From Lysinibacillus macroides (GTDB taxonomy: Bacteria; Bacillota; Bacilli; Bacillales_A; Planococcaceae): DNA of 64,000 bases. The position numbers and the translations under genes were made by a program. Shown here piece by piece: positions 1 to 64,000 of the stretch (within the stretch, counting starts at the first letter, position 1; each line of letters opens with the position of its first letter). Where the stretch lies: assembly GCF_001281525.1 (NCBI RefSeq), contig NZ_LGCI01000002.1, positions 1-64,000 on the forward strand. The letters run 5' to 3'. The notes beneath the pieces were generated by a model. It was not told where the DNA came from. It was given only the letters and a program-made list of their open reading frames with translations, and ran no database searches.

Positions 1-24
1 CGACTTTGTGTTAGGTTCTAAAGT

Positions 25-1185
25 TCAATCTATATAGCCCAAATGATAGGCATCCAGCTTTGGCAATTCAATCTGAATCACAGGCACATCGCCCTCTGCA
101 TGGGCAAGTGCCGTACCTTGTTTCGATATTGCATTAATTTCGTTAAATGTACGATTCGTTAAATAGTTTAAGCCATCCTCATCACGCGCATCATAAGGTA
201 CTACCATATCGCCTTCAATCTCATGGAAATGCAATAATGTTTCAAACATAATACGACGGCCATCTTGAATATACTGTCCAATAGCATGTAAATCTGTTGA
301 AAAGCTGACCGTTGACGGATACAATCCTTTGCGGTCTTTCCCTTCACTTTCACCAAAAAGCTGCTTCCACCACTCGTGAAATTTACTTAAGCCTGGTTCA
401 AATGAAGCCAAAAGCTCCACCGAATAGCCCTGCTCATGCAAAATATGACGCATCACTGCATACTGATAAGCATCATTAAACGCTAAATCAGACTGTGCCA
501 ACTCAGTTGCTGCATGTCGAGCACCATTCATTAATTCAGCAATATCTATCCCAGCCACTGCAACAGGTAATAAACCAACAGCCGTTAATACCGAATAACG
601 CCCCCCAACATCATCAGGAATCGCAAATTGACGATAGCCTGCCTGATCAGCAATGTCCTTTAAAATGCCCTTTTCTGCATCCGTCGTCACAATAATACGT
701 TCCTTTGCCTTGTCACCATAACGCTCTTCCATATATAAACGCATCACACGAAAAGCAAGCGCTGGCTCCATCGTTCCACCAGATTTCGAAATCACATTGA
801 CATACACCTGCTTGCTATCTAAATAAGCAAGCAATTCCTTCATATAAGCCCCACTCATATTAAGTCCAGCATAAACAACCTCAATACCACCCTTAGCTAA
901 GCCAAAGTACGGCGCTAATGCCTCTTGAATCGCACGCGCACCCAAAAAAGAACCGCCCACACCAATCACAACAAGTACATCTGCACATGCACGTATTTCA
1001 CTTGCAACATAGTTGATGGATGTTAATAGCTTCTCATTGTCTTGTAATGGTGCATTGAGCCAGCCTGTTGCGTAATGAGTAGGTAAGTCCTTATGAATCT
1101 GTTGTACGCGTTCTTTATATGTTAATATATCTTGTTCATCTAACGAACAATTCAGTAATGTTGTTTTTAGAATCTCCTCATTCAT
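25..1185 (-). CDS. pgi: Glucose-6-phosphate isomerase, C-terminally truncated
   Basis: Glucose-6-phosphate isomerase interconverts glucose-6-P and fructose-6-P in the cytoplasm and can feed sugar-nucleotide synthesis. Family signatures are clear: VIGVGGSFLGARAIQEAL (sugar-phosphate binding), NVISKSGGTMEPALAFR, PDDVGGRYSVLTAVGLLP and WWKQLFGESEGKD with the catalytic Glu. The start at 1185 (MNEEILK) is chosen because GAGGA lies 9 bases upstream; an in-frame extension to 1311 has no Pgi similarity. The protein is about 386 residues, against about 450 for B. subtilis Pgi, and stops at HLGYID where the family continues through the last helices carrying the catalytic Lys. A terminator separates it from the upstream aminotransferase gene, so it may have its own promoter. 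It may be inactive. Confidence 0.85.
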   Translation of the reverse strand: MNEEILKTTLLNCSLDEQDILTYKERVQQIHKDLPTHYATGWLNAPLQDNEKLLTSINYVASEIRACADVLVVIGVGGSFLGARAIQEALAPYFGLAKGGIEVVYAGLNMSGAYMKELLAYLDSKQVYVNVISKSGGTMEPALAFRVMRLYMEERYGDKAKERIIVTTDAEKGILKDIADQAGYRQFAIPDDVGGRYSVLTAVGLLPVAVAGIDIAELMNGARHAATELAQSDLAFNDAYQYAVMRHILHEQGYSVELLASFEPGLSKFHEWWKQLFGESEGKDRKGLYPSTVSFSTDLHAIGQYIQDGRRIMFETLLHFHEIEGDMVVPYDARDEDGLNYLTNRTFNEINAISKQGTALAHAEGDVPVIQIELPKLDAYHLGYID

Positions 1186-1270
1186 TATGAAAAGTCCTCG
1201 TTTTTTCACAAATTTAATAGCTTTATTATGGCATAGAATAGGGAGAAAACCAATTATATTCCTGATAGCT

Positions 1271-1305
1271 AAAAAGCATGCTCCCCATAATAAAGAGCAT
1301 GCCTT
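1271..1305 (-). terminator. Rho-independent terminator of the polysaccharide operon
   Basis: On the minus strand, GCATGCTC and GAGCATGC arms (1295-1302 and 1276-1283) form a stem followed by a T-run. It lies just after the aminotransferase stop and before the pgi-like start, closing the long minus-strand polysaccharide transcript. Confidence 0.75.
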
Positions 1306-1333
1306 CCTCATTTTAAAATCACTTTTTAAGCTA

Positions 1334-2470
1334 TTAAATATTGTTTAATACTACATCAATAACATATTGCTGCTCTTCAATAGTCATCTTAGTATCTGAT
1401 GGCAAGCAGATTCCCTTAGCAAACAATTCTTCACTTACAATCTTTTTATCACTATGAGGATAGAACTCGCATCCTTCGAACAGGGGTTGTATATGTAGTG
1501 GCTTCCATACAGGACGTGCTTCAATGTTTGCTTCAGCAAGTAGATCAATTAATTCATAAGGTGTTACTTTGATTTTCTCAGGATCTAATGTCATTGTTGA
1601 TAACCAACGATTTGAAAATGTTTCTTCTAGCTCAGGCATCATTAAAATACCATCAACATTAGCAAATGCTGACTCATATCTCTCAAAAATTGCTCTTTTT
1701 TGTGCAACACGTTCATCCAGTACTTCAAGCTGCCCACGACCAATCCCAGCTACGATGTTACTCATTCTGTAGTTGTAACCAATAACACTATGTTGATAAT
1801 GCTTGGCTGCATCTCTTGCTTGGGTTGCTAAAAAACGTGAGTATGAAATTAGTTGTTCATCATCTGATACAAGCATGCCTCCACCAGACGTAGTAATAAT
1901 TTTATTACCATTAAATGAATAAATACCAAGTTTACCAAATGTACCACTATGCTTTCCTTTATATAGCGATCCTAGTGATTCTGCTGCGTCTTCTATAACA
2001 GGAACGTTATACTCATTGCATAATGCCATTAACTCATCTATACGCGCACTTTGACCATATAAATTCACGATAATCACAGCTTTAGGTAATGTATTATTTT
2101 CTTTTGCTTCTTTCAATGCTTGTTCAAGTGCCTGTGGTGACATATTCCACGTTATCTCTTCTGAATCAATAAAAACAGGCGTAGCGCCTAAGTAAAGAAT
2201 TGGATTAGCACTAGCAATAAAAGTAAGTGTAGAACAAAATACGGTATCTCCTGCTTGAACCCCCAATAAATCCAAAGCAAGATGAATTGCTCCCGTGCCA
2301 GAGCTTGTTGCAGAGGCAGCTTTTATATTTACATATGAAGCCAGTTCCTGCTCAAAGCCATCAACATTTGCTCCAAGTGGTGCAATCCAATTCGTATCAA
2401 ATGCCTCTTGAATATACTTTTGTTCAATTCCTCCCATGTGTGGAGAAGATAGCAGTATACGATTTGCCAC
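1334..2470 (-). CDS. DegT/DnrJ/EryC1-family amino-sugar aminotransferase
   Basis: PLP-dependent aminotransferase of the DegT/DnrJ/EryC1 class, which transfers an amino group to a 4-keto nucleotide sugar. The PLP-lysine motif FNGNKIITTSGGGML and the N-terminal ATSSGTGAIHLAL motif resemble PglE/EpsN enzymes that act after a UDP-GlcNAc 4,6-dehydratase. Such a dehydratase is encoded in the same cluster (12248-14068), so UDP-4-amino-4,6-dideoxy-HexNAc is the likely product. A GTG start at 2470 has AGGA about 10 bases upstream; GTG at 2479 is also possible but sits too close to that site. Length about 378 residues is normal. It is the last gene of the run before a terminator. Confidence 0.85.
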   Translation of the reverse strand: MANRILLSSPHMGGIEQKYIQEAFDTNWIAPLGANVDGFEQELASYVNIKAASATSSGTGAIHLALDLLGVQAGDTVFCSTLTFIASANPILYLGATPVFIDSEEITWNMSPQALEQALKEAKENNTLPKAVIIVNLYGQSARIDELMALCNEYNVPVIEDAAESLGSLYKGKHSGTFGKLGIYSFNGNKIITTSGGGMLVSDDEQLISYSRFLATQARDAAKHYQHSVIGYNYRMSNIVAGIGRGQLEVLDERVAQKRAIFERYESAFANVDGILMMPELEETFSNRWLSTMTLDPEKIKVTPYELIDLLAEANIEARPVWKPLHIQPLFEGCEFYPHSDKKIVSEELFAKGICLPSDTKMTIEEQQYVIDVVLNNI

Positions 2471-2482
2471 TATAAACACATC

Positions 2483-3157
2483 CTATATTTTATAATTAAT
2501 TATATCAAGAACTTCTAATAATGAACTGATTTGATATTGAGCTTTATAACCAGTTGATATTTCAACATTCCTATACTCGTTAGATTCTCGGATAATTTGA
2601 ACAGTAGTCCAGCCTAGTTTATTGGCTGTAACAAAATCTTTTGACGCATTGTCTCCTATATAAATAAGTTCATTTGGTTTAACATTAAAGTATTCACTAA
2701 CTATTTGATAAGGAATAGGAGATGGCTTCCATGCCTCTCTCCCAATTTCATCAGTTAATACTATCTTTTCAATATACTTCGTTAGTCTTAATGCTCTTAC
2801 CTTCATTTGTTGGGCTTCCAAATATCCATCTGAAATTAACCCTAATGGTAACTTGTTTTGTAAACTTTCTAAGACTTGTAGAGCGTCTGGAAATAAACTA
2901 ATAGAGGGCGTATGATTTCTATATACATTAATTAAATTTAAAATATCATCTTCACTATATGAAATATTTAAATAATCTAAAACTTGGTTAAATATTCTGC
3001 CTCTATAACCTGTTTTAAAAATCTTAGTCGCTATTTTATAAAAGTCATATGTTTTATTTTCTTGTAGATAATCATTTACTGCCTTAAATCCACTAAATAC
3101 ATATTCATGCTCAGGATATAAAGTATCATCCATATCAAATATTATAGCTTTTATCAT
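2483..3157 (-). CDS. HAD-superfamily hydrolase
   Basis: A 224-residue HAD phosphatase. Motif I is IIFDMDDTLYP at residues 5-15 with the nucleophilic Asp, motif II is the GLISDG region, and motif IV is YIGDNASKDF. A helical cap lies between motifs I and II. The start codon overlaps the stop of the ATP-grasp gene by 4 bases, so the two are probably co-translated. In this cluster it could dephosphorylate a sugar or acyl-phosphate intermediate, but substrate cannot be read from sequence. Pairing of a HAD enzyme with an ATP-grasp ligase between the aminotransferase and the sugar transferase is unusual compared with bacillosamine loci. Confidence 0.8.
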   Translation of the reverse strand: MIKAIIFDMDDTLYPEHEYVFSGFKAVNDYLQENKTYDFYKIATKIFKTGYRGRIFNQVLDYLNISYSEDDILNLINVYRNHTPSISLFPDALQVLESLQNKLPLGLISDGYLEAQQMKVRALRLTKYIEKIVLTDEIGREAWKPSPIPYQIVSEYFNVKPNELIYIGDNASKDFVTANKLGWTTVQIIRESNEYRNVEISTGYKAQYQISSLLEVLDIINYKI

Positions 3158-4143
3158 TGTTTATCCTCATTTACAAATACTGCAGCATCATAACGGAGCA
3201 TCAAAAGATTATTTTCCCAGTCATTGATATCAAATGAAATAACTCTATTCGCTAAACTTTCTATTAAATATTTTGCATAATCAGCTCCAGCAGCTAATGA
3301 TAAAGGAACCCCACCACCAAAACGTGGATTAATTTCTATAAATTTAACTTCATTATCTTTAGTTAAAAAACATTGAACCGTAATACATCCCATTGCACCA
3401 GGTAAAGCACTAACTAACTCCTTAGCTTTCTGTATTAATAATGGATTTTTTACTGTTTTTCCTTTACTAACCTCTCCAGCTCTAGTTTCAATCCTCAATC
3501 GTGGTACAGCAGTTAATATATTTCCCTCGAAATCTGTAAAAATATCAATAGTGTACTCGTCACCTTCAATAAATTCTTGTAAGATTGGCTCTTCGATATT
3601 TTCAGAATAAAACTTTAATTCATCTATTGTAGTTAAAATATGAACTCCTATGCTAGAACTCCCCTTAGCAGGTTTAATTAACAACCGATTATCTATATTC
3701 TCGTTTTTCAATTCTTTATTAATATTATATGATTTTGGCGTGCCAAAACCTTTTGAAGCAAAAAATTGAGCTGTTAAACCTTTATCATTACAAATTTCAT
3801 GAGTTCTGACATCACTTATCAATACCTTCACGCCAATATCCTCAAAAGATTTTTTGTAAGTTGATAATAAAACAAGTTCAGTATCAATTAATGGGATTAA
3901 AAGTGAAATTTGATGTTCTTTACACACTTCAAGTAGCTTACTTATATAATCTTTAGAGTCCACGCGAGGAACTAAGATATGTTTATCAGAAATAAACCCA
4001 GCAGGAGAATTGCTTTTAACATCAGTAGTAAAAAGCATCCCATCTATACGTAGTTCTTCATAGATCTCCTTAAAATGTTTAATTAATTCCACACGTCGTC
4101 CTGCACTAGTAAATAAAATATTTAGATTTTTATTTTGTGTCAT
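3154..4143 (-). CDS. ATP-grasp domain protein (carbamoyl-phosphate-synthase-like ligase)
   Basis: ATP-grasp enzymes activate a carboxylate as acyl-phosphate and join it to an amine or similar nucleophile. The N-terminus [15 protein letters not shown] is typical of small CarB-like ATP-grasp proteins in polysaccharide clusters. Central [15 protein letters not shown] and [13 protein letters not shown] and C-terminal [11 protein letters not shown] are ATP- and Mg-binding motifs. The start at 4143 (MTQNKN) is preferred; the longer in-frame start at 4182 runs further into the sugar-transferase gene. About 329 residues. It overlaps both neighbours. Possible role: acylating or aminoacylating the 4-amino sugar made in this cluster. 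That role is inferred only from context. Confidence 0.75.
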
Positions 4144-4738
4144 CCTTTTTTTCACTTCCTTTAAATATCGGCATCGTAGCATGACCAGATTGATTAATCC
4201 CTTCAGGTACGAACACTTTTTTCACTGTTAGAAACAATATTTTTATATCCAACCAAAAGGAATGGTTTTCTACATACCACACATCATACTCAAATTTCTG
4301 CTCCCACGAAATTGCATTGCGTCCATTTACTTGCGCCCATCCAGTAATACCTGGACGCACTTCATGTCGGCGTGCTTGTTTTTCATTATATAAAGGTAAA
4401 TATTCTACCAAGAGCGGCCTTGGTCCAACAAAACTCATATCTCCTTTTAATACGTTCCATAGTTGTGGTAGCTCATCCAAACTTAATTTTCTCAGAAATT
4501 TACCAAATGATGTTAGACGTTTCGAATCTGATAATAACTCGCCTTTTTCATCTCGCTCATCAGTCATTGTACGGAATTTATATACATAAAAAACTTTTCC
4601 ATTTAATCCTGGACGTTGCTGTTTAAAGATTGCCGGGGAGCCCAATTTAAGATAGACTAAAATCCATGTCACAAATATTATTAAACTTAAAATACCAATC
4701 ATAAAGAAACTTACTATAAAATCAAAAATTCTTTTCAT
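4130..4738 (-). CDS. Undecaprenyl-phosphate sugar phosphotransferase (PglC/EpsL type)
   Basis: Monotopic phosphoglycosyl transferase that moves a sugar-1-phosphate from a UDP-sugar to undecaprenyl phosphate, starting repeat-unit assembly at the inner membrane face. The 202-residue size is that of the minimal PglC/EpsL catalytic class, without the extra N-terminal membrane segments of WcaJ/WbaP. It has one membrane hairpin (residues 5-32), YVYKFRTMT, the [27 protein letters not shown] block with the catalytic Asp-Glu pair, and [29 protein letters not shown]. Together with the dehydratase and aminotransferase it suggests an initiating di-amino or 4-amino sugar. Confidence 0.88.
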
Positions 4739-4739
4739 T

Positions 4740-5750
4740 TTATACTGTATACTCCTTAATTGCTTGATACCATCTCCATGAATCCTTACACATATCCTCT
4801 AAACGATACTTAGCTTTCCATTCCAGAATAGTTTCAGCCTTCTTTACATCTGCCACACTGACAACAATATCCCCTTCACGACGATCAACAATTTCATAAG
4901 GAATCTTTTCACCTGTTACTTTTTCAAATGTATGAATTAAATTTAAGACTGAGTAGCCTATGCCCGTACCAAGATTAAATGCCTCACAACCTAGATTTTT
5001 TTCAATATAGTTCAGGGCCTTCACATGTCCATTTGCTAAATCCATTATATGAATAAAATCACGAATACAACTGCCATCTTCAGTATCATAATCACCACCA
5101 AATACTTGTAGTTTGTTCGTTTCGCTGCTTGCAGCTTTTAACACATGAGGCATTAAATTATTTGGTACGCCAAATGGTAATTCTCCTAATAAACCACTTT
5201 TATGTGCACCGATAGGATTAAAATAGCGCATTAATGCTATACTCCAATCATTATTAGTTGTAGCAAAATCGCAAAGTATTTCTTCAAGTATTAATTTTGT
5301 ACGCCCATACGGATTAGGAGCTTGAAGTGTGTAAGTTTCTTTCATCGGTGGTTGATTAAAATCTCCATAGACAGTAGCTGAAGAGCTAAAGACAAGCTTT
5401 TTCACATTAAATTCATTCATTACCTCCAATAAGTTCAATGTGCTAATCAGATTGTTTTGATAATATAATAAAGGCTTTTTTATGGATTCACTAACAGATT
5501 TATAGCCTGCAAAATGGATTACTGATGAAATATTATATGTTGTAAATACATCTCTTAAAGCTTTTTGCTCAAGCATTTCCACTTGTATAAATGTAATCTT
5601 TTTTTGCACAACTTCTTCAATTCGTGCCACTACATCGATTGTCGATTTTGATAGGTTATCGATAATTATACAGCTATTCCCTTGTTCAATTAGGTCAACT
5701 ACCGTATGGCTCCCAATAAAACCCAATCCGCCAGTTACTAAAATCGTCAT
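4740..5750 (-). CDS. galE: UDP-glucose 4-epimerase
   Basis: Short-chain dehydrogenase/epimerase converting UDP-Glc and UDP-Gal (or the GlcNAc/GalNAc forms). It has an N-terminal Rossmann motif [10 protein letters not shown] (residues 6-15), a catalytic SSSATVYGD with Ser/Thr and the YGRTK Tyr-Lys pair, and [10 protein letters not shown] typical of GalE. The 336-residue length is normal. Its start overlaps the upstream glycosyltransferase stop by 4 bases and its end almost touches the sugar transferase, so it is embedded in the operon and likely supplies Gal or GalNAc for the polymer. Confidence 0.92.
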
Positions 5751-6868
5751 TTTTCCAACTCCTTTACTAATTGATTATAAATAGCTGCATATTCTTTAAG
5801 GACATTGTTTAATAAAAAGGGCTCAACTAACTCTTTGGCACGCTCTCCCATTTTTTCTCTTTGTGATTTTTCTCTAAGTGCATAAAAAGCTGCAATTAAG
5901 TCACTATCTGCATGATGATTCACAACAAAGCCATTTTCATTTGACTTCACTAAATCTCTCAAGCCACGCGTATTTGTGACGACACAGGGAATTTTTGCTA
6001 CCATTGCTTCCATAATACTTTTTGGTAACCCTTCTCTGTACGAAAGCAATGCAACAATATCTGTTATTTGTAACAGCTTAGGGACATCTCGTCGATAACC
6101 TAAAAAGTGTACACCTGTCAGCTGCTCTTTTTTCACATAATCCTTTAGTTGCTTTTCTTTATCTCCTGAGCCAATAATTAATAGCTCAAACTGTGGTGTA
6201 CTTTCCTTGATTTCCCGCCAGTTGTTCAATAAAAATTGATGATTTTTATTATCGTTTAGCTCTGCAATATAAGCGATTGTTATCACATCATCTGACAAGC
6301 CTAATTGTGTTCGTACTTGCTGCTTTTCCTGCTGTGAGAAATCATTTTCAGCAATTTCAACACCAACACCATGTACAAATGAAATTTTCTCCCTTGGCAA
6401 TAGTCTTTGTGCATTTTTAAAATCTTCTTCATTGATTGTTATTAAATGATCCGTCCACTTCACAGCTAATTTTTCTGCTGGATAATAAATTAGCCAATTT
6501 TGCTTTGGAGCACCTACAAAAAAGTGAAAACCATGTACCGTATAAACGATTTTCCCATACGAACTTTTACGAAAAGCTGCCCTTGTTAATAATGCTGCAA
6601 CAGGTGTATGGACATGCACTAATTCAAAATGCTCCTTCATAAATAATTGCTGTAGTTTTTTATAGGCAGCGATATTTTGTGCATTTAGCGGACTTCTTGA
6701 AAATGGAATATCAATGCATGTTACATTTATTTTTTCTAAATTCCTTTTATCTTCTTCTCCAGTACCAGCGGCATACACCTCATAGCCACGCTTTTGAAAA
6801 TATTGTATATACGGAATATGAAATGACGTTAAATGACGGTAAACAGAAGCTACGAATAGGATTTTCAT
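5747..6868 (-). CDS. GT4-family glycosyltransferase
   Basis: A 373-residue GT-B glycosyltransferase. The N-terminal acceptor domain contains FELVHVHTPVAALLTRAA and VYTVHGFHFF, and the C-terminal GT4 donor domain contains LIIGSGDKEKQLKDY, VHFLGYRRDVPKLL and the E-x7-E motif SYREGLPKSIMEAM. This arrangement is common in EpsD/CapM-type capsule and exopolysaccharide enzymes. It probably adds one sugar to the lipid-linked repeat unit on the cytoplasmic face. Donor and linkage cannot be predicted. It overlaps galE by 4 bases. Confidence 0.85.
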   Translation of the reverse strand: MKILFVASVYRHLTSFHIPYIQYFQKRGYEVYAAGTGEEDKRNLEKINVTCIDIPFSRSPLNAQNIAAYKKLQQLFMKEHFELVHVHTPVAALLTRAAFRKSSYGKIVYTVHGFHFFVGAPKQNWLIYYPAEKLAVKWTDHLITINEEDFKNAQRLLPREKISFVHGVGVEIAENDFSQQEKQQVRTQLGLSDDVITIAYIAELNDNKNHQFLLNNWREIKESTPQFELLIIGSGDKEKQLKDYVKKEQLTGVHFLGYRRDVPKLLQITDIVALLSYREGLPKSIMEAMVAKIPCVVTNTRGLRDLVKSNENGFVVNHHADSDLIAAFYALREKSQREKMGERAKELVEPFLLNNVLKEYAAIYNQLVKELEK

Positions 6869-6892
6869 ATAAATATTTACCTCTCTACTTGA

Positions 6893-8691
6893 TTAATTTG
6901 TTGCTGATTTGATATAGCACTCTCCAAAAAGAATATCATATTGCAATATCTTATATTGTTCTTCTATTGGAAGTAATTGCTCAGGTGTTTCCTCCATAAG
7001 CTTCCCAGCCATTGTTTTTTTCACAGTAGACGTATAGACAGGTAACTCTCTAGAAAACTGCTGAATGAATTCAAATAATACTGGCTTTTGAAGACCTGCC
7101 ATCTCTAAAATTTCTACACCTACAAATGACGTGCTTATAGCCCCTAGCTGCTTGTTATCCTGACCAAAATTATTCCACATCACTAATGGCGTTTCTTTCA
7201 TTTTCAATGTATCTTGTAGTGACCAATTGACTGTGTTATCAATATAGCCTGCTTCGACATAAGCTTTATAATCCGCACCTAAAAATGGAAGATGGTCTCC
7301 AAAAAATACGATAATCGTTGGTTCATTGAAAGTATTTAAATAATTGACTAAGCTCCCTAGTTCGCGATCTGCATCAACAAGACCTGTTACATATGTGTTA
7401 AGCGTTACAGTTGTTTCTTCACTATACTCGCTCGGCACTTTTATTGTTGCATCCTCATAACGATGGTCATAATAAGAACCATGATTTTGCATCGTTATGG
7501 CATAAATAAATACTGGCTCTTCATTTCCTTCTATTTCTTTAATGATTTCCTTTGTTATTTCACTATCTGCAACGTAAACGCCTTTATTTTGTGCATCTGG
7601 CATTTCCGTTACAGATGTGAATTGGTCAAAGCCTAGATGCCTATACACATTCTCTCTATCCCAAAACCATTTAAAATACGTATGAATAGCAATTGAACGA
7701 TAGCCTTCAGCACTTAAAATGCTAGCTAAGGATGGTGTTTCTCTTTTTACATATTGCTGGTAAGCAATGGAGCCAGCAGGTAATAAATTTGCTGATAAGC
7801 CTGTTAAAACTTCAAACTCAACGTTTGCAGTCCCCCCTCCAAACTGTGGGGATGCTACAGTACCTACTTGCAATTTTTGAACATTTGGTATGTAATTTTC
7901 TTGTGCTAAGACCTCATCTAAATTACCAATATCCCAAAATGCCTCACTCATAATCACAATGATATTTGGCTTTTGTGTAGTGCTATTTTGTTGTATGCGC
8001 TTTTCTGTATAATTATGAGCAATCTCTTCAACTGTTGAACGATTATAATTATTTGGCTTATCAATTAAAACACTTGGAATATTTAATAAAAACCCTAACA
8101 CTAAACCATTCGTGTTTTGATTAATTTTCTGATCCCATTCAATGACAGTGATATTATTTTGTTGAAAAAATCGTCCAACAAAATTATCTTTAAAACTACC
8201 AATGAATAAAATAGCAATGACAGAGACAATCACCACGATCAGTCTACTCCTTAATTGCAGTGAGCTACCATTCATCTTCTTAACAAATACAAAAATAAGA
8301 ATGCAATAAATAACGAGCACACTTAAAACTAATAAAATATTTAATTCTTTATAAATTACTGGTAGCAAATTCACTAATTGCTTAATAAAAAACAAATCCC
8401 ATGGCAGTAGTGGCTCATTTAGTATTTTCAGCTTTTCATTATCCGCAATTATCCAAAATACGAAAAGCATAGTGCTACTTAAGTACACGACATACATATT
8501 TTGGTAAAAATAAACAAACAGGATTGTATGCATAATACAAAAATATATGTTACAAATAGACGGCTTGGTTTATCCAGTATCCACTGGAATACTTCTGGCA
8601 ATCCCTCTTTTTTCATCATTTCCATACTTACAATCAATAAAAGAGGTAAAGTAAAATAAAACATCCAATTTAAACATTTTTTTAAGCTCAT
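6893..8691 (-). pseudogene. LTA-synthase-like sulfatase-fold membrane enzyme, broken by a frameshift
   Basis: The alkaline-phosphatase/sulfatase-fold domain typical of LtaS-like enzymes is complete: MSEAFWD (metal Glu), GGGTANVEFEVLTG with the catalytic Thr, and VFFGDHLPFLG metal residues. These enzymes transfer phosphoglycerol or related groups outside the membrane. The membrane N-terminus is split: residues from MSLKKCLNW (8691) run to IQSCLFIFTKI in one frame, and the sequence resumes as YQNMYVVYLSS in the other frame. Restoring one base in a run of five A (8506-8510, plus strand) rejoins the frames. Neither reading alone gives a plausible protein with a ribosome site at 8533. It is either a real inactivation or a sequencing/assembly error. 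It overlaps its upstream neighbour by 4 bases. Confidence 0.7.
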
Positions 8692-9851
8692 TCTTTACTA
8701 AACAGCCTTTCTTTTTCTTTTTTATAAACTCCTTCTCCAAATTGTTTTGCAAAAATAATAATCAATGGTAGCCAGCCAACAATTCTTAAACGTGAGCCTG
8801 TTCCAAAATTATCGTTAGAAATACTTATTAATAAAAACCAAACAATAGCCTGTATTAGTAAAAAAAACTCTCCTTTAGAAAAGGTTTTCATTTTTCTGAG
8901 CAAGTAAATAGCTATTACTAAAAATACTGTACCCTCTGTCACCATGATGATTAGTGTCGAACCACCTGTAACTTGCCAAGGCAATGGACCAATAAAATTA
9001 CTAATCAAGCTATATAAATAATTGACGTAAAAAAGAAGGACATTTGGTTGGTCAAGCGAAATGCCCATTTGACTTCCCCCACTATCTAGCCCTAGTTGTC
9101 GATATTGTAACACATCTGAAAAAGATAGGCCGATGACTGGAATTTTTACATTTCTAAATAAAATATAAAACACAGACAAGCCAACGAACAAAATCCCACC
9201 AACTTTTAATAAACTAACATTTTTCCGACTTAAAACATTCAAGAGAATATAAATACCAGCACCAATTAAAAAACTGAGCAATGCATACCTACGATAACCG
9301 CCGAGTAACAGCATACTCACAATTAATAAAAGAGCACTAATTAACCTTGACCGCCTTCCCTTTTCAATGAAAATAATCATAAACAAATAGGAGCACCAAA
9401 GGAAAAAGAAGTAAATCCATACATCACGATAAATGGACAATGTAGAATTAAGTAAAAGGCTTGGATAAAATGATAATAAGACTACTAACAAAGAGGAAGA
9501 AATATGAAATGCTTTCAGTGTAGTGATTTTTTTTAAAATAAGCAATGCTAGTATTATTAACAAAAGACTTCCAGCAAAGTTGAAAAGCCTTAATACCATC
9601 ACATTTTCAGTATTAAATACTTTCAAGACAGCTCCTAAAACCCAAATATGAATGGATGTATAAACATATGGCTCGCCATTAATAAACTTCAATATCTGCT
9701 CATAATAAAACTGTCCATCATCCCCACCACCGAATATTGGCAGAGCTAACCCTTGATTTCCATCATTGTAGCTAATGAAATAAATAATTGTTGAAAAAAG
9801 GAAATATAAAATGCTGTAACCTACAACATAAAGATACGTTTGTATTTTCAT
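8688..9851 (-). CDS. Multi-pass membrane protein, GT-C-like glycosyltransferase or polymerase candidate
   Basis: A 387-residue hydrophobic protein with about ten predicted membrane spans. After the first span the loop carries GGGDDGQFYYEQI, an acidic pair placed as in the catalytic first loop of GT-C transferases that use lipid-linked donors. Arg residues follow later spans (GGYRRYALLS). I do not recognise a named family. Position among glycosyltransferases and a flippase makes a role in polysaccharide assembly likely, either adding a side sugar outside the membrane or polymerising repeat units. Start at 9851 (MKIQTYLY) has GGAGGAAATAATCA just upstream. Confidence 0.65.
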   Translation of the reverse strand: MKIQTYLYVVGYSILYFLFSTIIYFISYNDGNQGLALPIFGGGDDGQFYYEQILKFINGEPYVYTSIHIWVLGAVLKVFNTENVMVLRLFNFAGSLLLIILALLILKKITTLKAFHISSSLLVVLLSFYPSLLLNSTLSIYRDVWIYFFFLWCSYLFMIIFIEKGRRSRLISALLLIVSMLLLGGYRRYALLSFLIGAGIYILLNVLSRKNVSLLKVGGILFVGLSVFYILFRNVKIPVIGLSFSDVLQYRQLGLDSGGSQMGISLDQPNVLLFYVNYLYSLISNFIGPLPWQVTGGSTLIIMVTEGTVFLVIAIYLLRKMKTFSKGEFFLLIQAIVWFLLISISNDNFGTGSRLRIVGWLPLIIIFAKQFGEGVYKKEKERLFSKE

Positions 9852-9872
9852 TGATTATTTCCTCCATATGAA

Positions 9873-10976
9873 TTAGTTCAGCATTTTTTGATATTCGTTT
9901 TCCATAAAATTTGCTGTATATGATTGATATACATCATCCCATAGCTTTTTTGAATTAATATTTTTAAGTTCAATATGTTGTGTCTCTAATGGTAAGTTTA
10001 AAAAATGTTCTAAAGAAGCTGCCCCTTCTGCAATAACATAGCCCGTATTAGCTGCTGTAACCTTTTCAGCTAATAACGTTCCTTCATTTGTTAATAATGC
10101 TTTTCCTAAAAAAAGACCTTCGTAATATTTATTTGGCGCCGCAAAGCTATGAACAGGATTTGATAAATAATAAAAGGCTACAATCATATCGGAATAGCTC
10201 ATAATATTTAACCCTATATTATAATCAACCTTCCCCCAATAAACAATATTTTCATAGCGCTCCGCATAACATTTCACTTCACTTTCCAATAAGCCAAAGC
10301 CTGCAATATTTAAACAAATATCTGGACTTTCCGCTACAACCTGTAATAAATGCTCAATTCCACGATTGCTATCAAAAACGCCTACATAGCTAATAATCTT
10401 TTCAAAATGCTGACGCTGTACCGCAATTTTCTTTTCTACTATACCATCTCTTTGTAAATGAATATCTGGAATGTTAGGGAGCACTGCACTTCTTCGCCTA
10501 GAATCTTCTCTTACTTGATTAATGCGATATTCCTCACAAATAATTGTAAAATCGCATTTTTTAAAAATCCGATTTTCTATGGTTAAAATCACTTTTCCTA
10601 AAAAACCTTTACTATTTTCTGAGGAAACCCAATCAAACACATCAAAAATCATGCTCTTTTTTAGCACAGATTTCATAAAAAATGCAGGAATGGCTGTATC
10701 TAAATCGCAAGCATGGATTGTTTGATACTGCTTACGATTTTTCCATAATTGCCTTCTAATAAATTGAAACCACATTATTTTTTTGGGTATATTTTTCATG
10801 CCTAATCCAAATGCCGCTGGATAGTTAAAATAAATATAGTTTTCTTTTTCCAAAATATCCTCGCCTCGATTCCAAGCGATTACCTTATAGCTTTGCTGCG
10901 TCTTCTCTAAATAATTGATATACTTTTGTAATCTTGGATCAGGGTTTGCATCATTACTTCGAATTAAAATAATCAT
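9873..10976 (-). CDS. Glycosyltransferase (GT-B, GT4-like)
   Basis: A 367-residue protein with two Rossmann-like halves. The N-terminal RSNDANPDPRLQKYINYL and the middle VFDVFDWVSSEN with FTIICEEYRINQV fit capsule GT-B enzymes. The donor half has SYVGVFDSNRGIEHLLQVV, LNIAGFGLLESEVKCYAERY, VYWGKVDYNIGLNIMSYSDM and the PNKYYEGLFLGKALL region at the place of the GT4 E-x7-E motif. It likely adds one residue of the repeat unit in the cytoplasm. Substrate unknown. Neighbours are a flippase upstream and the GT-C-like protein downstream. Confidence 0.75.
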   Translation of the reverse strand: MIILIRSNDANPDPRLQKYINYLEKTQQSYKVIAWNRGEDILEKENYIYFNYPAAFGLGMKNIPKKIMWFQFIRRQLWKNRKQYQTIHACDLDTAIPAFFMKSVLKKSMIFDVFDWVSSENSKGFLGKVILTIENRIFKKCDFTIICEEYRINQVREDSRRRSAVLPNIPDIHLQRDGIVEKKIAVQRQHFEKIISYVGVFDSNRGIEHLLQVVAESPDICLNIAGFGLLESEVKCYAERYENIVYWGKVDYNIGLNIMSYSDMIVAFYYLSNPVHSFAAPNKYYEGLFLGKALLTNEGTLLAEKVTAANTGYVIAEGAASLEHFLNLPLETQHIELKNINSKKLWDDVYQSYTANFMENEYQKMLN

Positions 10977-10988
10977 TTCTTTGTCCCT

Positions 10989-12251
10989 TTAATTAATTTT
11001 ACTTTTGATAAATTTCATACAAAATGTGAATGTCAGTACAAATAAAACAACTTCTGAAATAATCGTCGTTAAAACAATACCTTTTAATCCCATTATTTGA
11101 ATCAACGAAATATTTAAAACAAGGCTAATGACGAAAATAATAAAAAATATCAGAACTTTAATATAAATTTGATTTTCTGTATTCATAATTGCATCGCTCA
11201 CTGCTTGAATATAACGAAGAGGTATAACAATTAATAACAGCATTAAAATGATTGCTGCCTCCTCAAATTTTTCGCCAAATAATAAATAAATTAAAAATTT
11301 ACTAAGTGGTAAAAGCAATAGCGCAATGCCTGTACCTAATGCAAGCATCAATTTGCTTCCATTCATAAACAAGGAAATTACTTTCGACACATCGTTTTTA
11401 ATCCAAAAATGTAGCCGTGGATTGAATAACTGACTTAATACAATTGTAGGAATAATAAATGTTAAGCTAATAATTGTAAATGCCACATTGTATAACCCTA
11501 CTGCTTCCTCACTCAAAAAGGCATTGATGAAAATAATATTACTTTGGTAAAAGCCGTAGTAAAAAAAGGCAAGTAAGGCATATGGCAGAACGCCTTTTAT
11601 AATCGTTTTATATAAATTGTGCTCATCTAAAGCACAATATTCACCAGCTGGGATATGAATATCCATTTTAAAATAACGATGAAGTTGTGCATAATAGTAG
11701 GCAATACCTACAATTGATAAAGCACTTAATATATAACCAATCCAATAAATACTCCCATTAGCAAACAATGCAATAACTGTTGCTAATAATCTCGTCATAT
11801 ATAAAATAAGATTCATCATTACAATTTTTTGGTAATTCGCTTCAATTTGATAAACTGTCAGTGTTAATGGCAGAAGCCCCTGCAACAAAATATTTGGTAT
11901 GATGATCAATAAAAAGATATTTGTCAGATCGCCCAAGAAATTCCCAATATATGTAACAATCATCACGATTGCTAACAATACTAAGCTAATCGGAAGAAAC
12001 TTAATCCATACTTGGGCAATTTTATATGCATTACGCCCATACTGTCCAAAGGATTTTAAAATAAATTCTGATGCTCCAAAGGAGATAAATAATGCTAAAA
12101 AATTGATAAAATTAAATGCACTAATCACTGCACCATACTCATCTAAACTTAAGCTTCTGGCTAATACCACTTGCATTACTAGCATAATCAGCATATTAAC
12201 AGCCGTTCCTAAAAAAAGAATAATACCATCTTTCATTAGTATTTTTTTCAT
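10989..12251 (-). CDS. Wzx-type polysaccharide flippase
   Basis: A 420-residue membrane protein of the MOP/polysaccharide-transport fold with about 12-14 spans. It begins MKDGIILFLGTAVNMLIMLVMQVVLARSLSLDEYGAVISAF, the usual Wzx opening, and ends in a run of hydrophobic helices. Wzx proteins move undecaprenyl-linked repeat units to the outer face. Its start overlaps the dehydratase stop by 4 bases. With the PglC-type transferase and the O-antigen-ligase-like protein it completes a Wzx/Wzy-style assembly route. Confidence 0.85.
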   Translation of the reverse strand: MKKILMKDGIILFLGTAVNMLIMLVMQVVLARSLSLDEYGAVISAFNFINFLALFISFGASEFILKSFGQYGRNAYKIAQVWIKFLPISLVLLAIVMIVTYIGNFLGDLTNIFLLIIIPNILLQGLLPLTLTVYQIEANYQKIVMMNLILYMTRLLATVIALFANGSIYWIGYILSALSIVGIAYYYAQLHRYFKMDIHIPAGEYCALDEHNLYKTIIKGVLPYALLAFFYYGFYQSNIIFINAFLSEEAVGLYNVAFTIISLTFIIPTIVLSQLFNPRLHFWIKNDVSKVISLFMNGSKLMLALGTGIALLLLPLSKFLIYLLFGEKFEEAAIILMLLLIVIPLRYIQAVSDAIMNTENQIYIKVLIFFIIFVISLVLNISLIQIMGLKGIVLTTIISEVVLFVLTFTFCMKFIKSKIN

Positions 12252-14068
12252 CTAGTCACACTCTTTAAACAATTGATATTATTATTTGCAATATCAATTA
12301 GCATACTTTTTACTTGCTCAATTTCTTCAACTCGAATTTTGTTTAAAAGCACCTCTAGTTGCTCGCTACTAATCGGCTTTGCACGTCCAATATGAATGCC
12401 TGGGAATATATGCTCTGCCTGAATTTCTTCCTCATTTAAAAGTTCCTCGTACATTTTTTCACCTGGTCGTAAACCTGTAAATTCAATTTTAATTTCTTCC
12501 TCAGTGAAACCAGATAATTGAATTAAGTTTTGAGCCAAACCAACAATTTTAACTGGCTCTCCCATATCAAGCACAAATATTTCTCCATTACCACCTAACG
12601 TTCCAGCCTGTAATACTAATCGAGAAGCTTCAGGAATCGTCATAAAAAATCGAGTCATATCACGATGAGTTACAGTCACTGGTCCACCAGCAGCAATTTG
12701 TTTTTTAAATAACGGGATAACTGAGCCACGAGACCCAAGTACATTACCAAATCGTACAGCAGCAAATTTTGTTTGACTGTTTTTCGCTAAATTTTGCACA
12801 ATCATTTCTGCTACTCGCTTAGTTGCCCCCATTACATTCGGTGGATTCACTGCCTTATCTGTAGAAATCATTACAAAGTTCTTAACACCAAAGTCATGCG
12901 CAGCTTCCGCAATATTTTTTGTTCCAAATATATTATTTTTTACAGCCTCACGTGGATTATATTCCATTAATGGCACATGTTTATGAGCTGCTGCATGGTA
13001 AATAACATCTGGTTGATATTGATCTACAACTTCAAAAATTCGAGCTCGATCCTGAATATCTGCAATAATTGGAATCAATTCTGTGCCTGAACTACGCTGT
13101 AAAAGCTCCATATGAATTGTATAAATTGAATTCTCTCCATGCCCTAACAGAATAAGCTGTTTAGGCTGGAAATTCATCACTTGTCGACATATTTCAGAAC
13201 CAATTGATCCTCCTGCACCTGTTACAAGTATTACTTTATCTGTCAATTTGTTCGAAATAGCAATCATATCTAACTTTACTTCATCACGTCCAAGTAAATC
13301 CTCAATCTGAACCTCTTTCATTTCATTAACAGCTACTTTTCCTGTCATTACATCTTCAATACTTGGCATCACTTTTACAGGTAAATTTATTTTAGCACAA
13401 TCTTTATAAATACTTTGTATACCAATACGACCAAGAGAAGGAATCGCAATAATAATTTCATCAATTCTATGCTTAGTGACAAGTTTAGGAATATCCTTTG
13501 TTGTGCCAGCTACTGTTATATTCATTACTTTTAACTGTTGTTTACCAATATCATCATCTACAAAAACGATCGGTAGTCGATCTGGTTTTGGTGCATGAAG
13601 TAGATTTTTGGCAAGCATTGTACCACCTTGTCCTGCACCGACAATTAACACACGCTTTAGATTAGCTGTATTGCCAAAAGATTCTCGATCATTTAAAACA
13701 CGTAATAGAAAGCGAGAGCCACCAATCATAATAATATGAAGCATCCAAGTAATAACCATTACTCGAAAATAAACATCATTTTTTATGATATACTGCATAA
13801 TACTAGCAGTTGCAATAGATATTGTTACTGCATAGGCAATTGTTAATAACTCTCGAACAGATGCAACACTCCATATTCGATCATAGAGGTGGAAAAAGTA
13901 TGCAGCAATATGATGACTAACTAATAGCGTTACAGCGCTTATTAAAATAACTTTATCTGAATAGCCATTAATAGTTGGATGTAATAGCCAATAGCTCATA
14001 TAGATCGCTGACAGCACGATACAAGAGTCAATAATAAAAAATAGCATGTAACGCATTCGATAATTCAT
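12248..14068 (-). CDS. UDP-N-acetylhexosamine 4,6-dehydratase/epimerase (PglF/CapD/EpsC type)
   Basis: Large membrane-anchored SDR enzyme that makes the UDP-4-keto-6-deoxy-HexNAc intermediate. It has four N-terminal membrane spans (about 1-125), a nucleotide-binding domain VLIVGAGQGGTMLAKNLL, then the catalytic SDR domain starting ILVTGAGGSIGSEICRQV. The FlaA1/PglF catalytic stretch ISTDKAVNPPNVMGATKR is present, as is AVRFGNVLGSRGSVIPLF. The start at 14068 (MNYRMRYM) has a GGGGGAAGC ribosome site; an in-frame codon at 14116 would overlap the chain-length gene. About 606 residues. It likely works before the aminotransferase at 1334-2470. Confidence 0.88.
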   Translation of the reverse strand: MNYRMRYMLFFIIDSCIVLSAIYMSYWLLHPTINGYSDKVILISAVTLLVSHHIAAYFFHLYDRIWSVASVRELLTIAYAVTISIATASIMQYIIKNDVYFRVMVITWMLHIIMIGGSRFLLRVLNDRESFGNTANLKRVLIVGAGQGGTMLAKNLLHAPKPDRLPIVFVDDDIGKQQLKVMNITVAGTTKDIPKLVTKHRIDEIIIAIPSLGRIGIQSIYKDCAKINLPVKVMPSIEDVMTGKVAVNEMKEVQIEDLLGRDEVKLDMIAISNKLTDKVILVTGAGGSIGSEICRQVMNFQPKQLILLGHGENSIYTIHMELLQRSSGTELIPIIADIQDRARIFEVVDQYQPDVIYHAAAHKHVPLMEYNPREAVKNNIFGTKNIAEAAHDFGVKNFVMISTDKAVNPPNVMGATKRVAEMIVQNLAKNSQTKFAAVRFGNVLGSRGSVIPLFKKQIAAGGPVTVTHRDMTRFFMTIPEASRLVLQAGTLGGNGEIFVLDMGEPVKIVGLAQNLIQLSGFTEEEIKIEFTGLRPGEKMYEELLNEEEIQAEHIFPGIHIGRAKPISSEQLEVLLNKIRVEEIEQVKSMLIDIANNNINCLKSVTR

Positions 14069-14088
14069 GTAACGCTTCCCCCATATAT

Positions 14089-15015
14089 CTATTTCACAAC
14101 TGCACTGCTTTTCCAATAATGTCTAAAGAATACTACACCTAAACCTAACATCATCCCAATAACTAATCCAATTGCTAAATTTAATAGTTTATTTGGCGAA
14201 GAAGGCTTTTCAGCTAAAGTTGGCTCTGCAATCACTCGAATAAAAGGGTCTGGTTTAAAGCTATCTAATCCTGTTTTAACCGATTGATAATTAGCAAGAG
14301 TTTTACGATATTCTGCTGATTTTGTTTCAATTTGTGCCTGCAATTGTAACAATTGATTTTGTAGATTGCCATTAACGTTCGATAATGTTGCTGCTTGTTC
14401 CTCAGAAATATTTAATACCATTTCTGTATTTAATATTGTTTGTAATATTAATAGTTTAGGTAAATTATTTTCACGGATTATTTGGTTATACTGTTCAATA
14501 ATTGAATCAATTTCTTTTGTTAAAGCAGCAGCTTCTATTTTGTAAGTAGATTCTAAATTTTGTAATGTTAATTGAACAGACTCATTCATTTTTTGCTTTG
14601 TCGCATCCATTAGAATTTGTAATTGTTGTTGTGCTTCTTTGGCCGAATTAGATATAAATTTTAGTTCTACTAAATTCTTCACAGGGTCAGCATCTGCTGT
14701 TGCTACTAAATTTTTTTCATTATATTTAATTTTAATACCTGCATCCTGTAATGCTTGTTGCATAATCGGTTTATTTTGAATACGTTGTGCGTAAATTGTT
14801 GTTGTAAATTCAGTCGCTACATAGTTCGCCATAACTCCTGTATCCTGTACACTGCTCGCTACTTGTACAACTGCCTTGGATTCATATTTTTCATCTAATA
14901 CAAACCAACTTGCAATTCCTGCTAACAACATACATATAATTATACATGTAGATATAATAGCTTTTCCTTTCCAAACAATCTCTAATAATTCCCTTAGCTC
15001 AATTGTCTCTTCCAT
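14089..15015 (-). CDS. Wzz-like polysaccharide chain-length determinant / co-polymerase
   Basis: A 308-residue polysaccharide co-polymerase. A first span lies near residues 18-36, then a long extracytoplasmic region with coiled-coil character, then the Pro-containing segment LAEKPSSPNKLLNLAIGLVIGMML leading into the second span. Such proteins set polymer length with a Wzy polymerase. In many Firmicutes the next gene is a BY-type tyrosine kinase with its own phosphatase; none is seen in this window. It starts one base from the end of the ligase/polymerase-like gene, so the two are coupled. Confidence 0.82.
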   Translation of the reverse strand: MEETIELRELLEIVWKGKAIISTCIIICMLLAGIASWFVLDEKYESKAVVQVASSVQDTGVMANYVATEFTTTIYAQRIQNKPIMQQALQDAGIKIKYNEKNLVATADADPVKNLVELKFISNSAKEAQQQLQILMDATKQKMNESVQLTLQNLESTYKIEAAALTKEIDSIIEQYNQIIRENNLPKLLILQTILNTEMVLNISEEQAATLSNVNGNLQNQLLQLQAQIETKSAEYRKTLANYQSVKTGLDSFKPDPFIRVIAEPTLAEKPSSPNKLLNLAIGLVIGMMLGLGVVFFRHYWKSSAVVK

Positions 15016-16560
15016 TTAACTGCTCCTTATTTTTAAAGTCATTGCTAACAGTATCCCAGCAATAGCCCACATTACTGCTGAAATACCTGGTAAACTATCA
15101 TTAAAGAACCCTTGTATTAAATAAGCTCCCCATGCTATCCCTAACACCCAAACACTAGATTTACTTTGTTTAATAGCCATTTTTAGTGGATTAAATAGTG
15201 ATATCCCTAATAATACAATTATAGATAGAAAACCAACAATTCCTGTACCATATAACCAGCCAACATACATATTATGTGGCTTATCGGTAATTGTATTTTC
15301 ATCATACATACCCGCACGCGCATCAATCGCATAATGAGGGAAATTATACATAAATGTATCCAAACCATAACCAAACAATGGTCGTCCTTTTACTAAATCA
15401 ACACCCTTACTCCAAATATAAGCACGACCAGACCCTGCTGATGTAGCTCTTTCTGGCAACACAGGCAACTCAAATTTCTCTGCTGCATAAGCCTTCATCA
15501 TCCAGTCAAATTCTACCGTATCTTTCAAACTTGTCGCTGGTGTTGGCTGTTCCTTCACATAAGGATTCGATTTTACAACAAACCCTACCGATTCAGTCCA
15601 TACATTAGCATTTTTACTTGCCAGCACATGAAAAACAGGCGCAGTGGCTACTAAAAATACTGCAATCATTACAAAGCTTTGTACTTTTTTCTCTGATCGA
15701 AATGCAACAAATAACACCACAAGCATCATTGCACAAACTGTTAAGAAACCACTTGTTGACACAGACATTAACATTACTGCAATCGACATTACCGCAATTA
15801 TTAAATGCCCTATAGCTCGCCCAATATGTTTTTCTAAAACAGCGGCTGCTAAAAACATTACAGTCATAATCGCAAACATACCACTCATATAGTTCCATTG
15901 ATTCAACGTACCTACCAAAATAGACCCTTCACTAATATTTGCACCAGCAGGTAAAAATGCTTGTACTAATTTTTGAATAGCTGTTTTTTGTAATAAATCA
16001 TGACCATAGAAGTTCATCGTAATAATATATAAATTGATAATTACAAATGGGTATAAAGAGTATAAAACATAGTTTAATACCTTTTTTGGATAGTCAATAT
16101 TCATCGCAATAAAGAACAACGCTAAATAGCATAGCCAGCTAATCGCACCATCAGAACGATTGTATTGACCATGTAAAGCAATTGAAATATTTGGTGAAAA
16201 AATTGTAGATAACACAATGGCTACAGCAAATGCACCGATTGCATAATTTAATTTTGTTTTGTGGATTTTGCCATCCATAAACAAAATTTTTGCCATAAAT
16301 AGTAAAGCTGCTAATACTGTAATAACAACAACTACTAATGCCTTATAGTGTGTAAACATGTCACCCTTTGCTCCACCTGTTAAAGCACTCACATTCGTAA
16401 CTAATGGGGACTGCACCTCTACTACACTCGCCATTACGATTAATGGAACAAATCCAATGACAATCAGAAGTAAGCCAAAAATCCATTTGTCTACAGACTT
16501 TTGTGATTGGAGATCTTCTTCTACGTCACGATAGGTAACTTTTTCGTAAAATTTACTCAT
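15016..16560 (-). CDS. O-antigen ligase/polymerase-like membrane protein (Wzy_C family)
   Basis: A 514-residue protein with roughly 11-12 membrane spans and one large external loop (about residues 300-400). After the loop comes RAYIWSKGVDLVKGRPLFGYGLDTFMYNFPHY, the signature Arg-x3-Trp and G-x-G-x2-x-F region of the WaaL/PglL/Wzy_C superfamily, then KPHNMYVGWLYGTGIVGFL. In this cluster it could be the Wzy polymerase, or a ligase attaching glycan to lipid, wall or protein (an S-layer glycoprotein is possible but untested). Its start overlaps the upstream TPR gene by 8 bases. Confidence 0.8.
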   Translation of the reverse strand: MSKFYEKVTYRDVEEDLQSQKSVDKWIFGLLLIVIGFVPLIVMASVVEVQSPLVTNVSALTGGAKGDMFTHYKALVVVVITVLAALLFMAKILFMDGKIHKTKLNYAIGAFAVAIVLSTIFSPNISIALHGQYNRSDGAISWLCYLALFFIAMNIDYPKKVLNYVLYSLYPFVIINLYIITMNFYGHDLLQKTAIQKLVQAFLPAGANISEGSILVGTLNQWNYMSGMFAIMTVMFLAAAVLEKHIGRAIGHLIIAVMSIAVMLMSVSTSGFLTVCAMMLVVLFVAFRSEKKVQSFVMIAVFLVATAPVFHVLASKNANVWTESVGFVVKSNPYVKEQPTPATSLKDTVEFDWMMKAYAAEKFELPVLPERATSAGSGRAYIWSKGVDLVKGRPLFGYGLDTFMYNFPHYAIDARAGMYDENTITDKPHNMYVGWLYGTGIVGFLSIIVLLGISLFNPLKMAIKQSKSSVWVLGIAWGAYLIQGFFNDSLPGISAVMWAIAGILLAMTLKIRSS

Positions 16561-17074
16561 TATTCGTACCTTCCTCTAATTGTAAATTTTCAATTTGAGC
16601 TAGCAACGATGCTACATGCTCTTGATAATTAGGAATCTCTTCTGGAGCCCAGCCAGCTTCTTGACAGCGTAATAGTACTGTTTTAGCATCCTCAAATCGT
16701 TCAGCACCTACAAAAACTTCGCCTAATTGAATCATAAAGGTTGGGTCTTCCACCTTATATGGATTCAAATCTAATGTTTTTTGCATATGAATAGCAGCCT
16801 GCTTCATATCGCCATTTTGAGCCATAGTTAATGCAGCTACATAATTGGCAATTTCCGCATTTGGCTGTTTCTTTAAAACCTCCGCAATCATTGCCTCTGA
16901 ACCCTCTAAATCACCTGTTGATTGGAGCTGAATGGCTTGATTATATAAAGTCTCTGTCATTAAAAATTTGTCGTCTTGCTTACTTGCCATCACATTTGCC
17001 ACGATTAGACCAATTACAACAAACGCTACTACACCTGACAATATATATTTTCTTATAGGATCTGTAAATATCAT
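16553..17074 (-). CDS. Membrane-anchored TPR protein, likely partner of the ligase/polymerase
   Basis: About 173 residues. An N-terminal signal-anchor (IRKYILSGVVAFVVIGLIVANVMA) is followed by TPR-like helical repeats, for example LYNQAIQLQSTGDLEGSEAMIAEVLKKQPNAEIANYVAALTMAQNGDMKQAAIHMQKTLDLNP. The start MIFTDPIRKY at 17074 is favoured by an AGGAAGG site about 10 bases upstream; a longer start at 17110 lacks one. Wzy_C-type proteins are often encoded beside, or fused to, TPR domains, so a scaffold or chaperone role for the next gene's product is likely. It is the first gene of the minus-strand cluster. Confidence 0.72.
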   Translation of the reverse strand: MIFTDPIRKYILSGVVAFVVIGLIVANVMASKQDDKFLMTETLYNQAIQLQSTGDLEGSEAMIAEVLKKQPNAEIANYVAALTMAQNGDMKQAAIHMQKTLDLNPYKVEDPTFMIQLGEVFVGAERFEDAKTVLLRCQEAGWAPEEIPNYQEHVASLLAQIENLQLEEGTNNE

Positions 17075-17242
17075 TATTTGTCTACCTTCCTCGCATTCTG
17101 TCTTTTGCACATAAAGCTAGTATACTATAAAATGGCTGCTACTTGTAGTCATTTCCCTGTTAAGGATATATTCCTACTTATCAGATTATAATTTTAAAAA
17201 AAGGGTATTCCTCTACTAAAAGGAGGCGGTATCTTAGAGAAA

Positions 17243-18115
17243 ATGACTTTATTTGCAGATGCTTTACAACAATTTTTACAGCATTTATCGTTTAGACAAT
17301 ATAGCCCCGAAACCCTTCGAAGCTATCAAATTGATTTAACACAATTAGCTAATTTTTTAACACAATCCTTTAATGGACCAATTATGCTGGATGAAATCAC
17401 AACTGACCATTTAGAGGCATTCCAGCAGATGCTGATTTTCAACTATTCATCTGTTGCAACCATTAATCGGAAAACACACAGTATGAAAAGCTTATTTAAA
17501 TGGGCATTTTCTAAAAAAATCCTTGAAGATAATTGCGCGCTCGCTATCATCCCACTAAAGCCCCGTACACATGAACGTCATTTTTTAACGGAGGACAAAC
17601 TACAACAATTTTTACAACATATTCCCCACCCAACCATTCGAGTGATTGCTCAGTTTATTGCCAATACAGGATTACGGATTAGCGAATGCACACAGCTATT
17701 ATTAGCCGATGTGGATTTTGAGCAACATCTTGTACATGTCTTACATGGCAAGGGCGATAAATCTCGAACGATCCCATTAAATAATCGTACGGCTCAGCTA
17801 TTACAGCACTATCTTCACACAATTCGCCCTAAAAATAGCGCCTCGCTTTATATTTTTGCGCTTGCTAAAACAGGTAGCATTTCTCCCCAATATATTAACA
17901 GTATTTTGAAAAAGGCTAGTCAACAAATGCAGCATCCACAGCCTATCACTTGCCATATTTTGCGTCATACCTTTGCTAGTAATCTGGTGAAACGCAATAT
18001 TCATATTTCAATTATCCAAAAGCTTCTTGGTCATGCCAATGTTCGAACAACTTCCATCTATATGCATACAGATTTTCATGCGCTACAACAAGCCGTTCAT
18101 TCTTTAGAATCTTAA
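17243..18115 (+). CDS. Tyrosine site-specific recombinase (XerC/D-like) beside the silent S-layer cassette
   Basis: A 290-residue phage-integrase/Xer-type recombinase that cuts and rejoins DNA through a 3'-phosphotyrosine link. The N-terminal core-binding domain spans about 1-95. All catalytic residues are visible: Arg145 (NTGLRISE), Lys170 and Lys173 (HGKGDKSRTIPL), His238 and Arg241 (CHILRHTFAS), His264 (LLGHANVRTT) and Tyr273 (SIYMHTD). AGGAGG lies 16 bases upstream of the ATG, rather far. A lone TATAAT (17187-17192) could be a -10 element. The divergent polysaccharide operon starts on the other side. It stands 12 bases before a putative DNA-binding gene, which runs straight into S-layer homology. 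No phage genes are nearby. A role in S-layer DNA inversion is inferred from position. Confidence 0.92.
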   Translation: MTLFADALQQFLQHLSFRQYSPETLRSYQIDLTQLANFLTQSFNGPIMLDEITTDHLEAFQQMLIFNYSSVATINRKTHSMKSLFKWAFSKKILEDNCALAIIPLKPRTHERHFLTEDKLQQFLQHIPHPTIRVIAQFIANTGLRISECTQLLLADVDFEQHLVHVLHGKGDKSRTIPLNNRTAQLLQHYLHTIRPKNSASLYIFALAKTGSISPQYINSILKKASQQMQHPQPITCHILRHTFASNLVKRNIHISIIQKLLGHANVRTTSIYMHTDFHALQQAVHSLES

Positions 18116-18127
18116 GGAGGCACATTT

Positions 18128-18742
18128 ATGCACTATGATGAAAAAACAACAACTATTTTACAGCAGCTTGAGCAAGGAAAAACACGTCAAGAAATCGCTC
18201 AAACCTACAACCAGCATTGGAAATCTATTGATATGCATATGCGTAGACGAGGGTTTCGTTGGGACAAAGCTCAGCAAATCTATGTAAAACAGCTAACAGC
18301 AACCTCTCCCACAAAAGTACAATCCCTTCTACGCCGATTAGCTACTAAGCAACCAAACTTTAAAAAAATCGCACAGCAACATGGCTTTCACACGGTGGAG
18401 GAAATGGGTCTTTATCTAAAAAAGCAGGGCTATATATGGCATCCTGAGCTACAAAACTACTATTATGTATCCACACCTATTCAACAGGAACATCCCTCTT
18501 CATTTAATGAAACAACATTAATGCAATTTCTTCTTGCTAATCAACAAACACTAACAGCCATGTTAACAAATGCTACACTTATCCCACAAACTATTACAAC
18601 TAATGAAATAACTCTTACAGTTACATCCTCTCTCTATACAACATTAATAGAGCAATGCCAAAAACTACATCTCACGCCTCAAGCCATTATCGAACTAGCA
18701 TTAACACAGTATCTCACTACAATAGATGATAAAAGCAATTAA
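18128..18742 (+). CDS. Putative DNA-binding protein coupled to the recombinase
   Basis: A 204-residue protein of no family I can name. The N-terminus (residues 5-50, TTTILQQLEQGKTRQEIAQTY then WKSIDMHMRRRGFRWD) looks like a helix-turn-helix unit. A second, related unit follows at about 72-120 (KKIAQQHGFHTVEEMGLYLKKQGYIWHPELQNYY). The last 40 residues (VTSSLYTTLIEQCQKLHLTPQAIIELALTQYL) resemble a ribbon-helix-helix. A strong ribosome site (AAGGAGG) precedes it, and it is 12 bases after the recombinase stop, so an accessory or directionality factor is plausible. Its last codons, KSN-stop, lie inside sequence identical to the S-layer gene, meaning the cassette boundary falls within this reading frame. 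Confidence 0.7.
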   Translation: MHYDEKTTTILQQLEQGKTRQEIAQTYNQHWKSIDMHMRRRGFRWDKAQQIYVKQLTATSPTKVQSLLRRLATKQPNFKKIAQQHGFHTVEEMGLYLKKQGYIWHPELQNYYYVSTPIQQEHPSSFNETTLMQFLLANQQTLTAMLTNATLIPQTITTNEITLTVTSSLYTTLIEQCQKLHLTPQAIIELALTQYLTTIDDKSN

Positions 18743-18965
18743 CAACACAACTGTTGAAGTAACATTCGACGATGCACAAACAACTGTAAAAGCGAGCGAT
18801 TTCAGCATTGATGGTTTAGAAATCAAAAATGCAGCAATCAAACAACAAAGTGGTTGTTTTAACAACTGAATCTCAAACGGCTGAGCAAGAATACGTTCTT
18901 TCTTACCAAGATGAAGTAATTGGTGGATTCAAAGGTGTGGCTGCTGTCATCCCTACAGCAATCGA
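18730..18965 (+). repeat. 5' conserved tract of the silent cassette (inverted copy at 30757-30998)
   Basis: The first ~115 bases differ at only four positions from the minus strand of 30998 downward. High similarity then continues to the codons for IPTA, after which the two genes diverge. It is the longest obvious near-identical block shared by the two S-layer loci, in inverted orientation, and so the best candidate crossover region. It contains a short palindrome CAACTGTTG at 18748-18756. Confidence 0.8.
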
Positions 18966-21900
18966 CATCACTGAAAAATCACAACAAGAGGTTGTAGGTA
19001 ACCAAGTAACTGTTAAAGCACAAGTTACTGTAGGTGAAGGACAATCTAAAGCAGGTATTCCTGTGACATTCAACATCGTAAACAACTACGGTGACAACAG
19101 CACAGGTACGTTAAACCAACCAATCGTTGCTGAAGCAAACACAGATGAAAACGGTGTGGCGACTTACACATACACTCGTTATGCACAAACAAGCCAACAA
19201 ATCGCTTCATCTGATGAAGTGCAAGCATATGCAACTGGTAAAGCGTCCGTGCGTTCATTCGCAAAAGTTTACTGGGCGTCGATCAAACCATTAGCAGTGA
19301 CTGCATTAACAGAAGGTAATTCAGTAAACAATGGTGCGAAAAAACAATACAAAGTTAAAGCAGCGTTATACCACACAGAAGGATATACTTCTGCCTTCAC
19401 TGAGAATGGTCAAGTATACCCAGCAGGTAACTATGTAAATATCGCTTTCAAAGAAAACGTTGATGTAACACCTGATAAAGCAGTGAAAACTGTAGATGTT
19501 ATTGATGCAAACGGTAGAAACTTAAGCTACCCAGCTCAATATACAACATCTTTAGGTGATCAAAATGGTACTGTTAAAGTTGTAAAAATCCCAGTTGACA
19601 AAAATGGTGAAGCAATTTTCACATTAACAGGTAAAGATGCTGAAGTAACACCAATCGTATTTGTGGATAATAAAGAAAATCCACAAAATGCAACGGGTAA
19701 CCGTGGTCGCTTCAATGCAACTGAATTATTTGCAGAAGCACCAAAATTAACAATTGGTAAAATCCAAAACTTACAATTAGAATCAATTGGAACTGAATAT
19801 GCAGCTGCTTATATTGGTAGCTTAAATTCAAATGTTTCAACATATACGTATGAAAATGCAGCAGGTGAGAAATTATACCGTGATGCAGCAGGTAACTTAG
19901 CTGTTCTTGCAGCAGGTGGTACACTTCCAGCTAATGCTACTTTCATTAGCCAAAACAGCCCACTACGTGCAGGCGAAATTGTACCAGCAGGATTCACTCA
20001 AAAAAATGTAAATACTACTGTTACAGTTCCAGATTTCAATGCTCATTTCTCAGCTACAAAATCAGTTCACACATACTACAATATTCCTAATGGTGACGCA
20101 GCTTCTAAACAATTAGCTGACGCATTAGTAAATACTGGTGGTCGTGACTATAAAGCTGTATTAAAAGATGAAAATGGTAAACTTGCGCCAACTGGTACAC
20201 AAGTACGTGTATCTGTTGAAATCGGTTCAGGTGTAAAAACAAATAGCGGTCCTGTGTATCTAGTAGATAAAAACTCTAACTCGATTCACCGTCTAACTAC
20301 AAATGCATTTGATGCAGATAAAGTAGTTGTGAACTTAGCAACTGATGCAAAAGGTGAAGTAGCCTTCACATTAATCGGTGGGAAAGATGCATATGCAACA
20401 CCAACTGTATTCACTGAAACAGGCGATAAAGCTGGTTTAGATAAAAATGATTTACAACAAGTTGGCGGTATTGCATACTTCGGTGATGCAATTGTACAAT
20501 CTGCAACATTAACTGTAGATGGTAAAGATGCTCAAACTGTAAGTGTTGGTGATTTAGCAGCATTCTCATACCAAACAGTTGACCAAAACAATAAACACTA
20601 TGACACTTATAACCAAGCAAATCTACGTGTAACATTCCAATTTACATCTACATTCGCTGGTGCAGAGGTATATGCAGCAAGCTCAGTAGTAGATGGTAAA
20701 TTAGTTGCTGGTGCACAACCAATTGGTTATATTAACATGGGTAGCTCAAATACAGCTCCATTCGATATTCCAGCAGTTAATGGTAAAGCAACTGTATATG
20801 TAAAAGCTACACGTGGTACAACAGTAACAGCTACTGCTGGTGCAAATACTCCAGCATTACCACAAGGTTTAACGGCTTCTGCTGTATTTAACTTAAGCAA
20901 CAATGAAGGCGTACAACCAGGTGTACCTGTAACTGGTAAAGTTATCGCAACTGACTTAACAAACAACCGTTTACTATTATTATTAAGTGATGGTGTAACA
21001 GTTCGTGATGTTGATTATAGCGGATCAAATACACAATTCTTTGTTCAAGGTTCTCGTAACTCAGTAACAGAGACTACATTTGTAGATGCTACTAAGAACA
21101 TGGTTGCTGGTGTTAACAACCTATTAGGTAAAGAGGTAACTTTCACATTAGCTAAAGATTCAACTCCAACTAAAGTGGAAAATTCAGGTGTTGATTCTGC
21201 AATTCAATTTAAAGATGGTGCAAAAATCCATTTAACAAATACTAATGCAGTGTATAACTTTGCAACTCCTACAGCACCACGTGGCGTAGTAGGTACAGCA
21301 ACTGAAAAAGTTGATATTTATGTAAATGCTGATAATATTACAGTTAAAAATGCTGATGTAATAGGTACTATTACTGTTGGTGGTCAAGGTTCAAACGCTA
21401 ATGACCAAGATCAAAAAACAGTTCGTACATTTACAGCTGATAATGTAACATTAGATGGTAATGCATATGTTTACACAGCTTCTAAACAAACATTTAACCT
21501 TGTGAATGGATCAAACTTTGCTCGCGTACATTTAGCAAATGCTGAAAAAGTAAACATTGAGAACTCAACAATTGGAGAATTAATTCTTAAAACTACTGGT
21601 GCTGAGATTACTGGTACTAATGGTACTATTAATGCTATCACAACAGCTCCTAATGTTGTCGCACCAATACCGACTGGTACTGTTAACGCGCCAAACCCAA
21701 CATCTGAAACATTGGCTTCAGTAGTAACTACTTCTGCTGACACAGTAACTTTAACTTTTGCAACTGGCTCTAACTTAACAAATAATGATATTTCAGTTAC
21801 TGATGGTACTACTTCAGGTACTGTATCTACTTCAGGTGATACTGCAGTTGTAACATTTGCAGCTCCTGTTGCTGGTAAAACTTTATTTGTAGCAGTTACA

Positions 21901-21981
21901 CAAAATGGTGTTACTAAAGAATACTCAGTAGTTGTAAACTCAACTGTAGGTTCTACAGGTACAGTAACTCGTAAATACTAA
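18730..21981 (+). pseudogene. Silent S-layer gene cassette: no promoter, signal peptide or SLH anchor
   Basis: Similarity to the intact S-layer gene (minus strand 27709-31647) begins abruptly at 18730, matching codon ~217 of that gene, just after its SLH domains. It runs through the Ig-like region (VTVGEGQSKAGIPVTFNIVN), the central domains and the same C-terminal TRKY. The long open frame begins at 18829, but no ribosome site or signal peptide precedes it. Relative to the intact gene, 8 bases are missing near 18841 between AACAA direct repeats. The S-layer frame entering from 18729 therefore hits TGA at 18867. Beyond that, about 1040 codons are open, suggesting the cassette is kept by selection or recent exchange. 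A cryptic S-layer gene is known in Bacillus sphaericus 2362; this resembles it. Confidence 0.88.
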
Positions 21982-21990
21982 TTCTCAAAT
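21967..21990 (+). repeat. 3' conserved box of the silent cassette (inverted copy at 27700-27723)
   Basis: Twenty-four bases covering the last codons (TRKY), the stop and nine bases beyond it are identical to the end of the intact S-layer gene on the minus strand. Sequences differ immediately outside the box on the downstream side. Confidence 0.8.
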
Positions 21991-22024
21991 ATTGAATTTG
22001 ATTATAGTATCTTATAATTACACA

Positions 22025-22063
22025 AAAAGACTCTATAGAGATTTCTCTATAGGGTCTTTTTTG
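22025..22063 (+). terminator. Terminator of the silent S-layer cassette
   Basis: AGACTCTATAGAG and CTCTATAGGGTCT arms with a 6-base loop and a T6 run. It is retained although the gene has no promoter. The IS66 element is inserted right at the end of its T-run. Confidence 0.85.
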
Positions 22064-22150
22064 TAGGGTAAGCGCCAAATACTACACACCTTCTAATAAT
22101 TGCCGAGTTTTGTGATAATCACATTAACATCAATTGTTAGGAGGTTTTTT

Positions 22151-22474
22151 ATGTCACCAGAGGAACGAAAACAGATGTGGCAAGAACGCATCGATGCCTG
22201 TAGATCCAGTGGAGTGCCAAGTGTAAAAGCTTGGTGTAAACAAAATCAAGTAGGTGTCCAAAGTATGTATAGCTGGATGAAACGATTGGATACTGAACCG
22301 ACTCACGTCGCTTATCCTCTTACACAATGGGTTGCCATCGATTCATCCAATTCGATTGAAGAAACATCTACTTTAACAGTTAAGGTAGGAGATGTTTCAA
22401 TTGAAATTAAAGAAGGCTTCAATCATGCACTTTTTAATGAAGTGCTTCAGGTTCTTCAGTCACATGTTAAGTAA
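22151..22474 (+). CDS. tnpA: IS66 TnpA, helix-turn-helix accessory protein
   Basis: A 107-residue protein. The N-terminal helix-turn-helix CRSSGVPSVKAWCKQNQVGVQSMYSWMKRL is the InsA-like DNA-binding module of IS66 elements. The start at 22151 has AGGAGGTTTTTT in front. It is required with TnpB and TnpC for IS66 transposition. Its end overlaps tnpB by 11 bases, suggesting translational coupling. Confidence 0.88.
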   Translation: MSPEERKQMWQERIDACRSSGVPSVKAWCKQNQVGVQSMYSWMKRLDTEPTHVAYPLTQWVAIDSSNSIEETSTLTVKVGDVSIEIKEGFNHALFNEVLQVLQSHVK

Positions 22475-22820
22475 AACACCCATTGAACGAGTCTATTTAG
22501 CGACGGGTTCAACAGATTTGCGAAAGTCGATCGATGGATTGGCAGCGATTGTTCAAATGAGTTTTCAACTGGATCCTTTCTCTTCCAATCTATTTGTCTT
22601 CTGTAATCGCAAACGTGATAAGTTGAAGATTCTCCATTGGGATCATAATGGTTTTTGGTTGTATTATCGTCGTCTTGAAGAAGGCGTTTTTGAATGGCCA
22701 GATGAACAAACAGCTACGCATCTAGCGATTAGTCCTCGCCAATTGAATTGGTTACTTGATGGGATTAGCTATGAACAAAAACAAGCCCATCCAAAAATGG
22801 ATGCAAAAGTTATCATTTAG
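22464..22820 (+). CDS. tnpB: IS66 TnpB (IS66 Orf2-like protein)
   Basis: A 118-residue protein with the IS66 Orf2 signature [61 protein letters not shown] and the final LNWLLDGI. The start [11 protein letters not shown] at 22464 lies inside the end of tnpA; a longer in-frame reading from 22392 covers tnpA sequence and is not needed. Function in transposition is essential in related elements but mechanistically unclear. Confidence 0.9.
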
Positions 22821-22867
22821 AGAGAATTGACCATCTATGTCACCTCTCTTTATGGTATTCTATTTTC

Positions 22868-24463
22868 ATGGAAAAAAATACGCATGAACTACAAGATACA
22901 ATTGAAGAACTCGCAGCAAAAAATGCGGATTTAGAAAAACAAAAAGAAGTCCTAGAGGCAAAAGTAAAATGGTTGGAAGAACAATTCCGACTAAGCCAAC
23001 AAAAGAGATTCGGGACATCTAGTGAAAAAACAAATCCGGATCAAATCGAACTATCTCTTTTTAATGAAGCTGAAATCACAGCGGATGTAAAAGTGGAAGA
23101 ACCTACGCTTGAAACGATTACGTATAATCGAAAGAAGTATGTAGGACAACGAGATGCGAAACTTGAAAACTTGCCTACGGAAACGATTCATTATCGTTTA
23201 TCCGAAGAAGAGCAGGTCTGTTTGTGTTGCGGTGAAACTGTGCATGAAATGAGTACGGAAACGCGACGAGAATTAAGGATTATCCCTGCTCAAGTGAAAG
23301 TCGTGGAGCATATTCAACATATTTACAGCTGTCGTAAATGTGAACGTGAAGGAATCGAAACACCGATTGTCACAGCTAAAATGCCTGCGGCAGTTTTTCC
23401 AAAAAGTCTCGCTTCGCCTTCTTCAATGGCATATATCATGAATCAAAAATACGTAGAAGGAATGCCATTGTACCGAATTGAAAAACAATTTGAACGACTT
23501 GGTGTCTTTCTATCACGCCAAACGATTGCCAACTGGGTAATATATGGTTCAATGAAGTGGCTCTCACCGCTTTACAATCGCTTGCATGAGCTTCTACTTC
23601 AACTTGACCGTCTGCACGCAGACGAAACAACAGTTCAAGTTTTAGCAGAACCCGGAAAGGCTGCAAATTCCAAATCCTATATGTGGTTATACCGATCTGG
23701 CCGTGACATAACACCGATTGTTTTATACGATTACCAGACTTCGCGCCACAGTAAGCACCCAAAGGCATTTCTTAAGGGGTTTTCGGGATACCTTCATGTC
23801 GATGGTTATGCAGGATACCACGATTTGAAGAATGTGGAGTTAGTTGGATGTCTAGCTCACGCACGAAGAAAGTTCGATGAAACGCTCAAATCGTTGCCTG
23901 CCAATGTAGATAAATCTACAACTCTAGCGGCTGAAGGACTCCAATACTGTAATCAATTATTTAAAATTGAGAAACAGATAGATGAGGAAATCAAAAATTG
24001 TAGCCCAGAACAACGGAAAGAAGAACGTCAAAAACGCAGTCAACCCGTGTTGGATGCTTTTTTAGCATGGCTAAAATCAAAACGCCCTCAAGTTCCACCA
24101 AAAAGCAAACTAGGTGAAGCAATTAACTATAGTTTAAACCAATGGCCTAAACTTATTACCTTTATGAAAGATGGGCGTCTTGAAATTGATAATAATAGAG
24201 CGGAGCGTTCTATTAAACCATTCGTTATGGGGAGAAAATCGTGGCTGTTTTCCCAATCTATGAGAGGTGCAACTGCCAGTGCCATTATCTATAGCATTGT
24301 AGAAACTGCCAAAGAGAACCGGTTAAATCCCATGAGCTACTTAAACTATCTTTTTGAACAATTACCACAAATAGATCTAGATGATCAGGAAGCACTTGAT
24401 CAGTTCCTTCCGTGGTCAAAAACCATTCCAAAGGAATGCCGTATTCCTGATAAAGTTAAGTAA
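22868..24463 (+). CDS. tnpC: IS66 TnpC transposase
   Basis: A 531-residue DDE transposase. The N-terminal leucine-zipper coiled coil is at about 5-45, followed by the [15 protein letters not shown] motif and a zinc finger CLCCGE...YSCRKCE (about 118-160). The catalytic core has [23 protein letters not shown] and the final [15 protein letters not shown]. No frame breaks are seen, so the element could be active. It ends 53 bases before the right terminal repeat; a GCCCACCT/AGGTGGGC hairpin at the right end (24478-24500) may stop transcription. Confidence 0.95.
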
Positions 24464-24524
24464 AGAATACACCAATGCCCACCTGAAAAACTAGGTGGGC
24501 ATTATTTTACGCTTACTTTGTAGG

Positions 24525-24653
24525 GAAATAGGTATAAAATAAAAATAGTACATCTTCACGGTATACACGACGAATAGCCATGTTTCCTGTAATTTTTTTC
24601 AGAGAGAGATGGCTATTTTACATAAGTAGCTTGGATCATTTTCGATCAAGATA
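24525..24653. other. Short spacer between IS66 and IS21, no gene found
   Basis: The only structure is an inverted repeat AATAGCCAT (24573-24581) / ATGGCTATT (24609-24617) with a 27-base loop. No open frame of note and no recognisable insertion-sequence end. Confidence 0.4.
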
Positions 24654-24792
24654 TGTACAGCCTGGTTATGGCAAACTAATAATGTACCTTTCGGTCACTA
24701 ATTTATGTATGAAAAAACTACTTGCCAACATTAACCAATAAAGTTACACTCCTCGTTAGACCAATAACGTTTGACAGGAGGTAACATAGGAG

Positions 24793-26291
24793 ATGTTACA
24801 AGTGGTAGAAATTAATTATATCAGACATGAAGTGAATCAAAAAGGGCGTTCTTACAAGGACGTTGCCAAAAGTGTGAAGCACGATTGGCGTACAGTGAAA
24901 AAGTATGCGAACCAAGAGGAATTTCCTCAAACATTAAAACAAAAGCGTAAATCACCAGTGATGGATAAGGTGAAGCCTATTATTGATCAATGGTTAGAAG
25001 AAGATTTGAAGTTCAAGAAGAAGTTCCAACGAACTGCCAAACGAATGTTTACGCAACTAATGGAAGAACACAACTTCGAAGGCTCAGAGCGCTCAGTACG
25101 CCGATATGTAAGTAAGCGTAAGGCGGAGTTGAAGAAGGAGGCAGAAGGAGCGGCATTACCGCTTGAAACTGTACCTGGCACTGCACAAGTAGATTTTGGT
25201 AAAGCCCCTTTCCATTACGGGGGAACGGTCATTGAATTACCTTTCTTAGTGATGTCATTTCCGTTCTCTACTACATTTTATTATCAGGTGTTTCCATCAG
25301 AAAATACGGAGTGTTTTTTAGAAGGGCTTCAACGAATTTTCATGCGATTAGGGAATGTCCCGAAGACGATTCGTTTCGATAACTTATCACCAGCTGTGGT
25401 GAAAATTCATAACAATGGTGAGCGCGATTTAACGGACAGTTTTGAACGGTTTGTCTTACATTATGGTTTTGAAGCTGAATTTTGTAATCCAGGCAGCGGC
25501 AATGAAAAGGGACATGTCGAGAACATGGTGAAATATATTCGCAATAACTTCTTATTGCCAGCCCCTTATTTCACGGACCTAGATGACTTTAATGAACAAC
25601 AATGGCTTCTGGCCGAAAAGGATCAGCTACGTGTGCATTATGAAAAAGAAATTGAACAACGTGTCTTACATCAACAAACAGTGGAAAAACATCTTGTTTT
25701 ACCTGAGAAGCCCTTCCATTGTGGCCGTATTCAACAGTGAAAGCAGATAAATCGGGACTTATTCATTTTGAAACGAAGCTGTACTCCACCTCTCCTCGTT
25801 TCGCACAAAAGAAGGTACTCATTGAAGTTCTTTATAATGAGGTTCGAATTTTAGATGAAGCCTATCAATGTATTGTCCGCCATCCAAGGCTTTACGGTAA
25901 TCAGACCAAATCAATGATTTGGCAACCTTATTTAAAATTAGTAGCTAAAAGACCGAGAGCCATTAAATATTCGGGTGTTTATGATCAGTTACCAGATGAA
26001 TGGCAGCAGTATTTGAAAATGTGTAAAGAAGCGGAGCAAAAAACAGCCTTTTCACTTTTAGCGGAATTAATGACCCATGCCTCTTTTGATGAATTAACTG
26101 AAGCTCTACGTATGGCAAGTGCGATGGGACATCCATCAGTAGAGCAAATTAAACAGGCTTTCCGAGCAAGGAAGTTTAATCAGTAGCCTTATAAATCGAT
26201 TGAGACGAAACCGGCGATCCCTACTTTGCCAGAGGTGACCAGAGGAACAGAGCGATACGATGTATTCTTTGATTCGGAGGTGTCTTCATGA
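24793..26291 (+). pseudogene. istA: IS21 transposase istA with a frameshift and an in-frame stop
   Basis: It begins MLQVVEINYIRHE after AGGAGGTAACATAGGAG. Present are the helix-turn-helix YKDVAKSVKHDWRTVKKYA and the DDE core (PGTAQVDFGKAPF, IRFDNLSPAVVKI, CNPGSGNEKGHVENMVKYIR). The frame ends at 25740, and IstA similarity continues one frame back from about 25719 (VKADKSGLIHFETKLYSTSP), so one base has been lost. That frame meets TAG at 26184-26186, yet sense continues in frame (PYKSIETKPAIPTLPEV) to TGA at 26289-26291, which overlaps the istB ATG as in intact IS21 elements. Two separate lesions argue against programmed frameshifting and for decay. Confidence 0.85.
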
Positions 26292-27004
26292 GCGAATTAT
26301 TAGTAGAGTGCGCCAAGCGTTTGAAATTGAGCCAATTGCGGTCACATATTGAGGAACTAACAGCGGAAGAAGTTCAGTTTTTAGAAAAGCTTTTTACACG
26401 AGAAATTGAGCAACGTGAACAGTCAAAATTAAATCTCTTATTAAAACAAGCGCAGTTGCCGCAAAGTGGCCAAGAGCCGTATGAATGGCAACATGTCCAA
26501 TTACCAAAAACGATTTCGAAGGAGGAGCTCCTTGATGGGGCTTTTCTGGAAAAGCGTGAAAATCTTATTTTGTATGGTGGTGTGGGGACAGGTAAAACGT
26601 ATTTAAGTAAATGTATTGCGTTAAATGCCATAACTAGATACGGCCATAAAGTTCGGTTTTATACGGTCGCTGGACTAGTCAATCAATTGATTGATGCGAA
26701 TCAAAAAGGCCAGCTGAATCGATTAATGAATCAAGTAGATAAGCTGGACCTCTTGATATTAGACGAATTAGGCTATATTCCATTAGGTAAGGAAGGCGCT
26801 GAATTACTCTTCCAAGTGATTTCAATGTGTTATGAGAAGCGCAGCATCATTATCACAACCAATCTGCAATTTGGGCAATGGAATCATGTATTCGGCAATC
26901 AAGTGTTAACAGAGGCAGTTATCGATCGGTTAATCCATCATTCACACCTAACGATTTTTACAGGCGAGAGCTATCGATACCGTCATTCAAGTATTAGAAG
27001 TTAG
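26288..27004 (+). CDS. istB: IS21 helper ATPase IstB
   Basis: A 238-residue AAA+ helper ATPase related to DnaC, which activates IstA and guides target choice. It has Walker A LYGGVGTGKTYLSK (about 98-111), Walker B LDLLILDELGYIPL, sensor IIITTNLQFGQW, and the C-terminal AVIDRLIHHSHLTIFTGESYRYRHS. The frame is intact. The start overlaps the original istA stop by 4 bases. Because istA is broken, IstB is likely a passenger now. Confidence 0.92.
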   Translation: MSELLVECAKRLKLSQLRSHIEELTAEEVQFLEKLFTREIEQREQSKLNLLLKQAQLPQSGQEPYEWQHVQLPKTISKEELLDGAFLEKRENLILYGGVGTGKTYLSKCIALNAITRYGHKVRFYTVAGLVNQLIDANQKGQLNRLMNQVDKLDLLILDELGYIPLGKEGAELLFQVISMCYEKRSIIITTNLQFGQWNHVFGNQVLTEAVIDRLIHHSHLTIFTGESYRYRHSSIRS

Positions 27005-27098
27005 TAAAAATAGTGTTGGCAAGTGGCTACAAAATTAATGTCCATTTTATACATTTTTTAGTTGCCAAATCCACTTTACGATACATTTTTGCGACTCA

Positions 27099-27347
27099 TT
27101 CGGACGACAAGCATTGAATTATCTCAAACAACAGTTAATTGGTCTTGATGATTTTGCCTTTTGAAAAGGACATGATTACGGTATGCTCATTTGTGATTTA
27201 GAGATACATCAACCACTCGCCATCTTACCAGGAAGAACAAGTGAATTAGTTGAAGCTTAGCTTCAATCCCAACTACATGTTCAAACCGTTAGCCGAGATG
27301 GTTCAAGTAGCTACCGTGAAGCTATAACAGAAAAGAATTCAGCCATA
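27099..27347 (+). pseudogene. ISL3-family transposase remnant
   Basis: Reading codons from 27099 gives FGRQALNYLKQQL, then IGLDDFAF-stop-KGHDYG, then LICDLEIHQPLAILPGRTS and VQTVSRDGSSSYREAI, the conserved core of ISL3 transposases. Two in-frame stops (TGA at 27159, TAG at 27258) and missing ends show it is dead. The left edge lies against the IS21 right end and the right edge runs into a long palindrome. Confidence 0.8.
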
Positions 27348-27397
27348 TTTCAAATAATCAACAGCATTTACTCAACAATGCTGTTGATTATTTGAAA
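27348..27397. repeat. Perfect 21-bp inverted repeat with 8-base loop
   Basis: Arms 27348-27368 (beginning TTTCAAATAATCAACAGC) and 27377-27397 are exact reverse complements around TACTCAAC. There is no T-run after the left-to-right reading, so it is not a standard plus-strand terminator. It could be the junction of two head-to-head mobile-element remnants. Confidence 0.85.
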
Positions 27398-27487
27398 AGC
27401 TCCTCTTCAAAATCTGTGACATCTACCAGAGGCATTTCATTTGGTTCAGTGTGTATTTGAATACCCATTGCACTAGACGAAATAAGA
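27388..27487 (-). pseudogene. Possible C-terminal gene fragment
   Basis: On the minus strand, codons read EYLISSSAMGIQIHTEPNEMPLVDVTDFEEELFK-stop, an acidic, protein-like tail. No matching start or upstream part is found; upstream frames are closed. I do not recognise the family. It may be debris of a gene disrupted by the insertion sequences. The rest of 27398-27627 shows nothing else. Confidence 0.25.
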
Positions 27488-27628
27488 TATTCACACTCTC
27501 CCTATCAAGAAAAGGATCCTCTTCTGAACCAAGATAAAAACTATGTATACTTTGAATTCACATTTACGCTTGATCTTCCTTAAATTCCACTCACTTCATT
27601 AGATTACGGACAACCCAATAACCAAACA

Positions 27629-27678
27629 AAAAAGACTGTGACAAACCTAGATAAACTAGATTTGTCAACAGTCTTTAT
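27629..27678 (-). terminator. Terminator of the expressed S-layer gene
   Basis: Long hairpin: CTAGATTTGTCAACAGTCTTT (27656-27676) pairs with AAAGACTGTGACAAACCTAG (27631-27650) with one bulge and one mismatch, followed on the minus strand by a T-run. It lies 30 bases after the stop codon, as expected for a very strongly expressed gene. Confidence 0.85.
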
Positions 27679-27708
27679 ATTATATAACTTGTTCTATTAA
27701 TTTGAGAA

Positions 27709-30700
27709 TTAGTATTTACGAGTGATTGTAGCTGTATTACCTACAGTACCTGCTACTACAGTAAATGTTTTTACTACATTATTTTGAGTGAATTTCACTT
27801 CAAACGTTTTGCCAACTACACCTTCTGCAAGTGTAAATGTTACTGTATCACCAGAAGTTGTTCCAATTGTACCTGGAGTTACAGTTAAGCTAGTTGTGTT
27901 TGCATACGTACCAGCTGTGAATGTTAATGTTACTGTATCACCAGTTGTAGTTGTAGCAGTGAATGGTACTTCTGCAGTTGGTGTTGCATCAACATCTTTT
28001 GGAGTGATTGAAACACCTGGAGCTACAGAAAGTTCATTAACTGTACCAGCACCATCACCCGTTACACCAGTTAAAGTAGAACCGTTTTGTGTAACAAGTA
28101 ATTGACTGATATTAGAACCACCAGCTAATGCAACGTGTTCTGGAATGTTTAATACCACACGGTTTAAGCTAGAATTACCAGTGATAACGAATGTATTACC
28201 ATCACCTTGGTTAACTGTTACTGTACCTGTAACTTCTACATTGTTTAATGCAAAGTCGTTAAGAACTTGTTGTACAGAGGCATTTGTGCGTCCTACTGTT
28301 ACATTACCATAGATTTTCACATTGCTAAGTTTAATGTTATCTCCATTGATTTGGAAATCAGCATCTACTAATGCTCTACCAGTTGCATCAAGATATCCTG
28401 CTGGAGCATTATGAGCAAAATCATACTCTTTAAGTGTTGACGTATAGTCACCTTCAATGATGAATGTATTACGTTTTGCAATTACTTTGTCATTATCAAC
28501 TCGAATTCCTGATTGGATATCTAAGTTATCAAACTTCGCTTTGCTGTTCGCATCAGCTTTTTGTGTGAAGAATAATTCATCACCAACATTCAAATGAGCT
28601 TCAAATGTTGCTTCAGATGCACCAGAAGCACCTTTGTAATATAGTTCATCTGCTTCATACTTCAAGTCGTAAACTTTTTCGCCTCGTGAATCTGTTAATA
28701 AAATACGGTTATTCTCTTTATCTACAGCAATCACTTTACCACGTACAGATTGTCCGTATGCGATACCTTCATTGTTTAATGAAGTGAATGAAGCGCTTGC
28801 GTTTAACACTGGTAAATTGTGTGCGCTTGCTGTTACATCAACGCGGTTTCCACGTACAGATTTTACTTTCAGATCCGCTTTACCATTTGTTGATTTTACA
28901 TCAAATGATCTTGTGCTACCTTGATTTACAGTTTCCACACGTAAAGCACCATTACGGTCAGTGTATTCTACAGTAGCTGGCGAGAATGTTGTTGATACTT
29001 GGAAAGTAGCAATAAAATCAGTACTGTCTTTTACATGATAGTGCTTTTTGTTTTGATCTGTTGATTGATACGAGAATGTTACTTCTTCTGCAACAGATTT
29101 AGAAGTCGTATCTTCGTTATCAATTGTTAATTTCGCACTATTGATTGTACGGTCACCGAAGTATACGATTTCGCCTGCTTCTTGTGCATCATTTGTATCT
29201 AGTCCATCTTTATCACCAGTTTCTACAAATGCTGTTGGTGTTGCATAGCTATCACGACCACCAATTACTGTGAATGATACTTGACCTTTCGCATCAGTTG
29301 ATAAAGAGAATGTTTCTTTCTCTTTTGAGAAATCACTCACTTTATATACTGTGTGTGAGTTATTATCAATGAAGTAAATTGGCGTTACTGATGCTGTCGC
29401 AGTAGTTTTTGCTGAACCATATTTTAATTCAACTTTCACCACTTGCCCCGCCTGTGCCGCTTTACCATCTTTATCTGTGTAAGATACTTTGTAATCACGA
29501 CCACCTGTATTTGTTAAATCAGCAGCAAGTGCTTCATTTTTCTCTTTTACTGAGCCAGTGTAAGAATATTTAGAAAGGTGTGTGTTAGAAAGTTGGTTCG
29601 TTTTTCTAGTTGGGAATTTACCAGCACCTTCTAAAGCAACTACACCTGTTACAACCGCATTATTACCAAGTTCTGTATAAACGAAACCTGATGGTACTCT
29701 TTCATCAGAACGAAGTGGGTTAGTGTTGTTAATGATAGTTGAGCCATTTGGAACTGGTAGGCTTGCACCTGTTAATTGTCCATTTGGATCACGAACTAAT
29801 ACTAAATTTCCGTTGCGGTATTCGTAACGACCTGTACGATCAAAGCTTTCTTCATATGCAGATGCATCTTTTGTGCCAAGTGATTCAACTTTCACACTTA
29901 ACACTTGCTCTTTTGCAAATGTAAGTGGTGCTGCAAATGCTGCTAATTCTGTTTTATCAAAACGATCAATTGTTGCATTTGTATTACCTACTGCATCATC
30001 AACCCATACAAATGGTGTTACAGTTTGATTTGAACCAGTTAATGTGAATGTAGCTTCACCTTTAGCATCTAATTTAACTCGTACAGCGTTGAAACGATTT
30101 GTTTCAGTTGAATTAGTTGTTGTGAATTGACCTGGGTAACCTAAAGTAATTCCAGTAGTATTATCTGTTACTGTTACATTTTTATTTGCTTTATCTGGTG
30201 CAACGTTTACGTTATCCAAGTAACCAACGTTGATGTCACGCGAGCCATATTTCTTTTCTAATTCAGCGGCATTATTTACGCCAGCTACTTTTACTTTATA
30301 AACTTTTTTCGCACCATTGTTTAATTTATTACCTGTTGTTACTTCAGTAATTGTTAATGGTTGTGTGTTTGCCCAGTATACTTTTGTGAAGTCACGTGCA
30401 GTTGGATTACCCGTTGCATATACTTGTACTTCGTCACTTGTGTTTAAATCTTGAGATGTTGCAGCATAACGAGTATATGCGTATGAAGCTACACCATTTT
30501 CATCTGTAAGTGCTTCAGCTACGATTGCTGGGTTTAAACCACCGCTTGGGTTTTTATTATCAGAACCTTGAGCATTCACGATGTTAAATGTTACAGGAAT
30601 ACCTGCTTTAGATTGACCTTCTCCAACTGTTACTTGTGCTTGTACAGTCACTTGTGTACCAAGTGGTGCCTGTTGCGATTTGTGTGATTTAACTTGTGTA

Positions 30701-31647
30701 GTTGTTTCTTTACCAATTTCGCCTTCTACTACTGGATTTTCAAATTCAACTGCTGTTACAGCTGTTGGAATAACCGCAGCCACACCTTTGAATCCACCGA
30801 TTACTTCATCACGGTAAGAAAGAGTATATTCTTGCTCAGCCGTTTGAGATGCAGTAGTTAAGACAACCACTTTGTTGTTAGATTGTTTGATTGCTGCATT
30901 TTTGATTTCTAAACCATCAATGCTGAAATCGCTAGCTTTTACAGTTGTTTGTGCTTCGTCAAATGTTACTTCAACAGTTGTGTTATTAATTGCTTTTACA
31001 GATGATGCTTCAACTACTTCTTCGTTCTCTTCTAAGTTAAGTGTACGTTGGAATGTTAAAGCAAAGTCTTGACGAGTGATTGTGTTGTTAGGGTTAAGAC
31101 GGTTTGTGTCAGTACCTTGGAAAATGCCGTTTGCTACAGCGATTTCTAGGTATTGCTTAGCCCAAGGTTTGATTGAAGAAGAGTCAGCAAATCCATCTAC
31201 ACTTGCGTCACCTTCTAAACCGAAAGCTTCTACTAAGATTTTAGCAGCTTCTGAACGAGTTAAAGATTTGCTTGGTGCGAATTCAGTTGTGCTTACACCT
31301 TCAAAAATTCCGTGTTCTACAACCGCTGTGATTGAGTTGTAGTACCAAGCGCCTTTTTTAACGTCCTTGAAGTTTACGTCTCCACTAGCGTCTAAATCTA
31401 AAGCTTTTGCGAAGATTTCAGCAGCTTCTGCACGAGAAATTGTATTTAGTGGGTTGAAGTTCCCTTTAGCATCACCTTGAATTACGCCAGAGTCTACTAA
31501 AGCTTGAACTGCCTCTTTCGCGTACCCAGAAACTTTATTTAAATCATTTACTTGCGCAGCAGATGCTACAGGAACGATTGCTGATGCAACTAATGCAGCT
31601 GTTGCTGATGCCGCGAAGAACTTACGGCCTTTGTTTTGCTTTGCCAT
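27709..31647 (-). CDS. S-layer protein with three SLH wall-anchoring domains
   Basis: A 1312-residue secreted surface-layer protein that forms the outer crystalline coat. The signal peptide covers residues 1-30 (KFFAASATAALVASAIVPVASA). Three SLH domains follow at about 34-73 (GYAKEAVQALVDSGVIQG), 91-137 (WYYNSITAVVEHGIFEG) and 150-197 (PWAKQYLEIAVANGIFQG). They bind pyruvylated cell-wall polymer; the csaB gene for that is at 38.7 kb. From codon ~217 a long region of Ig-like and beta-rich repeats extends to the C-terminal TRKY. Start at 31647 has AGGGAGGAATACATTA, an excellent ribosome site. It lies downstream of a promoter with a ~190-base leader. The part after codon 217 has a silent counterpart at 18730-21981 in opposite orientation. 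It resembles the 125-kDa S-layer protein family of Lysinibacillus sphaericus. Confidence 0.95.
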   Translation of the reverse strand: MAKQNKGRKFFAASATAALVASAIVPVASAAQVNDLNKVSGYAKEAVQALVDSGVIQGDAKGNFNPLNTISRAEAAEIFAKALDLDASGDVNFKDVKKGAWYYNSITAVVEHGIFEGVSTTEFAPSKSLTRSEAAKILVEAFGLEGDASVDGFADSSSIKPWAKQYLEIAVANGIFQGTDTNRLNPNNTITRQDFALTFQRTLNLEENEEVVEASSVKAINNTTVEVTFDEAQTTVKASDFSIDGLEIKNAAIKQSNNKVVVLTTASQTAEQEYTLSYRDEVIGGFKGVAAVIPTAVTAVEFENPVVEGEIGKETTTQVKSHKSQQAPLGTQVTVQAQVTVGEGQSKAGIPVTFNIVNAQGSDNKNPSGGLNPAIVAEALTDENGVASYAYTRYAATSQDLNTSDEVQVYATGNPTARDFTKVYWANTQPLTITEVTTGNKLNNGAKKVYKVKVAGVNNAAELEKKYGSRDINVGYLDNVNVAPDKANKNVTVTDNTTGITLGYPGQFTTTNSTETNRFNAVRVKLDAKGEATFTLTGSNQTVTPFVWVDDAVGNTNATIDRFDKTELAAFAAPLTFAKEQVLSVKVESLGTKDASAYEESFDRTGRYEYRNGNLVLVRDPNGQLTGASLPVPNGSTIINNTNPLRSDERVPSGFVYTELGNNAVVTGVVALEGAGKFPTRKTNQLSNTHLSKYSYTGSVKEKNEALAADLTNTGGRDYKVSYTDKDGKAAQAGQVVKVELKYGSAKTTATASVTPIYFIDNNSHTVYKVSDFSKEKETFSLSTDAKGQVSFTVIGGRDSYATPTAFVETGDKDGLDTNDAQEAGEIVYFGDRTINSAKLTIDNEDTTSKSVAEEVTFSYQSTDQNKKHYHVKDSTDFIATFQVSTTFSPATVEYTDRNGALRVETVNQGSTRSFDVKSTNGKADLKVKSVRGNRVDVTASAHNLPVLNASASFTSLNNEGIAYGQSVRGKVIAVDKENNRILLTDSRGEKVYDLKYEADELYYKGASGASEATFEAHLNVGDELFFTQKADANSKAKFDNLDIQSGIRVDNDKVIAKRNTFIIEGDYTSTLKEYDFAHNAPAGYLDATGRALVDADFQINGDNIKLSNVKIYGNVTVGRTNASVQQVLNDFALNNVEVTGTVTVNQGDGNTFVITGNSSLNRVVLNIPEHVALAGGSNISQLLVTQNGSTLTGVTGDGAGTVNELSVAPGVSITPKDVDATPTAEVPFTATTTTGDTVTLTFTAGTYANTTSLTVTPGTIGTTSGDTVTFTLAEGVVGKTFEVKFTQNNVVKTFTVVAGTVGNTATITRKY
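30757..30998 (-). repeat. 5' conserved tract in the expressed S-layer gene (inverted copy at 18730-18965)
   Basis: Reading the minus strand from 30998, the sequence starts TAAAAGCAATTAATAACACA and stays nearly identical to the start of the silent cassette until the codons for IPTAV. It marks the shift from the fixed SLH anchor to the variable exposed region of the protein. Confidence 0.8.
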
Positions 31648-31840
31648 TAATGTATTCCTCCCTAGATTTCCTAAAAATGATATTAATTCAACGAAAACTA
31701 TATTACTGTCTTATTAGTTGCCTAACTGTATGTATTATAGTTTTCTTGAACAATCCAAAACTAAAGCAAATTCGTTAGTTAAGTTACTAGAAAAAGCGTA
31801 GTAGAATACCATTCTAGTAAGCTTATTCACTTTCTACAAT

Positions 31841-31869
31841 AATATAACACTATCTTTTCCAAATTTCAA
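31841..31869 (-). promoter_or_regulatory. SigA-type promoter of the S-layer gene
   Basis: On the minus strand TTGAAA (31864-31869), a 17-base spacer, then TATATT (31841-31846). It would give a leader of roughly 190 bases, typical of stable S-layer mRNAs. A second -10-like TATAAT lies at 31734-31739 without a good -35. An inverted repeat TTACTAGA/TCTAGTAA (31784-31791, 31813-31820) falls in the leader. No gene is seen in 31648-32257. Confidence 0.6.
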
Positions 31870-32171
31870 GCATTGAAACATAAATTTAGGTATGAAAGTT
31901 TTTTTTTCCATAACAATTATGGTTGTAAGTAGATTCCTGAAAACTTCCTACTATTTATTGTCTCATTTGGAATGGTAACTTATAGCTACGTTACCTATTA
32001 TACCTGACTCTTCATAATAACCAAGCATTTTTTGGATTGGTTACGAAATTGTCAAAAATTAAAGTTTGCCGTAATGTTTTAGTTATATTTGTAAAGAAAC
32101 AGAAATATATAGGGTAGTATTTTGTTGTTTTTTCTTTATTTCATGACTAACCCCTTCTATCTGTCCCTGTG

Positions 32172-32201
32172 TTGTAATAATAGATATCTTATTTTTATGC
32201 T
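32172..32201 (+). promoter_or_regulatory. Possible promoter of the SLH autolysin gene
   Basis: TTGTAA (32172-32177), 18-base spacer, TATGCT (32196-32201), about 57 bases before the start codon. It is divergent from the S-layer promoter. Confidence 0.4.
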
Positions 32202-32257
32202 ACACTTTTGATAGTTTGATAGGATCAGACTATCAACGATTGAAGGGAGCTTGTAAA

Positions 32258-34114
32258 ATGAAACATACGTTACCTCTTTATGGGGCTGTGCTTGCGGGTA
32301 TGTTATATCTTACGCCTACTACGGCGGCAGCAGAGGATATTTCGAAGCATTGGGCCTACCATGAAATGAACTATCTAATTACCAATGATTTAATGAAGGG
32401 AGATGAACTTGGCAATTATCGTCCAAATGCTGCTGTTACACGTGCAGAGTTTGCAGCATTTCTTGTACGAACGCTCAATCTACCAACTGCTTCAAGTAAT
32501 CAAACATTTAGCGATGTAAAGAAAGATGACTGGTATTATGGTGTTGTTCAGCAGGCTAGTTATTATGGGCTTATTAAAGGAGATGAACAAGGTAAGTTCA
32601 ATCCAAAAGCGTATATTGATCGTCAGCAAATGGCAGCGATGTTAAAAAGGGCTCTTCATTATTTAGATATTCAGACGTCCACCTCCCCTATTGCCTTTAA
32701 TGATAATGCACGTATTGCAAAATGGGCCTATGCTGATGTACAAGCTGTTGTTGCTGCGGGACTGCTTGGTGGCAAGCCTAATAACCAATTTGCACCACTT
32801 GCCCAAACAACACGTGCAGAGGCAGCAACTGTGCTGTATCGTTTGCTTCATTTAGAAGCGCCCGTTTCTGGCAGTAAGCAATATATCACGACAAACTACT
32901 CACAGAATTATGCGAACGTGGTAAGCAAACAGGCTGGCAATAATCCCAAAGTTGATGGTGCTGGTGCTTTCACGGCTAGCGAGGCACTAGTGTCATACTA
33001 TGTACACCCAAAAAGCTTTATGCAGGATAGCCCATCCTATTATCAATTTTTAAAGCTATCAACTGTCGTGAATAATCTAAGTGCTAAGGAATTAAATGAA
33101 AAAGTGCTTGCAAATAAAGGAAGCTTAAGTGGCATGGGTGATGCCTTTATTGAGGCAGGCATTCAATACAATGTCAATGCGATCTATTTATTATCACATG
33201 CATTGCATGAAACGAATAATGGCTCCTCTGCACTTATTAAAGGTATTGAGGTGGGGCTTGATCAAACTGGCAAGCCTATTGTGGTAACGTCTGACAATCG
33301 AGAGCAGCTAACGGAGATAAAGACAGCTTATAATGCTTATGGTATTGGCGCTATTGATGCAGATGCTAATAAATATGGGGCGGAGCGTGCTTATACAAAT
33401 GGCTGGTTTACAGTGCAGGATGCGATTATTGGCGGCACAGAGTTTGTAACAGAGCGTTATATTAATCAAGGACAGGATACATTGTATAAAATGCGCTGGA
33501 ATCCGGATAATCCTACAGTTCATCAGTATGCAACACATGTGATGTGGGCAGATATTCAGGCGAAGAAAATTTATGAGCTTTATGAATTAATTGGCGCGGA
33601 TGCAACAACGAATTTAGTATTTGATGTTCCTGTTTATCAAGGTCAGCCTGCTTCGGTTACTTTACCAGACCCATCGAAGCGCTATGCGTTAGACACTGCT
33701 TTAGCTGGTACAGCGGGGATGGTGACTATTAATTTGAATATGCGAACTTATCCAAATACCGTAGATAATGCTTCAATTATTACGAATTTGCCAAAGGATA
33801 CAACCTTTAAGGTGCTTGGTGAAAATGGTGGCTGGTTGAAAGTGAGAGCAGATGGACAAGAAGGCTGGGTACTTGATGATTACGTCATTCTCGAAAATGG
33901 CTTACAAATTGTCAATATGACGATTATGCTGAATGTTCGCAGTGAGCCCTCCACAACAAGCAGTATTGTCGGAACGGTGAAACCAAATGGCTTTATTATT
34001 GGTGCAGTAGATGATGAGGGTGAATTTATTAAGGATGGCGATTGGTATCAGGTCATTTACAATGGCAAAACAGGTTGGGTGCATGGCGATTATATTGTAA
34101 AAAATGATCTATAG
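32258..34114 (+). CDS. SLH-anchored N-acetylglucosaminidase autolysin with SH3b repeats
   Basis: About 618 residues, exported. The signal peptide LPLYGAVLAGMLYLTPTTAAA leads into three SLH domains, about 24-65 (WAYHEMNYLITNDLMKGDELGNYRPNAAVTRAEF), 84-125 and 145-185. Next comes a GH73-like glucosaminidase domain (about 225-395) with MGDAFIEAGIQYNVNAIYLLSHALHETNNGSS, whose Glu is the likely catalytic acid, and NAYGIGAIDADANKYG. Two SH3b domains finish the protein (GWLKVRADGQEGWV; GDWYQVIYNGKTGWV). Start at 32258 (MKHTLPL) has AAGGGAGC upstream; a longer reading from 32216 lacks one. It likely turns over peptidoglycan while tethered to the same pyruvylated polymer as the S-layer. Confidence 0.92.
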   Translation: MKHTLPLYGAVLAGMLYLTPTTAAAEDISKHWAYHEMNYLITNDLMKGDELGNYRPNAAVTRAEFAAFLVRTLNLPTASSNQTFSDVKKDDWYYGVVQQASYYGLIKGDEQGKFNPKAYIDRQQMAAMLKRALHYLDIQTSTSPIAFNDNARIAKWAYADVQAVVAAGLLGGKPNNQFAPLAQTTRAEAATVLYRLLHLEAPVSGSKQYITTNYSQNYANVVSKQAGNNPKVDGAGAFTASEALVSYYVHPKSFMQDSPSYYQFLKLSTVVNNLSAKELNEKVLANKGSLSGMGDAFIEAGIQYNVNAIYLLSHALHETNNGSSALIKGIEVGLDQTGKPIVVTSDNREQLTEIKTAYNAYGIGAIDADANKYGAERAYTNGWFTVQDAIIGGTEFVTERYINQGQDTLYKMRWNPDNPTVHQYATHVMWADIQAKKIYELYELIGADATTNLVFDVPVYQGQPASVTLPDPSKRYALDTALAGTAGMVTINLNMRTYPNTVDNASIITNLPKDTTFKVLGENGGWLKVRADGQEGWVLDDYVILENGLQIVNMTIMLNVRSEPSTTSSIVGTVKPNGFIIGAVDDEGEFIKDGDWYQVIYNGKTGWVHGDYIVKNDL

Positions 34115-34121
34115 CAATCAT

Positions 34122-34160
34122 AAAAAGAGGGTGCGATACTATTTCGCACTCTTTTTTATG
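34122..34160 (+). terminator. Terminator after the autolysin gene
   Basis: AAAAAGAGGGTGCGA and TTCGCACTCTTTTTT pair, with one bulged G, around a short loop, ending in T6. Confidence 0.75.
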
Positions 34161-34284
34161 TTAATTTTTTGTCACTAATATAATAGAAGAAACTCAAATT
34201 TTATGGGTAGACATGGAATTATGGCAAGGGATCTTTTTAAGATGTTTTCTGTTGTGATGGATTATGGTATTTCTTTTATATGTT

Positions 34285-34410
34285 CGCTCAATCATGGGGA
34301 CTACGCGCTCAATTATAGGAGTTAAACGCTCATTTTTCTGACGTAACCGCTCAATTATTGACCAGAACCGCTCATTTCCAACATACAAACGCTCAATTGT
34401 TACAGTTAAC
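34285..34410. repeat. Six-unit array of CGCTCA motifs at exact 21-bp spacing
   Basis: CGCTCA begins at 34285, 34306, 34327, 34348, 34369 and 34390, always followed by A/T-rich AATT or TTT. The other ~12 bases of each unit vary. The array stops cleanly on both sides. On the minus strand the 21-base period would encode repeating heptads containing xER, but no ribosome site supports translation. It lies between the autolysin terminator and the tagA-like promoter. Confidence 0.9.
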
Positions 34411-34417
34411 GAAAATT

Positions 34418-34446
34418 TCCTGTCAGAATTGCTTTTGTGGTATGAT
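34418..34446 (+). promoter_or_regulatory. Extended -10 promoter of the wall-polymer operon
   Basis: TGGTATGAT ends at 34446 and carries the TG of an extended -10 element. No good -35 is visible. It is 28 bases after the 21-bp array and about 44 bases before the tagA-like start codon. Confidence 0.45.
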
Positions 34447-34489
34447 AGATTGCAGTGAAAAAGGAATTACAGAAAGGTTTGAACACTAT

Positions 34490-35230
34490 ATGAGGCATGT
34501 AACGATTATGGGCGTACCCTTTTTACATATCCATCAGCAAGGGTTTGTTGATTTACTCGTTCAGCGTATTGAACAGCAAGAAAAGACTTTCGTTGTAACA
34601 GCGAATCCTGAAGTGGTGATGCAGGCAAATGAAAATCCTACGGTGATGAATTATTTAAAGCAGGCGACTTATATTTGCGCAGATGGGATTGGTGTTGTCA
34701 AAGCAGCGCAAATACTTGGCGAGTCGTTACCAGGTCGTGTCACTGGTTATGATACAATGGTACGACTTTTAGAGATTGGACAGCAAAAGCGCTTTAAAAT
34801 TTATTTATTAGGGGCACAAAAGGAAACTATCGACAAAACGGTGGCTAATATTCACAAGACCTACCCGAATGTGGAGGTTGTCGGCTATCATGATGGCTTC
34901 TTTGACTGGAATAACAATAGTATTGCGCAGGAAATTGCTACGTTACAGCCTGACCTTGTATTTGTAGCATTGGGTGTACCAAGACAGGAAAAATGGATTG
35001 CGGAAAATCTCGATAAGTTTTCAAAGGGTGTATTTATCGGTGTGGGTGGTTCCTTTGATGTTATTGCTGGTACTGTCAAGCGTGCACCAGTTATTTGGCA
35101 AAAGCTGAATCTCGAATGGTTCTACCGCTTGCTACGTCAGCCAAGCCGCTTCGTGAGAATGCTTGTTCTTCCACGCTTTGCTCTCAAAGTTTTCGCATCA
35201 AAGCTTAAAGGTCAAGGTACAGCAAAATGA
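34490..35230 (+). CDS. WecG/TagA-family glycosyltransferase
   Basis: WecG/TagA/CpsF enzymes add ManNAc (or ManNAcA) to undecaprenyl-PP-GlcNAc, the second step in wall-polymer linkage or repeat synthesis. Family motifs: FVVTANPEVVMQANENP, ICADGIGVVKAAQILGE, RVTGYDTMVRLL, LLGAQKETIDKTVANI, FVALGVPRQEKWI, GVGGSFDVIAGTVKRAP and the final LNLEWFYRLLRQPSRFVRM. The start MRHVTIMG at 34490 is preferred: AAAGG lies 12 bases upstream and the longer reading from 34358 overlaps the repeat array. About 246 residues. It overlaps the flippase gene by 4 bases. It likely makes the SLH-binding secondary cell-wall polymer with the following three genes. Confidence 0.9.
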   Translation: MRHVTIMGVPFLHIHQQGFVDLLVQRIEQQEKTFVVTANPEVVMQANENPTVMNYLKQATYICADGIGVVKAAQILGESLPGRVTGYDTMVRLLEIGQQKRFKIYLLGAQKETIDKTVANIHKTYPNVEVVGYHDGFFDWNNNSIAQEIATLQPDLVFVALGVPRQEKWIAENLDKFSKGVFIGVGGSFDVIAGTVKRAPVIWQKLNLEWFYRLLRQPSRFVRMLVLPRFALKVFASKLKGQGTAK

Positions 35231-36783
35231 GTCAGTCCACATTTGTTAAAAGTACGCTGATCTTAACGATTGCTACGTTACTTTCGAAAATAATTGGCAG
35301 TATGTTCCGTATACCGCTTCAAAATATTGCTGGGGATGATGTACTCGGTATTTTTAACTTTGTCTACCCTATCTATATGGTCGCATTATATTTATCAGTT
35401 GCAGGTATTCCGATCGCCATTTCAAAGCTGATAGCAGAAGCTAATACGCATAATGATACCGCTAAAGTAAAGAAAATTTATGTAACAGCAAGCATCCTTA
35501 CCCTATCCTTTGGCGTCATTAGTTTTGCCATCATTTATGGCTTTTCTGGTCAAATTGCCAATGCACTTGGTGGACCTTCAACAGAAATTGCATTAATTAT
35601 TGTGGCTCTTACATTGCTTGTTGCCCCATATATGGCTGTTTATCGAGGGTTTTTCCAAGGCTTTGGAGATATGCGCCCTACTGCTATTTCTCAGGTACTT
35701 GAGCAGTTTGTCCGTGTTGCTTTAATTTTAATTGTTGCCTATTGCCTTGTTACTATGAATTATTCCAATAATATTGTAGCTGGCGGCATTATGGTCGGCT
35801 CTGTAATTGGAGCGCTTAGCTCACTGCTCTATTTACGCTTTAAATATTTTCGTTCTTCGTTCAAAGTAACAAGCAAGGAGAAATATACGGCTAGGGATTT
35901 TTCTATTTGGAGTAAAACCATTTTAAAAATTTCTATTCCCATTGCAATTGGTTCTGTAACAATGGCTCTCTTTAACTTCGTGGATTCGTTCACAGTTTCA
36001 TATGGTTTAAGAAGTGCAGGAACAGACGCTGACAATATTAATTATCTTTATGGTATCTATGGTCGAGGGCTAACGTTGGTACAAATCACAACAGTCTTTG
36101 CCTCTTCGATTATTCTGCCTCTTGTACCATTAATTACAACAAAGCTTGCAGAAAATAAATTGGATGATACACGCAGTATTATTGAGCAGACCCATCGTAT
36201 GACACACCTTATTTCTTGGCCTGCTGCTATCGGACTTCTAGCCTTAACGCTACCTTTAAACATTGCACTTTTCAAAGATTTAGAGGGAAGCCTAATGTTA
36301 GCAATCATTAATTTTAGCGCTGTCTTTACATCCTTAACATTGCTTGGCACAGGCATTTTACAGGGTATGAATGCAGCAAAGGCAGGAGCATTGATTATTA
36401 TAAGTGGTGTTGTCCTAAAAATATTTGCCAACATCTTCTTTATTCAAGCATTTGGTCTTGATGGGGCTGCCTACGCAACATTGCTTGTATACCTTGTGTT
36501 ATTTATTGTGAACTCTATTTTTATTTATCGTATGATCCGCTTCACTGTTTTTGGAAAAGATACGATTAAAATGATTATAGCCTCGATTGTTATGGGTGCA
36601 TTGGTTGGTTTGCCAACACTATGGCTTGATATTGCAAATTGGACACGATTATGGGCACTTGGGTATTTAATTGTCACAATTATTATGGGAGGAGCTATTT
36701 ATTTCCTTCTACTATGGCTAACGAAAGCAATTCATAAACAAGATTTAAAGAGAATCCCAATTATCGGAAAAAGATTTTCATAA
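35227..36783 (+). CDS. Polysaccharide flippase (MOP family, SpoVB/MurJ-like)
   Basis: A 518-residue protein with about 14 membrane spans. It opens STLILTIATLLSKIIGSMFRIPLQNIAGDDVLGIFNFVYPIYMVALYLSVAGIPIAISKLIAE, the pattern of Firmicute SpoVB-like transporters. Such proteins flip undecaprenyl-linked glycans. The start overlaps the tagA-like stop (ATGA). In this operon it most likely exports the secondary wall polymer precursor; a lipid II or sporulation role cannot be excluded. A DUF5693 gene follows 19 bases later. Confidence 0.87.
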   Translation: MSQSTFVKSTLILTIATLLSKIIGSMFRIPLQNIAGDDVLGIFNFVYPIYMVALYLSVAGIPIAISKLIAEANTHNDTAKVKKIYVTASILTLSFGVISFAIIYGFSGQIANALGGPSTEIALIIVALTLLVAPYMAVYRGFFQGFGDMRPTAISQVLEQFVRVALILIVAYCLVTMNYSNNIVAGGIMVGSVIGALSSLLYLRFKYFRSSFKVTSKEKYTARDFSIWSKTILKISIPIAIGSVTMALFNFVDSFTVSYGLRSAGTDADNINYLYGIYGRGLTLVQITTVFASSIILPLVPLITTKLAENKLDDTRSIIEQTHRMTHLISWPAAIGLLALTLPLNIALFKDLEGSLMLAIINFSAVFTSLTLLGTGILQGMNAAKAGALIIISGVVLKIFANIFFIQAFGLDGAAYATLLVYLVLFIVNSIFIYRMIRFTVFGKDTIKMIIASIVMGALVGLPTLWLDIANWTRLWALGYLIVTIIMGGAIYFLLLWLTKAIHKQDLKRIPIIGKRFS

Positions 36784-36802
36784 ATAAGAGAGGTAAACAT
36801 TT

Positions 36803-38716
36803 ATGTCAAAACAGAAATGGCTTTGGGGAATGATTGTACTTTTACTTGTCGTTTCCTCTACAGGTATGATGAAGAGGTGGAATGCTGAGCAATCCAATGA
36901 TGCTTATGAAATGGTTATTCCCCTTGATGAAATACAAACTGCTAGTAAAAATAGCGATTTAACAATGGATGAAATCCTTTCCTCTTTAAAGGAGGCTGGG
37001 CTAACAACAGTTAGTTTAGAGCCTCTAACGTTAAAGGAAATGGAAAAGCAAAACCTGATTACGATCTATGAAGAAAATGAATTAGCCGCACAGCTATTGT
37101 TTACGCCTTATAAAGATGAGGTTGATGTAACAAAGCGTGGGTACTATATTCGTGTGCCTGATCATGCAAGCTATCGGCAGCTAATTGTGGATAGTATTCA
37201 CCCAGAGGAGGTACAAGTAGGAGAAGAAGTCTTTTATTTCCTGCCTACATCTAACCATCATTATGATTTAAAAACACCTATTGGCTATGACCAACCTGCC
37301 ATTGATATGATAAGTAAGCATGGGCTGGCACATATTTTTAAAGTTGAAAATGCAGGTAACGAAGTAGCGAATGAACAATTCGTGCATCAATTATTGGCAC
37401 TAAAGGATGCCTCTGCTGGCCGTTTGCTTGGTGCAGGTGATGAAGCAATTGGCTTTGGACAAGAAAATGGACATATATTAGTAGAAAAATTAAAGGATGC
37501 TGGCTACTACTTCTATACAATTGAAAGTAATCCACTAAAGGGCGAAAATAAAATCGCTCAAATCACAGATTACAATATAATTCGTTTGCATAGCATTAAT
37601 GTGAATCGCGAGACAAAATTAACAGTAAATGCAAGTATTGATCGTACAACAAGAGCTGTTAAAGAGCGTAATATCCGTTCTATCTTCTATCATATTAAAA
37701 CAACGGGTAATCCGAATGAAAATATCAAGGAAACCGTTGAGTACTTAACAGGGGTTCAGGATAATATGCCTGACCATTTTAAGCTTGCTGAACCAAAGCT
37801 GTTTGATAAGGTAACAATACCAGTTTGGGTAACAGCACTTGTATTACTAGCAGGTATTTTATTTACCTTTGCTGTTTCAGAATTAGTGAAATGGATGCCT
37901 CTACGTTTAGTGGCAGCTGGCTTTATGGCTGTGTTAGCGATTGCGTATATTTTACTGAAGAGCACGCTATTCTTACAGGCTTTTGCCTTAATCATTGCAG
38001 TGCTTGCACCAACCTATGCAGTAATTAAAACAGCCAATGGTTCTACACAAGTATCGAAAATATTGATCCAATACTTAAAGGCAGTAGGCATTAGCCTTAT
38101 TGGGATTGTAATTGTCATTGGTTTATTAAACGGCAATGCCTTTATAACAGGCTTTGCAGCGTTTAAAGGCGTTAAGCTTGTTTATGTGATTCCAATTTTA
38201 GGTGTATTACTGTTTACAGTGATTGAAATCAATCGACTAGTTGATCAAAATCTTAAAAGCTCATTATCAAACACTGTGACATTATTAAATAAAGAGTTGA
38301 AATATTGGCATGTGCTTTTATTAGTTATTGTTGCAGGTGTTGGATTATTTTATATTAGTCGAACAGGTAACTCTGGCTCTGTTAGTGAGCTTGAGCTAGC
38401 ATTTAGACAATGGCTTGAAAACACATTATATGTTCGTCCAAGAACAAAGGAATTTTTAATTGGTTTCCCATTCTTTGTTTTAGCATTATATGTAATGGGC
38501 ATTAATCGCAAATGGGGTAGTATCCTGCTTGTACCGGGGGTTATCGGCTTCTTATCTATGGTAAATACCTTTACACATCTACACATTCCAGTAGCTGTTT
38601 CTGTATTGCGCACATGCTATAGTGTGGTTCTTGGTTTTGTCATAGGACTTGTCTTTATTTTAATTTTTAAACTTGTCTATCGCTGGGCTTCTAAGGCAAT
38701 TGCGAGGTGGTCCTAA
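36803..38716 (+). CDS. DUF5693-family membrane protein, csaB partner
   Basis: A 637-residue protein with one N-terminal span, an extracytoplasmic domain of about 320 residues and then about 8-9 membrane spans (from WVTALVLLAGILFTFAVSELV to the end). It matches my memory of DUF5693 proteins, which sit beside csaB in SLH-bearing Bacilli. Function is not established; a role in transporting or finishing the pyruvylated polymer fits its location. An AGAGAGG ribosome site lies in front. Its stop overlaps the csaB start (TAATG), so the two are translationally coupled. Confidence 0.78.
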   Translation: MSKQKWLWGMIVLLLVVSSTGMMKRWNAEQSNDAYEMVIPLDEIQTASKNSDLTMDEILSSLKEAGLTTVSLEPLTLKEMEKQNLITIYEENELAAQLLFTPYKDEVDVTKRGYYIRVPDHASYRQLIVDSIHPEEVQVGEEVFYFLPTSNHHYDLKTPIGYDQPAIDMISKHGLAHIFKVENAGNEVANEQFVHQLLALKDASAGRLLGAGDEAIGFGQENGHILVEKLKDAGYYFYTIESNPLKGENKIAQITDYNIIRLHSINVNRETKLTVNASIDRTTRAVKERNIRSIFYHIKTTGNPNENIKETVEYLTGVQDNMPDHFKLAEPKLFDKVTIPVWVTALVLLAGILFTFAVSELVKWMPLRLVAAGFMAVLAIAYILLKSTLFLQAFALIIAVLAPTYAVIKTANGSTQVSKILIQYLKAVGISLIGIVIVIGLLNGNAFITGFAAFKGVKLVYVIPILGVLLFTVIEINRLVDQNLKSSLSNTVTLLNKELKYWHVLLLVIVAGVGLFYISRTGNSGSVSELELAFRQWLENTLYVRPRTKEFLIGFPFFVLALYVMGINRKWGSILLVPGVIGFLSMVNTFTHLHIPVAVSVLRTCYSVVLGFVIGLVFILIFKLVYRWASKAIARWS

Positions 38717-39798
38717 TGCATATTGTATTATCAGGCTACTATGGATTCGATAATGTTGGTGATGATGCTATTCTCTTAGCCATTATTCAATCTTTAAAGA
38801 AATGGCAACAGGATATCGAGATTACTGTGCTATCCAACAATCCAGCAGCTACCGAGCAAACATATGGTGTAAAGGCAATGAATCGTTGGAAATTAAAAGA
38901 AATCCGACAATTGTTGAAAACGGCAGATGGTCTAATTAGCGGTGGCGGTAGTCTGTTGCAGGATCAAACGAGTATGAAAACAATCCCCTACTATGCGGGC
39001 ATTATTCAAATAGCAAAATGGTTAAAGAAGCCTGTATTTGTTTATGCCCAAGGAATGGGGCCCATTAATCACCCGATTAGTAAGTTTATTACGCGTCAGG
39101 CCTTGACTAAAATTGCTCAAATTACAGTGAGAGATAAAGCCTCTCAAACCTTGTTAACAGAGATTGGTGTTCAAAAAGAAGCTATCGTGGTCCCTGATCC
39201 TGTGATGGGGCTAAATGGTACTGATTTTCATTGCGATTGGCTAGCCAAAGAAGCACTAGCAGATGAAAGCTATATTGCTGTAAGTGTTCGTGACTGGCCA
39301 TCTGTCATAGCATATAAGGAGAAAATTGCACATTGTCTCGACCAGTTAGCCCGCCAAGGTGAGCACATTGTCTTTGTTCCCATGCATGGTGAGCATGATT
39401 TAAAAACGTCAAAAGAAGTAGCTACGCTCATGAAGGAAAAAAGTATAATAGCACCTGCTGATTTATTGATTGAAGAAAAAATAGCTGTGATTGGACAATC
39501 ACAACTGCTAATTGGGATGCGACTGCATTCTTTAATCTTCTCTGCTATTTATGCAACACCATTTATTGCGATTTCTTATGATCCAAAAATTGATGCATTT
39601 GCTGAAATTGTAGAGCAGCCTGTAATTGGGCATGTGGAAATAGATGATTGGAACGGTGTCACATTGTTTGAGCAAGCTGTAGCCATTCTTGAATCTTATA
39701 GTACTGTCCAGGAAAAATTAAATCAGGCTGTCCAACCATTACAAAATGAAGCAACAGCAACAGCAAAATTAGCACTTGAAGCCTTTCGTAAACATTAA
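38716..39798 (+). CDS. csaB: Polysaccharide pyruvyl transferase CsaB
   Basis: CsaB adds a ketal pyruvate from PEP to the secondary cell-wall polymer, creating the ligand of SLH domains. It has the N-terminal MHIVLSGYYGFDNVGDDAILLAII, GLISGGGSLLQD, VFVYAQGMGPI, TVRDKASQTLL, IAVSVRDW and IGMRLHSLIFSAIYATPFIAISYDPKIDAF, all family hallmarks. The start MHIVLSG at 38716 is chosen over a GTG at 38707 because the ATG overlaps the previous stop. About 360 residues. It directly supports anchoring of the S-layer protein and the autolysin encoded nearby. Confidence 0.95.
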   Translation: MHIVLSGYYGFDNVGDDAILLAIIQSLKKWQQDIEITVLSNNPAATEQTYGVKAMNRWKLKEIRQLLKTADGLISGGGSLLQDQTSMKTIPYYAGIIQIAKWLKKPVFVYAQGMGPINHPISKFITRQALTKIAQITVRDKASQTLLTEIGVQKEAIVVPDPVMGLNGTDFHCDWLAKEALADESYIAVSVRDWPSVIAYKEKIAHCLDQLARQGEHIVFVPMHGEHDLKTSKEVATLMKEKSIIAPADLLIEEKIAVIGQSQLLIGMRLHSLIFSAIYATPFIAISYDPKIDAFAEIVEQPVIGHVEIDDWNGVTLFEQAVAILESYSTVQEKLNQAVQPLQNEATATAKLALEAFRKH

Positions 39799-39842
39799 AA
39801 AAATGATGAATTTCAACGGTCGTTGAAATTCATCATTTTTTT
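39797..39842. terminator. Bidirectional terminator between csaB and flagellin
   Basis: AAATGATGAATTTCAACG and CGTTGAAATTCATCATTT arms around GT, with A-run before and T-run after. It serves the convergent csaB and flagellin transcripts; its right end overlaps the last flagellin codons. Confidence 0.9.
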
Positions 39843-40663
39843 GTGACATCTAATAATGTTAAAATCGACTGTGCCTGCTGCATATGCATTGCCAGCACAT
39901 ACTGACCTGCCTGCATTAAAATTTGAGCCTTCACCATATTCATGATCTCTTTCGCAATATCTGCATCTCGAATACGAGATTCGGCATCTTGTAAGTTATC
40001 TGCAGTATTAACGTTTACATTGTAGGCATGCTCCAAGCGGTTTTGATAAGCGCCTAGCCGAGAACGCTCATTGGATACTTGCTTTAATGCATCATCCATC
40101 GAAGAAATAGCTTGATTCGCCTTCTCGCGTGTAGCAATTGAAACATCTTGTACACCAAGTGTTTCAGCGCCCATATCATTGATAAATAGCTCAATATGCT
40201 GCCCTGCATTCGCCCCTGCTTGAATTTTAATACCCTTTGTTGAATGATCTCCATTTAACAATGTCTTTGTGTTAAATTCTGTGTCTGTTGAAATACGCTG
40301 AATTTCCTTTTTTAATTCTTGAAATTCAAAATCAAGCTGCGCACGGTCATTGTCTGTTAAGGTATCATTGGCTGCCTGTACTGCTAACTCACGCATACGC
40401 TGTACGATAGCGTGTGTCTCATTCAGTGCCCCCTCTGCCGTTTGTACAAGAGAAATACCGTCCTGTATATTTTTAGCTGCCATATTCAAGCCACGAATTT
40501 GAGCTCGCATCTTTTCAGAAATTGCAAGGCCTGCTGGATCATCTGCTGCACTATTGATTCGATAGCCTGAGGAAATTCGTAGCATTGCCTTATTCATCGT
40601 ATTGTAGTTTTGATTCATATTACGAAGAATGGATATGCCTGTTGCTGACCATTTACCGAGCAT
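39833..40663 (-). CDS. Divergent short flagellin
   Basis: A 276-residue flagellin consisting of only the conserved D0/D1 helices. The core SSGYRINSAADDPAGLAISEKMRAQIRGL and ISLVQTAEGALNETHAIVQRMRELAVQAANDT is standard. C-terminal IRDADIAKEIMNMVKAQILMQAGQYVLAMHMQQAQSIL replaces the usual ILSQASQAMLAQANQ. The N-terminus MLGKWSATGISILRNMNQNYNTMNKAML is atypical in place of MRINHNIAALNT. A strong AAGGTGGTG ribosome site is present, but I see no SigD promoter directly upstream. Likely an accessory flagellin; the main hag gene is expected elsewhere. Confidence 0.85.
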   Translation of the reverse strand: MLGKWSATGISILRNMNQNYNTMNKAMLRISSGYRINSAADDPAGLAISEKMRAQIRGLNMAAKNIQDGISLVQTAEGALNETHAIVQRMRELAVQAANDTLTDNDRAQLDFEFQELKKEIQRISTDTEFNTKTLLNGDHSTKGIKIQAGANAGQHIELFINDMGAETLGVQDVSIATREKANQAISSMDDALKQVSNERSRLGAYQNRLEHAYNVNVNTADNLQDAESRIRDADIAKEIMNMVKAQILMQAGQYVLAMHMQQAQSILTLLDVTKK

Positions 40664-40757
40664 GACTTCACCACCTTTTTTAATTAAATTTTATATTATT
40701 TTCCATAACTAATTATTTAGGACTGCAAAAGAGCCGTGTCGAATATAGATTCATTAT

Positions 40758-41606
40758 TCAATATATTGGATTTTTTATTGTTCTATTCTCTAATGATTTC
40801 ACAGTTGATTGTGCTCGTTGCATATGTAAAATAAGCATCCTTTGGTTGATGTATAATAGCATCTTCCATTGTATCCGTTGGGACCATTTTCGATTCACAT
40901 AGCTATAACGAATACGTGATTTTATCTCTCGGATACGCACCTTTATATCTTGGATACGTAACTCTATATTTTGTAAATCAGCAATGGTCTTTTGATGGCC
41001 ATTATCAGTTTGCTCCAGCCAATTTTGGTATGTCTCCAATTTTGTACGCTCGTAAGATACTTTATTTAATGCATCATCCATCATATTAATCGCTTGGTCT
41101 GCATTTTCCCCAAGAGCAACTGAAACATGCTCAATCGAAAGGGCGGCTATATCCATATCACTTATATGTAATTCTATATTTTGTCCTGAGTTTGCCCCGA
41201 CATGAATTTTTATCCCCTCATTGGCATAATTCCCATTGATTAAAGCTTTTTTATTGAATTGCGTATCCGTCGAAATGGCTTGAATTTTTTGCTGTAATGT
41301 TTTAAATTCTAAGTCATATTTCTCACGATCATTATTTGGCAGCGTATCACTAGCCATCTCTATCGCTAACTCCCTCATCCGCTGGGCTACAGCATGTATG
41401 CTATTTAATGCTTCTTGGATTGTCTGAATAAGTGCAATGCCCTCTTGTATGTTTTTACTAGCCACATTCAAACCACGGATTTGTGCATGTATTCTTTCAG
41501 AAATAGCCAACACAACAGAATCTCCTTCAATATTATCCATTGAATAGCCTGCTGCTGTAATTCGTAAAATCGGCACTTTTTTTGTTGAACGTCTTCCAAA
41601 CATCAC
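40758..41606 (-). CDS. Degenerating flagellin paralogue
   Basis: A 282-residue relative of the adjacent flagellin: AISERIHAQIRGLNVASKNIQEGIALIQTIQEALNSIHAVAQRMRELAIEMASDTLPNNDRE matches it well. The first ~20 conserved residues of D0 are missing, and the C-terminus is replaced by basic, irregular sequence (RIQDIKVRIREIKSRIRYSYVNRKW) before a weak MLILHMQRAQST match. The frame is open and the ribosome site GGGAGGAGATG is strong, with a good SigD promoter upstream. Loss of both terminal coiled-coil halves makes polymerisation unlikely. It could be a decaying duplicate or a protein with a new role. Confidence 0.7.
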   Translation of the reverse strand: MMFGRRSTKKVPILRITAAGYSMDNIEGDSVVLAISERIHAQIRGLNVASKNIQEGIALIQTIQEALNSIHAVAQRMRELAIEMASDTLPNNDREKYDLEFKTLQQKIQAISTDTQFNKKALINGNYANEGIKIHVGANSGQNIELHISDMDIAALSIEHVSVALGENADQAINMMDDALNKVSYERTKLETYQNWLEQTDNGHQKTIADLQNIELRIQDIKVRIREIKSRIRYSYVNRKWSQRIQWKMLLYINQRMLILHMQRAQSTVKSLENRTIKNPIY

Positions 41607-41627
41607 TTATCATCTCCTCCCCTCTTT

Positions 41628-41654
41628 TTATCGGCTAACTTTATTATTTTTTCA
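41628..41654 (-). promoter_or_regulatory. SigD (flagellar) promoter
   Basis: On the minus strand TGAA (41651-41654), 15-base spacer, GCCGATAA (41628-41635), against the Bacillus SigD consensus TAAA-N15-GCCGATAT. It places the transcript start just upstream of the ribosome site of the flagellin paralogue. Confidence 0.65.
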
Positions 41655-41923
41655 ATTTGAGAATCCGTAAAGCGCAAACCTATTGCAAAAATACTACCAA
41701 AGTTGAGGTACATATAAAAGAGGGAATTAATGGTAAATGGCTTTTTATGCATTATTCTGCAGCTTCAACCAACTGCGATTACGATCTATAAATAGGAACA
41801 TACCATAAGCTAAGTATCTGTGTTACAAATGAAGGTCTATTAATTAGTAGGCTTTTTAACATTCCATTGTAAAAGCACCTTCTTCTCATTAAATGAAAAG
41901 TAGGTGCTTACTTGGAATTTCGT
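41655..41923. other. Intergenic stretch with a terminator for the IDEAL-domain gene
   Basis: No gene is seen. Near the right end AAGCACCT/AGGTGCTT (41873-41880, 41902-41909) forms a hairpin on the minus strand followed by a short T-run, suited to end the transcript from 42403. Confidence 0.6.
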
Positions 41924-42403
41924 CTATTCAATTTCGAACCCTCCAAATTGATGGCTCTTTTGCTGTAGTAAGTCAAAAAAGAGTGCTTTATTATTTTCCG
42001 CTAATGCTCGATCAATTAAATGATCAAAATTCTTCCCCTCTAATTCTGCTAGAAGCTGATCGATTTCGCCAACACTTACTGTTGTTACAGTAGGTTGAAC
42101 TTGGGGCTGTGGTACAGCACTATCGAGAATTGGTGCTAGATGCTCATGAACATTTGTAATAAGTAGTAATTGATAAAGTGGCAAACGGATAAAACGATTG
42201 CCTTTCTGGAAAACAAAAACCTCAGATAAGTTTTCAATTTGCTGCGTCTTCAAGTTAATCATCATCTCTTTACCTTCTATAGGAATGAAATGGAAAATCT
42301 CATTCTCTTTTAAGATTGAGAAGTATTGATAAGCAAATACGAGACGTAATTTATCTCCAGTAATTTTTGTGTAAAATGGCTTCATATATTGAACTTGCAT
42401 CAT
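41924..42403 (-). CDS. IDEAL-domain protein, function unknown
   Basis: A 159-residue protein. The first ~85 residues (FYTKITGDKLRLVFAYQYFSILKENEIFHFIPIEGKEMMINL) look beta-rich. A Pro/Gln/Val linker follows, then a C-terminal helical segment IDQLLAELEGKNFDHLIDRALAENNKALFFDLLQQ that fits the IDEAL domain found in small Firmicute proteins. Ribosome site GGGAGGG precedes tandem ATGs. It is divergent from the SWIM/SNF2 operon. Function unknown. Confidence 0.65.
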   Translation of the reverse strand: MMQVQYMKPFYTKITGDKLRLVFAYQYFSILKENEIFHFIPIEGKEMMINLKTQQIENLSEVFVFQKGNRFIRLPLYQLLLITNVHEHLAPILDSAVPQPQVQPTVTTVSVGEIDQLLAELEGKNFDHLIDRALAENNKALFFDLLQQKSHQFGGFEIE

Positions 42404-42504
42404 CCTTCATCCCTCCCTAGTTATCTGATTATTCAGATTTTAACACAAATTAAAAGTCTTGTTAACTATCTTTGCTTCAATTTTTTTCTTTCTGATCATT
42501 CAGC

Positions 42505-42533
42505 TTATCATTAGCGTGTTTTAATCGTATAAT
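42505..42533 (+). promoter_or_regulatory. SigA promoter of the SWIM/SNF2 operon
   Basis: TTATCA (42505-42510), 17-base spacer, TATAAT (42528-42533). The ~160-base leader contains possible stems TTCCCCAC/GTGGGAA (42581-42588, 42621-42627) and GAACC/GGTTC (42632-42636, 42650-42654). Confidence 0.6.
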
Positions 42534-42700
42534 GGAAAGACAGTCTTTTTTTCCTTTATCCCGTATTAACAGGCTGTAAGTTCCCCACTACAAAATGTAA
42601 GGTAAAGCTAAAATGTTTACGTGGGAATGAAGAACCCCCAATGATGGAAGGTTCACTTTATAGCAATTAACCATGTTAAATAGATGAAAGGGGTGAGGTT

Positions 42701-44275
42701 ATGGCATTGTCTATATCGCAATTAGCTAAAGATCATCAAGAATTCGTGCTCACTAAATTAAAAGAAATTGAACAAGGGTTACATCCTTCCTCTACAGAAG
42801 ATGAAGAGCTAGTACGTCGTGCTGTTTTTTCTGTAAGGAATAAATCCATTGTGTTTGAACGCTTCAATGGCGTAAGTTCTATACTATATGCAAGCGTTCA
42901 GGATGTCAGACCTGCTTCCGTTGAAATTGATTTTTTCAAAGAGGAGCTACGCTGTAACTGTCCTCAAATAAAATGGTGTAGACATCGAGTTGGTGCATTG
43001 CTTGCTCTTTATCAATATTTTGATTCTGTCCAAGATTGGTCAAGTGCTTGGCGGGCGCAAAAATCTGCCCAACTAAAAACCTTAGCCGCTGATCGCAGTC
43101 CAGAAAGCTGGAGAATGATGGTTGACGAGGTAATGAAACGATTATTGCCACCTGGCCGAATTATAGAGGGGTATGGACTTTCGGCTATAAGAACAGATGC
43201 GTTAGAACGTCTTCGTCGACATATGCCCTATGAGAGGGAATGGCAGCCTCTTTATAAGCTCTTTATGGAATTAGCCATTTTAAATACAATATGGCGTCAC
43301 TTAAATGAAACACCTGGACATTCATTGGATTCACCATATATGAAATATTTTATTGATCAAAGCAATCAATCGTTTGAAAGCATCCTAACAGAACTCACCA
43401 ATCGTTCTCGCCTTTTTGCAACGGATCCGTTTTACGATGCATTGCAGGAGCTAGTGAGAGAGTTTTTATTGGAGCAGAAAGGGTTATTTCCAGTTCGACT
43501 TCACCTGTATATGCTGCTTTGGGCAGTGCTTTTTTATGAAAAGTCACGGCGTGAACAGGAACTAGTCTACTTAAACCAGTTAGAAAATCCTTCAGGGGAA
43601 ATTTCTTTGTCCTCGTTACAGCTATTATTTTATGTGCTACTACAAAAAGAGGATTTACTACAAGAAAATTTAGCACAGGTCGATCTATCACAAATGCACG
43701 AATTATTTGAGCTTGCTACCTTTGCTCAGCGTGCTGGTGAAACCCATGCACTAGCAGTTATTTTACGTGCTATCCTTCCATTGTTAGAAGCTTTTTTACA
43801 GACTGTCTTACCAGTTGTACAGCGCGCTCCATATGTACGACAATTCCAGTTACTTTTCGATGAAATCGAGCTTACTGAGAAGGAAGAAGCAATGTTATAT
43901 AGTGCCTTTGGTGTATATGGTATTCAGCCGTTTTCAAACTTTTTGATAAGGAAAGGACGTTATCGTGAATGGGCTGCTCTGCATCAGTTAAATCCTTCAT
44001 CACTTTCTTATTTAGAGATGTGTGGATTAAAGGATGTACTACAGGTTGAACCCGCTACAGTCTTGCCCCTCTATCATGTCTATGCAATGGCTGAAATTAC
44101 ACAAAAATCACGTATGAATTATAAGCAGGCTGTCCGCATTTGGAAAAGTATGCGCAGTGCGGCAAAGCGAGCAGGTAAAACGGCTTACTTTGAAACATAT
44201 ATGAATACCATTCGTACAGAATTTAAACGTCTTCGTGCATTACAAGAAGAAATTGAGAAAGGAAACTTAGTATGA
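42701..44275 (+). CDS. SWIM zinc-finger protein (YwqB-like)
   Basis: A 524-residue protein with a SWIM finger near residues 86-98, LRCNCPQIKWCRHRVGAL, giving the Cys-x-Cys...Cys-x-His ligand set. The rest is a helical region without a known domain. In Bacillus the pair ywqB-ywqA encodes a SWIM protein and an SNF2 helicase; the same pairing here (4-base overlap ATGA) suggests they act together on DNA or nucleoprotein. Start at 42701 has AAAGGGGTGAGG. Confidence 0.82.
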   Translation: MALSISQLAKDHQEFVLTKLKEIEQGLHPSSTEDEELVRRAVFSVRNKSIVFERFNGVSSILYASVQDVRPASVEIDFFKEELRCNCPQIKWCRHRVGALLALYQYFDSVQDWSSAWRAQKSAQLKTLAADRSPESWRMMVDEVMKRLLPPGRIIEGYGLSAIRTDALERLRRHMPYEREWQPLYKLFMELAILNTIWRHLNETPGHSLDSPYMKYFIDQSNQSFESILTELTNRSRLFATDPFYDALQELVREFLLEQKGLFPVRLHLYMLLWAVLFYEKSRREQELVYLNQLENPSGEISLSSLQLLFYVLLQKEDLLQENLAQVDLSQMHELFELATFAQRAGETHALAVILRAILPLLEAFLQTVLPVVQRAPYVRQFQLLFDEIELTEKEEAMLYSAFGVYGIQPFSNFLIRKGRYREWAALHQLNPSSLSYLEMCGLKDVLQVEPATVLPLYHVYAMAEITQKSRMNYKQAVRIWKSMRSAAKRAGKTAYFETYMNTIRTEFKRLRALQEEIEKGNLV

Positions 44276-47037
44276 ACTCTATCAATGCCCCTTCCCCATT
44301 TTCCAAAGCACAACAGCTTCGTATTGAAGTAGCTCGGGAAGGATATTTTATGCTACAGGGCTTTACGGCTGACGGCAAAATTATTGATGTCGACACCTTT
44401 ATTTCTTCATTATTTTTTAGCTATGAAGCAAACATTTATGGTTTATTAACAAATCGAGCTGATTTTATAATTGAAGTTTCAAGTGCTGAGCTTCTCGATA
44501 TTTTTTCCTCACGCTACCAGCATCCCTTTATTAGCTGGTATGGCGCGGATGAGGAAAGTAAGGTGTGGCTAGATAAAGTAGTGGCATTACAGCAATATTG
44601 GCAAGAGCCGTCACTTTGGTCATATGCTGTTATTGCAGAGGATCTTTCCTCATTAGCATTTTCAATTGAGCATGTAGATTCAGCATTATTACAAATAGCT
44701 GTGCAACAAAAGCTCTCACAAGTTGGCTTAATTTTATCTGATTTACCAAAGCTTTTGCCCTTTTTCTTACGTGGGGGTTGGCCATTAGAACAATCGCGCC
44801 AAGCTGGGACAGTTTCGGTTTCTTTACGACTCAGTGAGCCAGAGGAGGATTCTGATGTATGGCTAGTAGAAACCGTTCTTAGTACAGCGACAACTAAAAA
44901 TTATTGGACACCTGCTATTCGTAAGCAATCTTTATCGATAGTAGAGGCACTTCCTACAAAGTGGCAAATGTTTGCGGATGAAATTGAACAGCAGCAACAG
45001 CAAATTGTAGACCTATTATCTAAGGATGCTATAAGAAGTGATATTTTTATTCGAACAGCACTTGAAGATGCTGAGGTACGATTATTTTTACGTGAGGACC
45101 TTGCTAGATTGCAGGCACTTGGCTTTGATGTTGTACTACCAGCATGGCTAAAGGATTTAAAGCAATCTAAAATGCGTGTGCGCGTCACGACTAGCAATGT
45201 AGCAACAAAAAAGGTAGCTGGATTAGATGATATTTTAACATTTAAATGGCAATTTTCTATGAACGGACAATCAATTTCTCCTGAGCAATTTAAAAAGCTT
45301 GTCGATGAGAAACGTGAATTTATTCGTATCGGTACGGAATGGTTTCGTGTAGATGCTCATTGGATGCAGGAGATGCGTGCATTGATGCAACAGGCTGAAG
45401 ATGAGAGTTGGACGGTTCGCGAATTATTATTTAGAGAATTACCTGAAGACTTATCCGCTCCTCTTGAGGAAGAAGATGCCGATGATGCAATGAGAGATGA
45501 CCCTCTATTTGCCTTAGAAATACAGCAATCCTTGAAAGCCTATATGGAGCAGCTTTTAGAGAAAAAAGGATTACCTGCTGTACGAGTTCCAGCCACTTTA
45601 CAGGCAGAATTACGCCCTTATCAGCAAGAAGGCTTTGAATGGTTAGTCTTTATGCGTCACCAAGGTTTTGGTGCTTGCTTAGCTGATGATATGGGTCTAG
45701 GGAAAACCGTTCAACTTATATCCTATCTTCTTCATGTTGAAGAAATAACAGATCATCCAAAGCCCTCTATCATTATTTGTCCAACCTCGGTACTCGGTAA
45801 CTGGCAAAAAGAGCTTGCTCGCTTTGCACCTTCCTTGACTGTGCATACGCATTATCAGACAAACCGATCAAAGAATGATATGTTTAAACAGCTAGTGGCA
45901 GCTGAGCAACCACAAGTTATTTTATCTACCTATGGCACAGTATCACAGGATGCTGAGTTTTTACAGGAGATGAATTGGGCAACCGTTGTGCTTGATGAGG
46001 CGCAGAACATTAAAAATATGCAAACCCTGCAATCAAAGGCTATTCGTAAATTACAGGGAGCCCATCATATTGCCCTCACTGGTACACCTATAGAAAACCG
46101 TTTATCTGAGCTGTGGGCTATTTTTGATTTTATTCATAAGGGCTATTTTGGTAGCTTTAGCCGTTTCAATGAAGAATTTATTATGCCGATTGAACGTGAT
46201 GAATCTGAGGCACATAAGCAAAAGCTGCGGGCTAAAATTCAACCATTTTTATTACGTCGTACAAAACGTGATCCGCATTTACAGCTTAACTTGCCAGATA
46301 AACTCGAATCGAATGAGTATTGCCCATTAACAGCTGAGCAAGCCTCTCTATATGAAGGCTATATTTTAGAGACACTTGACCAGCTAGAGCAGTTAACAGG
46401 CTTCCAAAAAAAGGGACGCGTTCTAAAAATGCTTAGTAAATTAAAGCAACTATGTAATCATCCTGCCTTATATTTGAAGGAACCTTTCGAGGATGCCGAA
46501 ACAATGCTTGCACGTTCGACAAAATTGGAGCGCATTGTGCAAATGGCTGCTGATATTGTAGACAATGGTGAGCAATGTCTTATCTTTACACAATATATAG
46601 GGATGGGACAATTGCTACAGCATTGTTTAAGTGAATTATATAATGTGGATGCACCATTCTTAACTGGTGCCATGCCTAAGCAGCAGCGTGACCGCTTAGT
46701 AGAGGCTTTTCAGGCAGGAGATTTCCCTATATTTATCCTCTCTTTAAAAGCAGGTGGAACAGGGCTTAATTTAACAGCTGCTAACCACGTTTTACATGCG
46801 GATAGATGGTGGAATCCAGCAGTTGAAAACCAAGCAACAGATCGTGCTTATCGAATCGGGCAAACACAGTTTGTGCAAGTCCATAAATTTGTAACAATTG
46901 GCACGATTGAAGAAAAAATTGATAAAATGCTGGTGCAGAAATCTGCATTATCAGAAGAACTAATTCAATCAAGTCAATGGTTAACTGAATTAGAGAATCA
47001 GGAATTACGTGATTTATTAACATTGGATATATACTAA
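44272..47037 (+). CDS. SNF2-family DNA-dependent ATPase/helicase (YwqA-like)
   Basis: A 921-residue SWI2/SNF2 translocase. The N-terminal ~400 residues are specific to the bacterial RapA/HepA-like branch. The helicase core begins LRPYQQEGFEWLVFMRHQGFGACLADDMGLGKTVQ (Walker A), then VVLDEAQNIKN (DEAQ box), LTGTPIENRLSELWAIFDF, and in the second lobe SLKAGGTGLNLTAANHVLHADRWWNPAVENQATDRAYRIGQ. All motifs are present. It likely moves along double-stranded DNA to remodel bound proteins; the partner is probably the SWIM protein. A terminator follows. Confidence 0.93.
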   Translation: MNSINAPSPFSKAQQLRIEVAREGYFMLQGFTADGKIIDVDTFISSLFFSYEANIYGLLTNRADFIIEVSSAELLDIFSSRYQHPFISWYGADEESKVWLDKVVALQQYWQEPSLWSYAVIAEDLSSLAFSIEHVDSALLQIAVQQKLSQVGLILSDLPKLLPFFLRGGWPLEQSRQAGTVSVSLRLSEPEEDSDVWLVETVLSTATTKNYWTPAIRKQSLSIVEALPTKWQMFADEIEQQQQQIVDLLSKDAIRSDIFIRTALEDAEVRLFLREDLARLQALGFDVVLPAWLKDLKQSKMRVRVTTSNVATKKVAGLDDILTFKWQFSMNGQSISPEQFKKLVDEKREFIRIGTEWFRVDAHWMQEMRALMQQAEDESWTVRELLFRELPEDLSAPLEEEDADDAMRDDPLFALEIQQSLKAYMEQLLEKKGLPAVRVPATLQAELRPYQQEGFEWLVFMRHQGFGACLADDMGLGKTVQLISYLLHVEEITDHPKPSIIICPTSVLGNWQKELARFAPSLTVHTHYQTNRSKNDMFKQLVAAEQPQVILSTYGTVSQDAEFLQEMNWATVVLDEAQNIKNMQTLQSKAIRKLQGAHHIALTGTPIENRLSELWAIFDFIHKGYFGSFSRFNEEFIMPIERDESEAHKQKLRAKIQPFLLRRTKRDPHLQLNLPDKLESNEYCPLTAEQASLYEGYILETLDQLEQLTGFQKKGRVLKMLSKLKQLCNHPALYLKEPFEDAETMLARSTKLERIVQMAADIVDNGEQCLIFTQYIGMGQLLQHCLSELYNVDAPFLTGAMPKQQRDRLVEAFQAGDFPIFILSLKAGGTGLNLTAANHVLHADRWWNPAVENQATDRAYRIGQTQFVQVHKFVTIGTIEEKIDKMLVQKSALSEELIQSSQWLTELENQELRDLLTLDIY

Positions 47038-47041
47038 TCAG

Positions 47042-47075
47042 ATGCGCCAAGAGTCAAATATTCTTGGCGCTCTTT
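47042..47075 (+). terminator. Terminator of the SWIM/SNF2 operon
   Basis: GCGCCAAGA...TCTTGGCGC hairpin with TCTTTT tail. The next 200 bases (47076-47284) hold nothing I can support as a gene. Confidence 0.75.
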
Positions 47076-47284
47076 TAGTGGAACCATACTTTTACTTCTT
47101 TTTCCCTACTTACTTCATTTCCCTATTTAGTTGTGTTGAATGGTTCATTGCTGTGCGGTCTTCAGCAACGGTTGTTATAAATGGTACACATCACCCCTTT
47201 CTTGTTATTACGGTGCAAGGAATATAAGGAGAATGGCGGATCAGACAATGTTTTTCTCTTGCGCCGTATGTAAAATTGAACAAC

Positions 47285-47686
47285 CTACGTTCCTGGCAGT
47301 ACAAAATCCTTTAAGTCTTCCTGTTCCTTCGGTGGCTGTGTCGATGCAATCGCTTCGTCACTATTCCTTGGTTTTAGCTGATAAAATCGAACATCTTCTA
47401 TCACTATCTCTGTCATAAAAATCTTTGTGCTTTCTTCGTTTATAAAAGATCTTGATTGAATGCGTCCATTTGCGCCAACCAATGAGCCTTTACCGCAATA
47501 TTTGACAATATGCTCTGCAAGCCTTCCCCAAGCTGTGCAAAAAATAAAGTCAGCATCTATTTCCCCTCGGCTATTTTTATAATTGCGGTTAATGGCAAGT
47601 GAAAAATGAGTCTGCACACGATTACCAGATAAATAGCGTAACACTGGATCTTTAGTAAACCTTCCGACCAGTCCGACTTGGTTCAT
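47285..47686 (-). CDS. ssb: Single-stranded DNA-binding protein (SsbB/YwpH-like)
   Basis: About 133 residues. OB-fold signature: MNQVGLVGRFTKDPVLRYLSGNRVQTHFSLAINRNYKN, DFIFCTAWGRLAEHIVKYCGKGSLVGANGRIQSRSF. The C-terminus ends EDLKDFVLPGT and lacks the acidic DDDLPF-type tip of SsbA, as in the short competence-associated SsbB of B. subtilis, which sits in the same genomic neighbourhood. Start at 47686 chosen for AAAGGAGGTGAACGA. A role protecting incoming single strands in transformation is inferred by synteny only. Confidence 0.88.
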   Translation of the reverse strand: MNQVGLVGRFTKDPVLRYLSGNRVQTHFSLAINRNYKNSRGEIDADFIFCTAWGRLAEHIVKYCGKGSLVGANGRIQSRSFINEESTKIFMTEIVIEDVRFYQLKPRNSDEAIASTQPPKEQEDLKDFVLPGT

Positions 47687-47965
47687 TCGTTCACCTCCTT
47701 TGCTTTTAATTGCTCTTATCTTACAAAAGGATGCTTTTATTAGCAAAATTCGATATTGATAATTTCTAGGAAATTTTAAGCATAAAGTGAGTAAATTCGT
47801 ATTTTTATTTTTCTGTTTTTTATTAATTTTGGAGTGTTATTGCTTGAGGCTGTAGTGATCAACGCTATTTCACTAAATTAGCATTTTTGCAGTTTTTAAT
47901 AACGTAGAACATGCATCTTCATATGTTATACTAAAGAAATGACAGACTAAGGAGGAATATATGTA

Positions 47966-48391
47966 ATGAAAACCTTTAAAATGCTTTCCTTTGACCTTGT
48001 CACAAAAAATGGCGTGCAACCATTCCCTTTAATCGATGGCATTATTATTAATCAGGAGAATAGCCATCAATCTTGGATTCTTGAGTTATTTATGGAGCAA
48101 CAATATCGCCCAACCTTTGATGAGCTTTTAGCAACTGGTACCGTCTTTAATGTACGTGTAGTAATCTCATTCCCAGATAATGAACCTGCTCCTTTTCAGG
48201 TGATTGTACATACTATTCAAGAAATTGGTGATCATATTTCAGTGCTATTAAAAGGTACGCTTAAAATAAAGCGCTCTAAATATGCTGAACAATTACTCTC
48301 CGAGCTACTGGCTGAAGGTGTGTCCCTAGAAAATTTACTGGAACGCTTTAAAAATGATATGAAACAGCGGCCAAAATTGAAAAATGACTGA
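47966..48391 (+). CDS. ywpF: YwpF-like protein
   Basis: A 141-residue protein beginning MKTFKMLSFDLVTKNGVQPFPLIDGIIINQEN, resembling YwpF of Bacillus, whose position next to the ssb (ywpH) gene is conserved. It is soluble, with a beta-rich first half and a C-terminal helix (KYAEQLLSELLAEGVSLENLLERFKND). No catalytic motif is evident; function unknown. TAAGGAGGAATATATGTA precedes the ATG. It is divergent from ssb. Confidence 0.75.
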   Translation: MKTFKMLSFDLVTKNGVQPFPLIDGIIINQENSHQSWILELFMEQQYRPTFDELLATGTVFNVRVVISFPDNEPAPFQVIVHTIQEIGDHISVLLKGTLKIKRSKYAEQLLSELLAEGVSLENLLERFKNDMKQRPKLKND

Positions 48392-48393
48392 TG

Positions 48394-48420
48394 ACGATGC
48401 AAATGACTGCATCGTTTTTT
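48394..48420 (+). terminator. Terminator after ywpF
   Basis: ACGATGCA/TGCATCGT stem with AATGAC loop and T6 tail. Confidence 0.8.
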
Positions 48421-48489
48421 GTTGGACAAATTCCCATTTTACGTAAATTCTTAATGTTACTTTAATGTGATACTAGGTATGAAAACATG

Positions 48490-48531
48490 AAAAAAGAGTG
48501 TTTCCCTTTTTTAGGAAGCACTCTTTTTTTA
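48490..48531 (-). terminator. Terminator of the lipoprotein gene
   Basis: AGAGTGTTTCC pairs with GGAAGCACTCT, flanked by A- and T-runs on both sides; it abuts the lipoprotein stop codon. Confidence 0.8.
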
Positions 48532-48942
48532 TTATCGGTTGTTCATGCTATCACGATACTTTTCAGTCTCGTTGACCTTTTCATCGACAACATCATTATT
48601 ATTGTTTACGTTGTCATTACGTTCAACACCGTTTACTCCATTTGCATTTGGTGTGTTGTCATAACCATTCGTACTGTTGATATCGGCATTTGAACCAGGT
48701 GTCGTCGCTTCAGGCACCGTTGTATTTTCATTTATCGTACCTCGATCAACACCATTTACATTGCGGTCATAGGTACCATTACGATCATTTGGTTCTAATG
48801 CATCCTCGACATCATCCACACCACGGCGAACATCATTCTCGACATCCCTCATCGGACGATCCTCTACCGCTCGATCACCCCAGTTACAGCCACCAAGGAA
48901 TACAGTAGCTAGAATAATCGTTAAAAATGACATTTTCCACAT
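48532..48942 (-). CDS. Small Asp/Asn-rich lipoprotein
   Basis: A 136-residue protein with a type II signal peptide: MSFLTIILATVFLGGC gives a clear lipobox with Cys at about 19. The mature part is polar and low-complexity, rich in Asp, Asn, Val and Arg (DVENDVRRGVDDVEDALEPNDRN). No folded domain is recognised. Lipoproteins of this kind (YhcN/YlaJ-like) occur in spore formers, but similarity here is only in style. A strong AAAGGAGG ribosome site precedes it. Confidence 0.78.
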   Translation of the reverse strand: MWKMSFLTIILATVFLGGCNWGDRAVEDRPMRDVENDVRRGVDDVEDALEPNDRNGTYDRNVNGVDRGTINENTTVPEATTPGSNADINSTNGYDNTPNANGVNGVERNDNVNNNNDVVDEKVNETEKYRDSMNNR

Positions 48943-49051
48943 AATAAAAAACCTCCTTTCTTCGGTACTATGTCATCAAATACATCAGCTGTATTTGTGA
49001 TCCTACATAGATTGCCCGGGAAAGGAGGGAACTATCCGATTTTTGTACAAA

Positions 49052-49435
49052 CTATTTTCGTTTTTCTTTTAATAATTGCTCAATATATGCTGCTTCTGCT
49101 TTACAGTCATAACTATAATTTGTACCTAGCTCTTTTTGCAATGCTTCGATTGTTGCAATTTGCTTTGCTGTTGGTTCTTCATTTAAAATTTTCGCAATGA
49201 CCTCATCGATTTTTTGTGCCATCTCTTCATGGAACTCTGTACTCATCAATGTGTCAGCTGGGATTTTTTCAATCCATGCGGCATTTTCTTGAAAATACGT
49301 TTGCCAGCTTGCAATGAAGTCTTCCATGGAAAAACGCTCTTCATCCCAGTCAATACTTGCTAAGTATGCTTCAAAAGATGTTGAAATCGAACGAGTAATG
49401 CTAATTTTAATACCTGAAGACAATTCCTTATACAT
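49052..49435 (-). CDS. Conserved hypothetical protein
   Basis: About 127 residues, cytoplasmic, mostly helical (MYKELSSGIKISITRSISTSFEAYLASIDWDEERFSMEDFIASWQTYF). The start at 49435 has AGGAGGATTATTAAG; an upstream in-frame codon at 49474 gives a basic tail with no ribosome site. I do not recognise a family. Its place between ywpF and fabZ would correspond to ywpG in Bacillus, but I cannot confirm homology. Confidence 0.65.
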   Translation of the reverse strand: MYKELSSGIKISITRSISTSFEAYLASIDWDEERFSMEDFIASWQTYFQENAAWIEKIPADTLMSTEFHEEMAQKIDEVIAKILNEEPTAKQIATIEALQKELGTNYSYDCKAEAAYIEQLLKEKRK

Positions 49436-49582
49436 CTTAATAATCCTCCTACGTTTGTACAACCTAAAAATCACATCTATTTCAATTCACAATCGCTTAT
49501 TTACCATCGCAATTTAAGAACCGACTCAATCAATTTTTGACTTGACTTATTTATTTTATATCTTTTGATCTATAAATGCAAA

Positions 49583-50026
49583 TCAAGCTTGTGTCGATTG
49601 CTCTGGTCCAATAGCAAAAAGAATATCCGCTTCACAGACAAGTTCGCCATCAACTGTTGCTATACCATGACCTTTGCCCATTGCACCACGAAGTTTCACA
49701 AACTCGACTTCAAGCTTAAGCTGATCGCCAGGTACGACTTGACGTTTAAAGCGACAATTATCAATGCCTGTTAAAAAGGCTAAACGTCCCTTAAATTGCT
49801 CGGCATTTAATAAAGCTACTCCTCCTACTTGTGCTAATGCCTCTACAATTAATACACCTGGCATTACTGGATAGCCTGGAAAATGGCCATTAAAAAAGTC
49901 CTCGTTGATGGACACATTTTTTAAGCCTACTGCACGCTTTCCTTCTTCTAATTCTAAAATGCGATCTACAAATAAAAATGGGTAGCGATGTGGTAAAATA
50001 GCTTGAATTTGTTCTGCTGTTAACAT
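49583..50026 (-). CDS. fabZ: 3-hydroxyacyl-ACP dehydratase FabZ
   Basis: A 147-residue hot-dog fold dehydratase of type II fatty-acid synthesis. It has [31 protein letters not shown], the catalytic His in [26 protein letters not shown] with the downstream Glu, and [20 protein letters not shown]. In B. subtilis the gene (ywpB) lies at the same position after flhOP. GGGGGAAATAAT precedes the start. Confidence 0.96.
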
Positions 50027-50081
50027 ATTATTTCCCCCTCAAAATTAAGTATGTATACACAAAGCAAGGTAAAGAATAATA

Positions 50082-50366
50082 CTATTCTTTACCATTCATA
50101 ATATCAAATATATGTTGCCATGTTTCTTTTTTAAAAATATCCATAGCATTTCCTTCTCCAATAACACTGAAGCCAAACATTGCGCCCAAAGCTGCGGCAG
50201 CAACAACTAAAATGAGAACAATTACAATGCGTAACCAAATCGGAATCAGTCGGATTTGCACCCATCGAACCTCGCGTTGGTCTCCATTTGAGCGGCGTTC
50301 TTTCTCTTCTGGTTGCGTATCGGTTTCTTGTGTCGGCACAGAACGTCGACGTGAATCGTTTGTCAT
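50082..50366 (-). CDS. EpuA-like small membrane protein (RNA polymerase beta-subunit family PF11772)
   Basis: A 94-residue protein: an acidic/basic N-terminus, then VQIRLIPIWLRIVIVLILVVAAAALGAMFGFSVIGEGNAMDIFKKETWQHIFDIMNG. The WLR-membrane-GEGN-x-DIFKKETWQHI arrangement matches the small membrane family Pfam calls DNA-directed RNA polymerase subunit beta (EpuA), despite no polymerase role being evident. One span. It is downstream of flhP and may be co-transcribed. Confidence 0.75.
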   Translation of the reverse strand: MTNDSRRRSVPTQETDTQPEEKERRSNGDQREVRWVQIRLIPIWLRIVIVLILVVAAAALGAMFGFSVIGEGNAMDIFKKETWQHIFDIMNGKE

Positions 50367-50413
50367 AGATTGTACTCCTCTTCATTCCTTACTATGCGTT
50401 TTTGGATAACTTA

Positions 50414-51262
50414 CTATCGAATGCCATTAATTAATCCAAGCATTTGGTCTGCTAATGTAACTGCCCTTGCATTGAATTGATAAGATCGTTGCGTTTGGAT
50501 AAGTTCTGTCATTTCCTTTGAAAGGTTGACATTGGACATTTCTAATGTACCACTTTGCATGCCAATTTGCTGACGATCTACACCAGCTAGCTCTGTCAAG
50601 ACCTCTGCTTGTGTATAGCCAAGCTCAGCTAGATTAGCTGGTAAACCAATATAAGAACCAGTAATATGCTCCATCAATTGGGGTTTTTGGAATTCTGTTA
50701 CAGCTAACTCCGTACGAATAATGTCTCCATTCGGATATGACGCTTCTAATACACCACCATTCCCAACAGCAAAGCTTTGTACTGTATCTGGTAGTGTAAT
50801 CGCTTGTCCTGCTGCATCGGCTACTGGATAGCCCTCTGCCGTTACTAGCATAACAGTGCCATTTTCTAATGGCGATAAATAAAAGTCACCTTGTCGAGTA
50901 TACACTGTTTCTGTTCCATTTTCACCATTTGGCATTAAAATATTGAAATATTGTTTAGGTTTTGTGAAAGCTAGGTCAAGATCTCGATTCGTTTGTTGCA
51001 ATGACCCTTGTTTGTGATTGGATTGAATTTGTCCAAGCATAGCACCTGTTCCATAACGGATGCCAACGGGGGTTTGGCGCTCAAAGCGATCCCGTTTATC
51101 ATTATTAAATTGTTGATAAAGTAGCTCATTAAAGGATGCTTCCTGTGCTTTAAAGCCAACTGTATTACTATTGGCAATGTTATTACTCACTGTATCGAGC
51201 TTATGTTGCAATTGCCCCATTGTATTTGTTGCCGTTATCATTGTACGTAGCATTTGTAACAT
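50414..51262 (-). CDS. flhP: Flagellar hook-basal body rod protein FlhP
   Basis: A 282-residue FlgG/FlgF-type distal rod protein. The N-terminal MLRTMITATNTMGQLQHKLDTVSNNIANSNTVGFKAQEASF with its coiled-coil rod motif and the C-terminal EMSNVNLSKEMTELIQTQRSYQFNARAVTLADQML are diagnostic. It follows flhO by 16 bases, as in B. subtilis. Exported by the flagellar type III route; no signal peptide. Confidence 0.9.
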   Translation of the reverse strand: MLQMLRTMITATNTMGQLQHKLDTVSNNIANSNTVGFKAQEASFNELLYQQFNNDKRDRFERQTPVGIRYGTGAMLGQIQSNHKQGSLQQTNRDLDLAFTKPKQYFNILMPNGENGTETVYTRQGDFYLSPLENGTVMLVTAEGYPVADAAGQAITLPDTVQSFAVGNGGVLEASYPNGDIIRTELAVTEFQKPQLMEHITGSYIGLPANLAELGYTQAEVLTELAGVDRQQIGMQSGTLEMSNVNLSKEMTELIQTQRSYQFNARAVTLADQMLGLINGIR

Positions 51263-51278
51263 GCCTCCTGTTCACCCG

Positions 51279-52121
51279 TTAAATTCTTCCGATTTCATTA
51301 ACAGCCTTTTCCATACTGCGATCATATGCTTGTAAGATCTTTTGATTTGCTTCAAATGCACGATAGGCTGTCATTAAATCTGTCATTGTGCGACCAGAAT
51401 CTACGTTTGAGCCTTCTAAATAGCTTTGACGTAATGTAAAAGTAACGTCAGCCGCTCCATATGCAGTAGGTAGATTCTCGCCATCCTCTGTGCGTAGCAG
51501 ACCATTATCTTGTTTCAATAGCCTGTTCGGATTAGCGGCAAATGATACACCAACACGAGCTACTTGCTGATCATTCACAAAAATAGCGCCATTTTCATCG
51601 AGACGAAAATCATCATTCGGCACTTGAATACGCTGTCCCGCATCATTTAGCACATACAAGCCTTGCCCATTTACTAAGTAGCCTTGTCCATCTAATGTGA
51701 AATTACCGTTACGTGTATAGGCTTCACCACCATTTGGGTGTTCTAAACGGAAAAAGATTGAGCCCATGACACCCTCTTCATCCTGTGGTAAATTTCCATC
51801 AATTAACGCCATATCGGTTGTAAAATCTGTATTATAGATTTGACCTTGTATGTAATTGGGCAAAGTTTCTTGTAAATATGTTCCTGTATTTAAAGCGCCT
51901 ACCTGACTCATATATTCAGCACCTACTTGTTGATAGGCAGGAGCGTTTGTTTTTCCAATGCTCGACATCAACATATCTGGAAATGAACGGATTGTAGATT
52001 GATCTGCCTTAAAACCTGGTGTATTCGCATTTGATAAATTGTTGGTTAGTAATTCTGTTCTTCTTTGTTGCGTGATCATACCTGTTGCAACTGTATAAAA
52101 TCCTTTAAACAAAGAAATCAC
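51279..52121 (-). CDS. flhO: Flagellar hook-basal body rod protein FlhO
   Basis: A 280-residue FlgG-type rod protein. The N-terminal FYTVATGMITQQRRTELLTNNLSNANTPGFKADQS, the central NPNRLL...GEAYTRNGNFTLDGQGYLVNGQGLYVL fold, and the C-terminal LRQSYLEGSNVDSGRTMTDLMTAYRAFEANQKILQAYD are typical. It lies immediately downstream of mbl, the arrangement in Bacillus. Likely builds the flagellar rod with FlhP. Confidence 0.92.
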   Translation of the reverse strand: MISLFKGFYTVATGMITQQRRTELLTNNLSNANTPGFKADQSTIRSFPDMLMSSIGKTNAPAYQQVGAEYMSQVGALNTGTYLQETLPNYIQGQIYNTDFTTDMALIDGNLPQDEEGVMGSIFFRLEHPNGGEAYTRNGNFTLDGQGYLVNGQGLYVLNDAGQRIQVPNDDFRLDENGAIFVNDQQVARVGVSFAANPNRLLKQDNGLLRTEDGENLPTAYGAADVTFTLRQSYLEGSNVDSGRTMTDLMTAYRAFEANQKILQAYDRSMEKAVNEIGRI

Positions 52122-52133
52122 CTCATTTTATTT

Positions 52134-53129
52134 TTATAAGGATGCTGGCACACGATCAATGTTTTCAAGCATAATGCCTGTCCCAATCGCTACACAATCC
52201 ATTGGCTGTTCTGCAATAAAGACGGGAACTTTTAATTCTTCAATTAAGAGCTGGTCCATACCGTGTAATAATGCACCGCCACCTGTAATAATAACGCCAC
52301 GATCAATAATATCGGCTGATAGCTCAGGTGGTGTTTTTTCTAAGACATTTTTTGCTGATTGAACAATCATTGCTACCGATTCGTGTAATGCCCGTTCGAT
52401 CTCCTCAGAGTGAATGGAAATTGTGCGTGGTAGACCTGTTACCATATCACGGCCACGAATATCCATTGTATCATTGCGACTGCCTTTGAAAACCGTACCG
52501 ATTGTCATCTTAATTGCTTCCGCTGTACGCTCACCAATTAGTAATTTATATTCTTTTTTAATATATTGCAAAATATCGTTATCAAACACATCTCCTGCAA
52601 CTTTAATGGATTCACTTGTTACAATATCACCCATTGATAGAACTGCAACATCTGTTGTTCCGCCACCAATATCCACTACCATATTGCCACTTGGCTGAAA
52701 GATATCCATACCTGCACCAATTGCTGCTACTTTTGGTTCTTCCTCTAAATATACCTTTTTTCCACCAGATTTTTCAGCTGCTTCTCGAATCGCTTTTTGC
52801 TCAACACTTGTAATATTCGTTGGACAGCAAATTAAAATACGCGGCTTTGCTAAAAATCCTTTTACATTTAATTTATTGATGAAATGTCTTAGCATTGCTT
52901 CTGTCACATCAAAATCTGCAATTACACCATCACGTAATGGACGAATTGCAATGATGTTACCTGGCGTTCTCCCTACCATTTGACGGGCCTCTTCCCCTAC
53001 CGCTAATACTTTATTTGTCTTTTTGTCAATCGCCACCACAGATGGTTCATTTAAGACGATTCCTTTTCCTTTAACATGAATTAATACGTTCGCAGTTCCT
53101 AAGTCAATGCCAATATCCTTCGAAAACAT
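52134..53129 (-). CDS. mbl: MreB-like cell-shape actin Mbl
   Basis: A 331-residue bacterial actin that organises side-wall synthesis under the membrane. Phosphate 1 motif FSKDIGIDLGTANVLIHVKGKGIV, MVVDIGGGTTDVAVLS (phosphate 2), GGGALLHGMDQLL (adenosine motif) are all present. The start at 53129 (MFSKDIG) has GAAGGAGAAATTATAGA; a longer frame to 53159 lacks support. Called Mbl rather than MreB from its neighbourhood after spoIIID and before flhO. Confidence 0.95.
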   Translation of the reverse strand: MFSKDIGIDLGTANVLIHVKGKGIVLNEPSVVAIDKKTNKVLAVGEEARQMVGRTPGNIIAIRPLRDGVIADFDVTEAMLRHFINKLNVKGFLAKPRILICCPTNITSVEQKAIREAAEKSGGKKVYLEEEPKVAAIGAGMDIFQPSGNMVVDIGGGTTDVAVLSMGDIVTSESIKVAGDVFDNDILQYIKKEYKLLIGERTAEAIKMTIGTVFKGSRNDTMDIRGRDMVTGLPRTISIHSEEIERALHESVAMIVQSAKNVLEKTPPELSADIIDRGVIITGGGALLHGMDQLLIEELKVPVFIAEQPMDCVAIGTGIMLENIDRVPASL

Positions 53130-53305
53130 TCTATAATTTCTCCTTCCCGCCAGTTCCAACTACATAACGTTCATTTTATCTCTTTATCTAGGTTATTTTA
53201 TCATATTACATTGGTAATTTCACCTAAATTTAGTGAATAGGATTGTTTTCTTTCTAGTCAAAAATAGTAGACAAGGCTCGACTAACACAACAAAAAAAGA
53301 ACGAA

Positions 53306-53566
53306 TCATTCTTGACTCGCTCTTTCCTTCCACTTGTTTTTTGTTGCTTCTCCTCCACGAATATGACGTACGGCCTTATGATAGGCGAGTATTTCTTTTA
53401 CTTGGTCAGCTAATCCTTCATGAATTGTTGGTAATCGCTCTGTTAAATCCTTGTGCACCGTACTTTTTGAATAACCAGTCATTTTCGCGAGGACACGCAC
53501 AGTCTCACGCGTCTCAATCAGTAATTCACCGAGGCGTATGCAGCGCTTCCGAATGTGCTCATGCAC
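53306..53566 (-). CDS. spoIIID: Sporulation transcription factor SpoIIID
   Basis: An 86-residue DNA-binding regulator of the mother cell that retunes SigE genes. The helix-turn-helix TVRVLAKMTGYSKSTVHKDLTERLP is nearly that of B. subtilis, followed by VKEILAYHKAVRHIRGGEATKNK. A GTG start at 53566 is chosen because AAAGGAC lies 8 bases upstream and it aligns with the B. subtilis N-terminus (MHDYIKER); the frame extends to 53584. Confidence 0.94.
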   Translation of the reverse strand: MHEHIRKRCIRLGELLIETRETVRVLAKMTGYSKSTVHKDLTERLPTIHEGLADQVKEILAYHKAVRHIRGGEATKNKWKERASQE

Positions 53567-53702
53567 GTTCTTCGTCCTTTCCACACAATTTCACAAAATG
53601 CTTTGGCAATCAGATGCACATTTGCGCATTTCTTCACCTTATGTAAGGACAAAGCTATTCAGAACACGTTTTACATTTTCCTGTCAAAATCCTGACTGTG
53701 TA

Positions 53703-54380
53703 TTAAAAGGCTAGTAGTTTTTTCGGATTAATATACTTTCCGTCTTCAAGAACTTCGAAATGCATGTGAACGCCAGCCGCTTGATTCCATTCGTTATCAG
53801 TTGCTTTTCCTAAAGCTTGACCTTGCGATACTTCATCGCCTTCCTTCACGGCAATATCTTTGATTGAGCTATAATGCGTTTGCATACCATTTGGATGCTC
53901 AATTACGATCTTATTACCTGTAAAGGCGTCTAGCTTCACTTCTAGCACCTTTCCACTCATAGCAGCTACTACTTCGAATTCCTCACCATTCATCGCAAGA
54001 GAAAGACCAGAAGATGTTGTAAATGTTTGATTAAATACCATTAGTGCATTTTCGCGAGATTCTTCATTTGCTTCTAATTCATAAAACTCTTGTAAAACTT
54101 GTACTTTACTAAGTGCCTCTTCTTTGAATGGATATTTTAATTTTTCAGTACGTGCATTTGTTTCTACCACAGGACCTGGCTCTACTTCTGCTAAATCTGG
54201 TAACGGTGCCTCCTCTACTTTTGATACGAGACTATTGTAACCAAATAACAATCCTGCTAGAACAAGTGCACCACCTGTGTACACTGCTGGCCAAAACCAA
54301 GGTTTCTTTTGTAATTGACCATTTTCCTTTTGATTTGGATTTTCATTTTGAGAAGTTTTACTATTTTTATCCTCTCTCAT
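53703..54380 (-). CDS. spoIIQ: Forespore engulfment protein SpoIIQ (M23-like)
   Basis: A 225-residue protein with a short cytoplasmic tail, one span (PWFWPAVYTGGALVLAGLLFGY), a linker and a LytM/M23 domain. Near its end, GVHMHFEVLEDG keeps the HxH motif, while the first metal His position reads GLSLAMNGEEF, so His is absent. The B. subtilis SpoIIQ also lacks it and acts as a scaffold that binds SpoIIIAH across the septum. Start at 54380 follows AGAGGTG. It comes 37 bases after spoIID. Confidence 0.9.
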   Translation of the reverse strand: MREDKNSKTSQNENPNQKENGQLQKKPWFWPAVYTGGALVLAGLLFGYNSLVSKVEEAPLPDLAEVEPGPVVETNARTEKLKYPFKEEALSKVQVLQEFYELEANEESRENALMVFNQTFTTSSGLSLAMNGEEFEVVAAMSGKVLEVKLDAFTGNKIVIEHPNGMQTHYSSIKDIAVKEGDEVSQGQALGKATDNEWNQAAGVHMHFEVLEDGKYINPKKLLAF

Positions 54381-54417
54381 TTTCATCACCTCTAGTTGCA
54401 GTGTGAACAACTAGAAG

Positions 54418-55350
54418 TTATTTTAAACATGCATCTATTTTTTTTATTTCAATATCCTGATAATAATAGTGTAAAATTTCATCAGCTGTTTTCCCTTCAT
54501 TTGCCATCGCCTCAGCTCCATATTGACTCATCCCTACTCCATGCCCATAGCCTTGTGTGTTGACCCGAACCTTTTTGGTGCTCGCATCATAGTTCATTGT
54601 AAAATCAGTTGAAGGGATACCAAGAAGCGTGCGAACCTCTCGCCCTGTCCAAACATTATTCCCTAACTGCAAGCGCTCTACACGCCCCGACTCATTATAA
54701 AATAGCTGTATACGATTAAAATCACTAGGTTGCCATTGTACTGGCCATAATGAATTCCATTGTGCTAGTGTCCACTCCTGCTGTGCCTCAAATTTAGGTG
54801 ATGCTTGATCTGCTATACTTGCAACACTTTGTAAATATGGTATTTCATTTCCACTATAGCCATAAGCACTTTCTGTTTTACCATTGCTTGTTGAATGGAA
54901 CATAGCCGTGATTAATTCATTATGGTAAAGCAGAACTTGTCCTTTCGTTTCATTGATAGCTTCGACAATTTTCTTTTCATTTCCCAGGAAATTGCTAGCC
55001 CAATTCGTTTTTCTTTGCTTCTCATCATAAAAAACTTGCCTTGCTACAGTTGGAGCAATCGCCTTTTCACCATAATTTGTTGTTTTTAATGCATATGTGC
55101 GTGCTGCAATTGCCTGAGCTTTCAATGCCTCCTTGTGAAAAGAAACAGGCATCTCTGCCGCCACTACACCTGTGATATACGTTTCTAAAGGAATTTTGTC
55201 TTGCTGTCCCTCCACTTCTATCAAGATTTCACAGGAATTTTCCCCCTTTTTCAAAGTTATATCCTCCTGTCTCTCACTAAACGCCACAGGTAGCATATAT
55301 AACGCTCCCATTAAACAAATAACAGCTATACTAATCATCCATTTTTTCAT
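54418..55350 (-). CDS. spoIID: Stage II sporulation protein D (engulfment lytic transglycosylase)
   Basis: A 310-residue membrane-anchored enzyme that trims glycan strands during engulfment. It has an N-terminal span, then LETYITGVVAAEMPVSFHKEALKAQAIAARTYAL with the catalytic Glu, MFHSTSNGKTESAYGYSGNEIPYLQSV, and the C-terminal NTQGYGHGVGMSQYGAEAMANEGKTADEILHYYY. All are SpoIID hallmarks. It lies downstream of murA with a terminator and a SigE-like promoter between. Confidence 0.95.
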   Translation of the reverse strand: MKKWMISIAVICLMGALYMLPVAFSERQEDITLKKGENSCEILIEVEGQQDKIPLETYITGVVAAEMPVSFHKEALKAQAIAARTYALKTTNYGEKAIAPTVARQVFYDEKQRKTNWASNFLGNEKKIVEAINETKGQVLLYHNELITAMFHSTSNGKTESAYGYSGNEIPYLQSVASIADQASPKFEAQQEWTLAQWNSLWPVQWQPSDFNRIQLFYNESGRVERLQLGNNVWTGREVRTLLGIPSTDFTMNYDASTKKVRVNTQGYGHGVGMSQYGAEAMANEGKTADEILHYYYQDIEIKKIDACLK

Positions 55351-55355
55351 AGGAA

Positions 55356-55382
55356 ATAATATGCTAGATTGCAGTTGAATAT
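55356..55382 (-). promoter_or_regulatory. SigE-like promoter of spoIID
   Basis: On the minus strand ATATT (55378-55382), 14-base spacer, CATATTAT (55356-55363), against the mother-cell SigE consensus ATATT-N14-CATACAMT. The resulting leader would be very short, since the ATG is at 55350, so the exact position is uncertain. Confidence 0.45.
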
Positions 55383-55383
55383 G

Positions 55384-55418
55384 AAAAACCCTCTGCTCAT
55401 AAAAGCAAAGGGTTTTGA
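55384..55418 (-). terminator. Terminator of murA
   Basis: AAAACCCTTTGC/GCAGAGGGTTTT stem with an ATAAAAG-like loop and T-run on the minus strand. Confidence 0.85.
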
Positions 55419-55425
55419 AAGCAAA

Positions 55426-56736
55426 TTAGTTTGCAGGTAATTCAATTATTATGTTTTCTTTGGCTACAACTTCTTCTGTAATACGTTCGATATTTGCACC
55501 TAGGGACGCTAATTTGCCGTGGAAGTCCACATAACCACGATCTAAATGATAGAGCTTTGTTACACGTGTAATGCCCTCAGAGACAAGACCTGCTAAAATA
55601 AGTGCAGCCGCAGCGCGTAAATCCGTTGCCATCACTTCCGCGCCTTGAAGATTTACAGGTCCCTCGATAAATACGGAACGTCCTTCAATTTTCGCACCAG
55701 CGTTCATGCGACGGAATTCCTCCACATGCATAAAGCGATTTTCAAATACCGTCTCTGTAATAATACTCGTACCTTCTGCTGTTAACATTAAAGCCATCAT
55801 TTGTGATTGCATATCTGTCGGGAAACCAGGGTGTGGCATTGTTTTAATATCAACTGCTTTTAAAGCCTGTGGAACACGCACACGTACACCCTCATCTAGC
55901 TCTGTAATTTCTACACCCATTTCACGCATCTTTGCAATTAAAGCTGTCATATGCTCAGGTACCGCATTTTCAATGATAACGTCGCCCTTTGTAATCGCTG
56001 CTGCTACCATAAATGTGCCAGCTTCAATACGATCAGGAATAATATGATGCTCGACTCCATACAATGTATCAACACCTTCGATACGAATTGTATTTGTACC
56101 TGCACCGATCACACGACCGCCCATATTATTAATGAAGTTTGCAAGATCTACGATTTCAGGTTCCTTTGCAGCATTTTCAATCACAGTCGTCCCTACTGCA
56201 AGAGATGCAGCGGTCATAATATTTTCTGTTGCTCCAACACTCGGAAAATCTAGGTAAACATTTGCCCCTTTTAAACGACCTTCTGTTCTTGCCTCTACAT
56301 AGCCATGACCAAAGGTAATTTTTGCACCCATTGCTTCAAAGCCTTTTAAGTGTAATTCAATCGGACGAGATCCGATTGCACAGCCTCCTGGTAGTGCTAC
56401 ACGAGCATAACCATTACGAGCCAGTAAAGAGCCCATCACTAATATAGATGCACGCATTTTGCTAACAAATTCAAACTGAGCTTCACTAGAAAGTTCTTTT
56501 GTGGCATCTATATATACGGCATTGTCTTCAGGTATATATGTAACTGCTGCGTTTAAACTTTTAAGTACTTCATTTATTGTAAAGACATCTGCTAAATTCG
56601 GGACTTCTTTAATTACGTTTTCTCCCTTTGAAGCAAGTAAAGATGCCGCAAGGATTGGTAACACTGCATTTTTTGCGCCCTCTACACGTACTTTTCCTTG
56701 TAGCCTTTGGCCACCTGTCACTATTATTTTATCCAC
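55426..56736 (-). CDS. murA: UDP-N-acetylglucosamine 1-carboxyvinyltransferase MurA
   Basis: A 436-residue enzyme for the first committed step of peptidoglycan synthesis, PEP transfer to UDP-GlcNAc. It starts [31 protein letters not shown]. The fosfomycin-sensitive Cys (~119) is in [25 protein letters not shown], and [15 protein letters not shown] and the final [19 protein letters not shown] are present. A GTG start at 56736 has CGGAGGGACATAGG; the frame upstream to 56757 has no ribosome site. Located between the ATP synthase/ywzB block and spoIID as in Bacillus. Confidence 0.96.
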
Positions 56737-56757
56737 CCTATGTCCCTCCGAATTCAA

Positions 56758-57138
56758 TCTATTAACCTAACAAGTTTTTATTTTAAAAAGAAGTATAATG
56801 TCATAATCAGTAAACAAACAAGTCTATAGTACAACTTTTCTAACGCTCGTTCAAGCGTCCAAATCACTATTTTAAGGCAATTTCGGATATTTTGCTATTT
56901 ATTTATTGTACGCAGGCAATTTTTTTTTGTGAATGACCAATACCCTGTGTACTTCTAATACATACCCAAAAATATGTGAACAAAAAACAAATTTTATCTT
57001 TATTTAGTTGCAGACTTCCATTTCTATCAAATGATAAACTCATTGACAGATTTTTTACATAGCTCAAAGGACCACACAAATGATTATAAAGTCCTTTGAA
57101 ATATGTAGAAGTTTTATTAGGCGAATAAAGGAAATGTT
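56758..57138. other. Intergenic region upstream of murA, no gene found
   Basis: AT-rich. The one clear structure is an inverted repeat TCAAAGGAC (57064-57072) / GTCCTTTGA (57091-57099), 75-40 bases after the ywzB stop on the minus strand; it lacks a T-run but could act as a weak terminator or mRNA 3' stabiliser. A murA promoter must lie here, but none is convincing. Confidence 0.5.
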
Positions 57139-57378
57139 TTAAAATAAATAGGGAAGCTTACCAGACCAACCAGAGATCTGAAGGAAGAAATTAGATACTG
57201 CCGAACCGATCGCAATACTTAATAAAATATAAATAAGTTGAATTTGAAAAACTTTATTTTTTTTAAATAACTTCTCTATCATAAATGCTTGTAATGCATA
57301 AAAAGTAATAGCAATAAAAAATAGATGAGATAAAATACCTAGTAATGCTTCTTGTCCTATTGCTTCATATAATTCCAT
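57139..57378 (-). CDS. ywzB: DUF1146 membrane protein YwzB
   Basis: A 79-residue protein with two membrane spans (LLGILSHLFFIAITFYALQAF and FQIQLIYILLSIAIGSAVSNFFL). The size, topology and location between atpC and murA match YwzB of Bacillus; function unknown. Start MELYEAIG at 57378 follows GGGGAGGAAAC; a longer reading from 57477 crosses the atp terminator. Confidence 0.82.
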   Translation of the reverse strand: MELYEAIGQEALLGILSHLFFIAITFYALQAFMIEKLFKKNKVFQIQLIYILLSIAIGSAVSNFFLQISGWSGKLPYLF

Positions 57379-57420
57379 GTTTCCTCCCCATTCCTTCTTC
57401 TTGCTTATTCTCCCTACTTT

Positions 57421-57456
57421 AAAAAACGGGCAGATGCGATATCTGCCCGTTAAAAA
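57421..57456 (-). terminator. Terminator of the ATP synthase operon
   Basis: AACGGGCAGAT/ATCTGCCCGTT perfect 11-bp stem with a short loop and a T-run on the minus strand, 5 bases after the atpC stop. Confidence 0.92.
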
Positions 57457-57460
57457 TGAA

Positions 57461-57886
<426 letters not shown>

Positions 57887-57892
57887 CTAGTA

Positions 57893-60241
<2,349 letters not shown>

Positions 60242-60263
60242 TTAATCAAGTGACTTACTGAAC

Positions 60264-61784
<1,521 letters not shown>

Positions 61785-61800
61785 TCACATTTCTAAATTA

Positions 61801-62337
61801 TTAACCGATTAATTCACGTTTTAGACGCTCTAGTTTGTTTGCTACTGAGCTATCATAAATATGGTTACCGATTTGCACACGAATACCACCAAGTAATGAT
61901 GGATCAATTTCGTTTGTAATGTTTAATGATTGTTTTCCAACAAGTTGCGCAAACGCTGTTGAAATGCTTGCGCTTTCTTCAGCCGAAAGTACACGCGTTG
62001 AAAATACTGTTGCATCTGCCGTACCTTGTGCATTAGCAGCAAGCTCAGCATATGCTTTCGCAATTAGCTTGATCTCATTTACACGTTTTTTCTCAACAAG
62101 TAATTGAATTGTGTGTACAACTTCAGGTGTTGCACTAGCAAAAATGCTTGCCACCATTTGTTTCTTACGGTCGATGGAGAACTTAGGTGCTGTTAACAGT
62201 GTTAAAAAATCAGGCGATTCGTTAACGACTTTTGTTAACTCGTTTAAGTCTGCTCCAACCTCAGCCAACATATTTTTTTGCTGCGCTAGTTCAAAAAGCG
62301 CTTGAGCATAACGTTTTGCTACAGTTGAATTACTCAT
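61801..62337 (-). CDS. atpH: ATP synthase delta subunit
   Basis: A 178-residue peripheral-stalk subunit joining F1 to the b dimer: [24 protein letters not shown], then [23 protein letters not shown], and the C-terminal [33 protein letters not shown]. Start overlaps atpF by 4 bases. Confidence 0.95.
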
Positions 62338-62852
62338 CGAGCTTCCCCTGCCTTCGCAATCGTCTCTTCAATTAGAGCACGGTTGTCTGCCTCAGAAATT
62401 TCTTTGCTAAGGACTTTAGATGCTGCAAGTACAGATAATGAAACGACTTCATCACGTACAGCCGCAATAGCTTTTTCTTTTTCAGATTCAATTTCACGTA
62501 AAGCCGATTCTTTTAAGCGGTTAGCTTCAGTGCGTGCTGCAGTAAGAATTTCTTCTTTTTGTAGTTCGCCTTGCTTCTTAGCGCCCTCAACAATCGTTTG
62601 TGCTTCCGTACGAGCTTCCTTAAGAATGCTCTTTTGTTCTTCTAAAAATTGGTGCGATTCTTTGCGCGCTTTTTCAGCCGCTTCGATTTCACTAGCTACT
62701 AATTCCTCACGTTGTTGCATGATGCCCATAAGCGGACCCCAAGCGACTTTTTTCAGTAATAACATTAATACTAAGAAGATTACTAATGTTGCGATGATAT
62801 CACCACTGTTGAAACCAGTGCCTGCACCTAGTACAAGATGATCTAAAAACAC
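62334..62852 (-). CDS. atpF: ATP synthase b subunit
   Basis: About 172 residues: one N-terminal membrane span ([25 protein letters not shown]), then a long charged coiled coil ([20 protein letters not shown]...) forming the peripheral stalk. A GTG start at 62852 (VFLDHLVLG) is chosen because AAGGGAG lies about 12 bases upstream; another GTG at 62882 is in frame but gives an extra polar leader not typical of AtpF. Confidence 0.93.
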
Positions 62853-63029
62853 GATTGTTTCACTCCCTTCAAGAGCTTTCACTTCAACATAATTTAATAA
62901 CTTTTAAAAAAACTACCTATTTTAAAAAGCTATATTTACACATAGCTTTTCTCTGTTCCAAAATGAAGGGCGAAGTTTCATCTGGAGAATCCTGCTTCGC
63001 CACTAGTACGATTCAGTATGCAAACTGAA

Positions 63030-63275
<246 letters not shown>

Positions 63276-63304
63276 TTATTCAAGCATAAGATTTATGCTT
63301 TATA

Positions 63305-64000
<696 letters not shown>

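Follow-up and report, generated by a model that had tools for sequence, protein, structure and literature searches.

Does the S-layer locus of Lysinibacillus macroides hold two alternative outer parts of one S-layer protein, and could the recombinase encoded beside them exchange the two? The stretch of DNA analysed here (the window; 64,000 nucleotides) lies on contig C9 of an assembly of 15 contigs and 4.87 Mb. A two-allele S-layer switch, worked by recombinase-driven inversion between two short core sites, was the reading that we favoured, with a probability of about 0.62.

Layout of the S-layer Locus

From left to right, the window encoded a TPR-repeat protein (16553–17110, minus strand), a tyrosine recombinase (17243–18115, plus strand), a protein of 204 residues termed orf204 (18128–18742, plus strand) and an S-layer cassette (18730–21981, plus strand). 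Homologues of the TPR-repeat gene flank the S-layer locus in Metasolibacillus meyeri, G008, G013, G001, and G005. To the right of the cassette were an IS66-type insertion sequence (22100–24463, plus strand), an IS21-type copy (24793–27004, plus strand) and a full S-layer gene of the expressed type (27709–31647, minus strand; 1312 aa) with three SLH domains and a signal peptide recognized by eye. Beyond it lay an SLH/SH3 gene, for which a glucosaminidase match fell below threshold, then a WecG/TagA-family gene. The cassette (allele group X) was without a start, signal peptide or SLH anchor, and its ORF, 1050 codons from 18829, stood behind a frame-breaking 8-base gap near 18846. A Pfam search of this ORF gave zero matches, SLH included. 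The expressed gene carried allele group Y.

The sequence-only reading of this DNA had overlooked the insertion sequences between the two S-layer genes. The IS66-type element contained a transposase ORF (22868–24463) and two small preceding ORFs assigned by position. The IS21-type element contained a whole istB (Pfam E 1.6e-60) and a region of two overlapping ORFs, presumably istA from its position; the second ORF matched Mu-transpos_C_2 (E 2.3e-10) and the first had no Pfam match.

The Recombinase and orf204

A complete tyrosine recombinase followed by a small protein gene directly before the cassette had been proposed, and both were found. The intact recombinase (290 aa) matched Phage_integrase (E 2.4e-36) and contained R145, K170, H238, R241, H264, and Y273, which we take to be its catalytic residues. 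This family match and the R-K-H-R-H-Y set placed it among the Xer-type recombinases. Its best relatives of solved structure were XerA, a XerC-like protein, and XerD, and it scored far under the curated NCBIfam cut-offs for XerC and XerD proper. The small gene was orf204, a conserved partner of the recombinase, whose final codons overlap the core site. No Pfam family matched orf204 at E ≤ 0.001, and hence no Pfam HTH; its best NCBIfam match had an E of 0.012 and its best PHROG was a family of unknown function (E 0.0013), so that we call it only a putative DNA-binding protein.

Carriage by plasmids or phages was rejected on searches of plasmid, phage, and viral records. One plasmid record matched the window recombinase at E ≤ 1e-30 (28.7%), while 23 matched the recombinase of a second system in the genus (class A, below), all under 60% identity and, among the matches listed, at 24.9–30.6%. 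The phage records searched for orf204 gave zero matches. Among viral contigs 75 stretches fit a peptide pattern, and none encoded a relative.

Inverted Repeats and the Core Site

The two S-layer regions faced each other as inverted repeats. The first pair of arms (18730–18845 and 30883–30998) was 116 nt long and 97% identical; the next (18828–18959 and 30761–30892) was 132 nt long and 87% identical. A single gapped alignment of the arms covered 238 columns at 89.5% identity, with 17 mismatches and eight gap positions, far beyond a chance repeat. The borders of the homology were sharp, at 18730 on the left and 30998 on the expressed side. The sequence-only reading had the plus-strand cassette opening at 18730 with the sequence at which the minus-strand gene leaves its SLH anchor at 30998, and the two copies facing each other with four mismatches in the first ~115 bases; the alignments agreed, with four mismatches in the 116-nt arms. 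The core site was taken as the 31 nt from the left border (18730–18760, plus strand), with its counterpart directly after the SLH domains of the expressed gene (30968–30998, minus strand); the two differed at one position. One site was thus inside the expressed gene and one at the silent copy, the arrangement of a surface-protein inversion switch.

Weaker inverted homology ran across both S-layer genes in blocks of 73–79%. Their shared 3′ end (21943–21990 and 27700–27747) was 90% identical over 48 nt, closer than the parts preceding it. Because the homology extends to this end, the two regions are diverged homologues along the whole cassette. The description of the cassette as promoterless rests on its position; a consensus promoter scan, with 54 found against 48.4 (sd 6.9) expected, was uninformative. 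The window repeats were 97% and then 87% identical, compared with near-perfect repeats of ~900–1200 bases in four relatives with another recombinase. Since the window repeats are not identical, no very recent exchange is indicated there.

Frame and Constraint of the Silent Cassette

In the assembly sequence the silent copy was short of eight bases relative to the expressed copy after 116 bases, a gap that the sequence-only reading had overlooked as well. Read in the anchor frame from the core it reached a stop after 44–45 codons, so that a flip at the core would now yield a truncated S-layer protein. A crossover further into the cassette would bypass the gap. It had been proposed that inverting 18730–30998 would exchange the exposed regions. 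The predicted exchange behind a fixed promoter region, signal peptide, and anchor was supported, and the alleles of M. meyeri were found swapped; in the window a flip would not give an intact alternative protein, but in M. meyeri it would, since the silent cassette there was open for 982 codons in the anchor frame. We propose that the switch of the window now works in one direction only, or as ON/OFF.

Of the one-step codon changes found only in the silent cassette, 46 were nonsynonymous and 112 synonymous, compared with 24:60 and 31:73 in two expressed homologues. The dN/dS of the silent copy was 0.28 against G001 and 0.27 against G005, and 0.28 between G001 and G005. With the more distant expressed gene of M. 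meyeri as partner, the silent copy gave 0.41 and G001 gave 0.36. By these values the cassette shows the same constraint as expressed genes, and it has probably been expressed through much of its recent history.

These values bear on whether the window holds only the decaying remains of a former switch or element, locked by now and retained until it is lost. The frame break and the two insertion sequences between the S-layer copies are what such a relic would show, and decay occurred elsewhere: in G008 and G013 the recombinase was broken and the module decayed. In the window, however, the recombinase, orf204, and 1050 cassette codons were intact, and the cassette changes were constrained like those of expressed genes. 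We consider a relic unlikely.

Reciprocal Alleles in Metasolibacillus meyeri

A scan of named genomes for the orf204 family returned five loci, the best in M. meyeri WS4626. Its gene order was that of the window: TPR-repeat gene, recombinase, orf204, silent cassette (plus strand), and expressed gene (minus strand). The recombinases were 68% and the orf204 proteins 66% identical. The M. meyeri expressed gene was 65% identical to the silent cassette of the window over the cassette length, and 37% identical to the expressed gene of the window. The other four loci (two in Metalysinibacillus jejuensis, one in Bacillus sp. SJS, and one in a Clostridia MAG) contained the recombinase and orf204 and no recognizable S-layer cassette in the stretch examined; at both M. 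jejuensis loci the contig stopped just behind orf204.

A tree of the C-terminal parts (13 rows; the part behind residue 330) joined the expressed copy of the window with the silent copy of M. meyeri (97/98), and the silent copy of the window with the expressed copy of M. meyeri and the expressed genes of G001 and G005, one in each (100/100). The expressed gene of G013 joined both at 81/88. In a tree of the anchor parts (11 rows) a split supported at 100/100 separated the expressed genes of the window and M. meyeri; that of M. meyeri drew a long-branch warning. Similar exposed parts are thus carried on dissimilar anchors. The two allele groups were in opposite positions: the group silent in the window was expressed in M. 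meyeri, and the group expressed in the window was silent there.

A comparison of orientation among relatives had been suggested as a check, and M. meyeri, a member of another genus, carried the swapped alleles that one inversion would give. No second strain of the window's own species turned up in the genomes searched. A single inversion between the two lineages would explain the swap; separate acquisition of the two alleles, or gene conversion, could also account for it but would need more steps. Two comparisons speak against a simple history. The group Y pair (window expressed, M. meyeri silent) was only ~43% identical. Over the last ~100 alignment columns the expressed copy of the window was nearer to the silent copy of the window (50%) than to that of M. 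meyeri (30%), and this likeness at the 3′ end points to some gene conversion. The two M. meyeri cores were identical across 31 nt and diverged on both sides, within a 1.1-kb repeat that was 69% identical overall. Both carried a T where both window copies carried an A.

The Core Site Across Relatives

In seven species the silent cassette began at one shared codon behind the SLH domains (the window, M. meyeri, G007, G226, G255, G260, and G206), and the sequence upstream of this codon differed among them. Six of the seven cassettes adjoined related recombinase-orf204 pairs; no expressed partner was found for that of G206. Similar cores were present at three other borders of the module: in an SLH protein, at a point more distant from the anchor (G195), in a protein containing an Ig-like domain (G172), and in an unidentified protein (G218). 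In G261 (L142/L153) the module bordered a flagellin, and Pfam flagellin domains flanked the element to the left and right. This element sat between a flagellin gene and a second flagellin without its first codons, ~51% identical, and the flagellin core was like the others in part only.

In total, 13 cassette-side sites were examined, 12 beside a recombinase and orf204 and one beside a four-recombinase array. The cassettes were open in frame from the core at 12 sites (366–1011 codons); the window, with its early stop, was the thirteenth. Eight of the 13 had no start codon in the open stretch ahead of the core. The expressed-side row of G007, which was misaligned, was not used. The motif GGTT, first picked by eye, occurred at one fixed upstream distance at seven of the 13 sites, those of the window, M. 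meyeri, and G007 not among them; in 2000 single-base shuffles no four-letter word exceeded a count of four, whatever its offset within 60 nt.

Distribution and Probable Integrative Elements

The orf204 family was present in 20 of 261 genomes of the family, at 22 places; the order-level search covered the same 261 genomes. All places except that of G151 were classified (21 of 22). Ten contained a cassette and a matching full gene (the window; G094, taken as M. meyeri on coordinates that match to within a few bases; G007, G226, G255, G172, G195, G260, G218, and G261), the cassette of G218 standing behind a transposase gene. Two (G170, G272) contained a frame-open ORF at a like core, with no partner found in the stretch examined, and no cassette was seen at six (G019, G281, G220, G197, G236, and G008). 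The remaining three, all in G089 (L136, L138, and L139), ended with their contig within 151 bases of orf204, and a repeated sequence behind orf204 could cause such assembly breaks.

The ten matched places comprised two in inverted orientation (the window and M. meyeri) and eight in direct orientation (G007, G226, G255, G172, G195, G260, G218, and G261), so that inversion is not the sole possible outcome of the module. In the eight direct places the recombinase and orf204 formed the right end of a longer stretch between the full gene and the cassette. This stretch contained a second tyrosine recombinase in all eight and a DUF927-type protein in seven, with no match in G261. These stretches are probably integrative elements.

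A recombinase tree (30 rows; one class A row, G017, left out) placed the M. meyeri recombinase as sister of the window recombinase (100/100), within a group that also contained G226, G255, G007, G218, G019, and G089a (97/96). The recombinase of G260 grouped with those of G195 and G170 although its cassette border was the post-SLH border, which rules out one exclusive clade of recombinases at that border.

We give about even odds to a family of integrative elements in the Caryophanaceae, with two tyrosine recombinases, usually a DUF927-type protein, and orf204. Such elements would attach at a short core inside genes for surface antigens: S-layer genes past the SLH anchor, genes of other surface proteins, and flagellin genes close to their start. 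Each would bring along a frame-open but startless end to replace that of the resident gene. Entry, exit or inversion would change the outer protein, and the window and M. meyeri would be a domesticated, inversion-type form. Searches of open-licence full texts listed no paper on the recombinase-orf204 module.

The eight direct places, with the pair at the right end of an element between full gene and cassette, also suit another account, in which a mobile element entered an S-layer gene by means of this recombinase, its integrase. The cassette would then be no more than the 3′ part that the insertion cut off, and the inverted layout would have arisen later by accident. This account agrees with the inversion switch on origin but not on what the locus does today. 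Against it, the window and M. meyeri kept the recombinase and orf204 without the other element genes, and they share the inverted layout with swapped alleles. We consider it unlikely.

A Second Recombinase System in the Genus

Class A loci were found in five of the 32 genomes of the genus (G017, G020, G022, G024, and G030). Their S-layer copies are convergent and enclose another recombinase and an HTH_3 protein. The class A recombinase was ~25% identical to that of the window (three compared), and five genomes outside the genus encoded more distant homologues of the HTH protein. At four class A loci the copies were identical or nearly so for ~900–1200 bases from a sharp 5′ border and then diverged; the G017 locus was on an 8.3-kb contig cut inside the copies. 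In G030 the border was directly behind TTGACA-17-TATACT, as judged by eye. A working switch would be expected to look like this, but all four loci shared one orientation relative to the HTH gene, which speaks against inversion.

The class A silent alleles (L073–L076, L080) of G020, G024, and G030 and one G017 copy were 73–86% alike in their last 450 residues; the silent copy of G022 and the expressed copies differed from this group. At L104, L105, and L106 (G181, G206, and G193) an HTH protein was found with four tyrosine recombinase ORFs in a row, followed in G206 by the S-layer cassette that starts at the shared post-SLH border. Four tandem tyrosine recombinase ORFs (12282–15762) were also found downstream of an S-layer gene at L079 (G029).

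It is quite improbable that homologous recombination or gene conversion alone shuffles the exposed parts, with the recombinase incidental: homology does reach beyond the core, the 3′ ends of the window copies are alike and the long class A repeats would suffice for RecA, but seven species' silent cassettes start at one codon, six of them by related recombinase-orf204 pairs, M. meyeri has identity only over the 31 nt at the core, and further genes, among them a flagellin gene, are bordered by this pair at comparable sites.

A Proposed Mechanism

Inversion is, with moderate confidence, the best reading for this type of locus. In this model the promoter, signal peptide, and SLH anchor of the expressed gene are fixed, the core lies in the linker that follows the anchor, and the exposed part beyond the core can be exchanged. 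Its alternative would be parked head-on from the same core, next to the recombinase. We infer that the recombinase, probably aided by orf204, acts on the two cores and flips the intervening 12.3 kb, so that the exposed parts change places; it and orf204 would remain outside the flipped segment. In line with this, G008 and G013, whose recombinase is broken, showed no second S-layer copy in the 19.5 kb around it (tblastn for G008 only). The pair is common to the probable integrative elements that use a like core, and the window may be an inverted, possibly immobilized, derivative of a C-terminal-exchange element.

Comparison with Known Systems

In Campylobacter fetus active and silent S-layer genes (sap) are interchanged through inversion of a promoter-carrying segment. 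In Lactobacillus acidophilus an inversion at slp reportedly interchanges active and silent S-layer genes, as Boot is said to have described in 1996. The recombinase and site types of both systems probably differ from those of the window, where the start of the expressed gene (31647) and its upstream sequence lie outside the repeats. Exchange of C-terminal coding segments by a tyrosine recombinase (Rci) occurs in the R64 shufflon, with repeats in arrays, and prophage e14 carries a replacement end, a very short one, for icd. Their targets are a pilus tip and a metabolic enzyme, in contrast to an S-layer protein or flagellin here.

The Mycoplasma vsa, vpma, and vsp loci, as described in PMC2268961, likewise have a tyrosine recombinase (HvsR, Xer1, or Mbr) by the locus and one promoter, and exchange surface proteins via inversion; in that description the vpma sites are in the 5′ untranslated region, six lipoprotein genes are involved, and there is no SLH anchor. 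In Clostridioides difficile, according to the account in PMC2784873, the XerC/XerD-type recombinase RecV inverts DNA controlling the cell-wall protein CwpV. The inverted segment there, 195 bp in length, is upstream of cwpV and not a coding part, and recV is not near cwpV.

The S-layer genes of Bacillus sphaericus JG-A12 and NCTC 9602 have the copies sllB and sllA (Pollmann et al., 2005, via PMC3573754). As outlined there, the element downstream of a chromosomal S-layer gene contains genes for a recombinase and an HTH protein together with an S-layer-like copy; a silent S-layer copy with such genes is thus already published for this species. The window is similar in layout, but its orf204 has no Pfam HTH match at E ≤ 0.001. 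Compared by description, this fits the class A relatives, with their HTH_3 protein and ~25% identical recombinase, better than the window, and the outline in PMC3573754 mentions no inversion, core site or fixed border.

Significance

Transfer and rearrangement have been held responsible for S-layer variation in the B. sphaericus group, with no mechanism named in the account consulted (PMC4902306). The present analysis names a specific site, a recombinase and a partner gene, for which an allele swap across genera provides comparative evidence. Other surface proteins, among them a flagellin, are bordered by this module too. How these silent S-layer genes are used is a long-standing question that becomes directly testable.
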